From Ascidia mentula (lineage: Eukaryota; Chordata; Ascidiacea; Phlebobranchia; Ascidiidae): a stretch of 64,000 nucleotides of DNA. Shown piece by piece: positions 1 to 64,000 of the stretch. Below the pieces are notes generated by a model that had not been told where the DNA came from, searched no databases, and saw only the letters and a list, made by a program, of their open reading frames with translations. The stretch covers positions 4,962,501 through 5,026,500 of the forward strand of contig OX387200.1 of NCBI GenBank assembly GCA_947561715.1. Reading direction: 5' to 3'. Every line of letters starts with the position of its first letter. Positions within the stretch are counted from its first letter, which is position 1. The position numbers and the translations under genes are program-made.

Positions 1-1776
1 CACATAGGGATGTCACAAAAATAGGAACTTTTCTTAGAAATATGCCAAGCTTGCATTTAGCACATTTGGAGACAAGATCAGGGCGCCAGTCAAACATATG
101 TGCGACAACGATATTTTCTGAGGCGTTGAAAATAAGAATTTTAGAAATAAAGAAGATATTTAGAATTTTATAAATTTTAGAAATGATTAATGCTACACAT
201 AAATTGATTTTATGGACGCATTAAATGTTATTCAATTCGCCCACTGACAGTTAAAGACCAAAAACTTGTCGAAGTTATAAATATGGGCATATATACTGCG
301 AATGTAACAATGAGTTCTAGGATAGCTTGTGACTGTTTAAAGTCGTTGCACTTTGGGGTGATTTATTACACAACCCGCTAAATCGTAATAAATTTAATCG
401 TTTCGCCCAAACGACTGCAAACACGAGGGTGCCAAATTCTCTCTGGGAGAGGCAGCAAATTCAATGCGCAGAGTACACACAAACTCACAGGGGTATGGGT
501 TAGGTCAATGACGTGTACGTCCACAGCCTTTGTGTTGAAAATGCAAATATTTGTTGTACGCCGAGCTTTCTGGCATGAGAACTTATGGACTACCGTGCGT
601 ACGCAATAGGTTGTTTTTCAGAGGCAATTAAGTCCTTGCGTTCAACAGCTTGTAACCCATTATCGCCGTATGCCTTGTTTGGCGTTCCAGCGGCGGAGTT
701 GTGTTGACAAAGAGCGGGCATACGTGATCGCAAAAAAGAGCGATTGTTGCCATAAACCTTTGTTTTTCAGTTGTGACTGCTGCGCACACGATTATTCAAA
801 CGTGAGGAATGGCTGACGAAAGTTGTGCGCTTTGGAAAGAACAAACACAAATGCTTTGTTTGCTTTTCTCAATATATTTTATTTCCAGTTTTTGTGAATT
901 CGGTAATTTCAATCTAATTAAGAAACCTGTGTTGCTCGAAATCAATTTTCAAACAACTGAAAAAATCCAGTCTTCCCAACTTTGCTTTTCCCCGACATAC
1001 TTAATATTTATTTAAGAAATGACGAAACCTAGTTTGGAAAACCAGATCAATATCATCACTTCTATATTTAACTTATACGGGCAACTCGGTTCAAGTTCAG
1101 GTACAATTTAATTACAGCTGTTTTATATTTAATTTTAATCTCGAGCAATTTGGAATAGAAATACTAAAAAAAATTAAATTAAACTTAACACCGAATTAGA
1201 ATTACATGTACCCGGGTCTAGTTCAATTACATCTCAACTCGTTTTCATAAATCAAAATTTTGCCATGCATTCGTTTAATCGATCAATCAAAATTATCCAT
1301 GTTTTATCCAGGGTAATGAGCCACAATGATCAGTAAACTGCACTGTTCCAACCTATATCAGATTTCTACTACAATTATCCAGTTGTCCAAATCTGGTGAT
1401 AAGCCGGTCAACGCCTGGTTGAAACAAATGGCATTTATCGTTGTGAGTTTTGGCAAACGTCCAAATTCAATACATTTAAGACAGAAATATAGTCGGCCTC
1501 ATTTACCACTGCAGGTATGACATAGGAAGCTGTTTAGACTTTCGTATATTTGTAATATAGCGCGACCAACAAAACATATTGCTCAAAAGTGAATGAGGAA
1601 AATGTGCACATTCTCATGATCGCTCTTTGGCACTTGAACATCAACCAACCTTGGCAGTTTAAACTGTCCAAAATCTTTAGTCTGTTTCGGCGCCGACTCC
1701 CAACACTCAAGGTCAACCAATGACATCATTCAGCGCGCAGTTTATCAATGAACGACACTCCCTCCACCACAGGAGT
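1..1776. other. No gene recognised
   Basis: AT-rich DNA left of the zinc-finger gene. The short open frames here (for example 809-1015 and 1326-1520 on the plus strand) show no domain, no compositional bias and no convincing splice partners. The part next to 1,776 should include the 3' UTR of the zinc-finger gene. I saw no clear AATAAA on the minus strand close to the stop. Confidence 0.5.
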
Positions 1777-4700
1777 TCAAGAAACCTTGTTTCGCTTTGG
1801 TATTACGTAATTTCGACTCAAAGGCTTCGGCCCTTCGGTGACTTGGTCGATGGGTGGTGCTACGTTATGCTTTCGTGACGTCACCGAGTCTGAAGATGTG
1901 TTTCGTGGTGAGTGTGGAACTGCCTTGGGCGTTGTAACGTCGGTGGTGATGGTTTTTCGCGGCACTCCGAGGTCCGACTTGGGTGATAGAACCGTAGCAC
2001 CACCTGGCGGAGCGATTTTCTGCTTCTTCTCGACCGCTGGAGAGCGCGAGGCGGCAGAGCTCTGCGGAAAAAAAATGCGTGAAAACACAACGAAACCCCG
2101 CGGGACTCATCCAAAGATACGTCAAAAGTTGTTCAGATTTAGGAGTTCTTTAAATAAAAAAGCCAAAGCTAAGATGGATAATCATTTTCAGTAAACGTTT
2201 CGAACCTATACTTGGTTCATCATCAGTACTACTACAGCAGGTTTCAGAAAAACGTCGAGTTAATAAGGGACTGAAACGCAGAAGGGAAACAGCAGCAACA
2301 ACAAGCAACAAGCCTTCTCATACACGGTTAAAGCTCAAATATAATGTTGCTGTTGCTGCCAGGCTTATTATATTTTAATAGTTTGTTATTCAGGCGCATT
2401 GAAACGTAACTTAAAGGTCGGCGACTATAAAAAAAAACTGAAATTGTCTCCATTAAATTCGTATTCCCCCGTTTGGGTGAAAGGTGGAAATACGTCACAT
2501 ACTTTTCTCCGTCGTCTGGTTTTTGCCCCGCTACTCGGAACTTTCGGAGACGCCGAACTCCCAGTCCTCCAACTCTCCCCGTTTTCCGTTTTGATCTGAA
2601 AATGTGCGTACACGTGTCACTGGGTTTACACAGCGGAGTTTCCCATTTGGTTTGTGTCCGTGATTCGAGGCCAAGTTTTTAAACACTGTGGTTCCCATCA
2701 CCCGATACAATTTTCAAAGCCTTTGAACTTTATTGCTGAATATATTATTGTTCGGAAAACTTATAGCTCATCCATAGGTCGCTGTGGCCCCAAGTTAAAA
2801 ATCCTTGCATATACTTTCACATATATAGCTATTAACTCTGTAAAGCTTAGTATGTAAGCATCTGAGTGAGTCCAACTAACGTCGTGTACAGCTGGTCACT
2901 TTCAAGTACGCCTGGCTGCGATCCTATGGCAGACGGTGGTTCTACGTTGAGGTAATCAACTTTACATATAGGCACCTGACTCAAAAACCCTTGGGGTTTT
3001 ATCGGTAACCATGCCTTTATGTTTAACGTTAATGGCTTAGTAACTATGCAACATAAATGATTACATTCGGCATATTTTAAACACAACCGCAAACTCTAAA
3101 CACATGACTGAGGTACAGCTTTGTTTTTACGCCAGTTATTTACAGGAGCAAAAAACGACATATTTACAGATAGATAAAAAAGATTGAAGAGAAGCTTAAA
3201 TGAGTTTTACATAACACAGACTTTACATAACTTATCGTCTAAGGAACGCAACTCACGGATTTACTCATAATTCGGACAATAAAATCGTCTAACTCAGTGC
3301 TTTTCAACCTGTGGGACCATCCGCACTGGTGCGGATGTGAAAATTTGTTGTGCGGATGACAATCGCCTGATAAAAGGCTATTTAGTTTAAGAATTTTTCA
3401 TATTTGGTTACATACACTAGCTTCAAGAAGCAACGCTAATCCTTCCCCGGTAGGTTTTCAATCGTTTAAATTTCGAAACGTTCAAGAAAGGGCAATTTAT
3501 CATGAAGCCTGGCTGTTGGTATTAGTTATGTACATCTTGGGGTTGCAAACATTTCATGCGCGGTTTGGCCGCATTGTGCGGATAAAATTTTCGTGCCACA
3601 GAAAAATGCGGATAGAAATTAAAAAGGTTGAAAAGCACTGGTCTAACTTATATGTAAACTGCCGATAATCTTCAGCATTTGGGAATACAACGTGCGTGTG
3701 TGGAACAGACGAAGGTTAAATACCTTTTGTAAATGTTGTTTCGTCCGACAATGTTTGAGGGTGGAGTCCTCGTCGAAAAAGAAGTCGCAGCACACCTCAC
3801 AGTAATAACCTGCCACAGGGATTATGTGTGGCATGTCTGTAAATGCAAAAGCACGTGGTAAAAACGGCATGTCACGTGTCACCAGCGACCCGAAGCGTGG
3901 CCACGCATACAAAACGAAAATTATTGATCATTTTTTACATAAGGATCTTTTTAGTAGGACACTATGCTAACTCCTAAACTGTTTTTCTCTGTTCCTCAAA
4001 TTGTAAGCAAAATGATGTCAGTGATATAAATTCTGTAAGGAGACAGATGGCCACTGTTTCGACCTAGAAGGTCTCAGTGTTCTTCTTTTGCTTGGTCATA
4101 GTGTTTTCAACTTGTTTTCTCCGTAAGGTTGCACCTAGTTTGGTGACCAACGGATGACGGTGGTGGTACAGTCACCACAAAAGTGGAAGTCTTTGCGTAG
4201 CCTTTTGGCCGGCAAGATCGTCAACAAGAGTCCCACCAAACTACACTGCTAAGATCTTTTAGATCGAAACAGAGATCTACATGCAGCTCACAGACCAGCT
4301 TTTTCAGGCTGAAACAATGTTTGGGAAGTACGGTTCTAGTTTTTAGCATACTTGACACAAACCTTTTGCAGTAGGTGGATCGCTTTCTTGTTCATCTGCC
4401 GACATGGGTGGTTTCGCGGGCTTGTTTCTTGGTTGTTGATCAGAAGCACCTGCTTCGACTGTCACATTCTCTACAATTTACCAATTGTTTTAAATTACAA
4501 TTCCGTTTTGCAATACAATCAACAAGTAAAAATGGCTGATCCAGCTTGGCTGCGATGCCAGTGAACCTCATAATTCGGTGAAAACATTACTATTTGATGA
4601 AAACAACAACGAATTCATTACGTTATACACGGTAACCCACAATTTTCGTATTCAGTATGCGAGTCATTCTATTCAACTCTGCTTTAACTAAACGAAACAA

Positions 4701-7700
4701 TCGCAATTTCTTCAAAATAATTAACGTTCGAACCTTTTTCCGGAGTTTCCAGACCAATTGCAACAGAAGAATTTGAATCAGAAACCGTTGAAGACTCAGT
4801 TGGGGGCGTAACAGACTTCGGGGTCGGTGGTTCCCCTGAAACTGAAACGTAGATAGACGAGTTGCTGCAAGCAAGCGGTCTTACCACAAAAAAAAATATA
4901 TACCTGGTTGGGAATCGGGCAATGCGGTTTCTTCGGCGTTAGACACTGGTGTCAGGTCGCTGCTAAACATAATTTATTACGTAGGATGTGATGCATAGCG
5001 TTGTTTTAAAAAATATACCTGATTAACAAAATTTATTCGCATTTAAAGAAAGTTTTATTCCGTTCAAGTCAATGTCGATTACCACGGTTCCTTTTCAACA
5101 TACGAAATCAGCGCAGTTTAAAAATTTAATTAATGGTATTTTTAGGCCATTTGGGCGTCATTTTTGATTCAGAGTTAAAAAAAACGCCCCTCACCTGCTT
5201 TCGCCAGGCCTGATTTCCTTGACCTTGGCCTTGTGCTCCTTGGATTTAACGTGCTGTATGAGTTGACATGGTCGGTTGAACCACTGGTCGCATATATCAC
5301 AGTGTGGGCGGGCCAACTTTTTGTTTTTCTGCAATAATGAAACCGATGTGTTGTTTGTAGAACAGGAATTTGTCACAATGAATCAACGGAAAAGGTGATT
5401 CCACGCACCGTGATTCACAATATGTAGGTGGCTTTATAAATTTGTAGGTGCTAAGCGAGCAATCATTAAAATTGGCAACTTTGCTCTTTTTAATTTAATT
5501 TTCAATCATAACAGTTTATAATTCGCATAAGATGCAGAATGCAAAGACATACCTTGTGGTTTTCCTCGCGATAATGAGTGATCTTCTCACCTGTGACATC
5601 TTTGTTACAAACCACACAGTACCAGGATGCATCTGGATTACTGGATCTGATAACAATTGTAGGATTTTATATGTCAATATAACATGGAGTTGAAATATAA
5701 AAATACATTCATGTAACATAGACAAAATCTTAGAAAGATAACAAAGCTGCTCAAAAAGTGCCAGATGATATTCATGTGATGTAAGTTCAAACATTGTAAA
5801 TACATACACAATGAAAGCATTGGCAATATCTTATGTCTCGATTCACATAGGAATATATACCTGTTTTCTGGAGGTATTTCTGTATTTGGAGTATCATTTT
5901 TGATGGTTTTCTCTTCAAAGTGCTGAAAACACACAATTTTTTGATAAGTCATAGGGATTAGAAAGGGAATGTAAACTTACAGCTTACAGTTCAAGAATTG
6001 TTTACAATTGTTTTTGGTACGACAGTTTTCTAAATACAACCATATTGGTTCATTTTTTGTCAAGCATTGCAGGCAAAAAAACATAAACACACAAACTTAC
6101 ACCAATTAATATTTTTATGCTACAAAACATAAAACTATTTTAATACATATTATTATTGGATTATTCATGAATATCTATTGCATCCAAACCAACAAAAACA
6201 CAACAACTTACTGTAGTGATTAGTAAATGCCTGGAGTCTTCGCTGTTGTCTTTCTCGACATGTCGACCACCAGCTTTTGCTGGATTTTCATCCTCCGGTT
6301 TCTTGTCTTTTGTATTAACTTCTGGCACTTGAACTGGGGCAGCTTCATCCGCAGTCGATTCGTTCACCTCACTTACTTCCATGTCGACAACAGACGCATT
6401 GTCACTTTCCTGTGAGGTAGCTTCCGAACTGGGAATGTGGCTGCAGATATAATGGGAGTAATAAATTTTTATACTCTGGTTGTTCTGTACCTGTGCACCA
6501 CAACCACATGGTGGACACACATTCCCCCCAAACAGTACAATACACCAGCACTGACATAATCATTTTTGTTTTGTGTCAATAGTTTCATGTGACTTTCGAT
6601 AAAATTTGCCAACTGAAGTTGGTTTTTTGAAGCTGGAAACATTCATTACTTCTGGTTCTGTTAAGGCATATAAAAAACCATTACCTGACATTGACAGCAG
6701 TATCTGGTTTGGACTTGAGCGTTCGTCTGTGCAGCAAGTAGTGAGCCAGAAGAGAGAGATCCTTTATTTCACTGGTGCTTTCTGACTTCACAACTTCTTT
6801 CTTTAATATTGACACTTTTTCTTCGACTTTCACTTTCTTACCAACATCAACATTCTTTCTATCGTCAACATCCTTTTTTGTATCATCAACTTTCTTTTCA
6901 TCATCAACTTTCTTTTTATCGTCAACATTCTTTCCATCATCGCAAGTTTGCTTATCAGCAGAAACAACTTGAGTTTCACTGGAAGAATTCTGTTCACGGC
7001 GATGTTTCAGTTTTTCCTTGTGCATGAGGTATGCTGCTTCCATTTCAGTGGTTTCATGCAGTGATGAAGAAGGTGATTGATCAACTGGCTTGCCGAGACG
7101 CTTGAAAACATCCCTGGGGTTCGATTTTGGCTTCTCTGTGTCAAGTATATTGGCTGTGATCTTAAGATTTTTTCTGTTGTTGTTGCTGTTATCTGCTTTT
7201 ATTGAAGTAAAAATAGATCAAGATTTACTATTTTGTCACATGCATTATAAGCATGTATAAAACAAAAGTGCGTACATGGTTGTGCTGAAGGTGGTGGATA
7301 ACGCAACAATCCTCTTCCCTGCAAAAAAAATTATCGTTACAAGCTATGCAAAAAAGATGTCATAATAATCTTTATAGGAGTGTATTGCATGACACAAACA
7401 CTTCACAGCTAATTACAATAAAATACTTCCTCTACCTGCAGGTAACCGATTTGGTTTTCAGTGGAAAAGCTGTTTACTGTTAATTATACATTATAACTAC
7501 ATGTAAATATAATATGTAAATACATCACAAACAAACCTGAAATTGAGTGTTCCATTTGTACGGCCCGTTCTGTCGAGGTGGCCTCATGCGAGGGTTTCTT
7601 TTGTATGGTTGCCGAACACGGCCAGGTGCTGGGAATCCTTAATGCAAATATCAATACAATAATAAAGGAAGAACATATGCAAATATCAGTTTACATCAAG

Positions 7701-7728
7701 TTAACTTACTTCCAAAATACCCATCCAT
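1777..7728 (-). CDS. Nuclear protein with three U1/matrin-type C2H2 zinc fingers (14 exons)
   Basis: Exons on the minus strand: 7710-7728, 7537-7637, 7276-7318, 6685-7192, 6212-6440, 5861-5922, 5553-5646, 5195-5328, 4904-4962, 4734-4841, 4363-4458, 3724-3836, 2503-2595 and 1777-2061. All junctions are GT-AG, all phases agree, and the lengths sum to 1,944 nt (647 aa). The start is the ATG at 7728 (MDGYFG). The N-terminus is rich in Arg, Pro and Gly. Exon 4 is charged, with repeated VDDxKK motifs. Zinc fingers are WYCVVCNKDVTG... with two His (exon 7), HCDICDQWFNRPCQ... (exon 8) and YYCEVCCDFFFDEDS... (exon 12). The C-terminus is basic and Ser/Pro-rich, with an RRRRK run. Fingers of the Cx2C-x12-H type followed by a spaced His are typical of RNA- or chromatin-binding nuclear proteins such as matrin-3 and CIZ1. 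I cannot assign an ortholog. Confidence 0.8.
2188..2240 (-). repeat. Stem-loop CTGATGA...CGAAACG motif, possible retroelement 3' end
   Basis: Read on the minus strand, CTGATGA is followed by a GAACC/GGTTC stem with a 7-nt loop and then CGAAACG. This layout resembles the hammerhead-like hairpins found at the ends of some Penelope-like and other non-LTR retroelements. It lies in the intron between the last two exons of the zinc-finger gene. There is no ORF around it, so the family call is tentative. Confidence 0.35.
3295..3640. mobile_element. hAT-superfamily MITE with 8-bp target site duplication
   Basis: A 346-bp non-autonomous element bounded by perfect 16-bp terminal inverted repeats, CAGTGCTTTTCAACCT. 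It is flanked on both sides by the identical 8-mer gtctaact (3287-3294 and 3641-3648). An 8-bp duplication and CAG-type termini reading CTTTTCAACC are standard for hAT (Charlie/Tip100-like) elements. It has no coding capacity. It sits in the intron between exons 12 and 13 of the zinc-finger gene. The perfect TSD and TIRs suggest a fairly recent insertion. Confidence 0.9.
4045..4290. repeat. Inverted-repeat insertion with paired hairpin/CGAAACAG ends
   Basis: The minus strand at 4050-4085 reads GACCTTCTAGGTCGAAACAG. The plus strand at 4250-4275 reads GATCTTTTAGATCGAAACAG, so homologous motifs face outward at the two ends of a 240-bp block. Inner arms (CTAGTTTGGTG and CACCAAACTA) extend the symmetry. 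The block lies in the intron between exons 11 and 12 of the zinc-finger gene and looks like a small palindromic non-autonomous element. Confidence 0.5.
6776..6945 (-). repeat. Coding VDDxKK micro-repeat in zinc-finger gene exon 4
   Basis: About five tandem units of the type VDD(K/E/T/R)KK/N are followed by VDVGKK and KVEEK. They form a highly charged, probably helical or disordered segment. The DNA repeat on the plus strand is a run of imperfect 18-24 bp units rich in tcatcaactttc. Such repeats often vary in number between alleles. Confidence 0.75.
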
Positions 7729-8220
7729 TAAACTGGTGAATCAGTTTCCACAAAATCTTACCAAAATACAACTCCAAAAACTTGTTTATGCCACAGAGGA
7801 TATATATGCACTCTGTTAGAGAAAGCCGTGATAAAAAACTGGATATTATCTTGCAACTGATTTTAAGTCACTGTATCTTGCGTAATAATCTCTCTTGGCC
7901 AATTAAAGGGAACCATAATAAGCACGTCTCTAAAATGGTTTTCCGAATTTACGGACTACCTTTATTTACAGCAACCTGTTTTTTTTTTGTTTAATTTAGG
8001 TTGAAGTTTTTGCCACTATTAAGTTATTATGGGTAAACCATATATGCTCATTACTGAGTTGAGATGCGGAGGTTTTGTAAACCAAGTGGATTTTCGAACC
8101 AAAACCACTCAAGCACAACGAAGCTCTTTCGCCTTTGATGAACCTCCTGCACAATTTTCAGACTTGTTCTTCAATGGAGCCACTGTTGATCAAGTTAACC
8201 CGTTTTTTTTTCATATCCCC
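7729..8220. other. Intergenic region upstream of the zinc-finger gene
   Basis: This lies between the zinc-finger gene start codon and the left edge of the tandem array. It should hold that gene's 5' UTR and promoter. A plus-strand frame at 8029-8226 has no recognisable domain. No TATA box or other specific site could be supported. Confidence 0.4.
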
Positions 8221-8561
8221 CGATGAAATACTCCCCTTTAAACCTGCATTGCGTGATTCCAATTTACTATTTTATTTCCAGCTAAGTTTGTAAAACTTTG
8301 ATGTTGTACAAACATTTGAAATGTCATGAAAAGGTATACCTTTTTAAGACCATTGGGTTTACTGACATCGAAACTAAGGCATTGCAGTTGCAGCTGTAGC
8401 GGACAAAGACAAGGTTTGAACTGATTTGTTGTGCAATATTGCCTTTTCCTTTATTGTGTCCGGTTACAGCTATGTCACGTGATCCGCCATTAAATCATGT
8501 GCTTTTACGTTTCCAGTTCAGTTTCGAGTCAGTTTGCAAAATAGATCGGTCTATTACATGT

Positions 8562-8850
8562 TCAGTTCAATTTTATTTTATTGCAGTGACCAGATATTGC
8601 TATGATTGCTGGGCCACAACAAGTTATTCGACAGCTTGGGATCATTCCCACATACCTGATGTTTGTTTGGTAAAAACTTTTTGCCAGTGAATCCTGCAGA
8701 GTTAGAGTTGGGATCGACATTCGGGCAATTCTTGTGCAAGAGGGTTTTGGGCCTCCCACAGACTTATTCTCAAATCCAAAGAAGTATTGTTCAAACAATG
8801 CAGACAGCATCAAAAACACTTTATTTGTTGATGTTCGAATATGAGTAATA
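8562..8850. other. Block conserved between units A and C, function unknown
   Basis: This block downstream of copy A matches 46164-46450 downstream of copy C, with scattered substitutions and few indels. Unit B has lost it together with about 560 bp. Open frames exist on both strands (85 codons minus; up to 61 codons plus in unit C). On the minus strand an AACATCAG|GTATGT donor is visible. On the plus strand a strong acceptor-like tttattgcag precedes it. I recognise no protein family. It could be an untranslated exon, a 3' regulatory element or a captured gene fragment. Confidence 0.3.
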
Positions 8851-9121
8851 CAAGAAAATCAATTTGTACAGTGTGCAACCGGTGTATATTTTGTGCATAA
8901 AAAGATTCTTTGAACGATGTAAACAGAAAAATGGTACACAATTGGCAACGTGCAAATAAATATACAGCAATTCTGATTATTGCACAGGATATAGGGTACA
9001 TTGACAATGTTACATCAGCGAATCATACAAGTTGACCACAACAAGATAATTGATGCTGGAATGTAGTTGCAACACAAAATAATCGCTTTTGAGAAACTAA
9101 AGTTCATCACAAGAAAAAGCT

Positions 9122-11595
9122 TTACCTGAAGTTCATATACGCGTCAAACGACTGAATGTACTCAAGAACAACCTGGTAGCAGTAATCGAACAAGTTGACG
9201 TCTCCAACCATTCCAGTGCGACAATCGCGGAGGTCTTTCACTTCTCTCATCACATCCACTCTGTTCTCACTTCTCAGCCGTTCGAGAGAGTTGGCGACGG
9301 CGCAGAAAACTCCTGTGCGACTCGATCCGTCACTGCACACAAAAAGTTTGCTGGACATAATGTACACAAACAAGCAGCATAACGTAGCGTTGTTGTGTTG
9401 CAAGGCCTTATGATAGTAAAAATGTGTGCCAGTGCGAAGACCAATTTATGAATTTCAAAACTATGAATTTAGGTCTTTGTGAATCCCTTAGTTTTACAGC
9501 GAAACATGATGCTCGCGGGCCCTCGGGCCCTCTGGAATGGGACCTGGACGCCTATTACGTATATCTAACCAGCAATGAAGAAGGGCAATAAATTTCTTTT
9601 CCCGCGCCTCGACTGCATCTTTTTGGAAACTCCACACTTTTTGGATGACTTCAAGTAAGACGGTGGGATCGGGAGGTTGCAGGTCGGACGTCCAATCGTT
9701 CAAAACAATCTGTTTCACCCGGTGAGGTGTCTGACAACATACCAAGCCTTTTAGATTGGACGAGAAGTTTGAATATCTGGCCGAACCCGAAAAATCGCCA
9801 ACACGCAGCTATCGGAAGAATTATTTTAAACAGTTCGCTGAATTTAAATCACGTTTTTTTTATTCAAAACATATAAAAAAAACTAATCCTAACTTATGGA
9901 ATAAATTCCAGTTGACCAAAAATACCTGTGTTCCTCAACATTATTTTAACACATTGTTTTGTTATTTTTAAGGATTAATCTTGCTGGCACTTGTATATTA
10001 TTTCTCACTTTTACGATTTTAAAGAGTTTTTTCATAAAAGAAAAACACAACAGACATCTAGGAGATATGCGCCAACCAAACCAAGGGTAACCGAATGTTC
10101 AAAACGATCTGTGTTAAACATACCGTCGTTTTATCTCTCTTAACTTCCAGGTCCCTTTCATAGTAACCAGTGTGATTGTGAACCGCCCGCGTCATGACCA
10201 GAAATTCACGGAGGCAAACTGAATCGTTCAATCCCGCCCAGTAAGTGTCCTTGGAAGAAACCTTAAAGTTGGGAATTGGGTTATTAGGTCGATTAAACTA
10301 TCGGTCGATTCAAACCCTTTCTAACTAAACACAGCCACAAAACCTTTAAGGTTTGAATGTTTACAAGCAGTTACCTGATCGAGCATGACGATACATCGGA
10401 TGTGGTTGTCGAACACAGACCTCCAGAAAGTGTTATGGTTGCATTGCGGGGGATTTTGAGCCACCAAGTAGTAAAACCCGTTGTTGTAAGCCTGAAAAAA
10501 TACACAACACTGTTGTCAACCGTACTTACAGTCGTGTGTTTAAATGTACAGAACTTTGTGACTGCAACTACTTATCCGGATATCTGTGTCAATCGAAAAC
10601 CAATTATTGAAGTTCATCCACAAAAATCATACCACAATGATCACACCAGGTCACGTGACGATACAAGCGGTGCCATTGTTATCGATTCCCTTTTTCTTGT
10701 GTTTTTCTTACGTTTTTCCTGCGTTTTAAGTGTTTTATGCGCTTGATGCATTATCGACATAACCCTGAAGAAGTCCGCCGGATGGTGGACGAAACATTGG
10801 TTACAATAAACACCTTAGTTACACTAAGTGACAGAAGAACAATTCCTACACTAATGATAATGATCATGTTCTAACTCAAACGTGTGTCAAATACTTGCTC
10901 GACTGAACTAGTTGATCATCAATATTGTCCTGACAGTTTCGTTGTAAGTTTGTTGATCGAGAACAACATTTGTGAGTATCGCAAATCTTCGACAATCCAA
11001 CCGAAATCACCATTTTTCGACATAACGGGCCCGCAGTATATTGCCACTAGATTTGCTGCACCGACATCGCGCGCGCAAGAAATGGGCCAGGTTGCTAAGT
11101 CACTCACCCGCATACTTGAGGCATTCAAATAAGGGGGTTCCCCGTCGCTTGGAAGCGTTCCAACGTACGCGAGGTTGTGGTCGTCTTCAAAAACGAAGCG
11201 TTGTTATACGTTAGATGTTGGTGTTTCACATAAGTGGGTTTCGCCGAACCCGATAGGTAAAATATGAAGAGTTCCATAAGCACTATATATGGTTTTAAAC
11301 AAAAACTGCTGAAAATGTCTATTAACTGCCTTGTCAACCTGACGAACATTGCAGGGTATAGCGGACAAATAAATATGTGCAATACTGCGTAAGATCATTG
11401 GGCGTTTTAGTGAAGACAACAGTGATATAACCAAGCCAACAGACCAATCACCCACATGGTAGTATTGAAGGGACGGTGTTGAAGTTCGTATTAATTGGAT
11501 TTTGTCCGGCTATTGTTCCGTTCAACAAGGGCGGAATTAGTGAGATGACATCAAACTGCAGCTTGATTCTTGACACGTGATATGGTCGTTCGACC
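9122..11595 (-). CDS. Copy A: phosphatase domain D2 exons
   Basis: Six exons: 11456-11595, 11108-11184, 10375-10491, 10124-10261, 9570-9730 and 9122-9332. Family landmarks are SILPYDD (for NxLPYD), [10 protein letters not shown] (for DYINASF), [16 protein letters not shown] (for FWRM...VVML), [10 protein letters not shown] where a WPD loop belongs, and ALLHC joined across an intron to CDGSSRTG. The P-loop Cys and Arg are kept. The WPD aspartate is Ser, and the Q-loop (normally VQT) reads VGD. The product ends SFDAYMNFR-stop, close to the usual SFDHYAT end of D2 domains. The stop codon overlaps a possible donor (AG|GTAAAG), so a further exon cannot be excluded. Confidence 0.85.
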
Positions 11596-14500
11596 CTAGA
11601 TGGCGACAGAGAGTTAAAGTTGAACATGTGTATGTCAGTTATTTTGGAAAAACTGCCAAGTCAACTATACATATGATAAGAATAGCGAAATGGCAATTTT
11701 GCTGAAACCAAAACAACTCAAAGTGATAACTTATTCAAGCGAAATGTGGTGCAAAGTGGCGAACCTGCAGTGAACGACCATGGGAGCAGTGTTTTCGGCA
11801 TGGGCTTCCACCGCTAGCTTATGAAGACGGAATATGGCAGAGGTGGTGTGGGGAATGCCGTGGTCGGGCCAACCCAGGTACTGGAATTGTCTGATCTCCA
11901 TCGGGTTCTGCAATGTAATGTATTAACGGTGCCCTTCCTGAAAGTGTGTGTATCTTGCCAGGTATAGTGAGTCACCTGTAAACGTGGCGTGCTGACCAGG
12001 AATGTCCGGCATATGACGTTACCATGGCTTGACTCGTGCGTCGTTCTCACGCTACAGCATCCAAACTGGGTCTCATTACCTATGTGAGGCCAGTACTGGT
12101 GGCATTTTACCTAGCAAGGAAACAACAGATCATCCACGATATTCGCTTTGGGAAGAACTTACATTGAAAATATTTTGATCCAACTATAGGTAAAAATATG
12201 GGTAAAGTGCGGTTGTGATTTTGTTCCATTAACGCTAAAAACTAGAAGTGCGATGCTGCATTCAAAAGGAGAGTTTGGTGTTTTGTACAAAATTTGTGCT
12301 ACAAATGTTCAAATGACTGTTCGTGCACATGTGTACAATATGAAGGAGTAGCGTGAAACTGTATTTGCTATTTTTAATCGAACAAAAGTCAAATGTTTTT
12401 AAAATAGTTTTTATATAGTACCTTGAAGTCCTCTAGTAGCTGGGTAAGCATCACTATCACACCGCAGTTATTTTCCGTCACCATCCGCCAGAAGTCGCTG
12501 CAGGTCGCCGGTAACGGGCCTTGCGTTGCGATGAACTTTTTCGGCCGCGAATAACCCTGCGAAAATGGCGTGATCGGGGTTACGCGAGGTCATTGCAGGT
12601 TTGACAGTAGTTCCTTACGTTAATGTAGGAAGCGTTTATGTAATCGCCCATCTCCTGGGTGAATGCTTTTTGCAGTGGTACTCTTGCATCGTCGCCTGAA
12701 AAATCACATAACTTTAGTATTAGTATTTTTTGACCACACCGGGATTTGAATCCAGGATATCCTGGCCACGAATCCCGATCAGGTTTTCTTATAGGTATAT
12801 AGGTCGGACACTTGACCAATGCTGCCAATTTACCATTGGATCGGAATTGTGGTCGGATTTGCAAGTGGTGCTTCTTGTGGATAGAAACAAAGACCTTCAA
12901 GGAACTTAAAGTAAAAGTTACAACAATGCCTTGCTGGAAACCTCACTTCCGCAACGTTACCGAAAATAATCCCATGACAAGGCAAAAATTCATAGAATAA
13001 TAGATCACTGCCAGTCAGTTGCCTTGGATATTCAAAAGCTTATCAGCCATTCTTAGTTGAACGACAATAGAAAACCTTTAGAGGAACCCAGCAAAAAACT
13101 ATGACTCATAATAGAAAGAATGATGTGAAAGGACACGATCGCCACCAATCAATATGACACAATGAAACGAAAATTGACTCATTTGAGGAAGTACAGATTA
13201 AGGTAAGCACCGAAAGCTAAACAACTCACTTGGTAGAGTGTCATGAAAACGGTTCTTGCCTTGCGCCGTCGCTCTTTTGCCATAGTCGGTACTCACCCGG
13301 GACTTCCCCTCCAAGCTAGAGAGTACTTCCTGTTTGCATTATATTAAGCGTTTAGGTTCGCAATTCAATCACAAATAACAGGAGCATTTTTATTTGTCAT
13401 GTACATCATGCAGGCCTTACTTCGAATTCGCGACGAAATTGTTGATCCTCGTCAGATCTCTTTTGGTTGAAAGTGGCCAAAAGGGACTCTGCGTCGATCG
13501 CGAACTCACTTAGTCGTACTGAATCTTCTTAACATCAAAACACAAAGGGATAAGCAAGGTTATCATCGTCACAGACCAAACAAATAAGCACGCTGCATTT
13601 TGATGCAGAAATTAGATTTTGTTCAGAAACATTGGCCAATATCGAAGGATTTTGTGGGGTGTGAATTAATAAATCCACTTCAGCCTAACAAAAACTACCA
13701 ATTTTTCTGTACATTTCGCCGCTACACCATTGCTCTTGGCAACACATATAATTACGTGTATTCTTCGAGTATACCTGTGTGTAATAACGGCATCTCATGA
13801 TTCTCTACGGCATCTTGGCGTCGCAGCAGTTGTTTTCTAGATAATTTAGATAATGAAATAAAACAAATGTTCTGGGGTAGCAGAAGATAGTACAAAGACG
13901 TAAGTTCATTCGTATTGTGCCAGAATGTAAACCTCCAACATCTGGTGTGAAAGTATTACAAAAAATAAATCTTGACATTTTAAACCATCAAAACAATTCT
14001 CATTTCTGAAACGGGTTTTCACAGTTAGGTAAGGGAGTAATACCTTCTGCACATTATGACGATGACAACTATGCCGACGAGAATGATAACAACAACTGCC
14101 ACAACAGCGTATTGAAGTGCACTTGAACCCGAAGGATGACGTTGAGAATCGGCACCTTCACAAAGCAATTTATGTGTGATAGTTTATTTTTAAAGATATA
14201 CATCAATAAAGATGCAACAGCAAGTTTGGTTTGAAAAAAATTACTACATGTTCTAAAGCATTTGCGAAAATAATTTTTTAGGCTCACGCACTTTTGGGTG
14301 CCAGGAAAAGAAATATTCAGAAAATATCTTCAAATTATACAAGTCCCTGTCAGTTGCTGGGTACCAGGCTAGGTGAGGCCTATTGGGTCACTACAGTGGC
14401 CCTGTCTGTGCTAATAAGTACAATAAGTTTGCACTCAATAAAGTACCTGTGCACTGGGGAGCTGTTGGACTCCATCCAGAACTCACACACCAGGAACTTG

Positions 14501-17500
14501 CTGTTGAACTTGGCTTGTAACCAGGGGAGCATGTAAAGTTACATTTTGTGTTGTAGTTGCATGAGCTCGAAGTGCATTGTGGAATGCAGAAAACTGATTG
14601 CATATTAGTACCAGGTTGCAGTGCTGGACATGTGATAGCTGTTAATCAAAACAATCCATTAAAAATTTCTATAAACCTTAAAGGTTACTCACAACACACT
14701 CTATAAAAACCTTAAAGGTTACAAACCTTGCACAGTAATATTGGTGGAGGCTGTAGTGGTTTGTCCATTTACAGTGGCTGAACATTTATATTTACCGCTA
14801 TCACTGAAGAGTGGCTACAAAAAGTTATAAAACATCAAAAATGAAAACATTTTCGTTGCATGTTAAATATTAAGGCAACAAGCCTCTGATTTGAGTCAGC
14901 GCATTTTTAGAAAAATCGAATTTGCTTATATGCTACAAACATTATGTGCCATAAGCTAATAAACCTGTTGACATCAATTAGAGGCTTGTTGCTTCCTTAA
15001 AACACATAAAATGATTTAAAGAAAAGACAATGCCTACAGAGGCCAGATCATTTTGTTGCAGATAGAAGATTTTAGAACAAAAACCAGAAACACAAAATGT
15101 GAACACAAATATGGACACAAGAATCATAGCAGGTGTTTACCTGGTTAAAATGTAAACAAGCCTTGTTTGAAGATTGTAAAAATGTTTGGTAAATACGACT
15201 CATGGGTAACGAAACCCATTTAGGTTTTGGCAAAGGATTTCCATAACCTGTGCACCCAACTGCACAGTTTGTTATATTATCAAATCGATTAACAGTGAAG
15301 GATTCAGTCGAAACCATCAGAAGGGCATTTTCTGTTATTTATAAATAATGTGTTTAACTAGAGTAACTTTTTAATAAAAGTTTAACCCACCAAGCACATT
15401 GATATAAATATATCCTGTTATACTGATGCTTGTTGCAGGACCAATACTGCATGTGACTGAAAATGTGGTGCTGTTTTGTAAAGCAGTACTTGATACTCTG
15501 CAAAAAGTTTTATTTAGGGTATAAATTCTTTTTTTGTAAAAACTGTAATTTAAATACAAAAGTGATGGGAATAGTTGAAGACTTACAAATAATTGAGGGT
15601 TCTGTCTGTAAGTGATATTGGAGACCAATTGTGGGTTTTTGAGCCCATTGTCAAGTGACAATTTACTTGTTTCGTCAATGGATTGAGCACTCGAACATAA
15701 ATTGTCAAACTTCTACCCCTTTTCACGTTCACAGATGATTTTGTTTGAATTGTCAAAGTTCCTGAAAGTGTTGGCCAACAAAGATTGTATGATGATTGTT
15801 TAAAAAACATCAAGTTAAATTCAGCATCAAATAAAAACAAAACAGTTATAATATTATCAAATATTCAACATATTGTTAAACAGTATAAAAAATACATATT
15901 TCCAAACATACTTGAAGCACACCGTGGACCATAGTAGTATTTTGTACAAGTACAAGTATAACTGCATCCTAGTGGCTGACAGGTCCCACCATTTACACAT
16001 TGATGATTTGTACAACTAGAATGCCCATACACTGCATAGAAAAACAGTACAAGCTTTAAATATAAAAACAAAAAACTGCTCCATATTAATAATGTTTGTT
16101 TTTAAACAAAGCGATCTGTGACAGCTCGGATGGATTTTGATGAGAAAAATATATTTCGCCTAAACATCATCATCAATTTCTCCAACTTATTCAAATAATT
16201 ATATCGAAATGGTGTGCGATCGACAGCCTGCCAAGGGCCTTTGGTTTTTAAACTGATGTTTATTGGTCATTAATTACATTGCTCCGCATTAGTAAAATTC
16301 TACCTTTCTTTTCACAAACAAACTTTGCTGTTGTTCCAGTGCAGCCATATGCATAAAGGTCATTTGGTGCTTGGTTTGAAATCACAGCACATGTATCTCC
16401 ACTTCTACCAATAACTAAATAAGCAATAACAGATGATAAACCAGGGATCAATGAGTGGCATCATGGCATGGCAAGTGATTTCAAAATTTGTAAACTGGAA
16501 TGTTACTTCAAAAAGAATGTGAAGTGACCTGGATTCTGATATTCACCGTCAACAATTGTTAAACAGATATGTCTATATTTGTGAAGGAACATAAATAGCT
16601 ACACAAACATACATACTACATAACCAACATTAGTAAATGCAAGATACACTTGGTTCATACATATATTTGTGATTCCCTTGCACAGTATTATAATTCACAA
16701 TAAAATATCAGGTAAGGCCAATATTGCAAACGTTCTAATGCATTATTTTAACTTTTTCTTTTTAAAATGTTGTAAACTGTATGCGTCTGAGTACAACCTT
16801 ACACCCCACCAGTTTTTCCTAGTAGTAACGTGTTGTCATCCCACATCCACATTCCATCTTTTTTGGACAGACCAATAAAATACAAAGACCTTGTTAACTG
16901 GTCTTTAACATTAGAAAACGCAATGCCTGAGGATAAAATTGCCAATCTTGCACTTTTGCCATCACAAAAGTTTACAGCTTGGGTGCGTGTTACTTCATTT
17001 GGTGATATGAAGTATTGACATGATGAGGAAGCAGGTAGTCTTTTCCAGTTGTCTAAAAAAAGTTATTATTATGATTTTATCCATTTCTTGTAACAAAATT
17101 TATTTACAAACAGAATTTGCCATTACTTGCTCTTTAATCACAATAAATCACCACATAAATTACAACTCTGGATTTGATGTTACATCACAAAGACAAACCT
17201 TGATTTTTAGCAACATCACAGAGCTACTGAATGTAATTGTCAGAGTATTTACAAAACTACAACATACATTGATTTTTTAATTAAAGTGTACAAAAGTTAA
17301 TAAAACATAATTTAGGGTAACGAAGCAGTCTTATTTTCTTACACAAAGAATATGTTGAATAATTTTTTGATAATCGGTGTGTAATGAAGCCTGTTGTTAA
17401 ACAGAGCAGCTAACATATTAAGTTAACTTAATAAAAGCTAAAATATTTATAAAAGGAAAACGAAAAATATTTTCCTTCTAATATATTTTGTACATCATAT

Positions 17501-20500
17501 ATTGTTTATCCATTTTACCAAAAATGAAAGGTAATACAGGGACTGCTTAATATAGGTTTGTTTTTATCAGTAGAAGAAGATTGAAATCAAATCCAAATAC
17601 TGGTATAAATAATGCAGTATATTTAACTTTTTTAACCTACTAACAATATATTTGCTGTGGGTTCACTTTTACTATTGTTTTTAGTATCAGGCACTCTTTA
17701 TATAGAATGATTACAATTTAAAGAAATTCTATCCTCGGAAACAGTCAGAAACTAGCTTTTATGTTATTCAACACATTCTCATCTTTTTTCAAACAGAAAT
17801 TAGTTTTAAACCACAATACAAAATACATCTTACATTTACAACTGGGTATTCCATTACTCCATCCACGTTCTGCACATGTTGAAGTTTTTGCTCCAAACAG
17901 TATGTAGTCAGAATTTGAACATGCAAATGAACACTTGGTACCAAATGGACATTGTGTGCCACTGCATTGTGGGCAACCAGCTACCAATATGCTTGCTTGA
18001 GGTCGTGAACAAGTAATTGCTGCAAAAATTATAACCATAACAAAATGTTTAAAACATCCCCAAAAAATCTAAATAACATGCAGATGCAACTAGAGTCCTT
18101 CTACCTTCTGTGTTCAGTTCCTGTTGCTCAATTAAAATCATTACAATCTAAATTAAGTCATATCTATAATTTAGGATTAGGAAGTGTTTACCACTTACCA
18201 GTCACTTTCTGAATGCAAGCAGAATGTAAAAGGTGCAACTGTTGACATTAGTATAGATAAAAGGTAACTAATCCATAGTAATTATAGAATCCTAGCTTTA
18301 TCATGTCAAAGGTAAACAAGAGTCTACCAAATTCATACTGTATTGGACTTAAAATAATGTAAGACTAAGACAGTAGACAGACAGGAAAAGTAAAAGTTAT
18401 TTCAATGAGTATATTACAAAAATATAGTATGAGTGTATTTTGTTTTTTGTAATATTAGTGCAGCAATAACTAAAACAGCCGTCAACCGATAATGTTTAAG
18501 TGAGCTGCAGACAGGACCACGTTTTTGACCGATTCGGTCTCATCATTGTAGATCTGGTGACTTACCACAATACTGCCAGCTAAATATACAGGAAAAGACT
18601 TTAAATTATGAAGTTTCCGTCAGTTGTTGGGTACCAGGCTAAGAACAGTAAGTTTGCAGGAATCAAAAATACCTGTGCACTGGGGAGCTGTTGGAGTCCA
18701 ACCAGAACTTGTACAAAGAGAACTTGTTGTTGTTAAGCTTAGCTTGTAACCAGAGGAGCAAGCAAAATAACATGTTGTGCCATAAGTGCATGAACCATCA
18801 CTACACTGTGCGTTGCAAGTGATTGGTTGCATATTAACACCTCTCTGAAGTACTGGACATCCTGTAAAAAAGCAAAATCTAAATGTTTTTTTCACTATCA
18901 ATATATTTTATTTGATTGTACTGATTCTCTTTTGAAACAAATCTGTTTATTTCTGCACAACACCTGTTTAAACTTTTTGGTTTTATCATGAAAGTCTTTG
19001 TAAACCCTTAATAACCCTTCTTTCCAGATTGAGCAATGCTGTAGTAATCAAAATGGTGCTCAAAAAAGTTTAGAACAGATTTATTTTTGCAACTAAGTCA
19101 GTTAGTGTGCACTCAATAAAATACCTGTGCATCGGGGTGCTGTTGGATTCCATCCAAAAACTCCACACCAGGAACTTGCTGTTGAACTTAGCTTGTAACC
19201 AGGGGAGCATGTAAAGTCACATCTTGTGTTGTAGTTGCATGTGCTCGAAGTGCATTGTGGATTGCAAGAAACTGATTGCATATTAGTGCCAGGTTGCAGT
19301 ACTGGACATGTGATAGCTGTTAATCAAAACAATCCATTAAAAATTTGTCTAGTTGAACATTATCCACACCCATTAGCAGAGTCGCTTACTATCAATAAAA
19401 TTAAAAAGTGCTTATTTATAAGCATACTGTGATAAACGTGTTACAGCAGGCTTTGATGACAAAAAAGGTCATCTTGTGTTGTAATTCATAATGAGCTCCT
19501 TTGGCAATTTACCAAGTGAGTAAATAAAAATCATTTTTTACCAAACAGGTCATCAATAAGAAAATTTTTTGTCTTGTCCAAAGGTAGCGCAGGCCATAAG
19601 GGCAAAAAATTTGTCAGTCATGACAATGGCAAAAATTACACTCACAAAAGATATGTCAGATTGAGCAATGCAGCTTATGATTTATCGATTTAGTCCTTTA
19701 AGTACTAGTTTGTAACACAAATAATTTCCAAATTAAGTTACGTAACATTGTACAACTAAGCTAAACCTTGAAATTTAGGTAATTTAAAATAAACATGCAT
19801 TTTGTGCAATAGAAAATACATTTTTTAATATTCACGCCTTATCCCACTTGACTTAGACACACCACCTAAACTGTTGATGCTGAGATAGAGTTACGTGAAT
19901 GTTTGACAGTATGTAATACCATTGTTATTTAAGCTTAGTTTTTTTCTTTCCTATAGATATTCAAGGTATTTTTGTCCAAACTTACAATGTTTGAGAATCT
20001 TTTTTTCATACTTTACCTTTATTACACTGGACTTCCACCAAGTTTATAAATGTAAATGATCATTCAGACAAACTTTAACACCATTATGTTTGTAATATCA
20101 ATACAGTAAGCTTGCAGCCAAACCACCTGTGCACTGGGGAGGTAATCGAGTCCATGTGGAACTTTTACAAACAGAACTTTTTGCTGAGCTTAGTTTGTAA
20201 CCAGGGGAGCAAGTAAAAGTACAAGATGTATCATACGAACAAACACCAGCACTACAGGGTAGGGCACAAGAGACTGGTTGCATGTTTGTGCATGAAGTAT
20301 GAGTTACAAGTGCACTTGAATGGTTACAGCATAATTGAAATGTTAAATAAATACTATTCTGTTATAAAGCCTTATCATTGCTATGAATTGCAGGTTTTCA
20401 GTAGTAGGCAATTTTGAAATAACTAAAATGGGGTGTACAACCTGGCCCAAATTTTTTTATCCTTAACACCAACCAACCAACAACAAAATGGTGCAATTGC

Positions 20501-23297
20501 TTCATTAACAAATTAAATTTTGGCACAGGTTTATTTAGCAATATTTCGGACAATATTTTCATTTAAAATTGACAACCCATCCGAACAGTACATTTTCTAT
20601 ATATTTTTTTGGAAAATATTGGGCACCTACAGTTATTCTTGCTACACTTGCCTACGCATTGTGGTTCTGGGCTCCATACTCCATTTGTGCATGTTCTTGT
20701 ATTGACTGTTATTATGTAACCCGACTGGCAATTGAAGTCACATGTTTGCCCATTGTTGCATTGTGATTCTAGGCACGTACACCCAGGATATACTTGAAGA
20801 GGCGACGACACAGCAGGCAATGATGGACATACTGGAAGGTGAAAGTATATTCAGATATAAGTGATAAAGAAAATGTCTTACAAATAAAATTGTGTTCTGT
20901 TTCTTTAACAAACAAGTAGATAATGTTCAAGTGTACAAACATGCAACAAGTTATGCTTGGTTGATGGGAAAATACTAATACACTTGGATACAGAGCTTTT
21001 GGCAAAATCCACATATCTGTCTGTGCAATATACAAAAATTTGTACAAATGTTAATAGTTTGGTTTAAACAGGGTAACCACCTGCTATTTTTGTCATATTG
21101 AAATAATACACCAATTTATAGCGTTAGTATTTGCACAGACTTCTATGTAACATAGGTTCATATATAAATCAAGTTTGCCGAAAACTCTGTGACCCGGTGT
21201 TTTATGCTTCATGTCAACATTGGTTCCGATGTCATAATGTTGCAGGTAAAGATTGCTTAGAATTGCATTGGTATTGAAAGAAGTTCTTCAATAACATGAA
21301 TGCAGTGCAGTGAAAAACATTTTTATGTTTAGGCAAAGCAGAAATTGTCAAAGAATGTAAGTACGAAGCACCAAAATAAAAACTTATGTTTAGATGAAGA
21401 AAAAAGCTTTTGGAATCTTTGCCTACACAAAAGTTTTTGGTGCTTGATATGTTCCTCGATAATTTCAACTTTGTCAATGCTTGAAATTTTCCCAAAAAAG
21501 GAGTTACTGCTGCGCTACACGCGATAAATCGAACAACTCCTGTCTAAACCAATGCATTTTCAGAGAATCTTTACCTGCAGCATTATGACGTCAGACCCAT
21601 TAATGACACGGGGTCAGAACCATAGATCAGTGTTTTCTCGAATGATGAGCAAAAAAGAATTCATCTCCGGAATTTCCCCAAAGTGAAAAGATGTTAATCG
21701 CCGACAATTGATGTTTATAATGCAGTAGGTATACGTGTCCCATAGAAATCAGTCACGAAGGCCCATTATAGTATTTTGCAGTGTCGAATATTGTTTAACA
21801 CGAATGAATTCACGCATAAACAAATTTAAATATTACCGGTACAGTTTCTTATTTTATTTTTAAACATTTTAGCTGGGATTGTAGACTTTTCATTTTCGTT
21901 TATCTTGTAGTAAATACTTATTGTATTTATTTTCCCTATGCTTTTGCTTTTAACGTCGCTTGTGTTTAATAAGGGTTGTTTTTTTTGCTTGCAATAGAAA
22001 ACTAAAAGCATTATCGCACGTAGGATCATAGAAGAGAATAGGGGAGACCGGGGATAGCTCGGACGGTTTTGGGAAAATTGCTCATATTTTTTTTAATTTA
22101 AGAACCTTTTTTATTCTTAAATTTTAAATTTTATTTTGTTTTAAGTAGTAAAGCATTACTCAAAAAACAAAAGGTTTGTCGTTCGTTTTAGCACACTAAA
22201 AATGTTTGTTCAGTCCATTTTTTTAACAGGTCTCAAATGTCCGAAGTCACCCCGGTACCGGGGTAACATCGGACGTCACTGGGGATATCTCGGACAGCAA
22301 GTTTTAACAGACGTTTTTTTTGTTTATTTAACAAGTAACTGAAATTAAACTTGGCGCAATATCAGCATTGGGGCATTAGAGCATAAAATATCATTCAAGC
22401 TTTCAGGAATCGGGGCGTGGCCACTTATCGTTTCGACCCTTCCACACGTTCATGCTTTGGGTAAATCGTGTACGTTTAACGGCAGCACGGATATCATAGA
22501 TTTTGGAGTCAACAAACGATTTTTATTTTTGGGACTTTTTCTTACTGCCAAAATTCAATCATTTCATCCAGCCTCTGTTTATTCTCTACTATGACCGATA
22601 ATTTTTCATAAAACTCAAAAATTGTTGCCTTTTCGCGATATTTTTCCATGATGTCCGAAGTATCCCCGACCACGTGACGACATAGAAATTCTTAAACTCT
22701 GGCCGTATTTTTAAAGGTTACACAAAATCATCATTGGCCTACATATTTGATTATGCAATCAACCCAAAATTACTGCATTTTGATTAACTGTGACAGATAT
22801 ATAACCTTCCACATACAAATTGAAAAACTTGGTTTCACTGATAAATTGACTTTTTCGATTATAACTTTTTAAGCAGACATGATTTACTTCCAAAGTTCCT
22901 GTTAACGTTTGATAGAGACATAAAGCTTTTGTAAAAGTGTCTTAACAATACCTAATTGTGACGTAAAATACCTGGTCCGAGGTATCCCCGTGTCCGGGGT
23001 ATCCCCGGTCTCCCCTACACGATAGAAGTATTTTATGTTCCATGAATATTGTAAACAAATTCGATATTTTAAAATGTTTGCGGTTGATGTATTTTAAACT
23101 GAATGGCAACAGGCACAACAAGTATGACTCTTCTGCCGTATTTTCTACGTCTGTCAGCTTTAGCAATTAACAATATGAACAAGCTTCTTATAATTTTAAG
23201 AAATACCATTATCTGTAGATTTCGTAGTTGTGTAGACTTTGTTTGGCTCACAAGGAACTGACAAGAACACAACGGTTAAAACCAACAATAAAAGCAT
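9122..23297 (-). CDS. RPTP copy A: CCP/CTLD/EGF/Ig receptor tyrosine phosphatase, shortened and probably decayed
   Basis: Single-pass receptor whose modules run signal peptide, CCPs, CTLD, EGF, two Ig, one relocated CCP, transmembrane helix, D1 and D2. Compared with copy B it lacks Ig3, the second CTLD, every FN3 exon and the two D1 exons that carry the P-loop and the helices after it. The D1 loss keeps the frame. The first CTLD exon is 5 nt shorter at its 3' end than in B or C and shifts the frame. The copy is therefore either a pseudogene or is spliced around that exon. The start is the ATG at 23297, which gives the signal peptide [16 protein letters not shown]; an in-frame ATG lies 27 codons upstream. 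The stop is at 9122-9124. Confidence 0.75.
10764..10815 (+). repeat. Retroelement 3'-end-like hairpin with CGAAAC and AATAAA (unit A)
   Basis: CTGAAGA is followed by a hairpin (GTCC...GGAC), GAAAC and then ACAATAAAC. The same motif sits in the same intron in units B (26065-26117) and C (48748-48802), so the insertion predates the triplication. The pattern is typical of the 3' end of Penelope-like or LINE retroelements. No reverse transcriptase remains. Confidence 0.4.
11765..13836 (-). CDS. Copy A: juxtamembrane and phosphatase domain D1 exons, P-loop exon deleted
   Basis: Exons: 13775-13836, 13421-13518, 13230-13329, 12619-12695, 12422-12556, 11976-12110 and 11765-11907. Landmarks are GKNRF (KNRY loop), [34 protein letters not shown] and [10 protein letters not shown], ending at VVHC. 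The next two exons of copies B and C (P-loop, and the Q-loop helix) are absent: a 655-bp deletion joins about 11,650 directly to flanking intron. Because the missing exons total 240 nt and restore phase 2, splicing from VVHC to the D2 linker stays in frame but leaves no catalytic loop. Confidence 0.85.
12727..12836 (-). repeat. tRNA-like SINE fragment (unit A)
   Basis: On the minus strand a B-box-like GGATTCAAATCCCGG with a T-arm follows an A-box-like TTGGTCAAGTGTCCGAC. A 3' tail of ATACTAATACT type comes after it. No matching 5' acceptor strand is present, so this is not a functional tRNA. The same fragment occurs in units B (28689-28798) and C (51397-51506), always in the intron before the DYINAS exon. 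Confidence 0.5.
14044..14155 (-). CDS. Copy A: transmembrane exon
   Basis: One 112-nt exon encodes [14 protein letters not shown] followed by a 21-residue hydrophobic Val/Ile helix ([17 protein letters not shown]) and the stop-transfer residues MCRR. Phase 1 in, phase 2 out. Counterparts are 30006-30117 (B) and 52600-52711 (C). Confidence 0.9.
14447..14638 (-). CDS. Copy A: CCP/sushi exon displaced next to the transmembrane exon
   Basis: A complete 192-nt phase 1-1 CCP exon of the Y type ([11 protein letters not shown]..., [19 protein letters not shown]). It lies directly 5' of the transmembrane exon rather than in the N-terminal CCP cluster. Copy B has the same displaced exon (30409-30600) and copy C does not. 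Its phase fits both neighbours, so it can be spliced in without a frame change. Confidence 0.75.
14727..15761 (-). CDS. Copy A: two Ig-like domains
   Basis: Ig1 is encoded by 15587-15761 and 15391-15497 ([20 protein letters not shown]; then [13 protein letters not shown]). Ig2 is encoded by 15141-15331 and 14727-14814 ([17 protein letters not shown]...; then [13 protein letters not shown], the usual DxGxYxC strand-F signature). Each domain is split by one intron. Ig3 of copies B and C is absent. The intron after Ig2 runs straight into the displaced CCP exon. Confidence 0.8.
14870..15000. repeat. Short TTAA-flanked inverted-repeat element (unit A)
   Basis: A 131-bp hairpin-like element. The left end is TTAAGGCAACAAGCCTCT and the reverse complement of the right end is TTAAGGAAGCAACAAGCCTCT. 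It lies in the intron that splits Ig2. All three units carry it (35146-35277, 56830-56960), so it was present before duplication. The TTAA at both ends suggests a piggyBac-like target, but the family is not proven. Confidence 0.5.
15912..16031 (-). CDS. Copy A: EGF-like domain exon
   Basis: A 120-nt phase 1-1 exon with six Cys in EGF order: [20 protein letters not shown] and GPRC. It lies between the CTLD and Ig1. Counterparts are 36172-36291 (B) and 57868-57987 (C). Confidence 0.85.
16304..17052 (-). CDS. Copy A: C-type lectin-like domain (two exons, first one frameshifted)
   Basis: Exons 16803-17052 and 16304-16414. Landmarks are [49 protein letters not shown] and, in the second exon, DTCAVI...[14 protein letters not shown]. 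No EPN or QPD sugar-binding motif is evident, so calcium-dependent sugar binding is doubtful. The first exon is 250 nt, against 255 nt in B and C. The 5-nt difference lies just before the donor and breaks the phase with the second exon. Confidence 0.8.
17834..20831 (-). CDS. Copy A: N-terminal CCP/sushi exon cluster
   Basis: Four usable CCP exons: 20652-20831 (CCP1), 19125-19316 (type Y), 18673-18861 (type X) and 17834-18019 (type Z). All are phase 1-1. They carry the CCP signature C...Y(G/N)TxCxFxCxxGYxLSS...C...GW...PxC, plus extra Cys pairs as in selectin-type CCPs. A further CCP-like stretch at 20127-20285 has a good donor but no acceptor and is probably dead. CCP1 ends at TAG|GCAAGT, a GC-AG donor. 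Confidence 0.8.
18528..18562 (-). repeat. Hammerhead-like hairpin motif (unit A)
   Basis: On the minus strand ATGATGA is followed by the stem GACCGAATCGGTC and then AAAAACG. The arrangement matches a decayed CTGATGA-stem II-GAAAC core. Related copies are at 39541-39566 and 40579-40604 (B) and 60528-60560 (C), all in introns between CCP exons. Confidence 0.35.
20832..23206 (-). other. Copy A: large first intron
   Basis: The interval between the signal-peptide exon and CCP1. It holds the TA-flanked DNA transposon at 22041-23015. No other exon was recognised. Parts align with units B and C. Confidence 0.6.
22041..23015. mobile_element. DNA transposon (non-autonomous, TA target site), only in unit A
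   Basis: A 975-bp insertion absent from the same site in units B and C. The termini are inverted: GGGGAGACCGGGGATAGCTC on the left, and GGGGAGACCGGGGATACCCC as the reverse complement of the right end. The flank is duplicated TA (22039-22040, 23016-23017). Several internal motifs of GGGGATAxCTCGGAC or TCCGAAGTxxCCCCGG type repeat near both ends. There is no transposase ORF. TA targets suit Tc1/mariner-like or ISL2EU-like families; I cannot choose between them. Confidence 0.8.
23207..23297 (-). CDS. Copy A: signal-peptide exon
   Basis: A 91-nt exon from the ATG at 23297 to a donor ATG|GTATTT. It encodes [18 protein letters not shown], a standard secretory signal with a likely cleavage after SVPC or nearby, then [12 protein letters not shown]. 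Phase 1 at its end fits any CCP exon. Counterparts are 45261-45351 (B) and 63228-63318 (C). Confidence 0.8.
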
Positions 23298-23830
23298 ATG
23301 TCCAGGCTTTGAAAGTATATAAAAAGCGAATCGTGTATTTGTTTTCCTGGGAAAAACACCTTTGAAAATACTATTCATAGAAAAAAGTATTGTGGATAAA
23401 TCTTTACCACCAATATCTCATATCTGAATAAACTTATTATACTGCATCAAAATACTAAACTCTGTTCATCTCCTCTTAACACAAACCCTCAAAAATTCTA
23501 ATGAGATCAATCATCAAATTTGCCCGGTTATGGAAAGGTGGCGGCGACGCTACCTTCTGAGGCCTGTTGTTTGCTTGCCTTTGAAAACTCCCTCTTTTTG
23601 CTTTAAGGAAGTTAAGGAAGCAAAATGCTCATTGTTTAATATCATTGTTTCGAACCAACCCCAGCGATGACTTCCTTACTTTCCTTCTTGTGATAAGACA
23701 AACAAACACAAAGCGAAGCAAACTTGCCTCATTCGATCTACATGAACATACTCCCATTTAACCTGCATTTGCGTGATTCCAATTTACTATTTTATTTCCA
23801 GCTAAGTTTGTAAAACTTTGATGTTGTACA
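23298..23830 (-). promoter_or_regulatory. Intergenic spacer between unit A start and unit B 3' flank (putative promoter region)
   Basis: Conserved spacer repeated at 45352-45920 and 63319-63850. It must contain the promoter and 5' UTR of copy A. The GC-rich ggtggcggcgacgctacc stretch is conserved in all three. No TATA box or initiator could be fixed with confidence. Confidence 0.35.
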
Positions 23831-24085
23831 AACAGTGTGCAACCGGTGTATATTTTGTGCATAAAAAGATTCTTTGAACGATGTAAACAGAAAAATGGTA
23901 CACAACTGGCAACGTGCAAATAAATATACAGCGATTCTGATTATTGCACAGGATATAGGGTACATTGACAATGTTACATCAGCGAATCATACAAGTTAAC
24001 CACAACAAGATAATTGATGCTGGAATGTAGTTGCAACACAAAATAATCGCTTTTGAGAAACTAAAGTTCATCACAAGAAAAAGCT

Positions 24086-26899
24086 TTACCTGAAGTTCAT
24101 ATACGCGTCAAACGACTGAATGTACTCAAGAACAACCTGGTAGCAGTAATCGAACAAGTTGACGTCTCCAACCATTCCAGTGCGACAATCGCGGAGGTCT
24201 TTCACTTCTCTCATCACATCCACTCTGTTCTCACTTCTCAGCCGTTCGAGAGAGTTGGCGACGGCGCAGAAAACTCCTGTGCGACTCGATCCGTCACTGC
24301 ACACAAAAAGTTTGCTGGACATAATGTACACAAACAAGCAGTATAACGTAGCGTTGTTGTGTTGCAAGGCCTTATGATAGTAAAAATGTGTGCCAGTGCG
24401 AAGACCAATTTATGAATTTCAAAACTATGAATTTAAGTCTTTGTGAATCCCTGGAATGGGACCTGGACGCCTATTACGTATATCTAACCAGCAATGAAGA
24501 AGGGCAATAAATTTCTTTTCCCGCGCCTCGACTGCATCTTTTTGGAAACTCCACACTTTTTGGATGACTTCAAGTAAGACGGTGGGATCGGGAGGTTGCA
24601 GGTCGGACGTCCAATCGTTCAAAACAATCTGTTTCACCAGGTGAGGTGTCTGACAACATACCAAGCCTTTTAGATTGGACGAGAAGTTTGAATATCTGGC
24701 CGAACCCGAAAAATTGCCAAAACTCAGCTATCAGAAGAATTATTTTAAACAGTTTGTTGAATTTAAATCACGTTTTTTTTTTATTCAAACAATAAAAAAA
24801 ACTAAAAAACTAATCAACTTATGGAATAAATACCAGTTGACCAAAAAGATCTGTGTTCCTCAATATTATTTTAACACGTTGTTTTGTTATTTTAAAGACT
24901 TAATCTTGCTGGCACTTGTATATTATTTCTCACTTTTACGATTTTAAAGAGTTTTTTCATAACCTGTTACCAGTTTGAGCGCCCTGGATAAGAAAATCAC
25001 AACAGACATCTAGGGGATATGCGCCAACCAAACCAAGGGTAACCGAATGTTTGAAACGATCTGTGTTAAACATACCGTCGTTTTATCTCTCTTAACTTCC
25101 AGGTCCCTTTCATAGTAACCAGTGTGATTGTGAACCGCCCGCGTCATGACCAGAAATTCACGGAGGCAAACTGAATCGTTCAATCCCGCCCAGTAAATGT
25201 CCTTGGAAGAAACCTTAAAGTTGGGAGTTTGGTTATTAGGTCGATTGAACGCTGGAAAACATACATTTCAAGCCATTTTCCTATTTTACATTTAATTTTA
25301 ATTTTGCGAACAAGTTAAAGCAGTGATTCTAACAGCGGGCGGTGGAAAACCAAAGGGCGATTGGCGATAAGATATATTGTCCATTCACATGCAGTTTAGT
25401 CGACACAACTGTTATGCGACTTATAAGATATCAGAATGCATCGATGTTATATTTTACCTTGAGTTTAAATTAAAGTTTAAGAAACTGGCGTGGTTGCATT
25501 GATATTGTCCGCAAAAAAATGGAAAATACATTTGCCATCATGTTTTCGCGGGGGAGGGTGCCCATCAGGAAAAAAAATTAGAAGCTCTGGCTTAAACTAT
25601 CGGTCGATTCAAACCCTTTCTAACTAAACACAGCCACAAAACTTTTAAGGTTTGAATGTTTACAAGCAGTTACCTGATCGAGCATGACGATACATCGGAT
25701 GTGGTTGTCGAACATACACCTCCAGAAAGTGTTATGGTTGCATTGCGGGGGATTTTGAGCCACCATGTAGTAAAACCCGTTGTTGTAAGCCTGAAAAAAT
25801 ACACAACACTGTTGTCAACCGTACTTACAGTCGTGTGTTTAAATGTATAGAATTTTGTGACTGCAACTACTTATCCGGATTCCTGTGGCAATCGAAAACC
25901 AATTATTGAAGTTCATCCACAAAAATCATACCATAATGATCACACCTGGTCACGTGACGATACAAGCGGTGCCATTGTTATCGATTCCCTTTTTCTTGTT
26001 TTTTTCTTACGTTTTTCCTGCGTTTTTAGTGTTTTATGCGCTTGATGCATTATCGTTATGACATAACCCTGAAGAAGTCTCGCCGGATGGTGGACGAAAC
26101 GTTGGTTACAATAAACACCTTAGTTATACAAGTGCCAGAAGAACAATTCCTACACTAATGATAATGATCATGTCCTAACTCAAACGTGTGTCAAATACTT
26201 GCTCGACTGAACTATAGTTGATCATCAATATTGTCCTGACAGTTTCGTTGTAAGTTTGTTGATCGAGAACAACATTTGTGAGTATCGCAAATCTTCGACA
26301 ATCCAACCGAAATCACCATTTTTCGACATAACGGGCCCACAGTATATTGCCACGAGATTTGCTGCACCTACATCGCGCGCAAGAAATGGGCCAGGTTGCT
26401 ACGTCACTCACCCGCATACTCGAGGCATTCAAATAAGGGGGTTCCCCGTCGCTTGGAAGCGTTCCAACGTACGCGAGGTTGTGGTCGTCTTCAAAAACGA
26501 AGCGTTGTTATACGTTAGATGTTGGCGTTTCACATAAGTGGGTTTCGCCGAACCCGATAGGTAAAATATGAAGAGTTCCATAAGCACTATATATCGTTTT
26601 AAACAAAAACTGCTGAAAATGTCTATTAACTGCCTTGTCAACCTGACGAACATTGCAGGGTATAGCGGACAAATAAATATGTGCAATACTGCGTAAGATC
26701 ATTGGGCGTTTTAGTGAAGACAACAGTGATATAACCAAGTCAACAGACCAATCACCCACATGGTAGTATTGAAGGGACGGTGTTGAAGTTCGTATTAATT
26801 GGATTTTGTCCGGCTATTGTTCCGTTCAACAAGGGCGGAATTTGTGAGATGACGTCAAACTGCAGCTTGATTCTTGACACGTGATATGGTCGTTCGACC
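24086..26899 (-). CDS. Copy B: phosphatase domain D2 exons
   Basis: Exons 26760-26899, 26412-26488, 25674-25790, 25076-25213, 24489-24649 and 24086-24296. Same features as copy A D2: [22 protein letters not shown] in place of WPD, HC|CDGSSRTG P-loop with Cys and Arg kept, and VGD in place of the Q-loop VQT. The intron after HC falls at the same codon phase as in D1. Copy B reads FYYMVAQ where copy A has FYYLVAQ. Confidence 0.85.
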
Positions 26900-29800
26900 C
26901 TAGATGGCGACAGAGAGTTAAAGTTGAACGTGTGTATGTCAGTTATTTCGGACTAAATGCTAGTTCTTCATAGAGGGAAATGCACTTTTCTGGAGCACTT
27001 GGTGACAAAAAAACAATTTATTTTAACTGTTTCAGTGGGAAAGCGGCAAACACGCAATAAGTCATATGAGAGTTGTTTTCAAAAGTACAAAAAACGTTGG
27101 CCAACCTGGCGAGGTGGTCGCAGTATTGGGGAAATCCCAAAACATCGACGTCAGTGTTTCCCATTGTGTACAATTCAGTAACTAGTTTGTGCAGGAAAAC
27201 GTATTGTTCCTGCGACCACAAGCAAAAAAACATGTAAGAATGGCAAAACACATCATGAGAAAAGTTTGCCAGCTCACCAGGGTTTGTACAATGTGCGGTC
27301 GGTTGAGCCTCATGTTATACACGACTTTCAAGACGTTGACCATTTTCTCCACTTCCAGCTGTTCTCCAAGAACGTCGAGAGCAATAAATGAACCTGTTTG
27401 TCCCACCCCCCCACTGGAAATACATTGAAATTTATAAATAGGAACTGCGTGCGATATATTGATGATATGAGTAAATTGTTGGTGCTCAATCTGTAGCGGG
27501 CGTAGAACTTGCTTTTTAAATTACCGGTTTTGTGGCTGTTATCACATACTATACCCATACACATAACTATATCATAAAGCCAATTACTAAGAAGAAAATC
27601 TGATCAGGAAAAACTGCCAAGTCAACTATACATATGATAAGAATAGCGAAATGGCAATTTTGCTGAAACCAAAACAACTCAAAGTGATAACTTATTCAAG
27701 CGAAATGTGGTGCAAAGTGGCGAACCTGCAGTGAACGACCATGGGAGCAGTGTTTTCGGCATGGGCTTCCACCGCTAGCTTATGAAGACGGAATATGGCA
27801 GAGGTGGTGTGGGGAATGCCGTGGTCGGGCCAACCCAGGTACTGGAATTGTCTGATCTCCATCGGGTTCTGCAATGTAATGTATTAACGGTGCCCTTCCT
27901 GAAAGTGTGTGTATCTTGCCAGGTATAGTGAGTCACCTGTAAACGTGGCGTGCTGACCAGGAATGTCCGGCATATGACGTTACCATGGCTTGACTCGTGC
28001 GTCGTTCTCACGGTACAGCATCCAAACTGGGTCTCATTACCTATGCGAGGCCAGTACTGGTGGCATTTTACCTAGCAAGGAAACAACAGATCATCCACGC
28101 TATTCGCTTTGGGAAGAAGTTACATTGAAAATTTTTTGATCCAACTATAGGTAAAAATATGGGTAAAGTGCGGTTGTGATTTTGTTCCATTAACGCTGAA
28201 AACTAGAAGTGCGATGCTGCATTCAAAAGGAGAGTTTGGGGTTATGTACAAAATTTGTGCTACAAATGTACAAATGACTGTTCGTGCACATGTGTACATT
28301 ATGAAGGAATAGCGTGAAACTGTATTTGCTATTTTTGATCGAACATAAGTCAAATGTTTTTAAAATAGTTTTTATATAGTACCTTGAAGTCCTCTAGTAG
28401 CTGGGTAAGCATCACTATCACACTGCAGTTATTTTCCGTCACCATCCGCCAGAAGTCGCTGCAGGTCGCAAGTAATGGACCTTGCGTTGCGATGAACTTT
28501 TTCGGCCGCGAATAACCCTGCGAAAATGGCGTGATCGGGGTTACGCGAGGTCATTGCAGGTTTGACAGTAGGTCCTTACGTTAATGTAGGAAGCGTTTAT
28601 GTAATCGCCCATCTCCTGGGTGAAGACTTTTTGCAGTGGTACTCTTGCATCGTCGCCTGAAAAATCACATGACCTTTAGTATTAGTATTTTTTGACCACA
28701 CCAAGATTTGAACCCAGGATATCCTGGCCACGAATCCCGATCAGGTTTTCTTATAGGTATATAGGTCGGACACTTGACCAATGCTGCCAATTTACCATTG
28801 GATCGGAATTGTGGTCGGATTTGCAAGTGGTGCTTCTTGTGGATAGAAACAAAGACCTTTAAGGAACTTAAAGTAAAAGTTACAACAATGCCTTGCTGGA
28901 AACCTCACTTCCGCAACGTTACCGAAAATAATCCCATGAGAAGGCAAAAATTCATAGAATAATAGATCACTGCCAGTCAGTTGCCTTGGATATTCAAAAG
29001 CTTATCAGCCATTCTTAGTTGAACGACAATAGAAAACCTTTAGAGGAACCCAGCAAAAAACTACGACTCATAATAGAAAGAATGATGTGAAAGGACACGA
29101 TCGCCACCAATCAATATGACACAATGAAACGAAAATTGACTCATTTGAGGAAGTACAGATTAAGGTAAGCACCAAAAGCTAAACAACTCACTTGGTAGAG
29201 TGTCATGAAAACGGTTCTTGCCTTGCGCCGTCGCTCTTTTGCCATAGTCGGTACTCACCCGGGACTTCCCCTCCAAGCTAGAGAGTACTTCCTGTTTGCA
29301 TTATATTAAGCGTTTAGGTTCGCAATTCAATCACAAATAACAGGAGCATTTTTATTTGTCATGTACATCATGCAGGCCTTACTTCGAATTCGCGACGAAA
29401 TTGTTGATCCTCGTCAGATCTCTTTTGGTTGAAAGTGGCCAAAAGGGACTCTGCGTCGATCGCGAACTCACTTAGTCGTACTGAATCTTCTTAACATCAA
29501 AACACAAAGGTATAAGCAAGGTTATCATCGTCACAGACCAAACAAATAAGCACGCTGCATTTTGATGCAGAAATTAGATTTTGTTCAGAAACATTGGCCA
29601 ATATCGAAGGATTTTGTGGGGTGTGAATTAATAAATCCACTTCAGCCTAACAAAAACTACCAATTTTTCTGTACATTTCGCCGCTACACCATTGCTCTTG
29701 GAAACACATATAATTACGTGTATTCTTCGAGTATACCTGTGTGTAATAACGGCATCTCATGATTCTCCACGGCATCTTGGCGTCCCAGCAGTTGTTTTCT

Positions 29801-32800
29801 AGATAAATGAAATAATGAAGTAAAACAAATGTTCTGCGGTAGCCTTAGATTGTACAAAGACGTAAGTTCATTCGTATTGTGCCAGAATGTAAACCTCCAA
29901 CATCTGGTGTGAAAGTATTACAAAAAATAAATCTTGACATTTTAAACCATCAAAACAATTCTCATTTCTGAAACGGGTTTTCACAGTTAGGTAAGGGAGT
30001 AATACCTTCTGCACATTATGACGATGACAACTATGCCGACGAGAATGATAACAACAACTGCCACAACAGCGTATTGAAGTGCACTTGAACCCGAAGGATG
30101 ACGTGGAGAATCGGCACCTTTACAAAGCAATTGATGTGTGATAGTTTATATATAAAGATATACATCAATAATGATGCAACAGCAAGTTTGGTTTGAAAAA
30201 AATTACTACATGTTCTAAAGCATTAGCGAAAATAATTTTTTAGGCTCACGCACTTTTGGGTGCCAGGAAAAGAAATATCCAGAAAATATCTTCAAATTAT
30301 ACAAGTCCCTGTCAGTTGCTGGGTACCAGGCTAGGTGAGGCCTATTGGGTCACTACAGTGGCCCTGTCTGTGCTAATAAGTACAATAAGTTTGCACTCAA
30401 TAAAGTACCTGTGCACTGGGGAGCTGTTGGACTCCATCCAGAACTCACACACCAGGAACTTGCTGTTGAACTTAGCTTGTAACCAGGGGAGCATGTAAAG
30501 TTACATTTTGTGTTGTAGTTGCATGAGCTCGAAGTGCATTGTGGATTGCAGGAAACTGATTGCATATTAGTACCAGGTTGCAGTGCTGGACATGTGATTA
30601 CTGTTAATCAAAACAATCCATTCAAAATTTGTCTAGTTGAACACTATCCACAACCATTAGCAGGGTCGCTTACTATCAAGAAAATTAAAAAGTGCTTATT
30701 TATAAGTATACTGTGATAAACGTGTCACAGCAAGCATAAAACAAATAATCAAGACTTTTCCACATTAACGACAAAGAAAACTGTTTGTAAGTGGAATGAA
30801 GGTGTACAGCATTTAACTTGTGAGAATAGTTGGAAACTTTCAAAAAATATTTTGCCAGAAACACACAAACATACGCACTCGCACTTAACACGGGTCGAGA
30901 CAAGGGACTTGGTGTGTAGATGGGTTCGTATATTCCTGGGTTGGAAGTAATAACGTAATACTGGTACATGGAGCCTGCTTGCAAGGGACGGTTCATTCCT
31001 ACGATTACCGCGGGACCGACGTTCCTACGATTCCGCGTTTGGTTCGTGCAACCGCCGAGTGACGAAACCTTTTGAGGATCACAACATGACGTAGAACCGT
31101 CGCCTATTGTGACGTCACTGGCGTTTCCAAACCTGAATATTTGTAAGGATAGATCATACGTGTGGGTAAACGTAATGGTCTGAAATATTGTACAAATGAC
31201 TTTTCGATGACTTTGTAAAAATACTGGTGCACATGGATGTTGGTTTATTGTTATATAGAAGGAAATATTACACTTTTTTCATATTTTTTCGGATATTTAT
31301 TACCGTGATAATTTCGGTTCTGGGTATAAACTATTTAAAGCAGCGAACAAATTTGTTTTCAAGTGTTGTTAATGTTTGGTGTTAATTTTTCCTGATATCC
31401 TTGATAAATAGTTACTCCACAGTCCACAAAGAACATTTAAGCTAGATTTTGCACCACCTAATAGCAGCAGCAATGTAGTGTTGACCTTCTTGCACAGCTT
31501 CGTTGCCTTGTTTCAGTTCGATTATATTAAGCGCTGAACTGTTTCCCGACCCGTTTATGACCTTTAACATCACCAGCAAGATGCAGCTTAAAACAACAAC
31601 AATAGGATTATTTACTTCCCGTACGTTGATTATCATGTATCTTGGCAAAGTATTATAACAATACGATAACTAAAAATATATTATAACTAATGTTCACTAT
31701 TATGTGTGTGTCAACATTTTTTTTGCTAGAAAAGCGCAATTCTGGGTTTGTGCAGTTATAAAAATCAGTGTTCCAATTTCTCCAAATCAGTTGCACGGAA
31801 TCACAACACATTATGTCAAGTGCAAGACGGCTTAAATCCCGTTGCATATTGTTACCTTATTGGTCCGTTTCTTTCACTGACTGAAGGCAACCGAAATTTC
31901 GCTCCGTTTGATAAGGTTGCTGGGGCGGGTGGTAACGACACAGAAGATGGTCCTGTAAAGTAATAGTGACATAAAAACATCCGACTGACTCAGGCGTTTC
32001 GGCGAAGTTGGAGCGTATAACCCTTCAAATGTAGCATAGCTCACAAACCTGAATCAACGCCAAATTCAAGACAAATACAAAGTGTCATACATCTAAAATT
32101 ACTGATTAAATTATATCGATGAAAATTGAAAGAAGTAGCAGATTTATAATAGGAGATAATTAGGAATTAGAAAAAGCAAATGGGAATTTCTCATAATAAG
32201 CGGGAAAAACTGATAATAATGTATAATTTCCAACCCAACTGGTTCCAAGTTTAAATGACAAGAAATTCTTATCAAACATTAAACATGTGTGTTGGTTTAT
32301 AAACTGAAAGTTTGCATAGTTTTCAAAACAGTCATTACAACCTGCAACGTTTGTAACACAGCCTGCAGTGGCGTTTGAAATCGCGGCTGGCACAATTCCC
32401 GTACACTTGTTCAGGGGCACTGCAGCAACTTTCACTAGATATCTAGTGTTAGGAGCCAGGTTCTGGATGTAGTACAGTGAAGTACTCGCATTTATGTTGG
32501 ATATGGTTGATGTTTTTAAGGTTGGAGTAAAAGATGGCCGCTTTTTTCGGAGTGTCTCAGTGTACGTAATCTGTATATAGCACAAAAATACTATTTAATA
32601 AAATTTGGATTAATAAATGTTTTTTGCTATCAAGATTCTTAAATAATCTAACAAAATAAGATGGCATGCAATCCATGAAGTTAAACCAACAGCCGATACT
32701 TAAAGAAAAGGTTCCCACTAAAAAACGGTTGTTTCAAATTTATAGCACTATAGCACAAACCTGAAAGGAAGCGACGTTCGGGTCTGTGACGTAATCAGGC

Positions 32801-35800
32801 CATTTAACCCTGCAATTTCCATTCTTAACAACAATACTCGGTTTGGGAGGCTGCAGGGTGATAAGAAGTGGAGTCACTGAATGAAACTGGTTCGGTTTGG
32901 AACGCTGGCAACCCTCGTACAGTGGCATCACCTGTAAAATGCGACATAACCTTCGTACCTGGGGTGAGGCTTACAGTAGAATATTTTATCTACCGCAATT
33001 TCATAAACTTTTCCCGATTCAAGATTAGAGATTGTTGTTTTGGTTTCTCCCGATAGAACGACTCTAAAAACGATAATACCTTGTAAATCATCATTAAACG
33101 AGAAACAAGTTGGCCAGTGAACAGTTTGATACTAAATTCCTTGTTGAAACGTTTGCATGACAAAGTACGTTGCTAACCACCTGACAAGTTTAATAACATG
33201 TAGTAGCAAACTCATGCGTTGTTACACATTTTGAAAGATAGACGAAGTTGGCTCATACACATTTTTGCATTTTTGTGTTATTGTCAAATTGGACAACACT
33301 TATAATGCCACACCCTAAAAAGCATAACTACAGTCAAGAAATGACGCAACAATCCAGACTACACTGTAGGACATTTCCACTTCGAGTTGTTTACGTGCAA
33401 AAATGATCGCATGTGGTTTATAGGAGGGCAAAGGAGCGTATAATGATAGCTTTAATGAATTCAGTCAATATGCATGATACTTCCAACCCCAACTGTCAAG
33501 AGTTATTTTCTTCATTACCTGTTCATTGCTCTCTATCTTGGCGATGCAGACACAGTAAGATGATGACGTGTCAGGGTACACACAGAAACTGTGTGCGCCA
33601 ATATGATCGACTAACGCTAAACTACGTCTTTCAAAATGGTTGTCTACTAACTTTGATTGGTTGTTGTAAAAAACTTTGTGAGGAAACGAAGTTGATCCGC
33701 GATCTAACTTCCAACTGATGTGAATCTTTGAACCATCACAATCATCTTGATTCACACTTGCCACGGAAGTTGGTGCAGTCGGTACTACAAAACTTGCTTT
33801 TTAATTGTATCAGTTTACTCATCATAAAAAATAGTTCAAGGACTAACAATCGGTGTATCTGCGTGTTGCAACGTACGAAAGTTTCGAATAAAAACACACC
33901 AGTGAATTAGGAACAACAATTTAGATTTGCAAATTGATGTGAATTTTAAAAAAGTTATTTTGGTGGTTTGGTCTTTAACACTTTAAGTGTATTCGTTGGA
34001 AAAATTGGACATTGTGGAATATACACGAAGTTACCTGCGCAAAGAGGTCTTCCAGAGGTGTAAGTGGACAGCGAAAAAGTGGAGGTGGAGGTGGAGGTGG
34101 AATAGTAAACAGGCGTACATGAACTTGTTGCCCCACGTTTTGTCCATGGGGAAGAAGAAGAAATCCAAAACCGTGTATTAGAATTAAATTTTAGCTCTAA
34201 ATAAAATATTTTTTACAAAATACGTTTAAAATTTATAGTGAGCAGACTTACCGTTTTTGATTTTCACAAGTTCTGCTTCGTTATGAACAATCGGCAGAGA
34301 CCCACCATTATTATCACAAAAAGATATTGCATCAGTACATGATGTACGCTGGCTTCCAAACAAATATGTTACTGAAACACATTTTATTCATTGGTAGTGG
34401 AAACTAATACCACATATGTATTATAAACATATACGTTTTGTTATGGTGTACACCTGACTCAGTACTGGAGATGGATCGAAGGAATTAGTTGCATGACATT
34501 GAAATTTTTGTTGAACCATATCCTGGCACAATGTTCCATAAACGGTTAGAACTGCAGTTGTTTGGTAACTGTGATTTGAGTACGTCACACTCTGTAAACA
34601 GAAAAAGTGTTGCAGGGATGAACACACAACATACAAAACATCCAATGGTACCTGGTATTGACTTGTTTGGGGTAAATTTGTGTTATTTGAAAATTTCCAA
34701 ACCACTGAGGGTTTTGGCCAACCATTAAACTTGCACGAAAATGTTGCAAAATTTTTACTTGTAATGATATTTGTATTGGCATTCCGTACTGATTCGGAAC
34801 GTCCTGGAATGAAAATAGTTGTCAGTAGACATCAATTGGGTACCCTTTTTTGCCAAAACTTGTGAGATTATAAATTGTGCAATGACAATATATAAGCTTA
34901 TTTCTGTGACAATGATGCATAATACTTTAACTAAATTAGCAAAAATGACTTGATATTTAAAATCTCACAACACACTCTATTAAAACCTTTAAGGTTACAA
35001 ACCTTGTACAGTAATATTGGTGGAGGCTGTAGTGGTTTGTCCATTTACAGAGGCTGAACATTGATATTTACCGCTATCACTGAAGAGTGGCTACAAAAAG
35101 TTATAAAACATCAAAAATGAAAACATTTTCGTTGCATGTTAAATATTAAGGCAACAAGCCTCTGATTTTGAGTCAGCAGATTTTTAGAAAAATCGATTTT
35201 GCTTATATGCTACAAACATCATGTGCCATAAGCTAATAAACCTGTTGACATCAATTAGAGGCTTGTTGCTTCCTTAACACACATAAAATGATTTGAAAAA
35301 AAGACAATGCCTACAGAGGCCAGGTAATTTTTGTTGCAGATAGAAGATTTTAGAACAAAAACCAGAAACACAAATATGGACACAAGAATCACAGCAGGCA
35401 TTTACCTGGTTAAAATGTAAACAAGCCTTGTTTGAAGATTGTAAAAATGTTTGGTAAATGCCACTCATGGGTAACGAAACCCATTTAGGTTTTGGCAATG
35501 GATTTCCATAACCTGTGCACCCAATTGCACAGTTTGTTATATCATCAAATCGATTAACAGTAAAGGATTCAGTCGAAACCATTAGAAGGGCTGTTATTTA
35601 TAAATAAAGTGCTTAACTAGAGTAACTTTTCAATGAAAGTTTAACCCACCAAGCACATTAATATCAATATATTCTGTTATACTGATGCTGGTTGGAGGAC
35701 CAATACTGCATGTGGCTGAAAATGTGGTGCTGTTTTGCAAAGCAGTACTTGATACTCTGAAAAAAGTTTTTTTTAGGGTATAAATCCATTTTTTTGTAAA

Positions 35801-38800
35801 AACTGTAATTTAAATACAAAAGTGATGGGAATAGTTGAAGACTTACAAATAATTGAGGGTTCTGGCTGTAAGTAATGTTGGAGACCAATTGTGGGTTTTT
35901 GAGCCCATTGTCAAGTGACAATTTACTTGTTTTGTCAATGGATTGAGCACTCGAACATTAATTGTCAAACTTCTACCCCTTTTCACCTCCAAAGACGATT
36001 TTGTATCAATTGTCAAAGTTCCTAATAATGTTGACCGGCAAAGATTGCATGTTGATCGTTTAAAATGCAACAAGTTAAATTTAGCATCAGATTAGAATAA
36101 AACAGTTATAATATTAGCAAATATACAAAATATTGTTAAACAGTATAAAAAAAACATATTTCCAAACATACTTGAAGCACACCGTGGACCAAAGTAGTAA
36201 TTTGTACAAGTACAAGTATAACTGCATCCTAGTGGCTGACAAGTCCCACCATTTGCACATCGATGATTTGTACAACTAGAATATCTAGACACTGCATAGA
36301 AAAACAGTACAATATAAAAACAAAAAACTGCTCCATATTAATGTTTTTTTACACAAAGCGATCTGTGACAGCTCGGATGGATTTTAATAAGAAAAATATA
36401 TTTCGCCTAAACATCATCATCAATTTCTCCAACTTATTCAAATAATTATATCGTTATGGTGTGCGATCGACAGCCTGCGAAGGGCCTTTGGTTTTTGAAC
36501 TGATCCAATTTTTTATTTATTAATTACATTGCTCCACGTTAGTCAAATTCTACCTGTCTTTTCACAAACAAACTTTGCTGTTGTTCCAGTGCAACCATAT
36601 GCATACAGGTCATTGGGTGCTTGTTTGGAAAGCACAGCACATGTATCTCCACTTCTACCCACAACTAAATAAGAAATAACAGATGATAAACCAGGGGTTA
36701 ACGAGCAGCATCATGACATGGCAATGATTTCAAAATTTGTAAACTGGAATGTTACTTCAAAAAAATGTGATGTGCCCTGGATTCTGACATTCACCATCAA
36801 CAATTGCAGGTTTATCTATATTAGTGAAGGAACATAAAAAGTTACCCAAACATATTATACTGTTACACACTACACAACAAATATCAGTAAATGCAAGATA
36901 CACTTGCTTCACACATAAAGTTGTGATTCCCTCGCACAGTATTATCAGTCACAATCAAATATCAGGTAATATTGCAAACCTTCTATAGCAATAAACTTTT
37001 ATAATATTATAACTACATGTGTCACAATACAACCCTTACAATTTGGAAGCAAGGTTTTTCCTTGTAGTAATGTGTTGTCATCCCACTGCCACATTCCAAC
37101 TTTTTTGGACAGACCAATAAAATACCAGGACGTTGTTAACTGGTCTTTAACATTAGAAAATGCAATGCCTGAGGATAAAATTGCCAATCTTGCTCTTTTA
37201 CCATCACAAAAGTTTACAGCTTGGGTGCGTGTTACTTCATTTGGTGATATGAAGTATTGACATGATGAGGAAGCAGGTAGTCTTTTCCAGTTGTCTAAAA
37301 AAAGTTCCATATATTATAATGGTTTTATTCATTTCTTGCAACAAAACTTATTTACAAACAGAATTTGCCCTTATTTGCTTTTTACTGAGTTTTTTTTCCA
37401 AAAACAGGCTCTCGAGAAATCACCACATAAATTACAACAAGAACTCTGATGATAAATTACAAAAACAAAACTTGGTTTTTAGCAACATCACAAAGCTACT
37501 GAATGTAACTGTCAGAGTATTTACAAAACTACAACATGTATTGATTTTAAATTAAAGTGTACAAAAGTTAATAATACATAATTTAGGGTAACGAAGCAGT
37601 CTAATTTTCTTACACAAAGAAAATGTTGAATAATTTTTTGATAATCGGTGTGTAATGAAGCCTGTTGTTAAACAAAGCAGCTAACATATTAAGTAAACTT
37701 AATAAAAGCTAAAATATTTATAAAAGGAAAACAAAACATATTTTCCTTCTAATATATTTTGTACATCTTATATTGTTTATCCATTTTACCAAAAATAAAA
37801 GGTAATACAGGGACTGCTTCATATAGGTTTATTTTGATCGATCCACATTCACTAGGAGAAGATTTAAAACACCTCCAAATACTGGAATAAATATTGCAGT
37901 ATATTTAGCTTTTTTAACCTACTAACAATATATTTGCTGTGGGTTCTTTTTTACTACTGTTATTTAGTATCAGGCACTCTTTATATAGAATGATAACAAT
38001 TTAAAGAAATTCTTTCGTCGGAAACTGTCAGAAACTACCTTTTATGTTATTCAACACATTCTCATCTTTTTTCTAACAGAAATTAGTTTTACACCACAAT
38101 ACAAAATACATCTTACATAAACAACTGGGTATTCCATTACTCCATCCACGTTCTGCACAGGTTGAAGTTTTTGCTCCAAACACTATGTAGTTAGAATCTG
38201 AACAGGAAAATGAACACTTGGTACCAAATGGACATTGTGTACCACTGCATTGTGGGCAATCAGCTACCAATCTGCTTGCTTGAGGTCGTGAACAAGTAAT
38301 TGCTGCAAAAAGTGTAACAATAAAAAAAACGTTTAAAACATCCAAAGAAAACAAATAACATGCAGGTGCAAACACCTAATTAAGCAGCAGTAACTGAACA
38401 CAGAGGGTAACAGGTTGCTTAATTAAAACCATTGCAACCTACATTAAGTCTTATCTATAATTTAGGATTGAGAAGTTGTCTACAAATCTATTTGTTATTG
38501 CACTACATCTGTTTCTCTGTCTGCCATGTGCAACCAATTTTAAAAAAATCTTTGTTACTCCTTAATAACCCCATTCCTAGGTTGAGCAATGCTGTACTAA
38601 TCAAAATGGTGTTTAAATAAGTTTAGAACAGATTTATTTTTGCAACTAGGTCACTTAGTTTGCACTGAAAAAACAAAAAAAATATAAAATACCTGTACAC
38701 TGGGGAGCTGTCCATCCAGAACTTGTACAACGAGAACTTCTTGTTGTTGAACTTAGCTTGTAGCCAGAGGAGCAAGTAAAATCACATCTTGTGCCATAAG

Positions 38801-41800
38801 TACATGAACCATCACTACACTGTGCGTTGCAAGTGATTGGTTGCATATTAACACCTCTCTGAAGTACTGGACATCCTGTAAAAAAGCAAAATCTAAATGT
38901 TTTTTTCACTATCAATATTTTTTATTTGATTGTACTGATTCTCTTTTGAAACAAATCTGTTTATTTCTGCACAACACCTGTTTAAACTTTTTGGTTTTAT
39001 CATGAAAGTCTTTGTAAACCCTTAATAACCCTTCTTTCCAGGTTGAGCAATGCTGTAGTAATCAAAATGGTGCTCAAAAAAGTTTAGAACAGATTTATTT
39101 TTGCAACTTACTCTGTTAGTTTGCACTCAATAAAATACCTGTGCACTGGGGAGCTGTTGAAGGATTCCATCCAGATCTTCCACACCAGGAACTTGTTGTT
39201 GAACTTAGCTTGTAACCAGGGGAGCATGTAAAGTCACATCTTGTGTTGTACTGGCATGAGCTTGAAGTGCATTGTGGATTGCAAGAAACTGATTGCATAT
39301 TAGTGCCACGTTGCAGTACTGGACATGTGATAGCTGTCAATCAAAACAATTTATTAAAAATTTGTTTAGTTGAACATTATCCACAACCAATAGCAGGGTT
39401 GCTTACTATCTAGAAAATTAAAAAGTGCTTGTTTATAAGCATACTGTGGTAAACGTTTTACAGGAAGCTTTGATAATTCAAAACAAAATTTAAAAAAGGT
39501 CTTCTTGTAATGTAATTCATAATAGGCTTTATGACCAATTCGGTCTCATCAGTGTAGATCTGGCGACTTACGACAATCTTGCCAGCTAAATATCCAGGAA
39601 AATACTTTAAATTATACAGTCCCTGTCAGTTTTTGGGTACCAGGCTAGGTGAAGCCTATTGGGTCACTAAAGTGGCCCTGTCTGTTGCTAATAAGTACAG
39701 TAAGTTTGCAGGAAACAGAAATACCTGTACACTGGGGAGCTGTTAGAGTCCATCCAGAACTTGTACAACGAGAACTTCTTGTTGTTGAACTTAGCTTGTA
39801 GCCAGAGGAGCAAGTAAAATCACATCTTGTGCCATAAGTACATGAACCATCACTACACTGTGCGTTGCAAGTGATTGGTTGCATATTAACACCTCTCTGA
39901 AGTACTGGACATCCTGTAAAAAAGCAAAATCTAAATGTTTTTTTCACTATCAATATTTTTTATTTGATTGTACTGATTCTCTTTTGAAACAAATCTGTTT
40001 ATTTCTGCACAACACCTGTTTAAACTTTTTGGTTTTATCATGAAAGTCTTTGTAAACCCTTAATAACCCTTCTTTCCAGGTTGAGCAATGCTGTTGTAAT
40101 CAAAATGGTGCTCAAAAAAGTTTAGAACAGATTTATTTTTGCAACTTACTCTGTTAGTTTGCACTCAATAAAATACCTGTGCACTGGGGAGCTGTTGAAG
40201 GATTCCATCCAGGTCTTCCACACCAGGAACTTGTTGTTGAACTTAGCTTGTAACCAGGGGAGCATGTAAAGTCACATCTTGTGTTGTACTGGCATGAGCT
40301 TGAAGTGCATTGTGGATTGCAAGAAACTGATTGCATATTAGTGCCACGTTGCAGTACTGGACATGTGATAGCTGTCAATCAAAACAATTTATTAAAAATT
40401 TGTTTAGTTGAACATTATCCACAACCAATAGCAGGGTTGCTTACTATCTAGAAAATTAAAAAGTGCTTGTTTATAAGCATACTGTGGTAAACGTTTTACA
40501 GGAAGCTTTGATAATTCAAAACAAAATTTAAAAAAGGTCTTCTTGTAATGTAATTCATAATAGGCTTTATGACCAATTCGGTCTCATCAGTGTAGATCTG
40601 GTGACTTACGACAATCTTGCCAGCTAAATATCCAGGAAAATACTTTAAATTATACAGTCCCTGTCAGTTTTTGGGTACCAGGCTAGGTGAAGCCTATTGG
40701 GTCACTACAGTGGCCCTGTCTGTTGCTAATAAGTACAGTAAGTTTGCAGGAAACAGAAATACCTGTACACTGGGGAGCTGTTAGAGTCCATCCAGAACTT
40801 GTACAACGAGAACTTCTTGTTGTTGAACTTAGCTTGTAGCCAGAGGAGCAAGTAAAATCACATCTTGTGCCATAAGTACATGAACCATCACTACACTGTG
40901 CGTTGCAAGTGATTGGTTGCATATTAACACCTCTCTGAAGTACTGGACATCCTGTAAAAAAGCAAAATCTAAATGTTTTTTTCACTATCAATATTTTTTA
41001 TTTGATTGTACTGATTCTCTTTTGAAACAAATCTGTTTATTTCTGCACAACACCTGTTTAAACTTTTTGGTTTTATCATGAAAGTCTTTGTCAACCCTTA
41101 ATAACCCCTTTTCCCAGATTGAGCAATGCTGTAGTAATCAAAATGTGCTCAAAAAAGTTTAGAACAGATTTATTTTTCCAACTAAGTCAGTTAGTTTGCA
41201 CTCAATAAAATACCTGTGCATTGAGGAGCTTTTTTATCCCATCCAGAACTTACACACCACGAACTTGCTGCTGAACTTAGTTTGGAACCAGGGGAGCATG
41301 TAAAGTCACATCTTGTGTTGTAGTTGCATGAGGTCGGAGTGCATTGTGGATAGCAAGAAACTAATTGCATATTAGTGCCACGTTGCAGTGCTGGACATGT
41401 GATAGCTGTTAATCAAAACAATCCATTAAAAATTTGTCTAGTTGAACATTATCCACAACCATTAGCAGGATCGCTTACTATCAGGAAAATTAAAAAGTGC
41501 TTATTTATAAGCATACTGTGATAAATGTGTTACAGCAAGCTTTGATGACAAAAAAGGTCATCTTGTGTTGTAATTCATAATGAGCTCCTTTGGCAATTTA
41601 CCAAGTGGGTAAATAAAAATCATTTTTAACCAAACAGGTCAACAATAAGAAAATTTTTTGTCTTGTCCAAAGGTAGCGCAGGCCATAAGGGCAAAAAATT
41701 GGTCATTCATGACAATGGCAAAAATTACACTCACAAAAGATATGTCAGCTTGAGCAATGCAGCTTATGATTTATCGATTTAGTCCTTTAAGTACTGGTTT

Positions 41801-44800
41801 GTAACACAAATAATTTCCAAATTAAGTTACGTAACATTGTACAACTTAGCTAAACCTTGAAATTTAGGTAATTTAAAATAAACATGCATTTTGATGCAAT
41901 AGAAAATACATTTTTTAATATTCACGCCTTATCCCACTTGACTTAGACACACCACCTAAACTGTTGATGCTGAGATAGAGTTACGTGATTGTTTGACAAT
42001 ATGTAATCCCATTGTTATTTATGCTTAGTTTTTTTCTTTCCTATAGATATTCAAGGTATTATTTGTCCAAACTTACAATGTTTGAGAATCTTAGAAATGC
42101 CTCAGACAAACATCTGGAATACTTTTGGTTATATTAGGATTGTAAGTTTGCAGCCAAACACCTGTGCACTGGGGAATTGATGAAGACCATCCATAATTTC
42201 CACACTGGGAACTTGTTCGTGAACTTGATAGTTGGTAACCCACTGAACACGAAAATCTACATACTGTCCCATAATCACATTCAACACCATTACATGGCGG
42301 ATTGCAAGAGACAGATTGCATCCTTGTGCTTGGTTGAAGTGCTCGACATGTGATTGCTGTTGAACAAAAAAATTTAAACAACCTTCAGTTGAACCTCGCT
42401 CATAGCTGTAAGGGTTAAATGATTTCTTGAACATTTTTCATACTTTACCTTTATTACACTGGACTTCCACCATGTTAAAGTTTATAAATGTAAATGATCA
42501 TTCAGACAAACTTTAACACCATTATGTTTGTAATATCAATACAGTAAGCTTGCAGCCAAACCACCTGTGCACTGGGGAGGTAATCGAGTCCATGTGGAAC
42601 TTTTACAAACAGAACTTTTTGCTGAGCTTAGTTTGTAACCAGGGGAGCAAGTAAAAGTACAAGTTGTATCATACGAACAAACACCAGCACTACAGGGTAG
42701 GGTCACAAGAGACTGGTTGCATGTTTGTGCATGAAGTATCATAAATTTAGGGGGAAATGAGTTACAAGTGCACTTGAATGGTTACAGCATAATTGAAATG
42801 TTAAATAAATACTGTTCTGTTATAAAGCCTTATCATTGCTATGAATTGCAGGTTTTCAGCAGTAGGCAATTTTGAAATAACTAAAATGGGGTGTACAACC
42901 TGGCCCAAATATCCCCCAAATTTTTTTTATCCTCAACACCAACCAACCAACAACAAAATGGTGCAATTGCTTCATTAACAAATTAAATTTTGGCACAGGT
43001 TTATTTAGCAATATTTCGGACAATATTTTCATTTAAAATTAACAACCCATCCGAACAGTACATTTTCTTTCTATATATTTTTTTGGGAAAATATTGGGCA
43101 CCTACAGTTATTCTTGCTACACTTGCCTACACATTGTGGTTCTGGGCTCCATACTCCATTTGTGCATGTTCTTGTATTGACTGTTATTGTGTAACCAGGC
43201 TGGCAATTGAAGTCACATGTTTGCCCATTGTTGCATTGTGATTCTAGGCACGTACACCCAGGAGATACTTGAAGTGGCGACGACACAGCAGGTGTCATCA
43301 ATGATGGACATACTGGAAGGTGAAAGTATATTCAGATACAAGTGATAAAGAAAATGTCTTACAAATAAAATTGTGTTCTGTTTCTTCAACAAACAAGTAA
43401 ATAATGTTCAAGTGTACAAACATGCAACAAGTTATGCTTGGTTGATGGGAAAATACTAATACACTTGGATACAGAGCTTTTGGCAAAATCCACATATCTG
43501 TCTGTGCAATATACAAAAATTTGTACAAATGTTAATAGTTTGGTTTAAACAGGGTAACCACCTGCTATTTTTGTCATATTGAAATAATACACCAATTTAT
43601 AGTGTTAATATTTGCACAGACTTCTATGTAACATAGGTTCATATATAAATTAAGTTTGCCGAAAACTCTGTGACCCGGTGTTTTATGCTTCATGTCAACA
43701 TTGGGTACGATGTCATAATGTTGCAGGTAAAGATTGCTTAGAATTGCATTGGTATTGAAAGAATTTCTTCTATAACATGAATGCTTTAGTGTGCACTTTC
43801 ATTGCGACAATTTAGTCTTGATGGCATCGAAAGTAACAGTAGATGGACACTAAAATTTGGATATTATTTGCAGGACTTCCAAACCGACCTAGAGAATTGG
43901 GAGAACACATTTATTGATTGAGTGACTTGTTTCATATTCACCCCAGCAAAAGCGTCCCAGCCGTGTAACCGCTAGACGCGATAATTGCCAGATGTTTTTC
44001 TTTGCCTACACAAAAGTTTTTGGTGCCTTATACATATGTTCCTCGATAATTTCAACTTTGTCTATGCTTGAAATTTTCCCAAAAAAGGAGTTACTGCTGC
44101 GCTATACGCGTTTAATCGAACAACTCCTGTCTATAAACCAATGCATTTTCAGACAATCTTTACCTGCAGCATTATGACGTCAGACCCATTGATGACACGG
44201 GGTCAGAACCACGACAGATTAGTGTTTTCTCGAATGATGAGCAAAAAAGAATTCATCTCCGGAATTTCCCCAAAGTGAAAAAGATGTTAATCGCCGACAA
44301 TTGATGTTTAATACGTGTCCCATAGAAATCAGTCACGAAGGCCCATAATAGTATTTTGCAGTGTCGAATATTGTTTAAGACGAATGAATTCACGCATAAA
44401 CAAATTTAAATATTACCGGTACAGTTTCTTATTTTATTTTTAAACATTTTAGCTGGGATTGGAAACTTTTCATTTTCGTTTTTCTTGTAGTAAATACTTC
44501 TTGTATTTATTTTCCCTATGTTTTTGCTTTTAACGTCGCTTGTGTTTAATAAGGGTTGTTGTTTTTTTTTGTGAATAGAATACACGATAGAAGTATTTTA
44601 TGTTCCATGAATATTGTAAACAAATTCGATATTTTAAAATGTTTGCGGTTGATGTATTTAAACTGATTGGCAACAGGCCCAACAAGTAGGACTCTTCTGC
44701 CGTATTTTCTACGTCTGTCAGCTTTAGCAATTAACAATATGAACAAGCTTGTGGCAACACGCATGTTTTCCCTGGCCTAGTTCTGACCACGCCGCATGTT

Positions 44801-45351
44801 TCCTGAAATTCAATACTGGAACACTAGACGGAAAGGATGCAGGCGGAGCTAAGCCTTCCTGCAGAGTTCAAACCAAGCTGCTGATACCCTGCTGGACAAC
44901 CACGTTTTTCCTGAATGTTTGTTATAAAACGCCCTCGTAGTAATTGTTCGCCCTCTCAGTCGCTCGTATTCTCTCGGCCCTGTCGTTATTCTTGCCATCG
45001 CGCTATAAACGTTCGCACGTTCTTTTAATAGTTAAATTCGCTGCAATTCAGTCACGTGTTAAACGCGCTTGAAACAAGTTAAACTTAAGCCACCTGGTAA
45101 TTGCAATCGTGTGTTTCCATTAATAAAGAAGTCTGTTCACGGAGCTTTTAATTCAGTAGTCTATATCAGCAAGAACACGCAAACAGACTTTAGCTTCAGC
45201 ACAGCAGCGACTGGGAATTCTATTTGTATGCTGCAAGCTTCTTATAATTTTAAGAAATACCATTATCTGTAGATTTCGTAGTTGTGTAGACTTTGTTTGG
45301 CTCACAAGGAGCGGACAAGAACACAACGGTTAAAACCAACGATAGAAGCAT
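24086..45351 (-). CDS. RPTP copy B: full-length CCP/CTLD/EGF/Ig/FN3 receptor with tandem phosphatase domains
   Basis: The only copy in which every exon I checked is open and phase-consistent. Without the displaced CCP exon the model gives about 2,174 aa, and with it about 2,238 aa. Order: signal peptide, nine intact CCPs, CTLD, EGF, three Ig, second CTLD-like domain, FN3 region, transmembrane helix, D1 and D2. It should sit in the plasma membrane with the phosphatase domains in the cytosol. The FN3 end ([22 protein letters not shown]) and D1-D2 layout are those of classical RPTPs. CCP and CTLD modules on an RPTP are unusual. Both phosphatase domains carry changes that argue against normal catalysis. 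The start is chosen at the signal peptide Met (45351). Confidence 0.82.
25321..25589. mobile_element. Old hAT-like MITE (unit B)
   Basis: A 269-bp block with imperfect inverted ends CAGTGATTCTAA and CAGAGCTTCTAA and degraded flanking 8-mers (agttaaag / gcttaaac). A matching copy lies at 48007-48274 in unit C. Unit A lacks the region through a wider deletion, so this is an ancestral insertion. No ORF. Confidence 0.55.
26065..26117 (+). repeat. Retroelement 3'-end-like hairpin (unit B)
   Basis: The intact form reads CTGAAGA, then the stem GTCTCGCC/GGTGGAC, then GAAACGTTGG and ACAATAAAC. It is colinear with the unit A and C copies. Confidence 0.4.
27106..29798 (-). CDS. Copy B: phosphatase domain D1 exons with Arg-to-Gln P-loop
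   Basis: Exons 29737-29798, 29383-29480, 29192-29291, 28580-28656, 28383-28517, 27937-28071, 27726-27868, 27278-27413 and 27106-27209. Landmarks are [20 protein letters not shown] and the P-loop split as [12 protein letters not shown], then IVQT and EQYVF (intact Q-loop). The invariant P-loop Arg of HCx5R is Gln (CAA), one CpG-type transition from CGA. The Cys is kept, so binding of phosphotyrosine may be weakened and catalysis is expected to be lost. The preceding run of seven G is a place to check for read errors, but copy C has the same sequence. Confidence 0.88.
28689..28798 (-). repeat. tRNA-like SINE fragment (unit B)
   Basis: Same element as at 12727-12836, with GGGTTCAAATCTTGG in the B-box/T-arm. 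Confidence 0.45.
30006..30117 (-). CDS. Copy B: transmembrane exon
   Basis: Same as copy A, with SPRHPSGSS before the Val/Ile helix. Confidence 0.88.
30409..30600 (-). CDS. Copy B: displaced CCP/sushi exon between FN3 and transmembrane exons
   Basis: A phase 1-1 CCP exon ([27 protein letters not shown]) with good acceptor and donor, placed in what is a single intron in copy C. It may be a constitutive or alternative cassette and would add one membrane-proximal CCP. Confidence 0.7.
30879..33784 (-). CDS. Copy B: fibronectin type III region
   Basis: Phase-consistent exons: 33519-33784 ([10 protein letters not shown]...KIHISWKL...YCVCIAKI), 32761-32931 ([18 protein letters not shown]), 32342-32570 ([19 protein letters not shown]), 31856-31952 ([15 protein letters not shown]), 31458-31586 ([14 protein letters not shown]...HYIAAAIR) and 30879-31132 ([12 protein letters not shown]...[14 protein letters not shown]). 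The last three match the juxtamembrane FN3-like block of classical RPTPs (NGPI, YxAAxI, FTIGDG, PLxxGxxY). They cover roughly three FN3-type domains. An extra half-domain stretch at 32950-33064 does not fit by phase. Confidence 0.8.
32950..33064 (-). other. Orphan FN3 half-exon (unit B)
   Basis: An open stretch reading [20 protein letters not shown] then EIAV, a clear FN3 E-F-G strand pattern bounded by TTTTTAG and CAG|GTACG. Its phases fit neither neighbour, while 33519-33784 joins 32761-32931 directly in phase. It is kept in unit C (54650-54772). It is either a relic exon or an alternative cassette. Confidence 0.45.
34035..34371 (-). CDS. Copy B: second CTLD-like domain (two exons)
   Basis: Exons 34252-34371 and 34035-34196. 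The first reads [18 protein letters not shown], then [16 protein letters not shown], a CTLD alpha-1/alpha-2 region. The second reads [12 protein letters not shown] and ends PLCAG. A Ser-Thr run ([10 protein letters not shown]), encoded by a (CCACCT) micro-repeat near 34080-34106, is longer than in copy C. No sugar-binding triad was seen. Confidence 0.65.
34435..36021 (-). CDS. Copy B: three Ig-like domains
   Basis: Ig1: 35847-36021 and 35650-35756. Ig2: 35406-35590 and 35003-35090 ([13 protein letters not shown]). Ig3: 34652-34803 and 34435-34591 ([21 protein letters not shown]; then [10 protein letters not shown]...VYTIT). Every domain is split by one intron, and the outer phases are 1-1. 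Ig3 is of the I-set type, with a clear W and second Cys. Confidence 0.82.
35146..35277. repeat. Short TTAA-flanked inverted-repeat element (unit B)
   Basis: Colinear copy of the element at 14870-15000. Confidence 0.5.
36172..36291 (-). CDS. Copy B: EGF-like domain exon
   Basis: Six-Cys [27 protein letters not shown]. Phase 1-1. Confidence 0.85.
36554..37294 (-). CDS. Copy B: first CTLD (two exons, intact)
   Basis: Exons 37040-37294 (255 nt) and 36554-36664 (111 nt). Signature stretches are [33 protein letters not shown] and [14 protein letters not shown]. The frame is intact across the junction. Confidence 0.82.
38117..42356 (-). CDS. Copy B: expanded CCP/sushi exon cluster
   Basis: Eight intact phase 1-1 exons: 42162-42356, 41214-41405 (Y'), 40763-40951 (X3), 40177-40371 (Y2), 39725-39913 (X2), 39139-39333 (Y1), 38693-38875 (X1, two codons shorter) and 38117-38302 (Z). 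X and Y alternate. Each has the C...TxCDFTCSxGYKLSS...C...GW...PQC pattern plus extra Cys pairs. X2 and X3 encode the same CCP, and Y1 and Y2 differ at one residue (CGRSGW against CGRPGW). Confidence 0.85.
38700..41091 (-). repeat. 1,038-bp tandem duplication carrying a CCP exon pair
   Basis: Sequence offset by exactly 1,038 bp is nearly identical over this stretch (for example exon X2 39725-39913 against X3 40763-40951, and Y1 39139-39333 against Y2 40177-40371). Only a handful of single-base differences are visible. Units A and C hold no such duplication. This is the youngest rearrangement in the window, and an assembly artefact should be excluded. Confidence 0.9.
39541..39566 (-). repeat. 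Hammerhead-like hairpin motif (unit B, first copy)
   Basis: On the minus strand ACTGATGAGACCGAATTGGTC is the best-kept CTGATGA plus stem. The 3' GAAA is altered. It is repeated at 40579-40604 by the 1,038-bp duplication. Confidence 0.35.
42565..42730 (-). pseudogene. Decayed CCP exon (unit B)
   Basis: A CCP-like stretch ([20 protein letters not shown]) with a good donor but no recognisable acceptor. It carries a one-base insertion relative to the unit A copy at 20127-20285, which moves the upstream half out of frame. Both copies lack the start of the domain, so the exon was already damaged in the common ancestor. Confidence 0.65.
43127..43312 (-). CDS. Copy B: CCP1 exon with GC-AG donor
   Basis: A 186-nt phase 1-1 exon: CPSL...[45 protein letters not shown]. 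The exon end, by alignment with the CAG|GTATTT ends of other CCP exons, is TAG|GCAAGT, a canonical GC donor. It is two codons longer than the copy A exon. Absent from copy C. Confidence 0.8.
44750..45235 (+). mobile_element. Solo LTR of an LTR retrotransposon (unit B only)
   Basis: A 486-bp insertion that begins TGTGGCAACA and ends TGCTGCA. It is flanked by the 4-bp duplication agct (44746-44749, 45236-45239). Units A and C have the empty site. A TATAAAAC box and an AATAAA signal in plus orientation mark it as an LTR antisense to the gene. It lies about 25 bp inside intron 1 from the donor of the signal-peptide exon. No internal region remains, so it is a fossil left by LTR-LTR recombination. 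The family (Gypsy or BEL type) is not settled. It is younger than the split of the three units. Confidence 0.85.
45261..45351 (-). CDS. Copy B: signal-peptide exon
   Basis: [18 protein letters not shown], then [12 protein letters not shown], ending in phase 1. Confidence 0.8.
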
Positions 45352-46163
45352 ATGTCCAGGCTTTGAAAGTATATAAAAAGCAAATCGTGTATCTGTTTTC
45401 CTGAGAAAAACACCCTTGAATATAATATTCATTGAAAAAAAGTATTGTGGATAAATCTTTACCACCAATATCTTATTATATCAGTATAAACTTATTATAT
45501 TGCATCAATATAACAATTCTATATTATATATTTTGAACTAAACTCTGTTCATCTCCTCTTAACACAAACCCTCAAAAATTCTAATGAGTACAATCATCAA
45601 ATTCACCCGGTTATGGAAAGGTGGCGGCGACGCTACCTTCTGAGGCCTATTGTTTGCTTGCTTTTGAAAACTCCCTCTTCTTGCTTTAAGGAAGTAAACA
45701 GCAGAATGCTCATTGTTTAATATCATTGTTTCGAACCAACCCCAGCAATGTCTTCTTTACTTTCCTTCTTGTGATAAGACAAACAAACACAAAGCGAAGC
45801 AAACTTGCCCCATTCGATCTACATGAACATACTCCCATTTAACCTGCATTTGCGTGATTCCAATTTACTATTTATTTCCAGCTAAGTTTGTAAAACTTTG
45901 ATGTTGTACAAACATTTGAAATGTCATAAAAAGGTATACCTTTTTAAGACCATTAGGTTTACTGACATCGAAACAAAGGTATTGCAGTTGCAGCTGTAGC
46001 GGACAAAGACAAGGTTTGAACTGATTTGTTGTGCAACATTGCCTTTTCCTTTATTGTGTCCGGTAATAGCTATGTCACGTGATCCACCATTAAATCATGT
46101 GCTTTTAAGTTTCCAGTTCAGTTTCGAGTCAGTTTGCAAAATCGTCAGTTTGCTATTACATGT

Positions 46164-46450
46164 TCAGTTCAATTTTATTTTATTGCAGTGACCAGACATT
46201 GCTATGATTACTGGGCCACAACAAGTTATTCGACAGCTTGGGATCATTCCCACATACCTGATGTTTGTTTGTAAAAAACTTTTTGCCAGTGAATCCTGCA
46301 GAGTTAGAGTTGGGATCGACATTCGGGCAATTGTTATACAAAAGGGTTTTGGGCCTCCAACAGACTTATTCTCAAATCCAAACAAGTAATGTTCAAACAA
46401 TGCAGACAGCATCAAAAACACTTTATTTGTTGATGTTCGAATATGAGTAA
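46164..46450. other. Unit C copy of the unexplained conserved block
   Basis: Counterpart of 8562-8850. A plus-strand frame (46204-46389) stays open for 61 codons here but is closed in unit A. The minus-strand 85-codon frame is open in both, with several conservative changes. Confidence 0.3.
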
Positions 46451-46739
46451 TACAAGAAAATCAATTTGTACAGTGTGTAACGCTGTAACCGGTGTATATT
46501 TTGTGCATAAAAAGATTCTTTGAACGATGTAAACAGAAAAATGGTACACAACTAGCAACGTGCAAATAAATATACAGCGATTCTGATTATTGCACAGGAT
46601 ATAGGGTACATTGACAATGTTACATCAGCGAATCATACAAGCGAATCATACAACCACAACAAGATAATTGATGCTGGAATGTAGTTGCAACACAAAATAA
46701 TCGCTTTTGAGAAACTAAAGTTCATCACAAGAAAAAGCT

Positions 46740-49588
46740 TTACCTGAAGTTCATATACGCGTCAAACGACTGAATGTACTCAAGAACAACCTGGTAGCAG
46801 TAATCGAACAAGTTGACGTCTCCAACCATTCCAGTGCGACAATCGCGGAGGTCTTTCACTTCTCTCATCACATCCACTCTGTTCTCACTTCTCAGCCGTT
46901 CGAGAGAGTTGGCGACGGCGCAGAAAACTCCTGTGCGACTCGATCCGTCACTGCACACAAAAAGTTTGCTGGACATAATGTACACAAACAAGCAGTATAC
47001 CGTAGCATTGTTGTGTTGCAGGGCCTTATGATAGTAAAAATGTGTGCCAGTGCGAAGACCAATTTATGAATTTCAAAACTATGAATTTAAGTCTTTGTGA
47101 ACCCCTTAGTTTTACAGCGAAAAATGATGCTCGCGGGCCCTCTGGAATGGGACCTGGACGCCTATTACGTATATCTAACCAGCAATGAAGAAGGGCAATA
47201 AATTTCTTTTCCCGCGCCTCGACTGCATCTTTTTGGAAACTCCACACTTTTTGGATGACTTCAAGTAAGACGGTGGGATCGGGAGGTTGCAGGTCGGACG
47301 TCCAATCGTTCAAAACAATCTGTTTCACCCGGTGAGGTGTCTGACAACATACCAAGCCTTTTAGATTGGACGAGAAGTTTGAATATCTGGCCGAACCCGA
47401 AAAATCGCCAACACGCAGCTATCGGAAGAATTATTTCAAACAGTTCGCTAAATTTAAATCACGTTTTTTTTTATTTAAAACATATAAAAAAAACTAATCC
47501 TAACTTATGGAATAAATTCCAGTTGACCAAAAATACCTGTGTTCCTCAACATTATTTTAACACATTGTTTTGTTATTTTTAAGGATTAATTTTGCTGGCA
47601 CTTGTATAATATTTCTCACTTTTACGATTTTAAAGAGTTTTTTCATAACCTGTTACCAGTTTGAGCGCCCTGGATAAGAAAAACACAACAGACATCTAGG
47701 AGATATGCGCCAACCAAACCAAGGGTAACCGAATGTTTGAAACGATCTGTGTTAAACATACCGTCGTTTTATCTCTCTTAACTTCCAGGTCCCTTTCATA
47801 GTAACCAGTGTGATTGTGAACCGCCCGCGTCATGACCAGAAATTCACGGAGGCAAACTGAATCGTTCAATCCCGCCCAGTAAGTGTCCTTGGAAGAAACC
47901 TTAAAGTTGGGAGTTGGGTTATTAGGTCGATTGAACGCTGGAAAACATACATTTCAAGCCATTTTCCTATTTTACATTTAATTTTAATTTTGCGAACAAT
48001 TTAAAGCAGTGATTCTAACAGCGGGCGGTGGAAAACCAAAGGGCGATTGGCGATAATATATATTGTCCGTTCACATGCAGTTTAGTCGACACAACTGTTA
48101 CGCGACTTATAAGTTATCAGAATGCATCGATGTTATATTTTACCTTGAGTTTAAATTAAAGTTTAAGAAACTGGCGTGGTTGCATTGATATTGTCCGCAA
48201 AAAACTGGAAAATACATTTGCCATTATGTTTTCGCGGGGGAGGGTGCCCATCAGGAAAAAAATTAGAAGCTCTGGCTTAAACTATCGGTCGATTCAAACC
48301 ATTTCTAACTAAACACAGCCACAAAACTTTTAAGGTTTGAATGTTTACAAGCAGTTACCTGATCGAGCATGACGATACATCGGATGTGGTTGTCGAACAT
48401 ACACCTCCAGAAAGTGTTATGGTTGCATTGCGGGGGATTTTGAGCCACCATGTAGTAAAACCCGTTGTTGTAAGCCTGAAAAAATACACAACACTGTTGT
48501 CAACCGTACTTACAGTCGTGTGTTTAAATGTACAGAACTTTGTGACTGCAACTACTCATGCGGATTCCTGTGTTAATCGAAAACCAATTATTGAAGTTCA
48601 TCCACAAAAATCATACCATAATGATCACACCTGGTCACGTGACGATACAAGCGGTGCCATTGTTATCGATTCCCTTTTTCTTGTGTTTTTCTTACGTTTT
48701 TCCTGCGTTTTTAGTGATTTATGCGCTTGATGCAATATAGTTATGACATAACCCTTAAGAAGTCTCGCCGGGTGGTGGACGAAACGTTGGTTACAATAAA
48801 CACCTTAGTTATACAAGTGCCAGAAGAACAATTCCTACACTAATGATAATGATCATGTCCTAACTCAAACGTGTGTCAAATACTTGCTCGACTGAACTAT
48901 AGTTGATCATCAATATTGTCCTGACAGTTTCGTTGTAAGTTTGTTGATCGAGAACAACATTTGTGTGTATCGCAAATCTTCGACAATCCAACCGAGATCT
49001 CCATTTTTCGACAAAACGGGCCCACAGTATATTGCCACGAGATTTGCTGCACCGACATCGCGCGCAAGAAATGAGCCAGGTTGCTACGTCACTCACCCGC
49101 ATACTCGAGGCATTCAAATAAGGGGGTTCCCCGTCGCTTGGAAGCCTTCCAACGTACGCGAGGTTGTGGTCGTCTTCAAAAACGAGGCGTTGTTATACGT
49201 TAGTTGTTAGCGTTTGTTAGCGTTAAGTGGGTTTCGCCGAACCCGATAGGTAAAATATGAAGAGTTCCATAAGCACTATATATCGTTTTAAACAAAAACT
49301 GCTGAAAATGTCTATTAACTGCCTTGTCAACCTGACGAACATTGCAGGGTATAGCGGACAAATAAATATGTGCAATACTGCGTAAGATCATTGGGCGTTT
49401 TAGTAAAGACAACAGTGATATAACCAAGCCAACAGACCAATCACCCACATGGTAGTATTGAAGGGACGGTGTTGAAGTTCGTATTAATTGGATTTTGTCC
49501 GGCTATTGTTCCGTTCAACAAGGGCGGAATTTGTGAGATGACGTCAAACTGCAGCTTGATTCTTGACACGTGATATGGTCGTTCGACC
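46740..49588 (-). CDS. Copy C: phosphatase domain D2 exons
   Basis: Exons 49449-49588, 49097-49173, 48359-48475, 47762-47899, 47180-47340 and 46740-46950. The sequence landmarks are unchanged from A and B: DWTSDL for WPD, HC|CDGSSRTG, and the VGD Q-loop. Confidence 0.85.
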
Positions 49589-52500
49589 CTAGATGGCGAC
49601 AGAGAGTTAAAGTTGAACATGTGTATGTCAGTTATTTCGGACAAAATGCTAGTTCTTCATAGAGGGAAATCCACTTTTCTGGAGCACTTGGTGACAAAAA
49701 ACAATTTATTTCAACTGTTTCAATGAGAAATTGACAAACACGCAATAAATCATATGAGAGTTGTGTTCAAAAGTACAAAAAACGTTGGCCAACCTGGCGA
49801 GATGGTCGCAGTATTGGGGAAATCCCAAAACATCGACGTCAGTGTTTCCCATTGTGTACAATTCAGTAACTAGTTTGTGCAGGAAAACGTATTGTTCCTG
49901 CGACCACAAGCAAAAAAACATGTAAGAATGGCAAAACACATCATGAGAAAAGTTTGCCAGCTCACCAGGGTTTGTACAATATGCAGTCGGTTGAGCCTCA
50001 TGTTATACACGACTTTCAAGACGTTGACCATTTTCTCCGCTTCCAGCTGTTCTCCAAGAACGTCGAGAGCAATAAATGAACCTGTTTGTCCCACCCCCCC
50101 ACTGGAAATACATTGAAATTTATAAATAGGAACTGCGTACGATATATTGATGATATGAGTAAATTGTTGGTGCTCAATCTGTAGCGGGCGTAGAACTTGC
50201 TTTTTAAATTACCGGTTTTGTGGTTGTTATCACATACTATACCCATACACATAAATATATCATAAAGCCATTTACTAAGAAGAAAATCTGATCAGGAAAA
50301 ACTGCCAAGTCAACTATACATATGATAAGAATAGCGAAATGGCAATTTTACTGAAACCAAAACAACTCAAAGTGATAACTTATTCAAGTGAAATGTGGTG
50401 CAAAGTGGCGAACCTGCAATGAACGACCATGGGAGCAGTGTTTCCAGCCTGGGCTTCCACCGCTAGCTTATGAAGACGGAATATGGCAGAGGTAGTGCGG
50501 GGAATGCCGTGGTCGGGCCAACCCAGGTACTGGAACTGTCTGATCTCCATCGGGTTCTGCAATGTAATATATTAACGCTGCGCTTTCTTAAAAGTATGTG
50601 TATCATATTTTGGAGTAAACTTGCCAGGTATAATCAGTCACCTGTAAACGTGGCGTGCTGACCAGGAATGTCCGGCATATGACGTTACCATGGCTTGACT
50701 CGTGCGTCGTTCTCACGCAAAAGCATCCAAACTGGGCCTCGTTACCTATGTGAGGCCAGTACTGGTGGCATTTTACCTAGCAAGGAAACAAAAGATCATC
50801 CACGCTATTCGCTTTGGGAAGAATTTACATTGAAAACTTTTTGATCCAACTATAGGCAAAAATAAGGGTAAAGTGCGGTTGTGATTTTGTTTCATTAACG
50901 CTAAAAACTAGAAGTGCGATGCTGCATTCAAAAGGAGAGTTTGGGGTTTTGTACAAAATTTGTGCTACAAATGTTCAAATGACTGTTCGTGCACATGTGT
51001 ACAATATGAAGGAATAGCGTGAAACTGTATTTGCTATTTTTAATTGAACATAAGTCAAATGTTTTTAAAATAGTTTTTATAAAGTACCTTGAAGTCCTCT
51101 AGTAGCTGGGTAAGCATCACTATCACACTGCAGTTATTTTCCGTCACCATCCGCCAGAAGTCGCTGCAGGTCGCCGGAAACGGGCCTTGCGTTGCGATGA
51201 ACTTTTTCAGCCGCGAATAACCCTGCGAAAATGGCGTGATCGGGGTTACGCGAGGTCATTGCAGGTTTGACAGTAGGTCCTTACGTTAATGTAGGAAGCG
51301 TTTATGTAATCGCCCATCTCCTGGGTGAAGACTTTTTGCAGTGGTACTCTTGCATCGTCGCCTGAAAAATCACATGAACTTTAGTATTAGTATTTTTTGA
51401 CCACACCGGGATTTGAACCCAGGATATCCTGGCCACGAATCCCGATCAGGTTTTCTTCTAGGTATATAGGTCGGACACTTGACCAATGCTGCCAATTTAC
51501 CATTGGATCGGAATTGTGGTCGGATTTGCAAGTGGTGCTTCTTGTGGATAGAAACAAAGACCTTTAAGGAACTTAAAGTATAAATGTTACAACAATGCCT
51601 TGCTGGAAACCTCACTTCCGCAACGTTACCGAAAATAATCCCATGACAAGGCAAAAATCCATAGAATAATAGATCAGTTGCCTTGGATATGCAAAAGCTT
51701 ATCAGCCACCAATCAATATGACACAATGAAACGAAAATGGACTCATTTTCAGGAAGTACAGATTAAGTTAGGCACCAAAAGCTAAACAACTCACTTGGTA
51801 GAGTGTCATGAAAACGGTTCTTGCCTTGCGCCGTCGCTCTTTTGCCATAGTTGGTACTCACCCGGAACTTCCCCTCCAAGCTAGAGAGTACTTCCTGTTT
51901 GCATTATATTCAGCGTTTAGGTTCGCAATTCAATCACAAATAACAGGAGCATTTTTATTTGTCATGTACATCATGCAGGCCTTACTTCGAATTCGCGACG
52001 AAATTGTTGATCCTCGTCCAATCTCTTATGGTTGAAAGTGGCCAAAAGGGACTCTGCGTCGATCGCGAACTCACTTAGTCGTACTGAATCTTTTTAACAT
52101 CAAAACACAAAGGTATAAGCAAGGTTATATCATCGCTCAGGACCAAACAAATAAGCACGCTGCATTTTGATGCAGAAATTAGATTTTGTTCAGAAACTTT
52201 TCCCAATATCAGAGGATTTAGTGGGGCGTGAATTAACAAATCCACTTACGCGTCACAAAAACTACCAATTTTTCCTTGGCAAAGTACGAATTTTTCTGTA
52301 CATTTAAGTACGTGTAATTTTCCAGAATACCTGTGTGTAATAACGGCATCTCATGATTCTCCACGGCATCTTGGCGTCCCAGCAGTTGTTTTCTAGATAA
52401 TTTAGATAATGAAATCAAACAAATATTCTGGGGTAGCAGTAGATAGTACAAAGACGAAAGTTCATTCGTAATGTGCCAGAATGTAAACCTCCAACATCGC

Positions 52501-55500
52501 GTGTGAAAGTATTACAAAAAATAAATCTTGACATTTTAAACCATCAAAACAACTCTCATTTCTGAAACGGGCTTTCACAGTTAGGTAAGGGAGTAATACC
52601 TTCTGCACATTATGACGATGACAACTATGCCGACGAGAATGATAACAACAACTGCCACAACAGCGTATTGAAGTGCACTTGAACCCGAAGGATGACGTTG
52701 AGAATCGGCACCTTCACAAAGCAATTTATGTGTGATAGTTTATAAATAAAGATATACATCAATAAAGATGCAACAGCAAGTTTGGTTTGAAAAAAATTAC
52801 TACATGTTCTAAAGCATTGGTGCAAATAATTTTTTAGGCATACGCACTCGCACTTGCACTTAATACGGGTCGAGACAAGGGACTTGGTGTGTAGATGGGT
52901 TCGTTTCTTCCTGGGTTGGAAGTAATAACGTAATACTGGTACTTAGAGCCTGCTTGTAAGGGACGGTTCATTCCCACGATTACCGCGTTACCGACGTTCC
53001 TACGATTCCGCGTTTGGTTCGTGCAACCGCCGAGTGACAAAACCTTTTGAGGATCACAACATGACGTAGAACCGTCGCCTATTGTGACGTCACTGGCGTT
53101 TCCAAACCTGAATTTTTCCTGATGAACAGTTACTCCACAAAAAACATTTAAGCTAGATTTTGCACCACCTAATAGCAGCAGCAATGTAGTGTTGACCCTC
53201 TTGCACAGCTTCGTTGCCTTGTTTCAGTTCGGTTATATTTAGCGCTGAACTGTTTCCCGACCCGATTAAGACCTTAAACATCACCAGCAAGATGCAGCTT
53301 AAAACAACAACAATAGGATTATTTACTTCCCGTGCGTTGATTGTCATGTATCTTGGCAAAGTATTATAACAATACTATAACTAAAAATATGTTATAACTT
53401 ATGTTCACTAATATGAGAATGTCAACATTAACAAATATGCGTTGTCCAGATTGCTGGAAAAGCGCAATTCTGGGTTTGTGCAGTTATAAAAAAATCAATG
53501 TTCCAATTTCTTCAAATCAGTTGCACGGAATCACAACACATTATGTCAAGTGCAAGACGGCTTAAATCCCGTTGCATATTGTTACCTTATTGGTCCGTTT
53601 CTTTCACTGACTGAAGGCAACCGAAATTTCGTTTCGTTTGATAAGGTTGCTGGGGCGGGTGGTAATGGCACAGAAGATGGACCTGTAAAGTAATAGTGAC
53701 ATAAAAACATCCGACTGACATAGGCGTTTTGACGAAGTTGTAGCGTAACCCTTCAAATGTCACACACCTGAATCAACGCCAAATACCAAGGTTCATACAT
53801 TTAAAATTACTGAATAAATTATATCGATGAAAATTAAAAAAGTAGCAGATTTATAATAGGAGATAATTAGGAATTAGAAAAAGCAAATGGGAATTTCTCA
53901 TAATATGCGGGAAAAACTGATAATAATGTATAATTTCCAACCCAACTGGTTCCAAGTTTAAATGACAAGAAATTCTTATCAAACATTAAACATGTGTGTT
54001 GGTTTATAAACTGAAAGTTTGCATAGTTTTCAAAACGGTCATTGCAGTACAACCTGCAACGTTTGTAACACAGCTTAGAGTGGCGTTTGAAATCGCGTCT
54101 GGCACAATTCCTGTACACTTGTTCAAGGGCACTGCAGCAACTTTCACTAGATATCTAGTGTTGGGAGCCAGGTTCTGGATGAAGTACAGTGACGTACTCG
54201 CATTTATTCTGGATATGGTTGATGTTTTTAAGGTTGGAATAAAAGATGGCCGCTTTTTTCGGAGTGCCTCAGTGTACGTAATCTGTATATAGCACAAAAA
54301 TACTACTTGATAAAATTTGGATTGATAAATGTTTTTTGCTATCATGATTCTAATGAGATGGCATGCAATCCATTAAGTTAAACCAACCGCCGATACTTTA
54401 AGAAGACGGGTCCTACTAAAAAACGGTTGTTTCAAATTTATACACTATACCACAACCTGAAAGGAAGCGACGTTCGGGTCTGTGACGTAACCAGGCCATT
54501 TAACCCTGCAATTTCCATTCTTAATAACAATACTCGGTTTGGGAGGCTGCAGGGTGATAAGAAGTGGAGTCACTGAATGAAACTGGTTCGGTTTGGAACG
54601 CTGGCAACCCTCGTACAGTGGCATCACCTGTAAAATGCGACATAACCTTCGTACCTATGGTGAGGCTTACAGTGGAATATTTTATCTACCGCAAAATGAT
54701 AAACTTTTCCCGATTCAAGATTAGAGATTGTTGTTTTGGTTTCTCCAGATGGCACGACTCTAAAAGCGATAATACTTTGTAAACCATCATTTAACGAGAC
54801 ACGAGTTTGACAGTGAACAGTTTGATATTAAATTCTTTGTTGAAACGTTTACATGGCAAAATACGTTGCAAACCACCTGAAAATTTTAGTAGCATGTGGT
54901 AGCAAACTCGTGGGTTGTTACACATTTTGAAAGATAGACGATGTTGGCTCATGCACATTTTTGCATTTTTTGTGTTATTGTCAAATTGGACAACACTTAT
55001 AATGCCACACCCTAAAAAGCATAACTACAGTCAAGAAATGACGCAACAATCAGGTCTACTGTAGGCCATTTCCACTTCAAGTTGTTTACGTGTAAAAATG
55101 ATCGCATGTGGTTTAAAGGAGGGCAAAGAAGCGTAATGTTAGCCTTCATGAATTCAGTCAATATACATGATATCTCCAACCCCAACTGTTAAGAGTTTTT
55201 TTTCTTCGTTGCCAGTCAAAAGCTCTCGATCTTGGCGATGCAGACACAGTAGGATGATGACGTGTCAGGGTACACACAGAAACTGTGTGCGCCAATTTAT
55301 TCGACTAACGCTAAACTACGTGTTTTAAAATAGTAGTCAACGAACTTTGATTGGTTGTTGTAAAAAACTTTGTGAGGAAACGAAGTCGATCCACGATCTA
55401 ACTTCCAACTGATGTGAATCATTGAACCATCACAATCATCTCGATTAACACTTGCCACGGAAGTTGGTGCAGACGATACTACAAAACTTGCTTTTTAATA

Positions 55501-58500
55501 GTTTCAGTTTACTCATCATAAAAAATAATTCAAGGACTAACAATCGGTGTATCTGTGTGTTGCAACGTACGCAAGTTTCCAATAAAAACACACGATTGAA
55601 TTAGGAACGATAATTTAGATTTGCAAATTTATGTTAATTTAAAAAAAGTTATTTTAGTCGGAAGGTTTGGTCTTCAACATTTTAAGTGTATTCATTTGAA
55701 AAATTGGACATTGTGGAATATACACGAAGGTACCTGTGCAAAGAGGTTTTCCAGAGTAGGAACTAGACGGCAAAAATCTCGAAGGGGAGGTGGAATAGTA
55801 AACGAGCGTACATGAGCTTTTTGCTGCACTTTTCTTCCATGGGGAAGAAGAAGAAATCCAAAACCGTGTACGAATATTAAGTTTAAACTCTAAACAAAAA
55901 CGTTTCAAACAAGTGCGCTTACAATTAAAAGTGGGGAGACTTACTATTTTTGATCTTCACAAGTTCTGCTTCGTTTTGAACAATCGGTAGAGACCCGCTA
56001 TTATTATCACAAAAAGATATTGCATCAGTACATGTTGTATACAAGGTTCCGATCAAATATGTTTCTGAAACACATTTTATTCATTGGTAGTGGAAACGAA
56101 TACCACATATGTATTATAAACACATACGTTTTGTTATGGTGTACACCTGACTCAGTACTGGAGATGGATCGAAGGAATTAGTTGCATGACACTGAAATTT
56201 TTGTTGAACCACATCCTGGCACAATGTTCCATAAACGGTTAGAACTGCAGTTGTTTGGTAACTGTGATTTGAGTACGTCACACTCTGTAAACAGAAAAAG
56301 TGTTGCAGGGAGGAACACACAACATACAAAACATCCAATAGTACCTGGTATTGACTTGTTTGGGGTAAATTTGTGTTATTTGAAAATTTCCAAACCACTG
56401 AGGGTTTTGGCCAGCCATTAAACTTGCAAGAAACTGTTGCAAAATTTTTACTTGTAATGATATTTGTATTGGCACTCCATACTGATTCGGAACGTCCTGG
56501 AATGAAAATAGTTGTCAGTAGACATCAATTGGGTACCCTTTTTTGCCAAAACTTGTGAGATTATAAATTGTCCAATGGCAATATATAAGCTTATTTCAGT
56601 GACAATAATGCACAATACTGTAACTAAATTAGCAAAAATGACTTAATCTCACAACACACTCTATAAAAACCTTAAAGGTTACAAACCTTGCACAGTAATA
56701 TTGGTGGAGGCTGTAGTGGTTTGTCCATTTACAGTGGCTGAACATTTATATTTACCGCTATCACTGAAGAGTGGCTACAAAAAGTTATAAAACATCAAAA
56801 ATGAAAACATTTTTGTTGCATGATAAATATTAAGGCAACAAGCCTCTGATTTGAGTCAGCAGATGTTTAGAAAAATCGATTTTGCTTATATGCTACAAAC
56901 ATCATGTGCCATAAGCTAATAAACCTGTTGACATCAATTAGAGGCTTGTTGCTTCCTTAACACACATCAAATGGTTTAAAGAAAAGACAATGCCTACAGA
57001 GGCCAGATCATTTTTGATGCAGATAGAAGATTTTAGAACAAAAACAAGAAACACAAAATGTGAACACAAACAAGAACAAGAATTATAGCAGGCATTTACC
57101 TGGTTAAAATGTAAACAAGCCTTGTTTGAAGATTGTAAAAATGTTTGGTAAATGCCACTCATGGGTAACAAAACCCATATAGGTTTTGGCAATGGATTTC
57201 CATAACCTGTGCACCCTACTGCACAGTTTGTTATATTATCAAATCGATTAACAGTGAAGGATACAGTCGAAACCATCAGAAGTGTATTTTCTGTTATTTA
57301 TAAGTAAAGTGTTTAACTAGAGTAACTTTTTAATAAAAGTAACCCACCAAGCACATAGATATTAATATATTTTGTTATTCTGATGCTTGTTGGAGGACCA
57401 ATACTGCATGTGGCTGAAAATGTGGTGCTGTGTTGTAAAGCAGAACTTGATACTCTGCAAATAGTTTTATTTAGGGTATAAATTCTTTTTTTGGAAAAAC
57501 TGTAATTTATATACAAAAGTGATGGGAATAGTTGAAGACTTACAAATAATTTAAGGTTTTGTCTGTAAGTGACATTGGAGACCAATTGTGGGTTTTTGAG
57601 CCGATTGTCAAGTGACAATTTACTTGTTTTGTCAATGGATTGAGCACTCGGACATTAATTGTCAAACTTTCACCTCTTTTCACCTCCACAGATGATTTTG
57701 TTTCAATTGTCAAAGTTCCTAAAAGAGTTGACCAGCAAAGATTGCATTTTAATTGATTGAAATACAATAAGTTAAGTTAGTATAAGATTAGAATTAAACA
57801 GTTGAAATATTAGCAAATATACAACATATTGTTAAACAGTACAAAAAATACATATTTCCACACATACTTGAAGCACACCGTGGACCAAAGTAGTAATTTG
57901 TACAAGTACAAGTATAACTGCATCCTAGTGGCTGACAAGTCCCACCATTTGCACATTGATGATTTGTACAACTAGAATGCCCAGACACTACATAGAAAAA
58001 CAGTACAAAGCTTTAAATATAAAAACAAAAAACTGCTCCATATTAATGTTTTTTTTAAACAAAGCGATCTGTGACAGCTCGGATGGATTTTTGATGAGAA
58101 AAATATATTTCGCCTAAACAGCATCATCAATTTCTACAACTTATTCAAATAATTATATCGTTATGATGTGCGATCGACAGCCTGTCAAGGGCCTTTGGTT
58201 TTTAAACTAATCCAGTTTTTTATTCATTAATTACATTGCTTCACATTAGTCAAATTCTACCTGTCTTTTCACAAACAAACTTTGCTGTTGTTCCATTGCA
58301 ACCATATGCAAACAGGTCATTGGGTGCTTGTTTGGAAATCACAGCACATGCATCTCCACTTCTACCAGCAACTAAATAAGCAATAACAGATGATAAACCA
58401 GGGGTTAATGAGCAGCCTCATGATATGGCAAGTGATGTCAAAATTAGTAAACTTGCATATTACTTCAAAAAATGTGATGTGACCTGGATTCTGACATTCA

Positions 58501-61500
58501 CCATTAACAATTGTTAAACAGGTTTATTTGTGAAGGATAGTTACCCAAACATATTATACTGTTACACACTACACAACCAATATCAGTAAATGCAAGATAC
58601 ACTTGCTTCATACATAAAGTTGTGATTCCCTCGCACAGTATTATCAATCACAATCAAATATCAGGTAATATTGCAAACGTTCTGTAGCAATATATTAAAC
58701 TATTCTTTCACAATGTTATAAGTACATGTGTCACAATACAACCCTTACAATTTGGAAGAGAGGTTTTTCCTTGTAGTAATGTGTTGTCATCCCACTGCCA
58801 CATTCCATCTTTTTTAGACAGACCAATAAAATACCAAGACGTTGTTAACTGGTATTTAACAGTAGAAAATGCAATGCCTGAGGATAAAATTGCCAATCTT
58901 GCACTTTTTTGACCACAAAAGTTTACAGCTTGGGTGCGTGTTACTTCATTTGGTGATATGAAGTATTGACATGTTGAGAAAGCAAGTAGTCTTTTCCAGT
59001 TGTCTAAATAAAAGTTATTATTATGATTTTATACATTTCTTGCAACAAATTTATTTACAAACAGAATTTGCCCTTATTTGCTTTATACTGAGTTTTTTTC
59101 AAAAAAACTGGCTCACGATAAATCACCACATAAATTACAACGCCGACTCAGATGATAAATTACAAAAACAAAACTTGATTTTTAGCAACATCACAGAGCT
59201 ACTGAATGTAACTGTCAGAGTATTTAAAAAACTACAACATCCATTGATTTTAAATTAAAGTCTACAAAAGTTAATAAAACATAATTTAGGGTAACGAAGC
59301 AGTCTAATTTTCTTACACAAAGAAAATGTTGAATAATTTTTTGATAATCGGTGTGTAATGAAGCCTGTTGTTAAACAAAGCAGCTAACATATTAAGTAAA
59401 CTAATAAAAGCTAAAATATTTATAAAAAGAAAACAAAACATATTTTCCTTCTAATATATTTCGTACATCTTATATTGTTTATCCATTTTACCAAAAATGA
59501 AAGGTAATACAGAGACTGCTTCATATAGGTTTGTTTTGATCGATCTACATTTACTAGGAGAAGATTGAAATCACATCCAAATACTGTTATAAATATTGCA
59601 GTATATTTCGCTTTTTGAACCTACTAACAGTATATTGGCAGTGCATTCTTTTTTACTACTGTTATTTAGTATCAGGCACTCTTTACATAAAATTATTACA
59701 ATTTAAAGAAATTCTTTCCTCGGAAACAGTCAGAAACTAGCTTTTATGTTATTCAACACATTCTCATTTTTTTTCAAACAGAAATTAGTTTTAAACCACA
59801 ATACAAAATACATCTTACATGTACAACTGAGTATTCCATTACTCCATCCACGTTTTGCACAGGTTGAAGTTTTTGCTCCAAACACTATGTAGTCAGAATT
59901 TGAACAGGAAAATGAACACTTTGTACCAAATGGACATTGTGTGCCACTGCATTGTGGGCAACCAGCTACCAATATGCTTGCTTGAGGTCGTGAACAAGTA
60001 ATTGCTGCAAAAAGTATAACCATAAAAAATGTTTAAAACATCCAAAAAAAATCTAAATAACATGCAGGTGCAACTAGAGTCATTCTACCTTCTGTGTTCA
60101 GTTCCTGTTGCTCAATTAAAACCATTGCAATCTACATTAAGTCATATCTATAATTTAGGATTAGGAAGTGTTTACCGCTTACCAGCCTTTTCTGAATGCA
60201 AGCAGAATGTAAAAGTTGCAACTGTTGACATTAGTATAGATAAAAGGTAACTAATCCATAGTAATTATAGAATCCTAGCTTTATCATGTCAAAGGTAAAC
60301 AAGAGTCTACCAAATTCATTCTGTAAAGGTATTGGACTTAAAATATTGTAAGACCAAGACAGTAGACAGTAAACAGTAGACAGACAGGAAAAGTAAAAGT
60401 TATTTCAATCAGTATATTACAAAAATATAGTATGAGTGTAATTTTGTTTTTTGTAATATTAGTGCAGCAATAACTAAAACAGCCGTTGACCGATAATGTT
60501 TAAGTTAGCAGCAGACGGGACCACTTTTTTGACCGATTCGGTCTTATCAGTGTAGATCTGGTGACTTACCACAATCCTGCCAGCTAAATATACAGGAAAA
60601 GACTTTAAATTATGAAGTTTCCGTCAGTTGTTGGGTACCAGGTTAAGAACAGTAAGGGTACCAGGCTAAGTATAGTAACTTAATAATCTGTTCTTTTTCG
60701 CCTCAAGGATAGTAAGTTTGCAGGAATCAAAAATACCTGTGCACTGGGGAGCTGTTGGAGTCCAGCCAGAACTTGTACAACGAGAACTTGTTGTTGTTGA
60801 GCTTAGTTTGTAACCAGAGGAGCAAGTAAAATCACATATTGTGCCATAAGTGCATGAACCATCATTACATAGTGCTCTGCAAGTGATTGGTTGCATATTA
60901 ACACCTCTCTGAAGTACTGGACATCCTGTAAAAAAGCAAAATCTAAATGTTTTTTTCATTATCAGTATATTTTGTACATTTGTGCATATTCTATTTTGAA
61001 ACAAATTTGATAATTATTGCACTACACCTGTCTATAGGGATGGGCAATATAGAATAACACACTATTCTAGAACATTCTAGAATAGTTAAATCGATCCAGA
61101 ATACCGAATCCTATTCTATTTTTGTTTTAGCTTGTACACTGCAGCACAACACGATGATATTTTGTCTGCGGTTCAGAGTTTTAATGAAATTCACCTTTAA
61201 CTCGCTCTGTCGTATCAATACGTTTTTTTATCAAACACAGTTATCAGTTTACCTGACAATTTTGAACGACAGATTTGTTGACAATTATAGTAGGGCACCA
61301 AAGTTTGCCTTTAACATTTACGGACGGCTTACATTAATTTTTTAACACCGTCGCATGCGCAAACACGGAAAGTTACCGTACATAGAAGGTAAATAGTGCA
61401 ACCAATTATTCGGTTCGAAGACAATTTGGATTCGGATAGTTTAAGATTCGAATCCTTCGGATTCGCTATTCTGAAATTTAAAATGTTTCACCGCAAACAT

Positions 61501-63318
61501 TTTATTCCACTTTTCAAGCGTAAGAAGTTAATTATAAATACCTGCAATTGCAGATTGGCTGAAAACACACAGCAGATGTTAATCGAGTGTTCTAAATGTA
61601 AAGAATGGTATCATCCAACATGTCTTAAAACCTGTTTGCCTGAATCCGCCGTGATTGAAGATGTCCCTAAGGTTTTGCAGCCAATGCTAACCATTTGTTT
61701 TTGTTTTTCATGTTTCCGAAGTTTTATTGAAATATTACGTTTCGTTAATTTACCTTACCTTATTTTCTTAATTTACCAGATCTATTTCCACATGCTTACA
61801 AATAACAACATCTCGTTTTATATTTATCCAGGTTTTTTAACCTTTGAAAATGTTCTGAAAATAACCTTAATTATCATTCTGACAAACGAAGAATCTTGCG
61901 GACTGTTGAGTAAAAGATGTGGATATCTCATTTTACGTTGGGAATGGTATGATTATGATACACAAAATATTGTGCAAGCTTTGCAATGGTGGTAGAATTG
62001 TCTTGTAGCCAAAGTTACAAGTGAAAAACTGATTTGTTTACGACGGTCATAATTAATATTCGGTCGGTAAACATATTTCCCCCACTAATGAGAAGACAAG
62101 TTTGGTACCGTTGGAAAGGTTTTTCAATGAGCTTTGCAATGGTGAAAAAAAATTATTTATTAGGAAAAATTATTTTTCCTGCTGTGGCTAGAAAAAAGAG
62201 TTATGAGCGAAAAACTGTTTTTTGGGGGGCGAGGTTATGAACAATATTCGGCTGATAAACATATTTCCTCCTCGAATGAAAGGACAAGTGTAGGGATCGT
62301 GAAGTTTTGTTGACTGGAAAAAAAGTTTTGTCGACTAGCGTCTCTTTGGTAAATCGTCGTCACAGCCTTGTAACCGCTAGACGCGATAAATGCCAGATGT
62401 TTTTCTTTGCCTACACAAAAGTTTTTGGTGCTTGGTACATATGTTCCTCGATAATTTCAACTTTGTCTATGCTTGAAATTTTCGCAAAAAAGGAGTTACT
62501 GTTGCGCTACACGCGTTTAATCGAACAACTCCTGTCTAAACCAATGTATTTTCAGCCAATCTTTACCTACAGCATTATGACGTCAGACCCATTGATGACA
62601 CGGGGTCAGAACCATAGATTAGTGTTTTCTCGAATGATGAGCAAAAAAGAATTCATCTCCGGAATTTCCCCAAAGTGAAAAAGATGTTAATCGCCGACAA
62701 TTGATGTTTATAATGCAGTACAGTAGGTGTACGTGTCCCATAGAAATCAGTCACGAAGACCCATTATAGTATTTTGCAGTGTCGAATATTGTTTAAGACG
62801 AATGAATTCACGCATAAACAAATTTAAATATTACTGGTACAGTTTCTTATTTTATTTTTAAACATTTTAGCTGGGATTGTAGACTTTTCATTTTCGTTTA
62901 TCTTGTAGTAAATACTTATTGAATTTATTTTCCCTATGCTTTTGCTTTTAACGTCGCTTGTGTTTAATAAGGGTTGTTTTTTTTGCTTGCAATAGAAAAC
63001 TAAAAACATTATCGCACGTAGGATCACAGAATAGAATACACGATAGAAGTATTTTATGTTCCATGAATATTGTAAACAAATTCGATATTTTAAAATGTTT
63101 GCGGTTGATGTATTTTAAACTGAATGGCAACAGGCCCAACAAGTAGGACTCTTCTGCCGTATTTTCTACGTCTGTCAGCTTTGGCAATTAACAATATGAA
63201 CAAGCTTCTTATAATTTTAAGAAATACCATTATCTGTAGATTTCGTAGTTGTGTAGACTTTGTTTGGCTCACAAGGAACTGACAAGAACACAACGGTTAA
63301 AACCAACGATAAAAGCAT
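46740..63318 (-). CDS. RPTP copy C: few-CCP receptor phosphatase, FN3 exon interrupted
   Basis: Modules: signal peptide, two CCPs, CTLD, EGF, three Ig, second CTLD-like domain, FN3 region, transmembrane helix, D1 and D2. The first FN3 exon carries an in-frame TAA (minus-strand codon after SLALVE, near 55299) and has lost the CAG|GTAATG donor found in copy B. Full-length receptor from this copy is therefore doubtful. A transcript ending there would encode a secreted CCP-CTLD-EGF-Ig-CTLD protein. D1 and D2 remain open and nearly identical to copy B. The start is the signal-peptide Met at 63318. Confidence 0.75.
48007..48274. mobile_element. Old hAT-like MITE (unit C)
   Basis: Colinear copy of 25321-25589, same degraded ends. 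Confidence 0.55.
48748..48802 (+). repeat. Retroelement 3'-end-like hairpin (unit C)
   Basis: Colinear copy of 26065-26117 with small changes (CTTAAGA for CTGAAGA). Confidence 0.35.
49794..52392 (-). CDS. Copy C: phosphatase domain D1 exons with Arg-to-Gln P-loop
   Basis: Exons 52331-52392, 51986-52083, 51795-51894, 51285-51361, 51088-51222, 50642-50776, 50414-50556, 49966-50101 and 49794-49897. The P-loop is [10 protein letters not shown] as in copy B, with WPDHGIP, KNRF and the IVQT Q-loop intact. Confidence 0.87.
51397..51506 (-). repeat. tRNA-like SINE fragment (unit C)
   Basis: Same element as in units A and B. The T-arm here, CTGGGTTCAAATCCCGG, is the best preserved. Confidence 0.5.
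52600..52711 (-). CDS. Copy C: transmembrane exon
   Basis: Same Val/Ile-rich helix as A and B. It follows the FN3 exon directly. Confidence 0.88.
52848..55478 (-). CDS. Copy C: fibronectin type III region, first exon interrupted
   Basis: Open exons: 54457-54627, 54054-54282, 53586-53682, 53169-53297 and 52848-53107. All correspond in phase to copy B. The first exon (from 55478 down to about 55213) has a stop codon near 55299 and no donor at the expected place. The orphan half-exon at 54650-54772 is also kept. Confidence 0.75.
55734..56064 (-). CDS. Copy C: second CTLD-like domain
   Basis: Exons 55945-56064 ([34 protein letters not shown]) and 55734-55889 ([20 protein letters not shown]). 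The Ser-Thr repeat of copy B is replaced by [14 protein letters not shown]. Confidence 0.65.
56128..57718 (-). CDS. Copy C: three Ig-like domains
   Basis: Ig1: 57544-57718 and 57348-57454. Ig2: 57100-57290 and 56687-56774. Ig3: 56345-56496 and 56128-56284. All are in phase. Around the second Ig2 exon, unit A is closer to this copy than to B. Confidence 0.82.
56830..56960. repeat. Short TTAA-flanked inverted-repeat element (unit C)
   Basis: Colinear copy of the element at 14870-15000. Confidence 0.5.
57868..57987 (-). CDS. Copy C: EGF-like domain exon
   Basis: Six-Cys EGF identical in layout to A and B. Phase 1-1. Confidence 0.85.
58261..59003 (-). CDS. Copy C: first CTLD (two exons, intact)
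   Basis: Exons 58749-59003 (255 nt) and 58261-58371 (111 nt). [15 protein letters not shown] replaces [15 protein letters not shown]. The frame is intact. Confidence 0.82.
59819..60925 (-). CDS. Copy C: two CCP/sushi exons
   Basis: Exons 60737-60925 (type [20 protein letters not shown]) and 59819-60004 (type [17 protein letters not shown]). The signal-peptide exon can splice directly to type X in phase 1. No type Y exon and no CCP1 was found. Confidence 0.8.
60528..60560 (-). repeat. Hammerhead-like hairpin motif (unit C)
   Basis: On the minus strand ACTGATAAGACCGAATCGGTC then AAAAAAG, a decayed copy of the motif seen in A and B. Confidence 0.3.
61034..61480. mobile_element. Fragment of a hAT-like transposon (unit C only)
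   Basis: It begins TAGGGATGGGCAATATAGAA, a typical hAT terminal sequence. AT-rich text with ATTCTAGAA palindromes and a GGATTCGAATCC-like block follow. The other terminus was not found within the insertion, so the element is truncated or rearranged. Confidence 0.45.
61396..61995 (+). CDS. PHD-finger-like ORF, probably transposon-derived
   Basis: A 199-codon plus-strand frame, the longest open frame in the window and the only sizeable one opposite to the genes. Residues 50-77 read [25 protein letters not shown], a PHD-type Cys-x-Cys...Cys-x2-Cys...His-x2-Cys pattern. A later CFCFSC could supply the last pair. The remainder is hydrophobic and shows no known domain. PHD fingers of this style occur in several eukaryotic transposon proteins. 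It may be a fragment of a larger spliced or broken element protein; expression is unproven. Confidence 0.4.
   Translation: MQPIIRFEDNLDSDSLRFESFGFAILKFKMFHRKHFIPLFKRKKLIINTCNCRLAENTQQMLIECSKCKEWYHPTCLKTCLPESAVIEDVPKVLQPMLTICFCFSCFRSFIEILRFVNLPYLIFLIYQIYFHMLTNNNISFYIYPGFLTFENVLKITLIIILTNEESCGLLSKRCGYLILRWEWYDYDTQNIVQALQWW
61978..62320 (+). repeat. Diverged tandem repeat, two units of about 160-180 bp
   Basis: The text around gcaatggtg...aatattcggtcggtaaacatatttcc (62,050-62,080) recurs as gcaatggtg...aatattcggctgataaacatatttcc (62,240-62,275), each followed by gacaag. It belongs to the foreign block in unit C and ends where homology to unit A resumes at about 62,390. Confidence 0.5.
63228..63318 (-). 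CDS. Copy C: signal-peptide exon
   Basis: [18 protein letters not shown], phase 1 end, same as A and B. Confidence 0.8.
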
Positions 63319-63771
63319 ATGTCCAGGCTTTGAAAGTATATAAAAAGCGAATCGTGTATCTGTTTTCCTGGGAGAAACACCTTTGAAAATACTATTCATA
63401 GAAAAAAGTATTGTGGATAAATCTTTACCACTAATATCTCATATCTGTATAAACTTATTATACTGCATCAAAATACTAAACTCTGTTTATATCCTCTTAA
63501 CACAAACCCTCAAAAATTCTAATGAATCATCAATCATCAAATTTGCCCGGTTATGACAAGGTGGCGGCGACGCTACCTTCTGAGGCCTATTGTTTGCTTG
63601 CTTTTGAAAACTCCCTCTTTTTGCTTTAAGGAAGTAAACAGCAGAATGCTCATTGTTTAATATCATTGTTTCGAACTAACCCCAGCGATGACTTCTTTAC
63701 TTTCCTTCTTGTGATAAGACAAACAAACACAAAGCGAAGCAAACTTGCCTCATTCGATCTACATGAACATA

Positions 63772-64000
63772 CTCCCATTTAACCTGCATTTGCGTGATTC
63801 CAATTTACTATTTATTTCCAGCTTTGATGTTGTACAAACATTTGAAATGTCATAAAAAGGTATACCTTTTTAAGACCATTAGGTTTACTGAGATTAAAAC
63901 AAAGGTATTGCAGTTGCAGCTGTAGCGGACAAAGACAAGGTTTGAACTGATTTGTTGTGCAACATTGCCTTTTCCTTTATTGTGTCCGGTAATAGCTATG
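63772..64000 (-). repeat. Start of a fourth array unit (3' flank)
   Basis: The last 230 bases match the left ends of units A and C (for example 45834-46070), with a 19-bp gap near 63,822. The array therefore continues to the right of the window with at least one more RPTP gene. Confidence 0.85.

Follow-up and report, generated by a model that had tools for sequence, protein, structure and literature searches.

Copies B, C and D of a tandem cluster of receptor phosphatase genes carry catalytic-motif lesions in both of their phosphatase domains, D1 and D2. On balance, we read them as doubly dead receptors of the PTPRU kind, probably decoys or scaffolds (the sequence does not discriminate between the two roles) beside active sisters. 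A single Arg-to-Gln change in the D1 P-loop is common to the three copies, with the codon CAA each time. Such a D1 is without the Arg used for substrate positioning and transition-state stabilisation, so that pseudophosphatase is the natural reading. This part of an earlier note on the locus stands, but the phosphotyrosine-reader role that it also proposed is weakened for D1, because the lost Arg is a phosphate ligand. If expressed, the altered copies would probably retain partner binding and have lost phosphate removal.

Positions below are those of the window, the whole stretch of 64,000 nucleotides analysed from Ascidia mentula. All features of copy B lie on the minus strand, and its cytoplasmic part runs in an open frame from 29798, in juxtamembrane exon jm1, to a stop codon at 24086. 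Sixteen exons were modelled, and all introns between them are GT-AG. The transmembrane (TM) exon (30006..30118) encodes a hydrophobic stretch (30118-30006, 20 residues given) between a sushi exon and D1. It is placed by translation, next to an ectodomain that is partly modelled, and by conservation in copies A, C and D. Its 5′ edge, set by hand, is provisional, and since AA lies upstream it is not a true acceptor. Exon jm1 (29737..29798) has AG/GT borders and a frame fitting the TM exon and jm2 (29383..29489). D1 is then encoded by e1a (29192..29291, pTyr-loop KNRF), e1 (28580..28656, DYINASYIN), e2 (28383..28517, FIATQGP and DFWRMV), e3 (27937..28071, KCHQYWP), e4 (27726..27868, WPDHGIP, ending in VVHC), the P-loop exon e5P (27278..27413, SGGVGQTG and IVQT) and e6 (27106..27209). 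The middle base of the Gln codon is at 27399. D2 follows in d2a (26760..26899), d2b (26412..26488), d2c (25674..25790), d2d (25076..25213), d2e (24489..24649, DWTSDL replacing WPD, ending in LLHC) and the P-loop exon d2f (24086..24296, CDGSSRTG, GMVGD and the stop codon). The joins that complete the two P-loops (VVHC|S in D1, LLHC|C in D2) fall in phase 2.

With a query built on provisional exon joins, Pfam Y_phosphatase matched D1 at 3.1e-71 and D2 at 1.9e-36. Copy B thus has the two classical PTP domains in tandem that define an RPTP, and tandem receptors of the PDB match as well. Together with the identical codon in three copies, the Pfam matches to D1 and D2 argue that the D1 motif finding is not due to chance. 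Outside the membrane, the nearest sushi (CCP) domain is at 30410..30592 (Pfam Sushi, 4.8e-06), and a conserved exon without Pfam match, probably extracellular, is at 30880..31134, with 96% nucleotide identity to copy E. Further upstream, a sushi exon array (38121..43310) probably belongs to the ectodomain of copy B; in this partly modelled region sushi repeats were found, and Ig matches at sub-threshold level only. The ectodomain of the R2B subfamily (PTPRK/M/T/U) is of the MAM-Ig-FN3 type.

Copies B and C lie within the window, and copy D just beyond its edge. The TM and cytoplasmic exons of copy C occupy 46740..52712 on the minus strand, with the Gln-bearing P-loop exon at 49966-50101. In copy A (9122..14156, minus strand), D1 is truncated by an in-frame deletion of 657 bp that removes the P-loop exon and the next one, and D2 is that of copy B. 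The D1 motifs that the earlier note had read in B and C (WPDHGIP, IVQT and the Gln-bearing loop) were all recovered on the minus strand, the Q-loop being IIQT in copy D. Its D2 motifs were likewise present (HCCDGSSRTG, DWTSDL in place of WPD, VGD, within MVGD, in place of the Q-loop), and are common to A-D. A catalytically competent D1 (HC-x5-R, WPD and Q-loop) was found in none of A-D. It was found in copy E, less than 200 kb away on the same chromosome, whose D1 is canonical (HCSAGVGRTG) and whose D2 shows the same lesioned pattern as A-D.

In the sample examined, the Gln is derived. Elsewhere in the genome, 80 P-loop exons were fetched and 79 were readable, of which all 79 encode Arg; as copy E does too, we conclude that Gln arose secondarily and is confined, in this sample, to B, C and D. 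Comparison outside the species' own genome was with solved structures (PDB). An Arg-bearing alternative D1 P-loop exon, whose use in transcripts would have refuted the earlier note on its own terms, was not found by a six-frame motif search of the 222.5 kb around the cluster. This search, which would overlook loops deviating from the motif used, returned three D1 loops with Gln, four D2 loops and two strings taken as chance. It is quite improbable that the Gln-bearing D1 has a weak or altered phosphatase activity, on another substrate or with slow turnover, as might be supposed from the Cys, the WPD, the Q-loop and what is presumably the E-loop Glu (assigned from the PDB alignment of D1-D2), all still in place. 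Against such an activity, every other readable loop in the D1 survey of the genome has Arg, and two papers assign to this residue substrate positioning and transition-state stabilisation (PMC11058592; PMC10716126). We give almost no weight to A-to-I RNA editing, by which the mature protein would be active. Editing of the first A of CAA would indeed give CGA (Arg), and the codon is identical in three copies, but the best duplex scores at the three sites (16.0, 16.0 and 16.5) are not outstanding among 120 exonic A controls (median 14.0, 90th percentile 16.5, maximum 21.0). When copy C was scored by itself, the result was 17.5, versus a 95th percentile of 18.0. C-A-A is not known to be a context favoured by ADAR.

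The state of D2 appears to have another history. Among 20 other D2 regions fetched from the genome, 10 show by eye the full pattern, with Cys and Arg kept and WPD and Q-loop lost; the PTP repertoire is large (at least 211 matches, counted exon by exon). The earlier note had proposed that the losses of the two domains are complementary, what is missing in one being retained in the other. Two separate histories are likelier, since the D2 pattern recurs and copy E pairs it with an intact D1; a special design of complementary disabling was rejected on the same grounds. The unusual event is the Arg-to-Gln change in D1, not the state of D2. No evidence was found for the joint D1/D2 chemistry that had been suggested as the other explanation. 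Exon e4, carrying the D1 WPD, could join d2f, carrying the D2 P-loop, in phase in all of A-D, and there is a very slim chance that such splicing reunites the lost parts, WPD and Arg-bearing P-loop, in a single chimeric domain.

D1 shows modest constraint among A-D. With 18 distinct nonsynonymous changes against 15 synonymous ones, omega comes to 0.35-0.36 with equal rates (P 0.003-0.004) and to 0.42 when the transition bias of introns is allowed for (P 0.013), these P values being uncorrected and drawn from small counts in non-independent copies. Allowing for the bias thus weakens the signal, from P 0.003 to 0.013. For the Gln-bearing copies B, C and D alone, omega was 0.43 (14 and 17 changes, P 0.017); comparing A singly with B (P 0.12) or with C (P 0.19) gave no significant result for D1. 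The dN/dS comparison of the cytoplasmic exons, which the earlier note had called for, points to modest constraint on D1, but neither D2 alone (5 to 10, P 0.21-0.34) nor the TM and juxtamembrane part (1.5 to 4.5, P 0.43-0.52) differed from neutrality among A-D.

These results bear on whether A-D are instead decaying, as redundant copies under relaxed selection on D1 and pseudogenes in the making, which has a real though lesser chance of being the case. Two kinds of D1 lesion among four neighbours (a point change in B, C and D, an exon deletion in A) would fit decay, as would the lack of significant constraint on D2 and on the TM and juxtamembrane part. The jm2 acceptor is moreover altered in copy C: as placed in B, it reads AA there, although an alternative acceptor 3 nt downstream would keep the frame. 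With this exception, the exon borders of the three Gln-bearing copies are AG/GT. However, the joined exons of all four copies are free of frameshifts and premature stops (652 codons in B, C and D, about 571 in A), and even the deletion in A keeps the frame. Exons are also about half as variable as introns (54 of 1,956 columns versus 257 of 4,160), and D1 omega is 0.36-0.42 (P 0.004-0.013). Given this modest constraint on D1, maintenance as pseudophosphatase receptors fits A-D better than decay. Gene conversion could have spread the Gln after some divergence had arisen.

Another concern is that B and D, or others, are uncollapsed alleles laid in tandem by the assembly. The introns of B and D diverge by 2.5%, which is within reach of tunicate heterozygosity, and a sushi stretch of 3.6 kb that lies just outside has only 3 mismatches in 3,601 bases to a copy at a distance of 15 kb. 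We nevertheless find this improbable, as order and divergence misfit a simple repeated block, A is without two exons, and the introns of C are about 4.3% from all others.

The closest known parallel is PTPRU, in which D1 and D2 are both inactive, as both are lesioned in B, C and D; PTPRU binds PTPRK substrates, its deletion lowers p120-catenin phosphorylation, and it is proposed to protect substrates of its active relative (PMC7320164). The lesions differ: in PTPRU-D1, WPD is replaced by WPE, the pTyr loop reads GSRQ and the PTP loop contains a Thr (PMC7320164). Here the D1 is canonical but for a single Arg-to-Gln change in its P-loop, and it belongs to tandem copies that have sushi exons. The D1 of PTPRU retains the P-loop Arg. 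CD45 (PTPRC) has the same substitution (HCRDGSQQTG) with WPD lost (NWSVEQLP) in the 1ygr_A alignments, but in D2, its D1 loop aligning with Arg. The best PDB match of D1-D2 was PTPRS (4bpc_A, 8e-106), of the LAR/PTPRS type, and that of D2 was PTPRA (6uzt_A, 4.9e-43), of the PTPRA/PTPRE type; in the alignments shown, the D1 loops of these receptors carry Arg, and WPE and VQT, both of them lacking here, are present in their D2s. A literature search, mostly of top-ranked results and with subscription literature largely outside its scope, found no tunicate expansion of such receptors and no receptor with Arg-to-Gln in the D1 P-loop.

In the reading of B, C and D as doubly dead receptors, D2 would already have been an ordinary inactive D2 before D1 lost catalysis through the single derived change. 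The sushi-bearing ectodomain would take ligand, and D2, with the remaining D1 surface, would hold substrates or adaptors. The inactive D2 of PTPRK is used in a similar way for recruitment of a substrate, Afadin (PMC9640194), but there it serves dephosphorylation by the active receptor, whereas protection is proposed here. The dead receptors would shield bound substrates from active sisters such as copy E, or compete with them. Five of the 14 exons compared between E and B (fn exon, e2, the WPD exon, d2c and the D2 P-loop exon) are 91-96% identical in nucleotides, with pS of 0.07-0.19; the other nine are 51-75% identical, with pS of 0.44-0.85. It is conceivable, though rather unlikely, that the dead-D1 copies and active E form an antagonist-receptor cluster, exchanging exon-sized sequence while the P-loop exon stays unshared, so that active and decoy receptors remain a matched set. 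Exchange with E, and not selection, may explain why WPD is kept in the dead copies.

A single genome here holds close copies that retain the P-loop Arg and others that have lost it, which makes the cluster a natural experiment on the role of a receptor phosphatase without catalysis. If the dead copies are expressed decoys, pseudophosphatase receptors would have arisen here by a route unlike that of PTPRU.

On its minus strand the window (C67:4962501-5026500) contains receptor phosphatase genes in tandem. In copy B, the transmembrane (TM) and cytoplasmic exons lie at 24086-30118 on the minus strand; 16 exons, the transmembrane one first, could be joined, with AG/GT at all internal borders and a reading frame open as far as the stop at 24086. 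Copy C (46740-52712, minus strand, TM and cytoplasmic exons) and copy D, in tandem with A-C just beyond the window (65070-71147 in window numbering), have the same exons, aligned without length change, AA being the dinucleotide ahead of juxtamembrane exon jm2 in C. The B exons also align without length change in copy A (TM and cytoplasmic exons at 9122-14156, minus strand), where two are missing. A fifth copy, the sister E, is a plus-strand gene on this contig, at ~178 kb from A and ~193 kb from B. Sushi exons were found upstream of the copies, and those upstream of B, from 38121 to 43310, probably belong to it. Outside the window, two sushi-exon stretches 15 kb apart (78700-82300 and 93797-97397 in window numbering; loci L018-L020) differ at 3 of 3,601 bases; either the duplication is very recent or the assembly doubled the stretch. 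At 22039-23017, 26-nt inverted repeats starting TAGGGGAGACCGGGGATA, 92% complementary and 927 nt apart, delimit what looks like a small DNA transposon; its exact 17-base end was absent from the 128 loci fetched.

In B, C and D, the membrane-proximal phosphatase domain (D1) carries KNRF, WPDHGIP, a P-loop with Gln instead of Arg, and IVQT (variants: WPDHGIPR in C, IIQT in D). All three use CAA for this Gln, and D1 of copy E keeps the P-loop Arg, with MVQT as Q-loop. The motifs reported in the earlier note were recovered in B, and the observation now extends to A, D and E. For comparison, 80 more P-loop exons were picked from 151 matches in the same 196-Mb, 79-contig assembly, presumed D2 exons being excluded. 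Arg was present in all 79 legible P-loops (19 of 20 exons in one batch, 60 of 60 in the other), a set that may include loops from D2 or from single-domain proteins; at L042 no P-loop was found within the stretch fetched. Gln is therefore derived and, within this sample, limited to B, C and D. What is unusual is this one derived change in D1, in a cluster of tandem copies with an active-looking sister on the same contig. Counted exon by exon, the genome holds at least 211 PTP-domain matches, many in long tandem arrays on contigs C2, C72, C71 and C73 (for example C2:4.18-4.34 Mb, C2:5.98-6.32 Mb, C72:5.33-5.53 Mb and C72:16.9-17.4 Mb).

A motif search of C67:4874001-5096500 revealed no Arg-bearing D1 P-loop. 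Editing of A to I might in principle make CAA code for Arg; at the three CAA sites, however, the duplex scores (16.0, 16.0 and 16.5) were not above the 90th percentile (16.5) of 120 exonic A positions. A join of e4 (WPD exon) to d2f (D2 P-loop exon) is in phase in A-D and would put the D2 P-loop after WPDHGIP; this compatibility follows from shared intron phases and does not itself argue for actual use.

In copy A the D1 lesion is of another kind. A 657-bp deletion removed the P-loop exon (136 nt) and the following exon (104 nt), a coding loss of 240 nt, and the remaining intron matches that of B at 167 of 169 bases either side of the best breakpoint. The exons on either side share phase 2 at the new junction, which keeps A in frame. 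With this single in-frame deletion the cluster shows another way for D1 to die; the codon that would tell Arg from Gln went with the exon.

The second domain (D2) of A-D reads DWTSDL, HCCDGSSRTG and GMVGD, and that of E SWRSAS, HCRDGSSRTG (by inferred exon join) and GMVGD. Twenty other D2 regions of the genome were judged by eye. The P-loop was readable in 16, with Arg in 13 (L049, L050, L051, L054, L055, L057, L058, L059, L060, L062, L065, L066, L068), Lys in L056 and L061 and Leu in L067; it was unreadable in L052, L053, L063 and L064. The loop Cys was kept in 13 of the 14 regions with that exon end readable (Ser in L060). WPD was found at none of 11 readable positions, and the Q-loop Gln at none of 15. 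The whole pattern, Cys and Arg retained with WPD and Q-loop Gln gone, occurs in 10 of the 20 regions, so that what was noted for D2 is a frequent state in this genome. The idea that each domain keeps what the other has lost thus appears mostly a coincidence with an ordinary D2; the earlier interpretation holds in part, for a probable pseudophosphatase D1 in B, C and D rather than for a special complementarity. The best solved-structure matches of the copy B D2 were PTPRA (4.9e-43) and CD45 (1.1e-41), scores that span both domains per chain. The D2 of CD45 carries NWSVEQLP and HCRDGSQQTG, and so has this Arg-to-Gln replacement in its second domain. Past the stop of copy E, ~1.35 kb further downstream, lies a broken second D2 P-loop exon (L025:1291-1479), 87% identical to that of B and with in-frame stops.

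Decay of the copies is the main rival to a role without catalysis, and the dN/dS check suggested by the earlier note bears on both. Pairwise divergence among A-D is 2.5-4.3% in introns and 0.9-2.0% in exons (variable columns: 257 of 4,160 and 54 of 1,956), and pairwise dN/dS 0.22-0.61. For D1, 15 synonymous and 18 nonsynonymous distinct codon variants gave an omega of 0.35 (P 0.0027), 0.36 (P 0.004) with changes to stops excluded, and 0.42 (P 0.013) allowing for intron transition bias (129 transitions, 127 transversions); B, C and D alone gave 0.43 (P 0.017). All are uncorrected P values on small counts, with histories that conversion among copies could mix. In the D1 pairs A-B and A-C, dN versus dS was not significant. 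D1 without Arg thus seems to be still under modest constraint, whereas D2 (5 synonymous, 10 nonsynonymous) and tm+jm (1.5 and 4.5) showed no departure from neutral among A-D, as decay would have it.

The P-loop Arg stabilises the transition state and positions the substrate (PMC11058592); without it, little or no activity is expected of D1 in B, C and D, and phosphotyrosine binding would also be weaker. The closest worked example is PTPRU, a receptor with neither domain active, which binds substrates of PTPRK and whose deletion reduces p120-catenin phosphorylation (PMC7320164). A decoy or scaffold without catalysis is judged the most likely role of B, C and D.

Finally, copy E (L024:2919-9937) was compared with window 24086-31134. 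Among 14 exons, five (fn, probably extracellular, e2, e4 with WPD, d2c and d2f) are 91-96% identical to those of B (pS 0.07-0.19), the other nine being at 51-75% (pS 0.44-0.85), including the P-loop exon e5P (67%, pS 0.79). At fn and at e1-e2 the similarity extends past the exon; at e4, d2c and d2f it ends near exon edges. The pattern suggests that the A-D cluster and E exchanged pieces of exon size, in which case the WPD retained in dead copies may derive from exchange. Dead and active receptors have one extracellular exon and parts of D2 in common.
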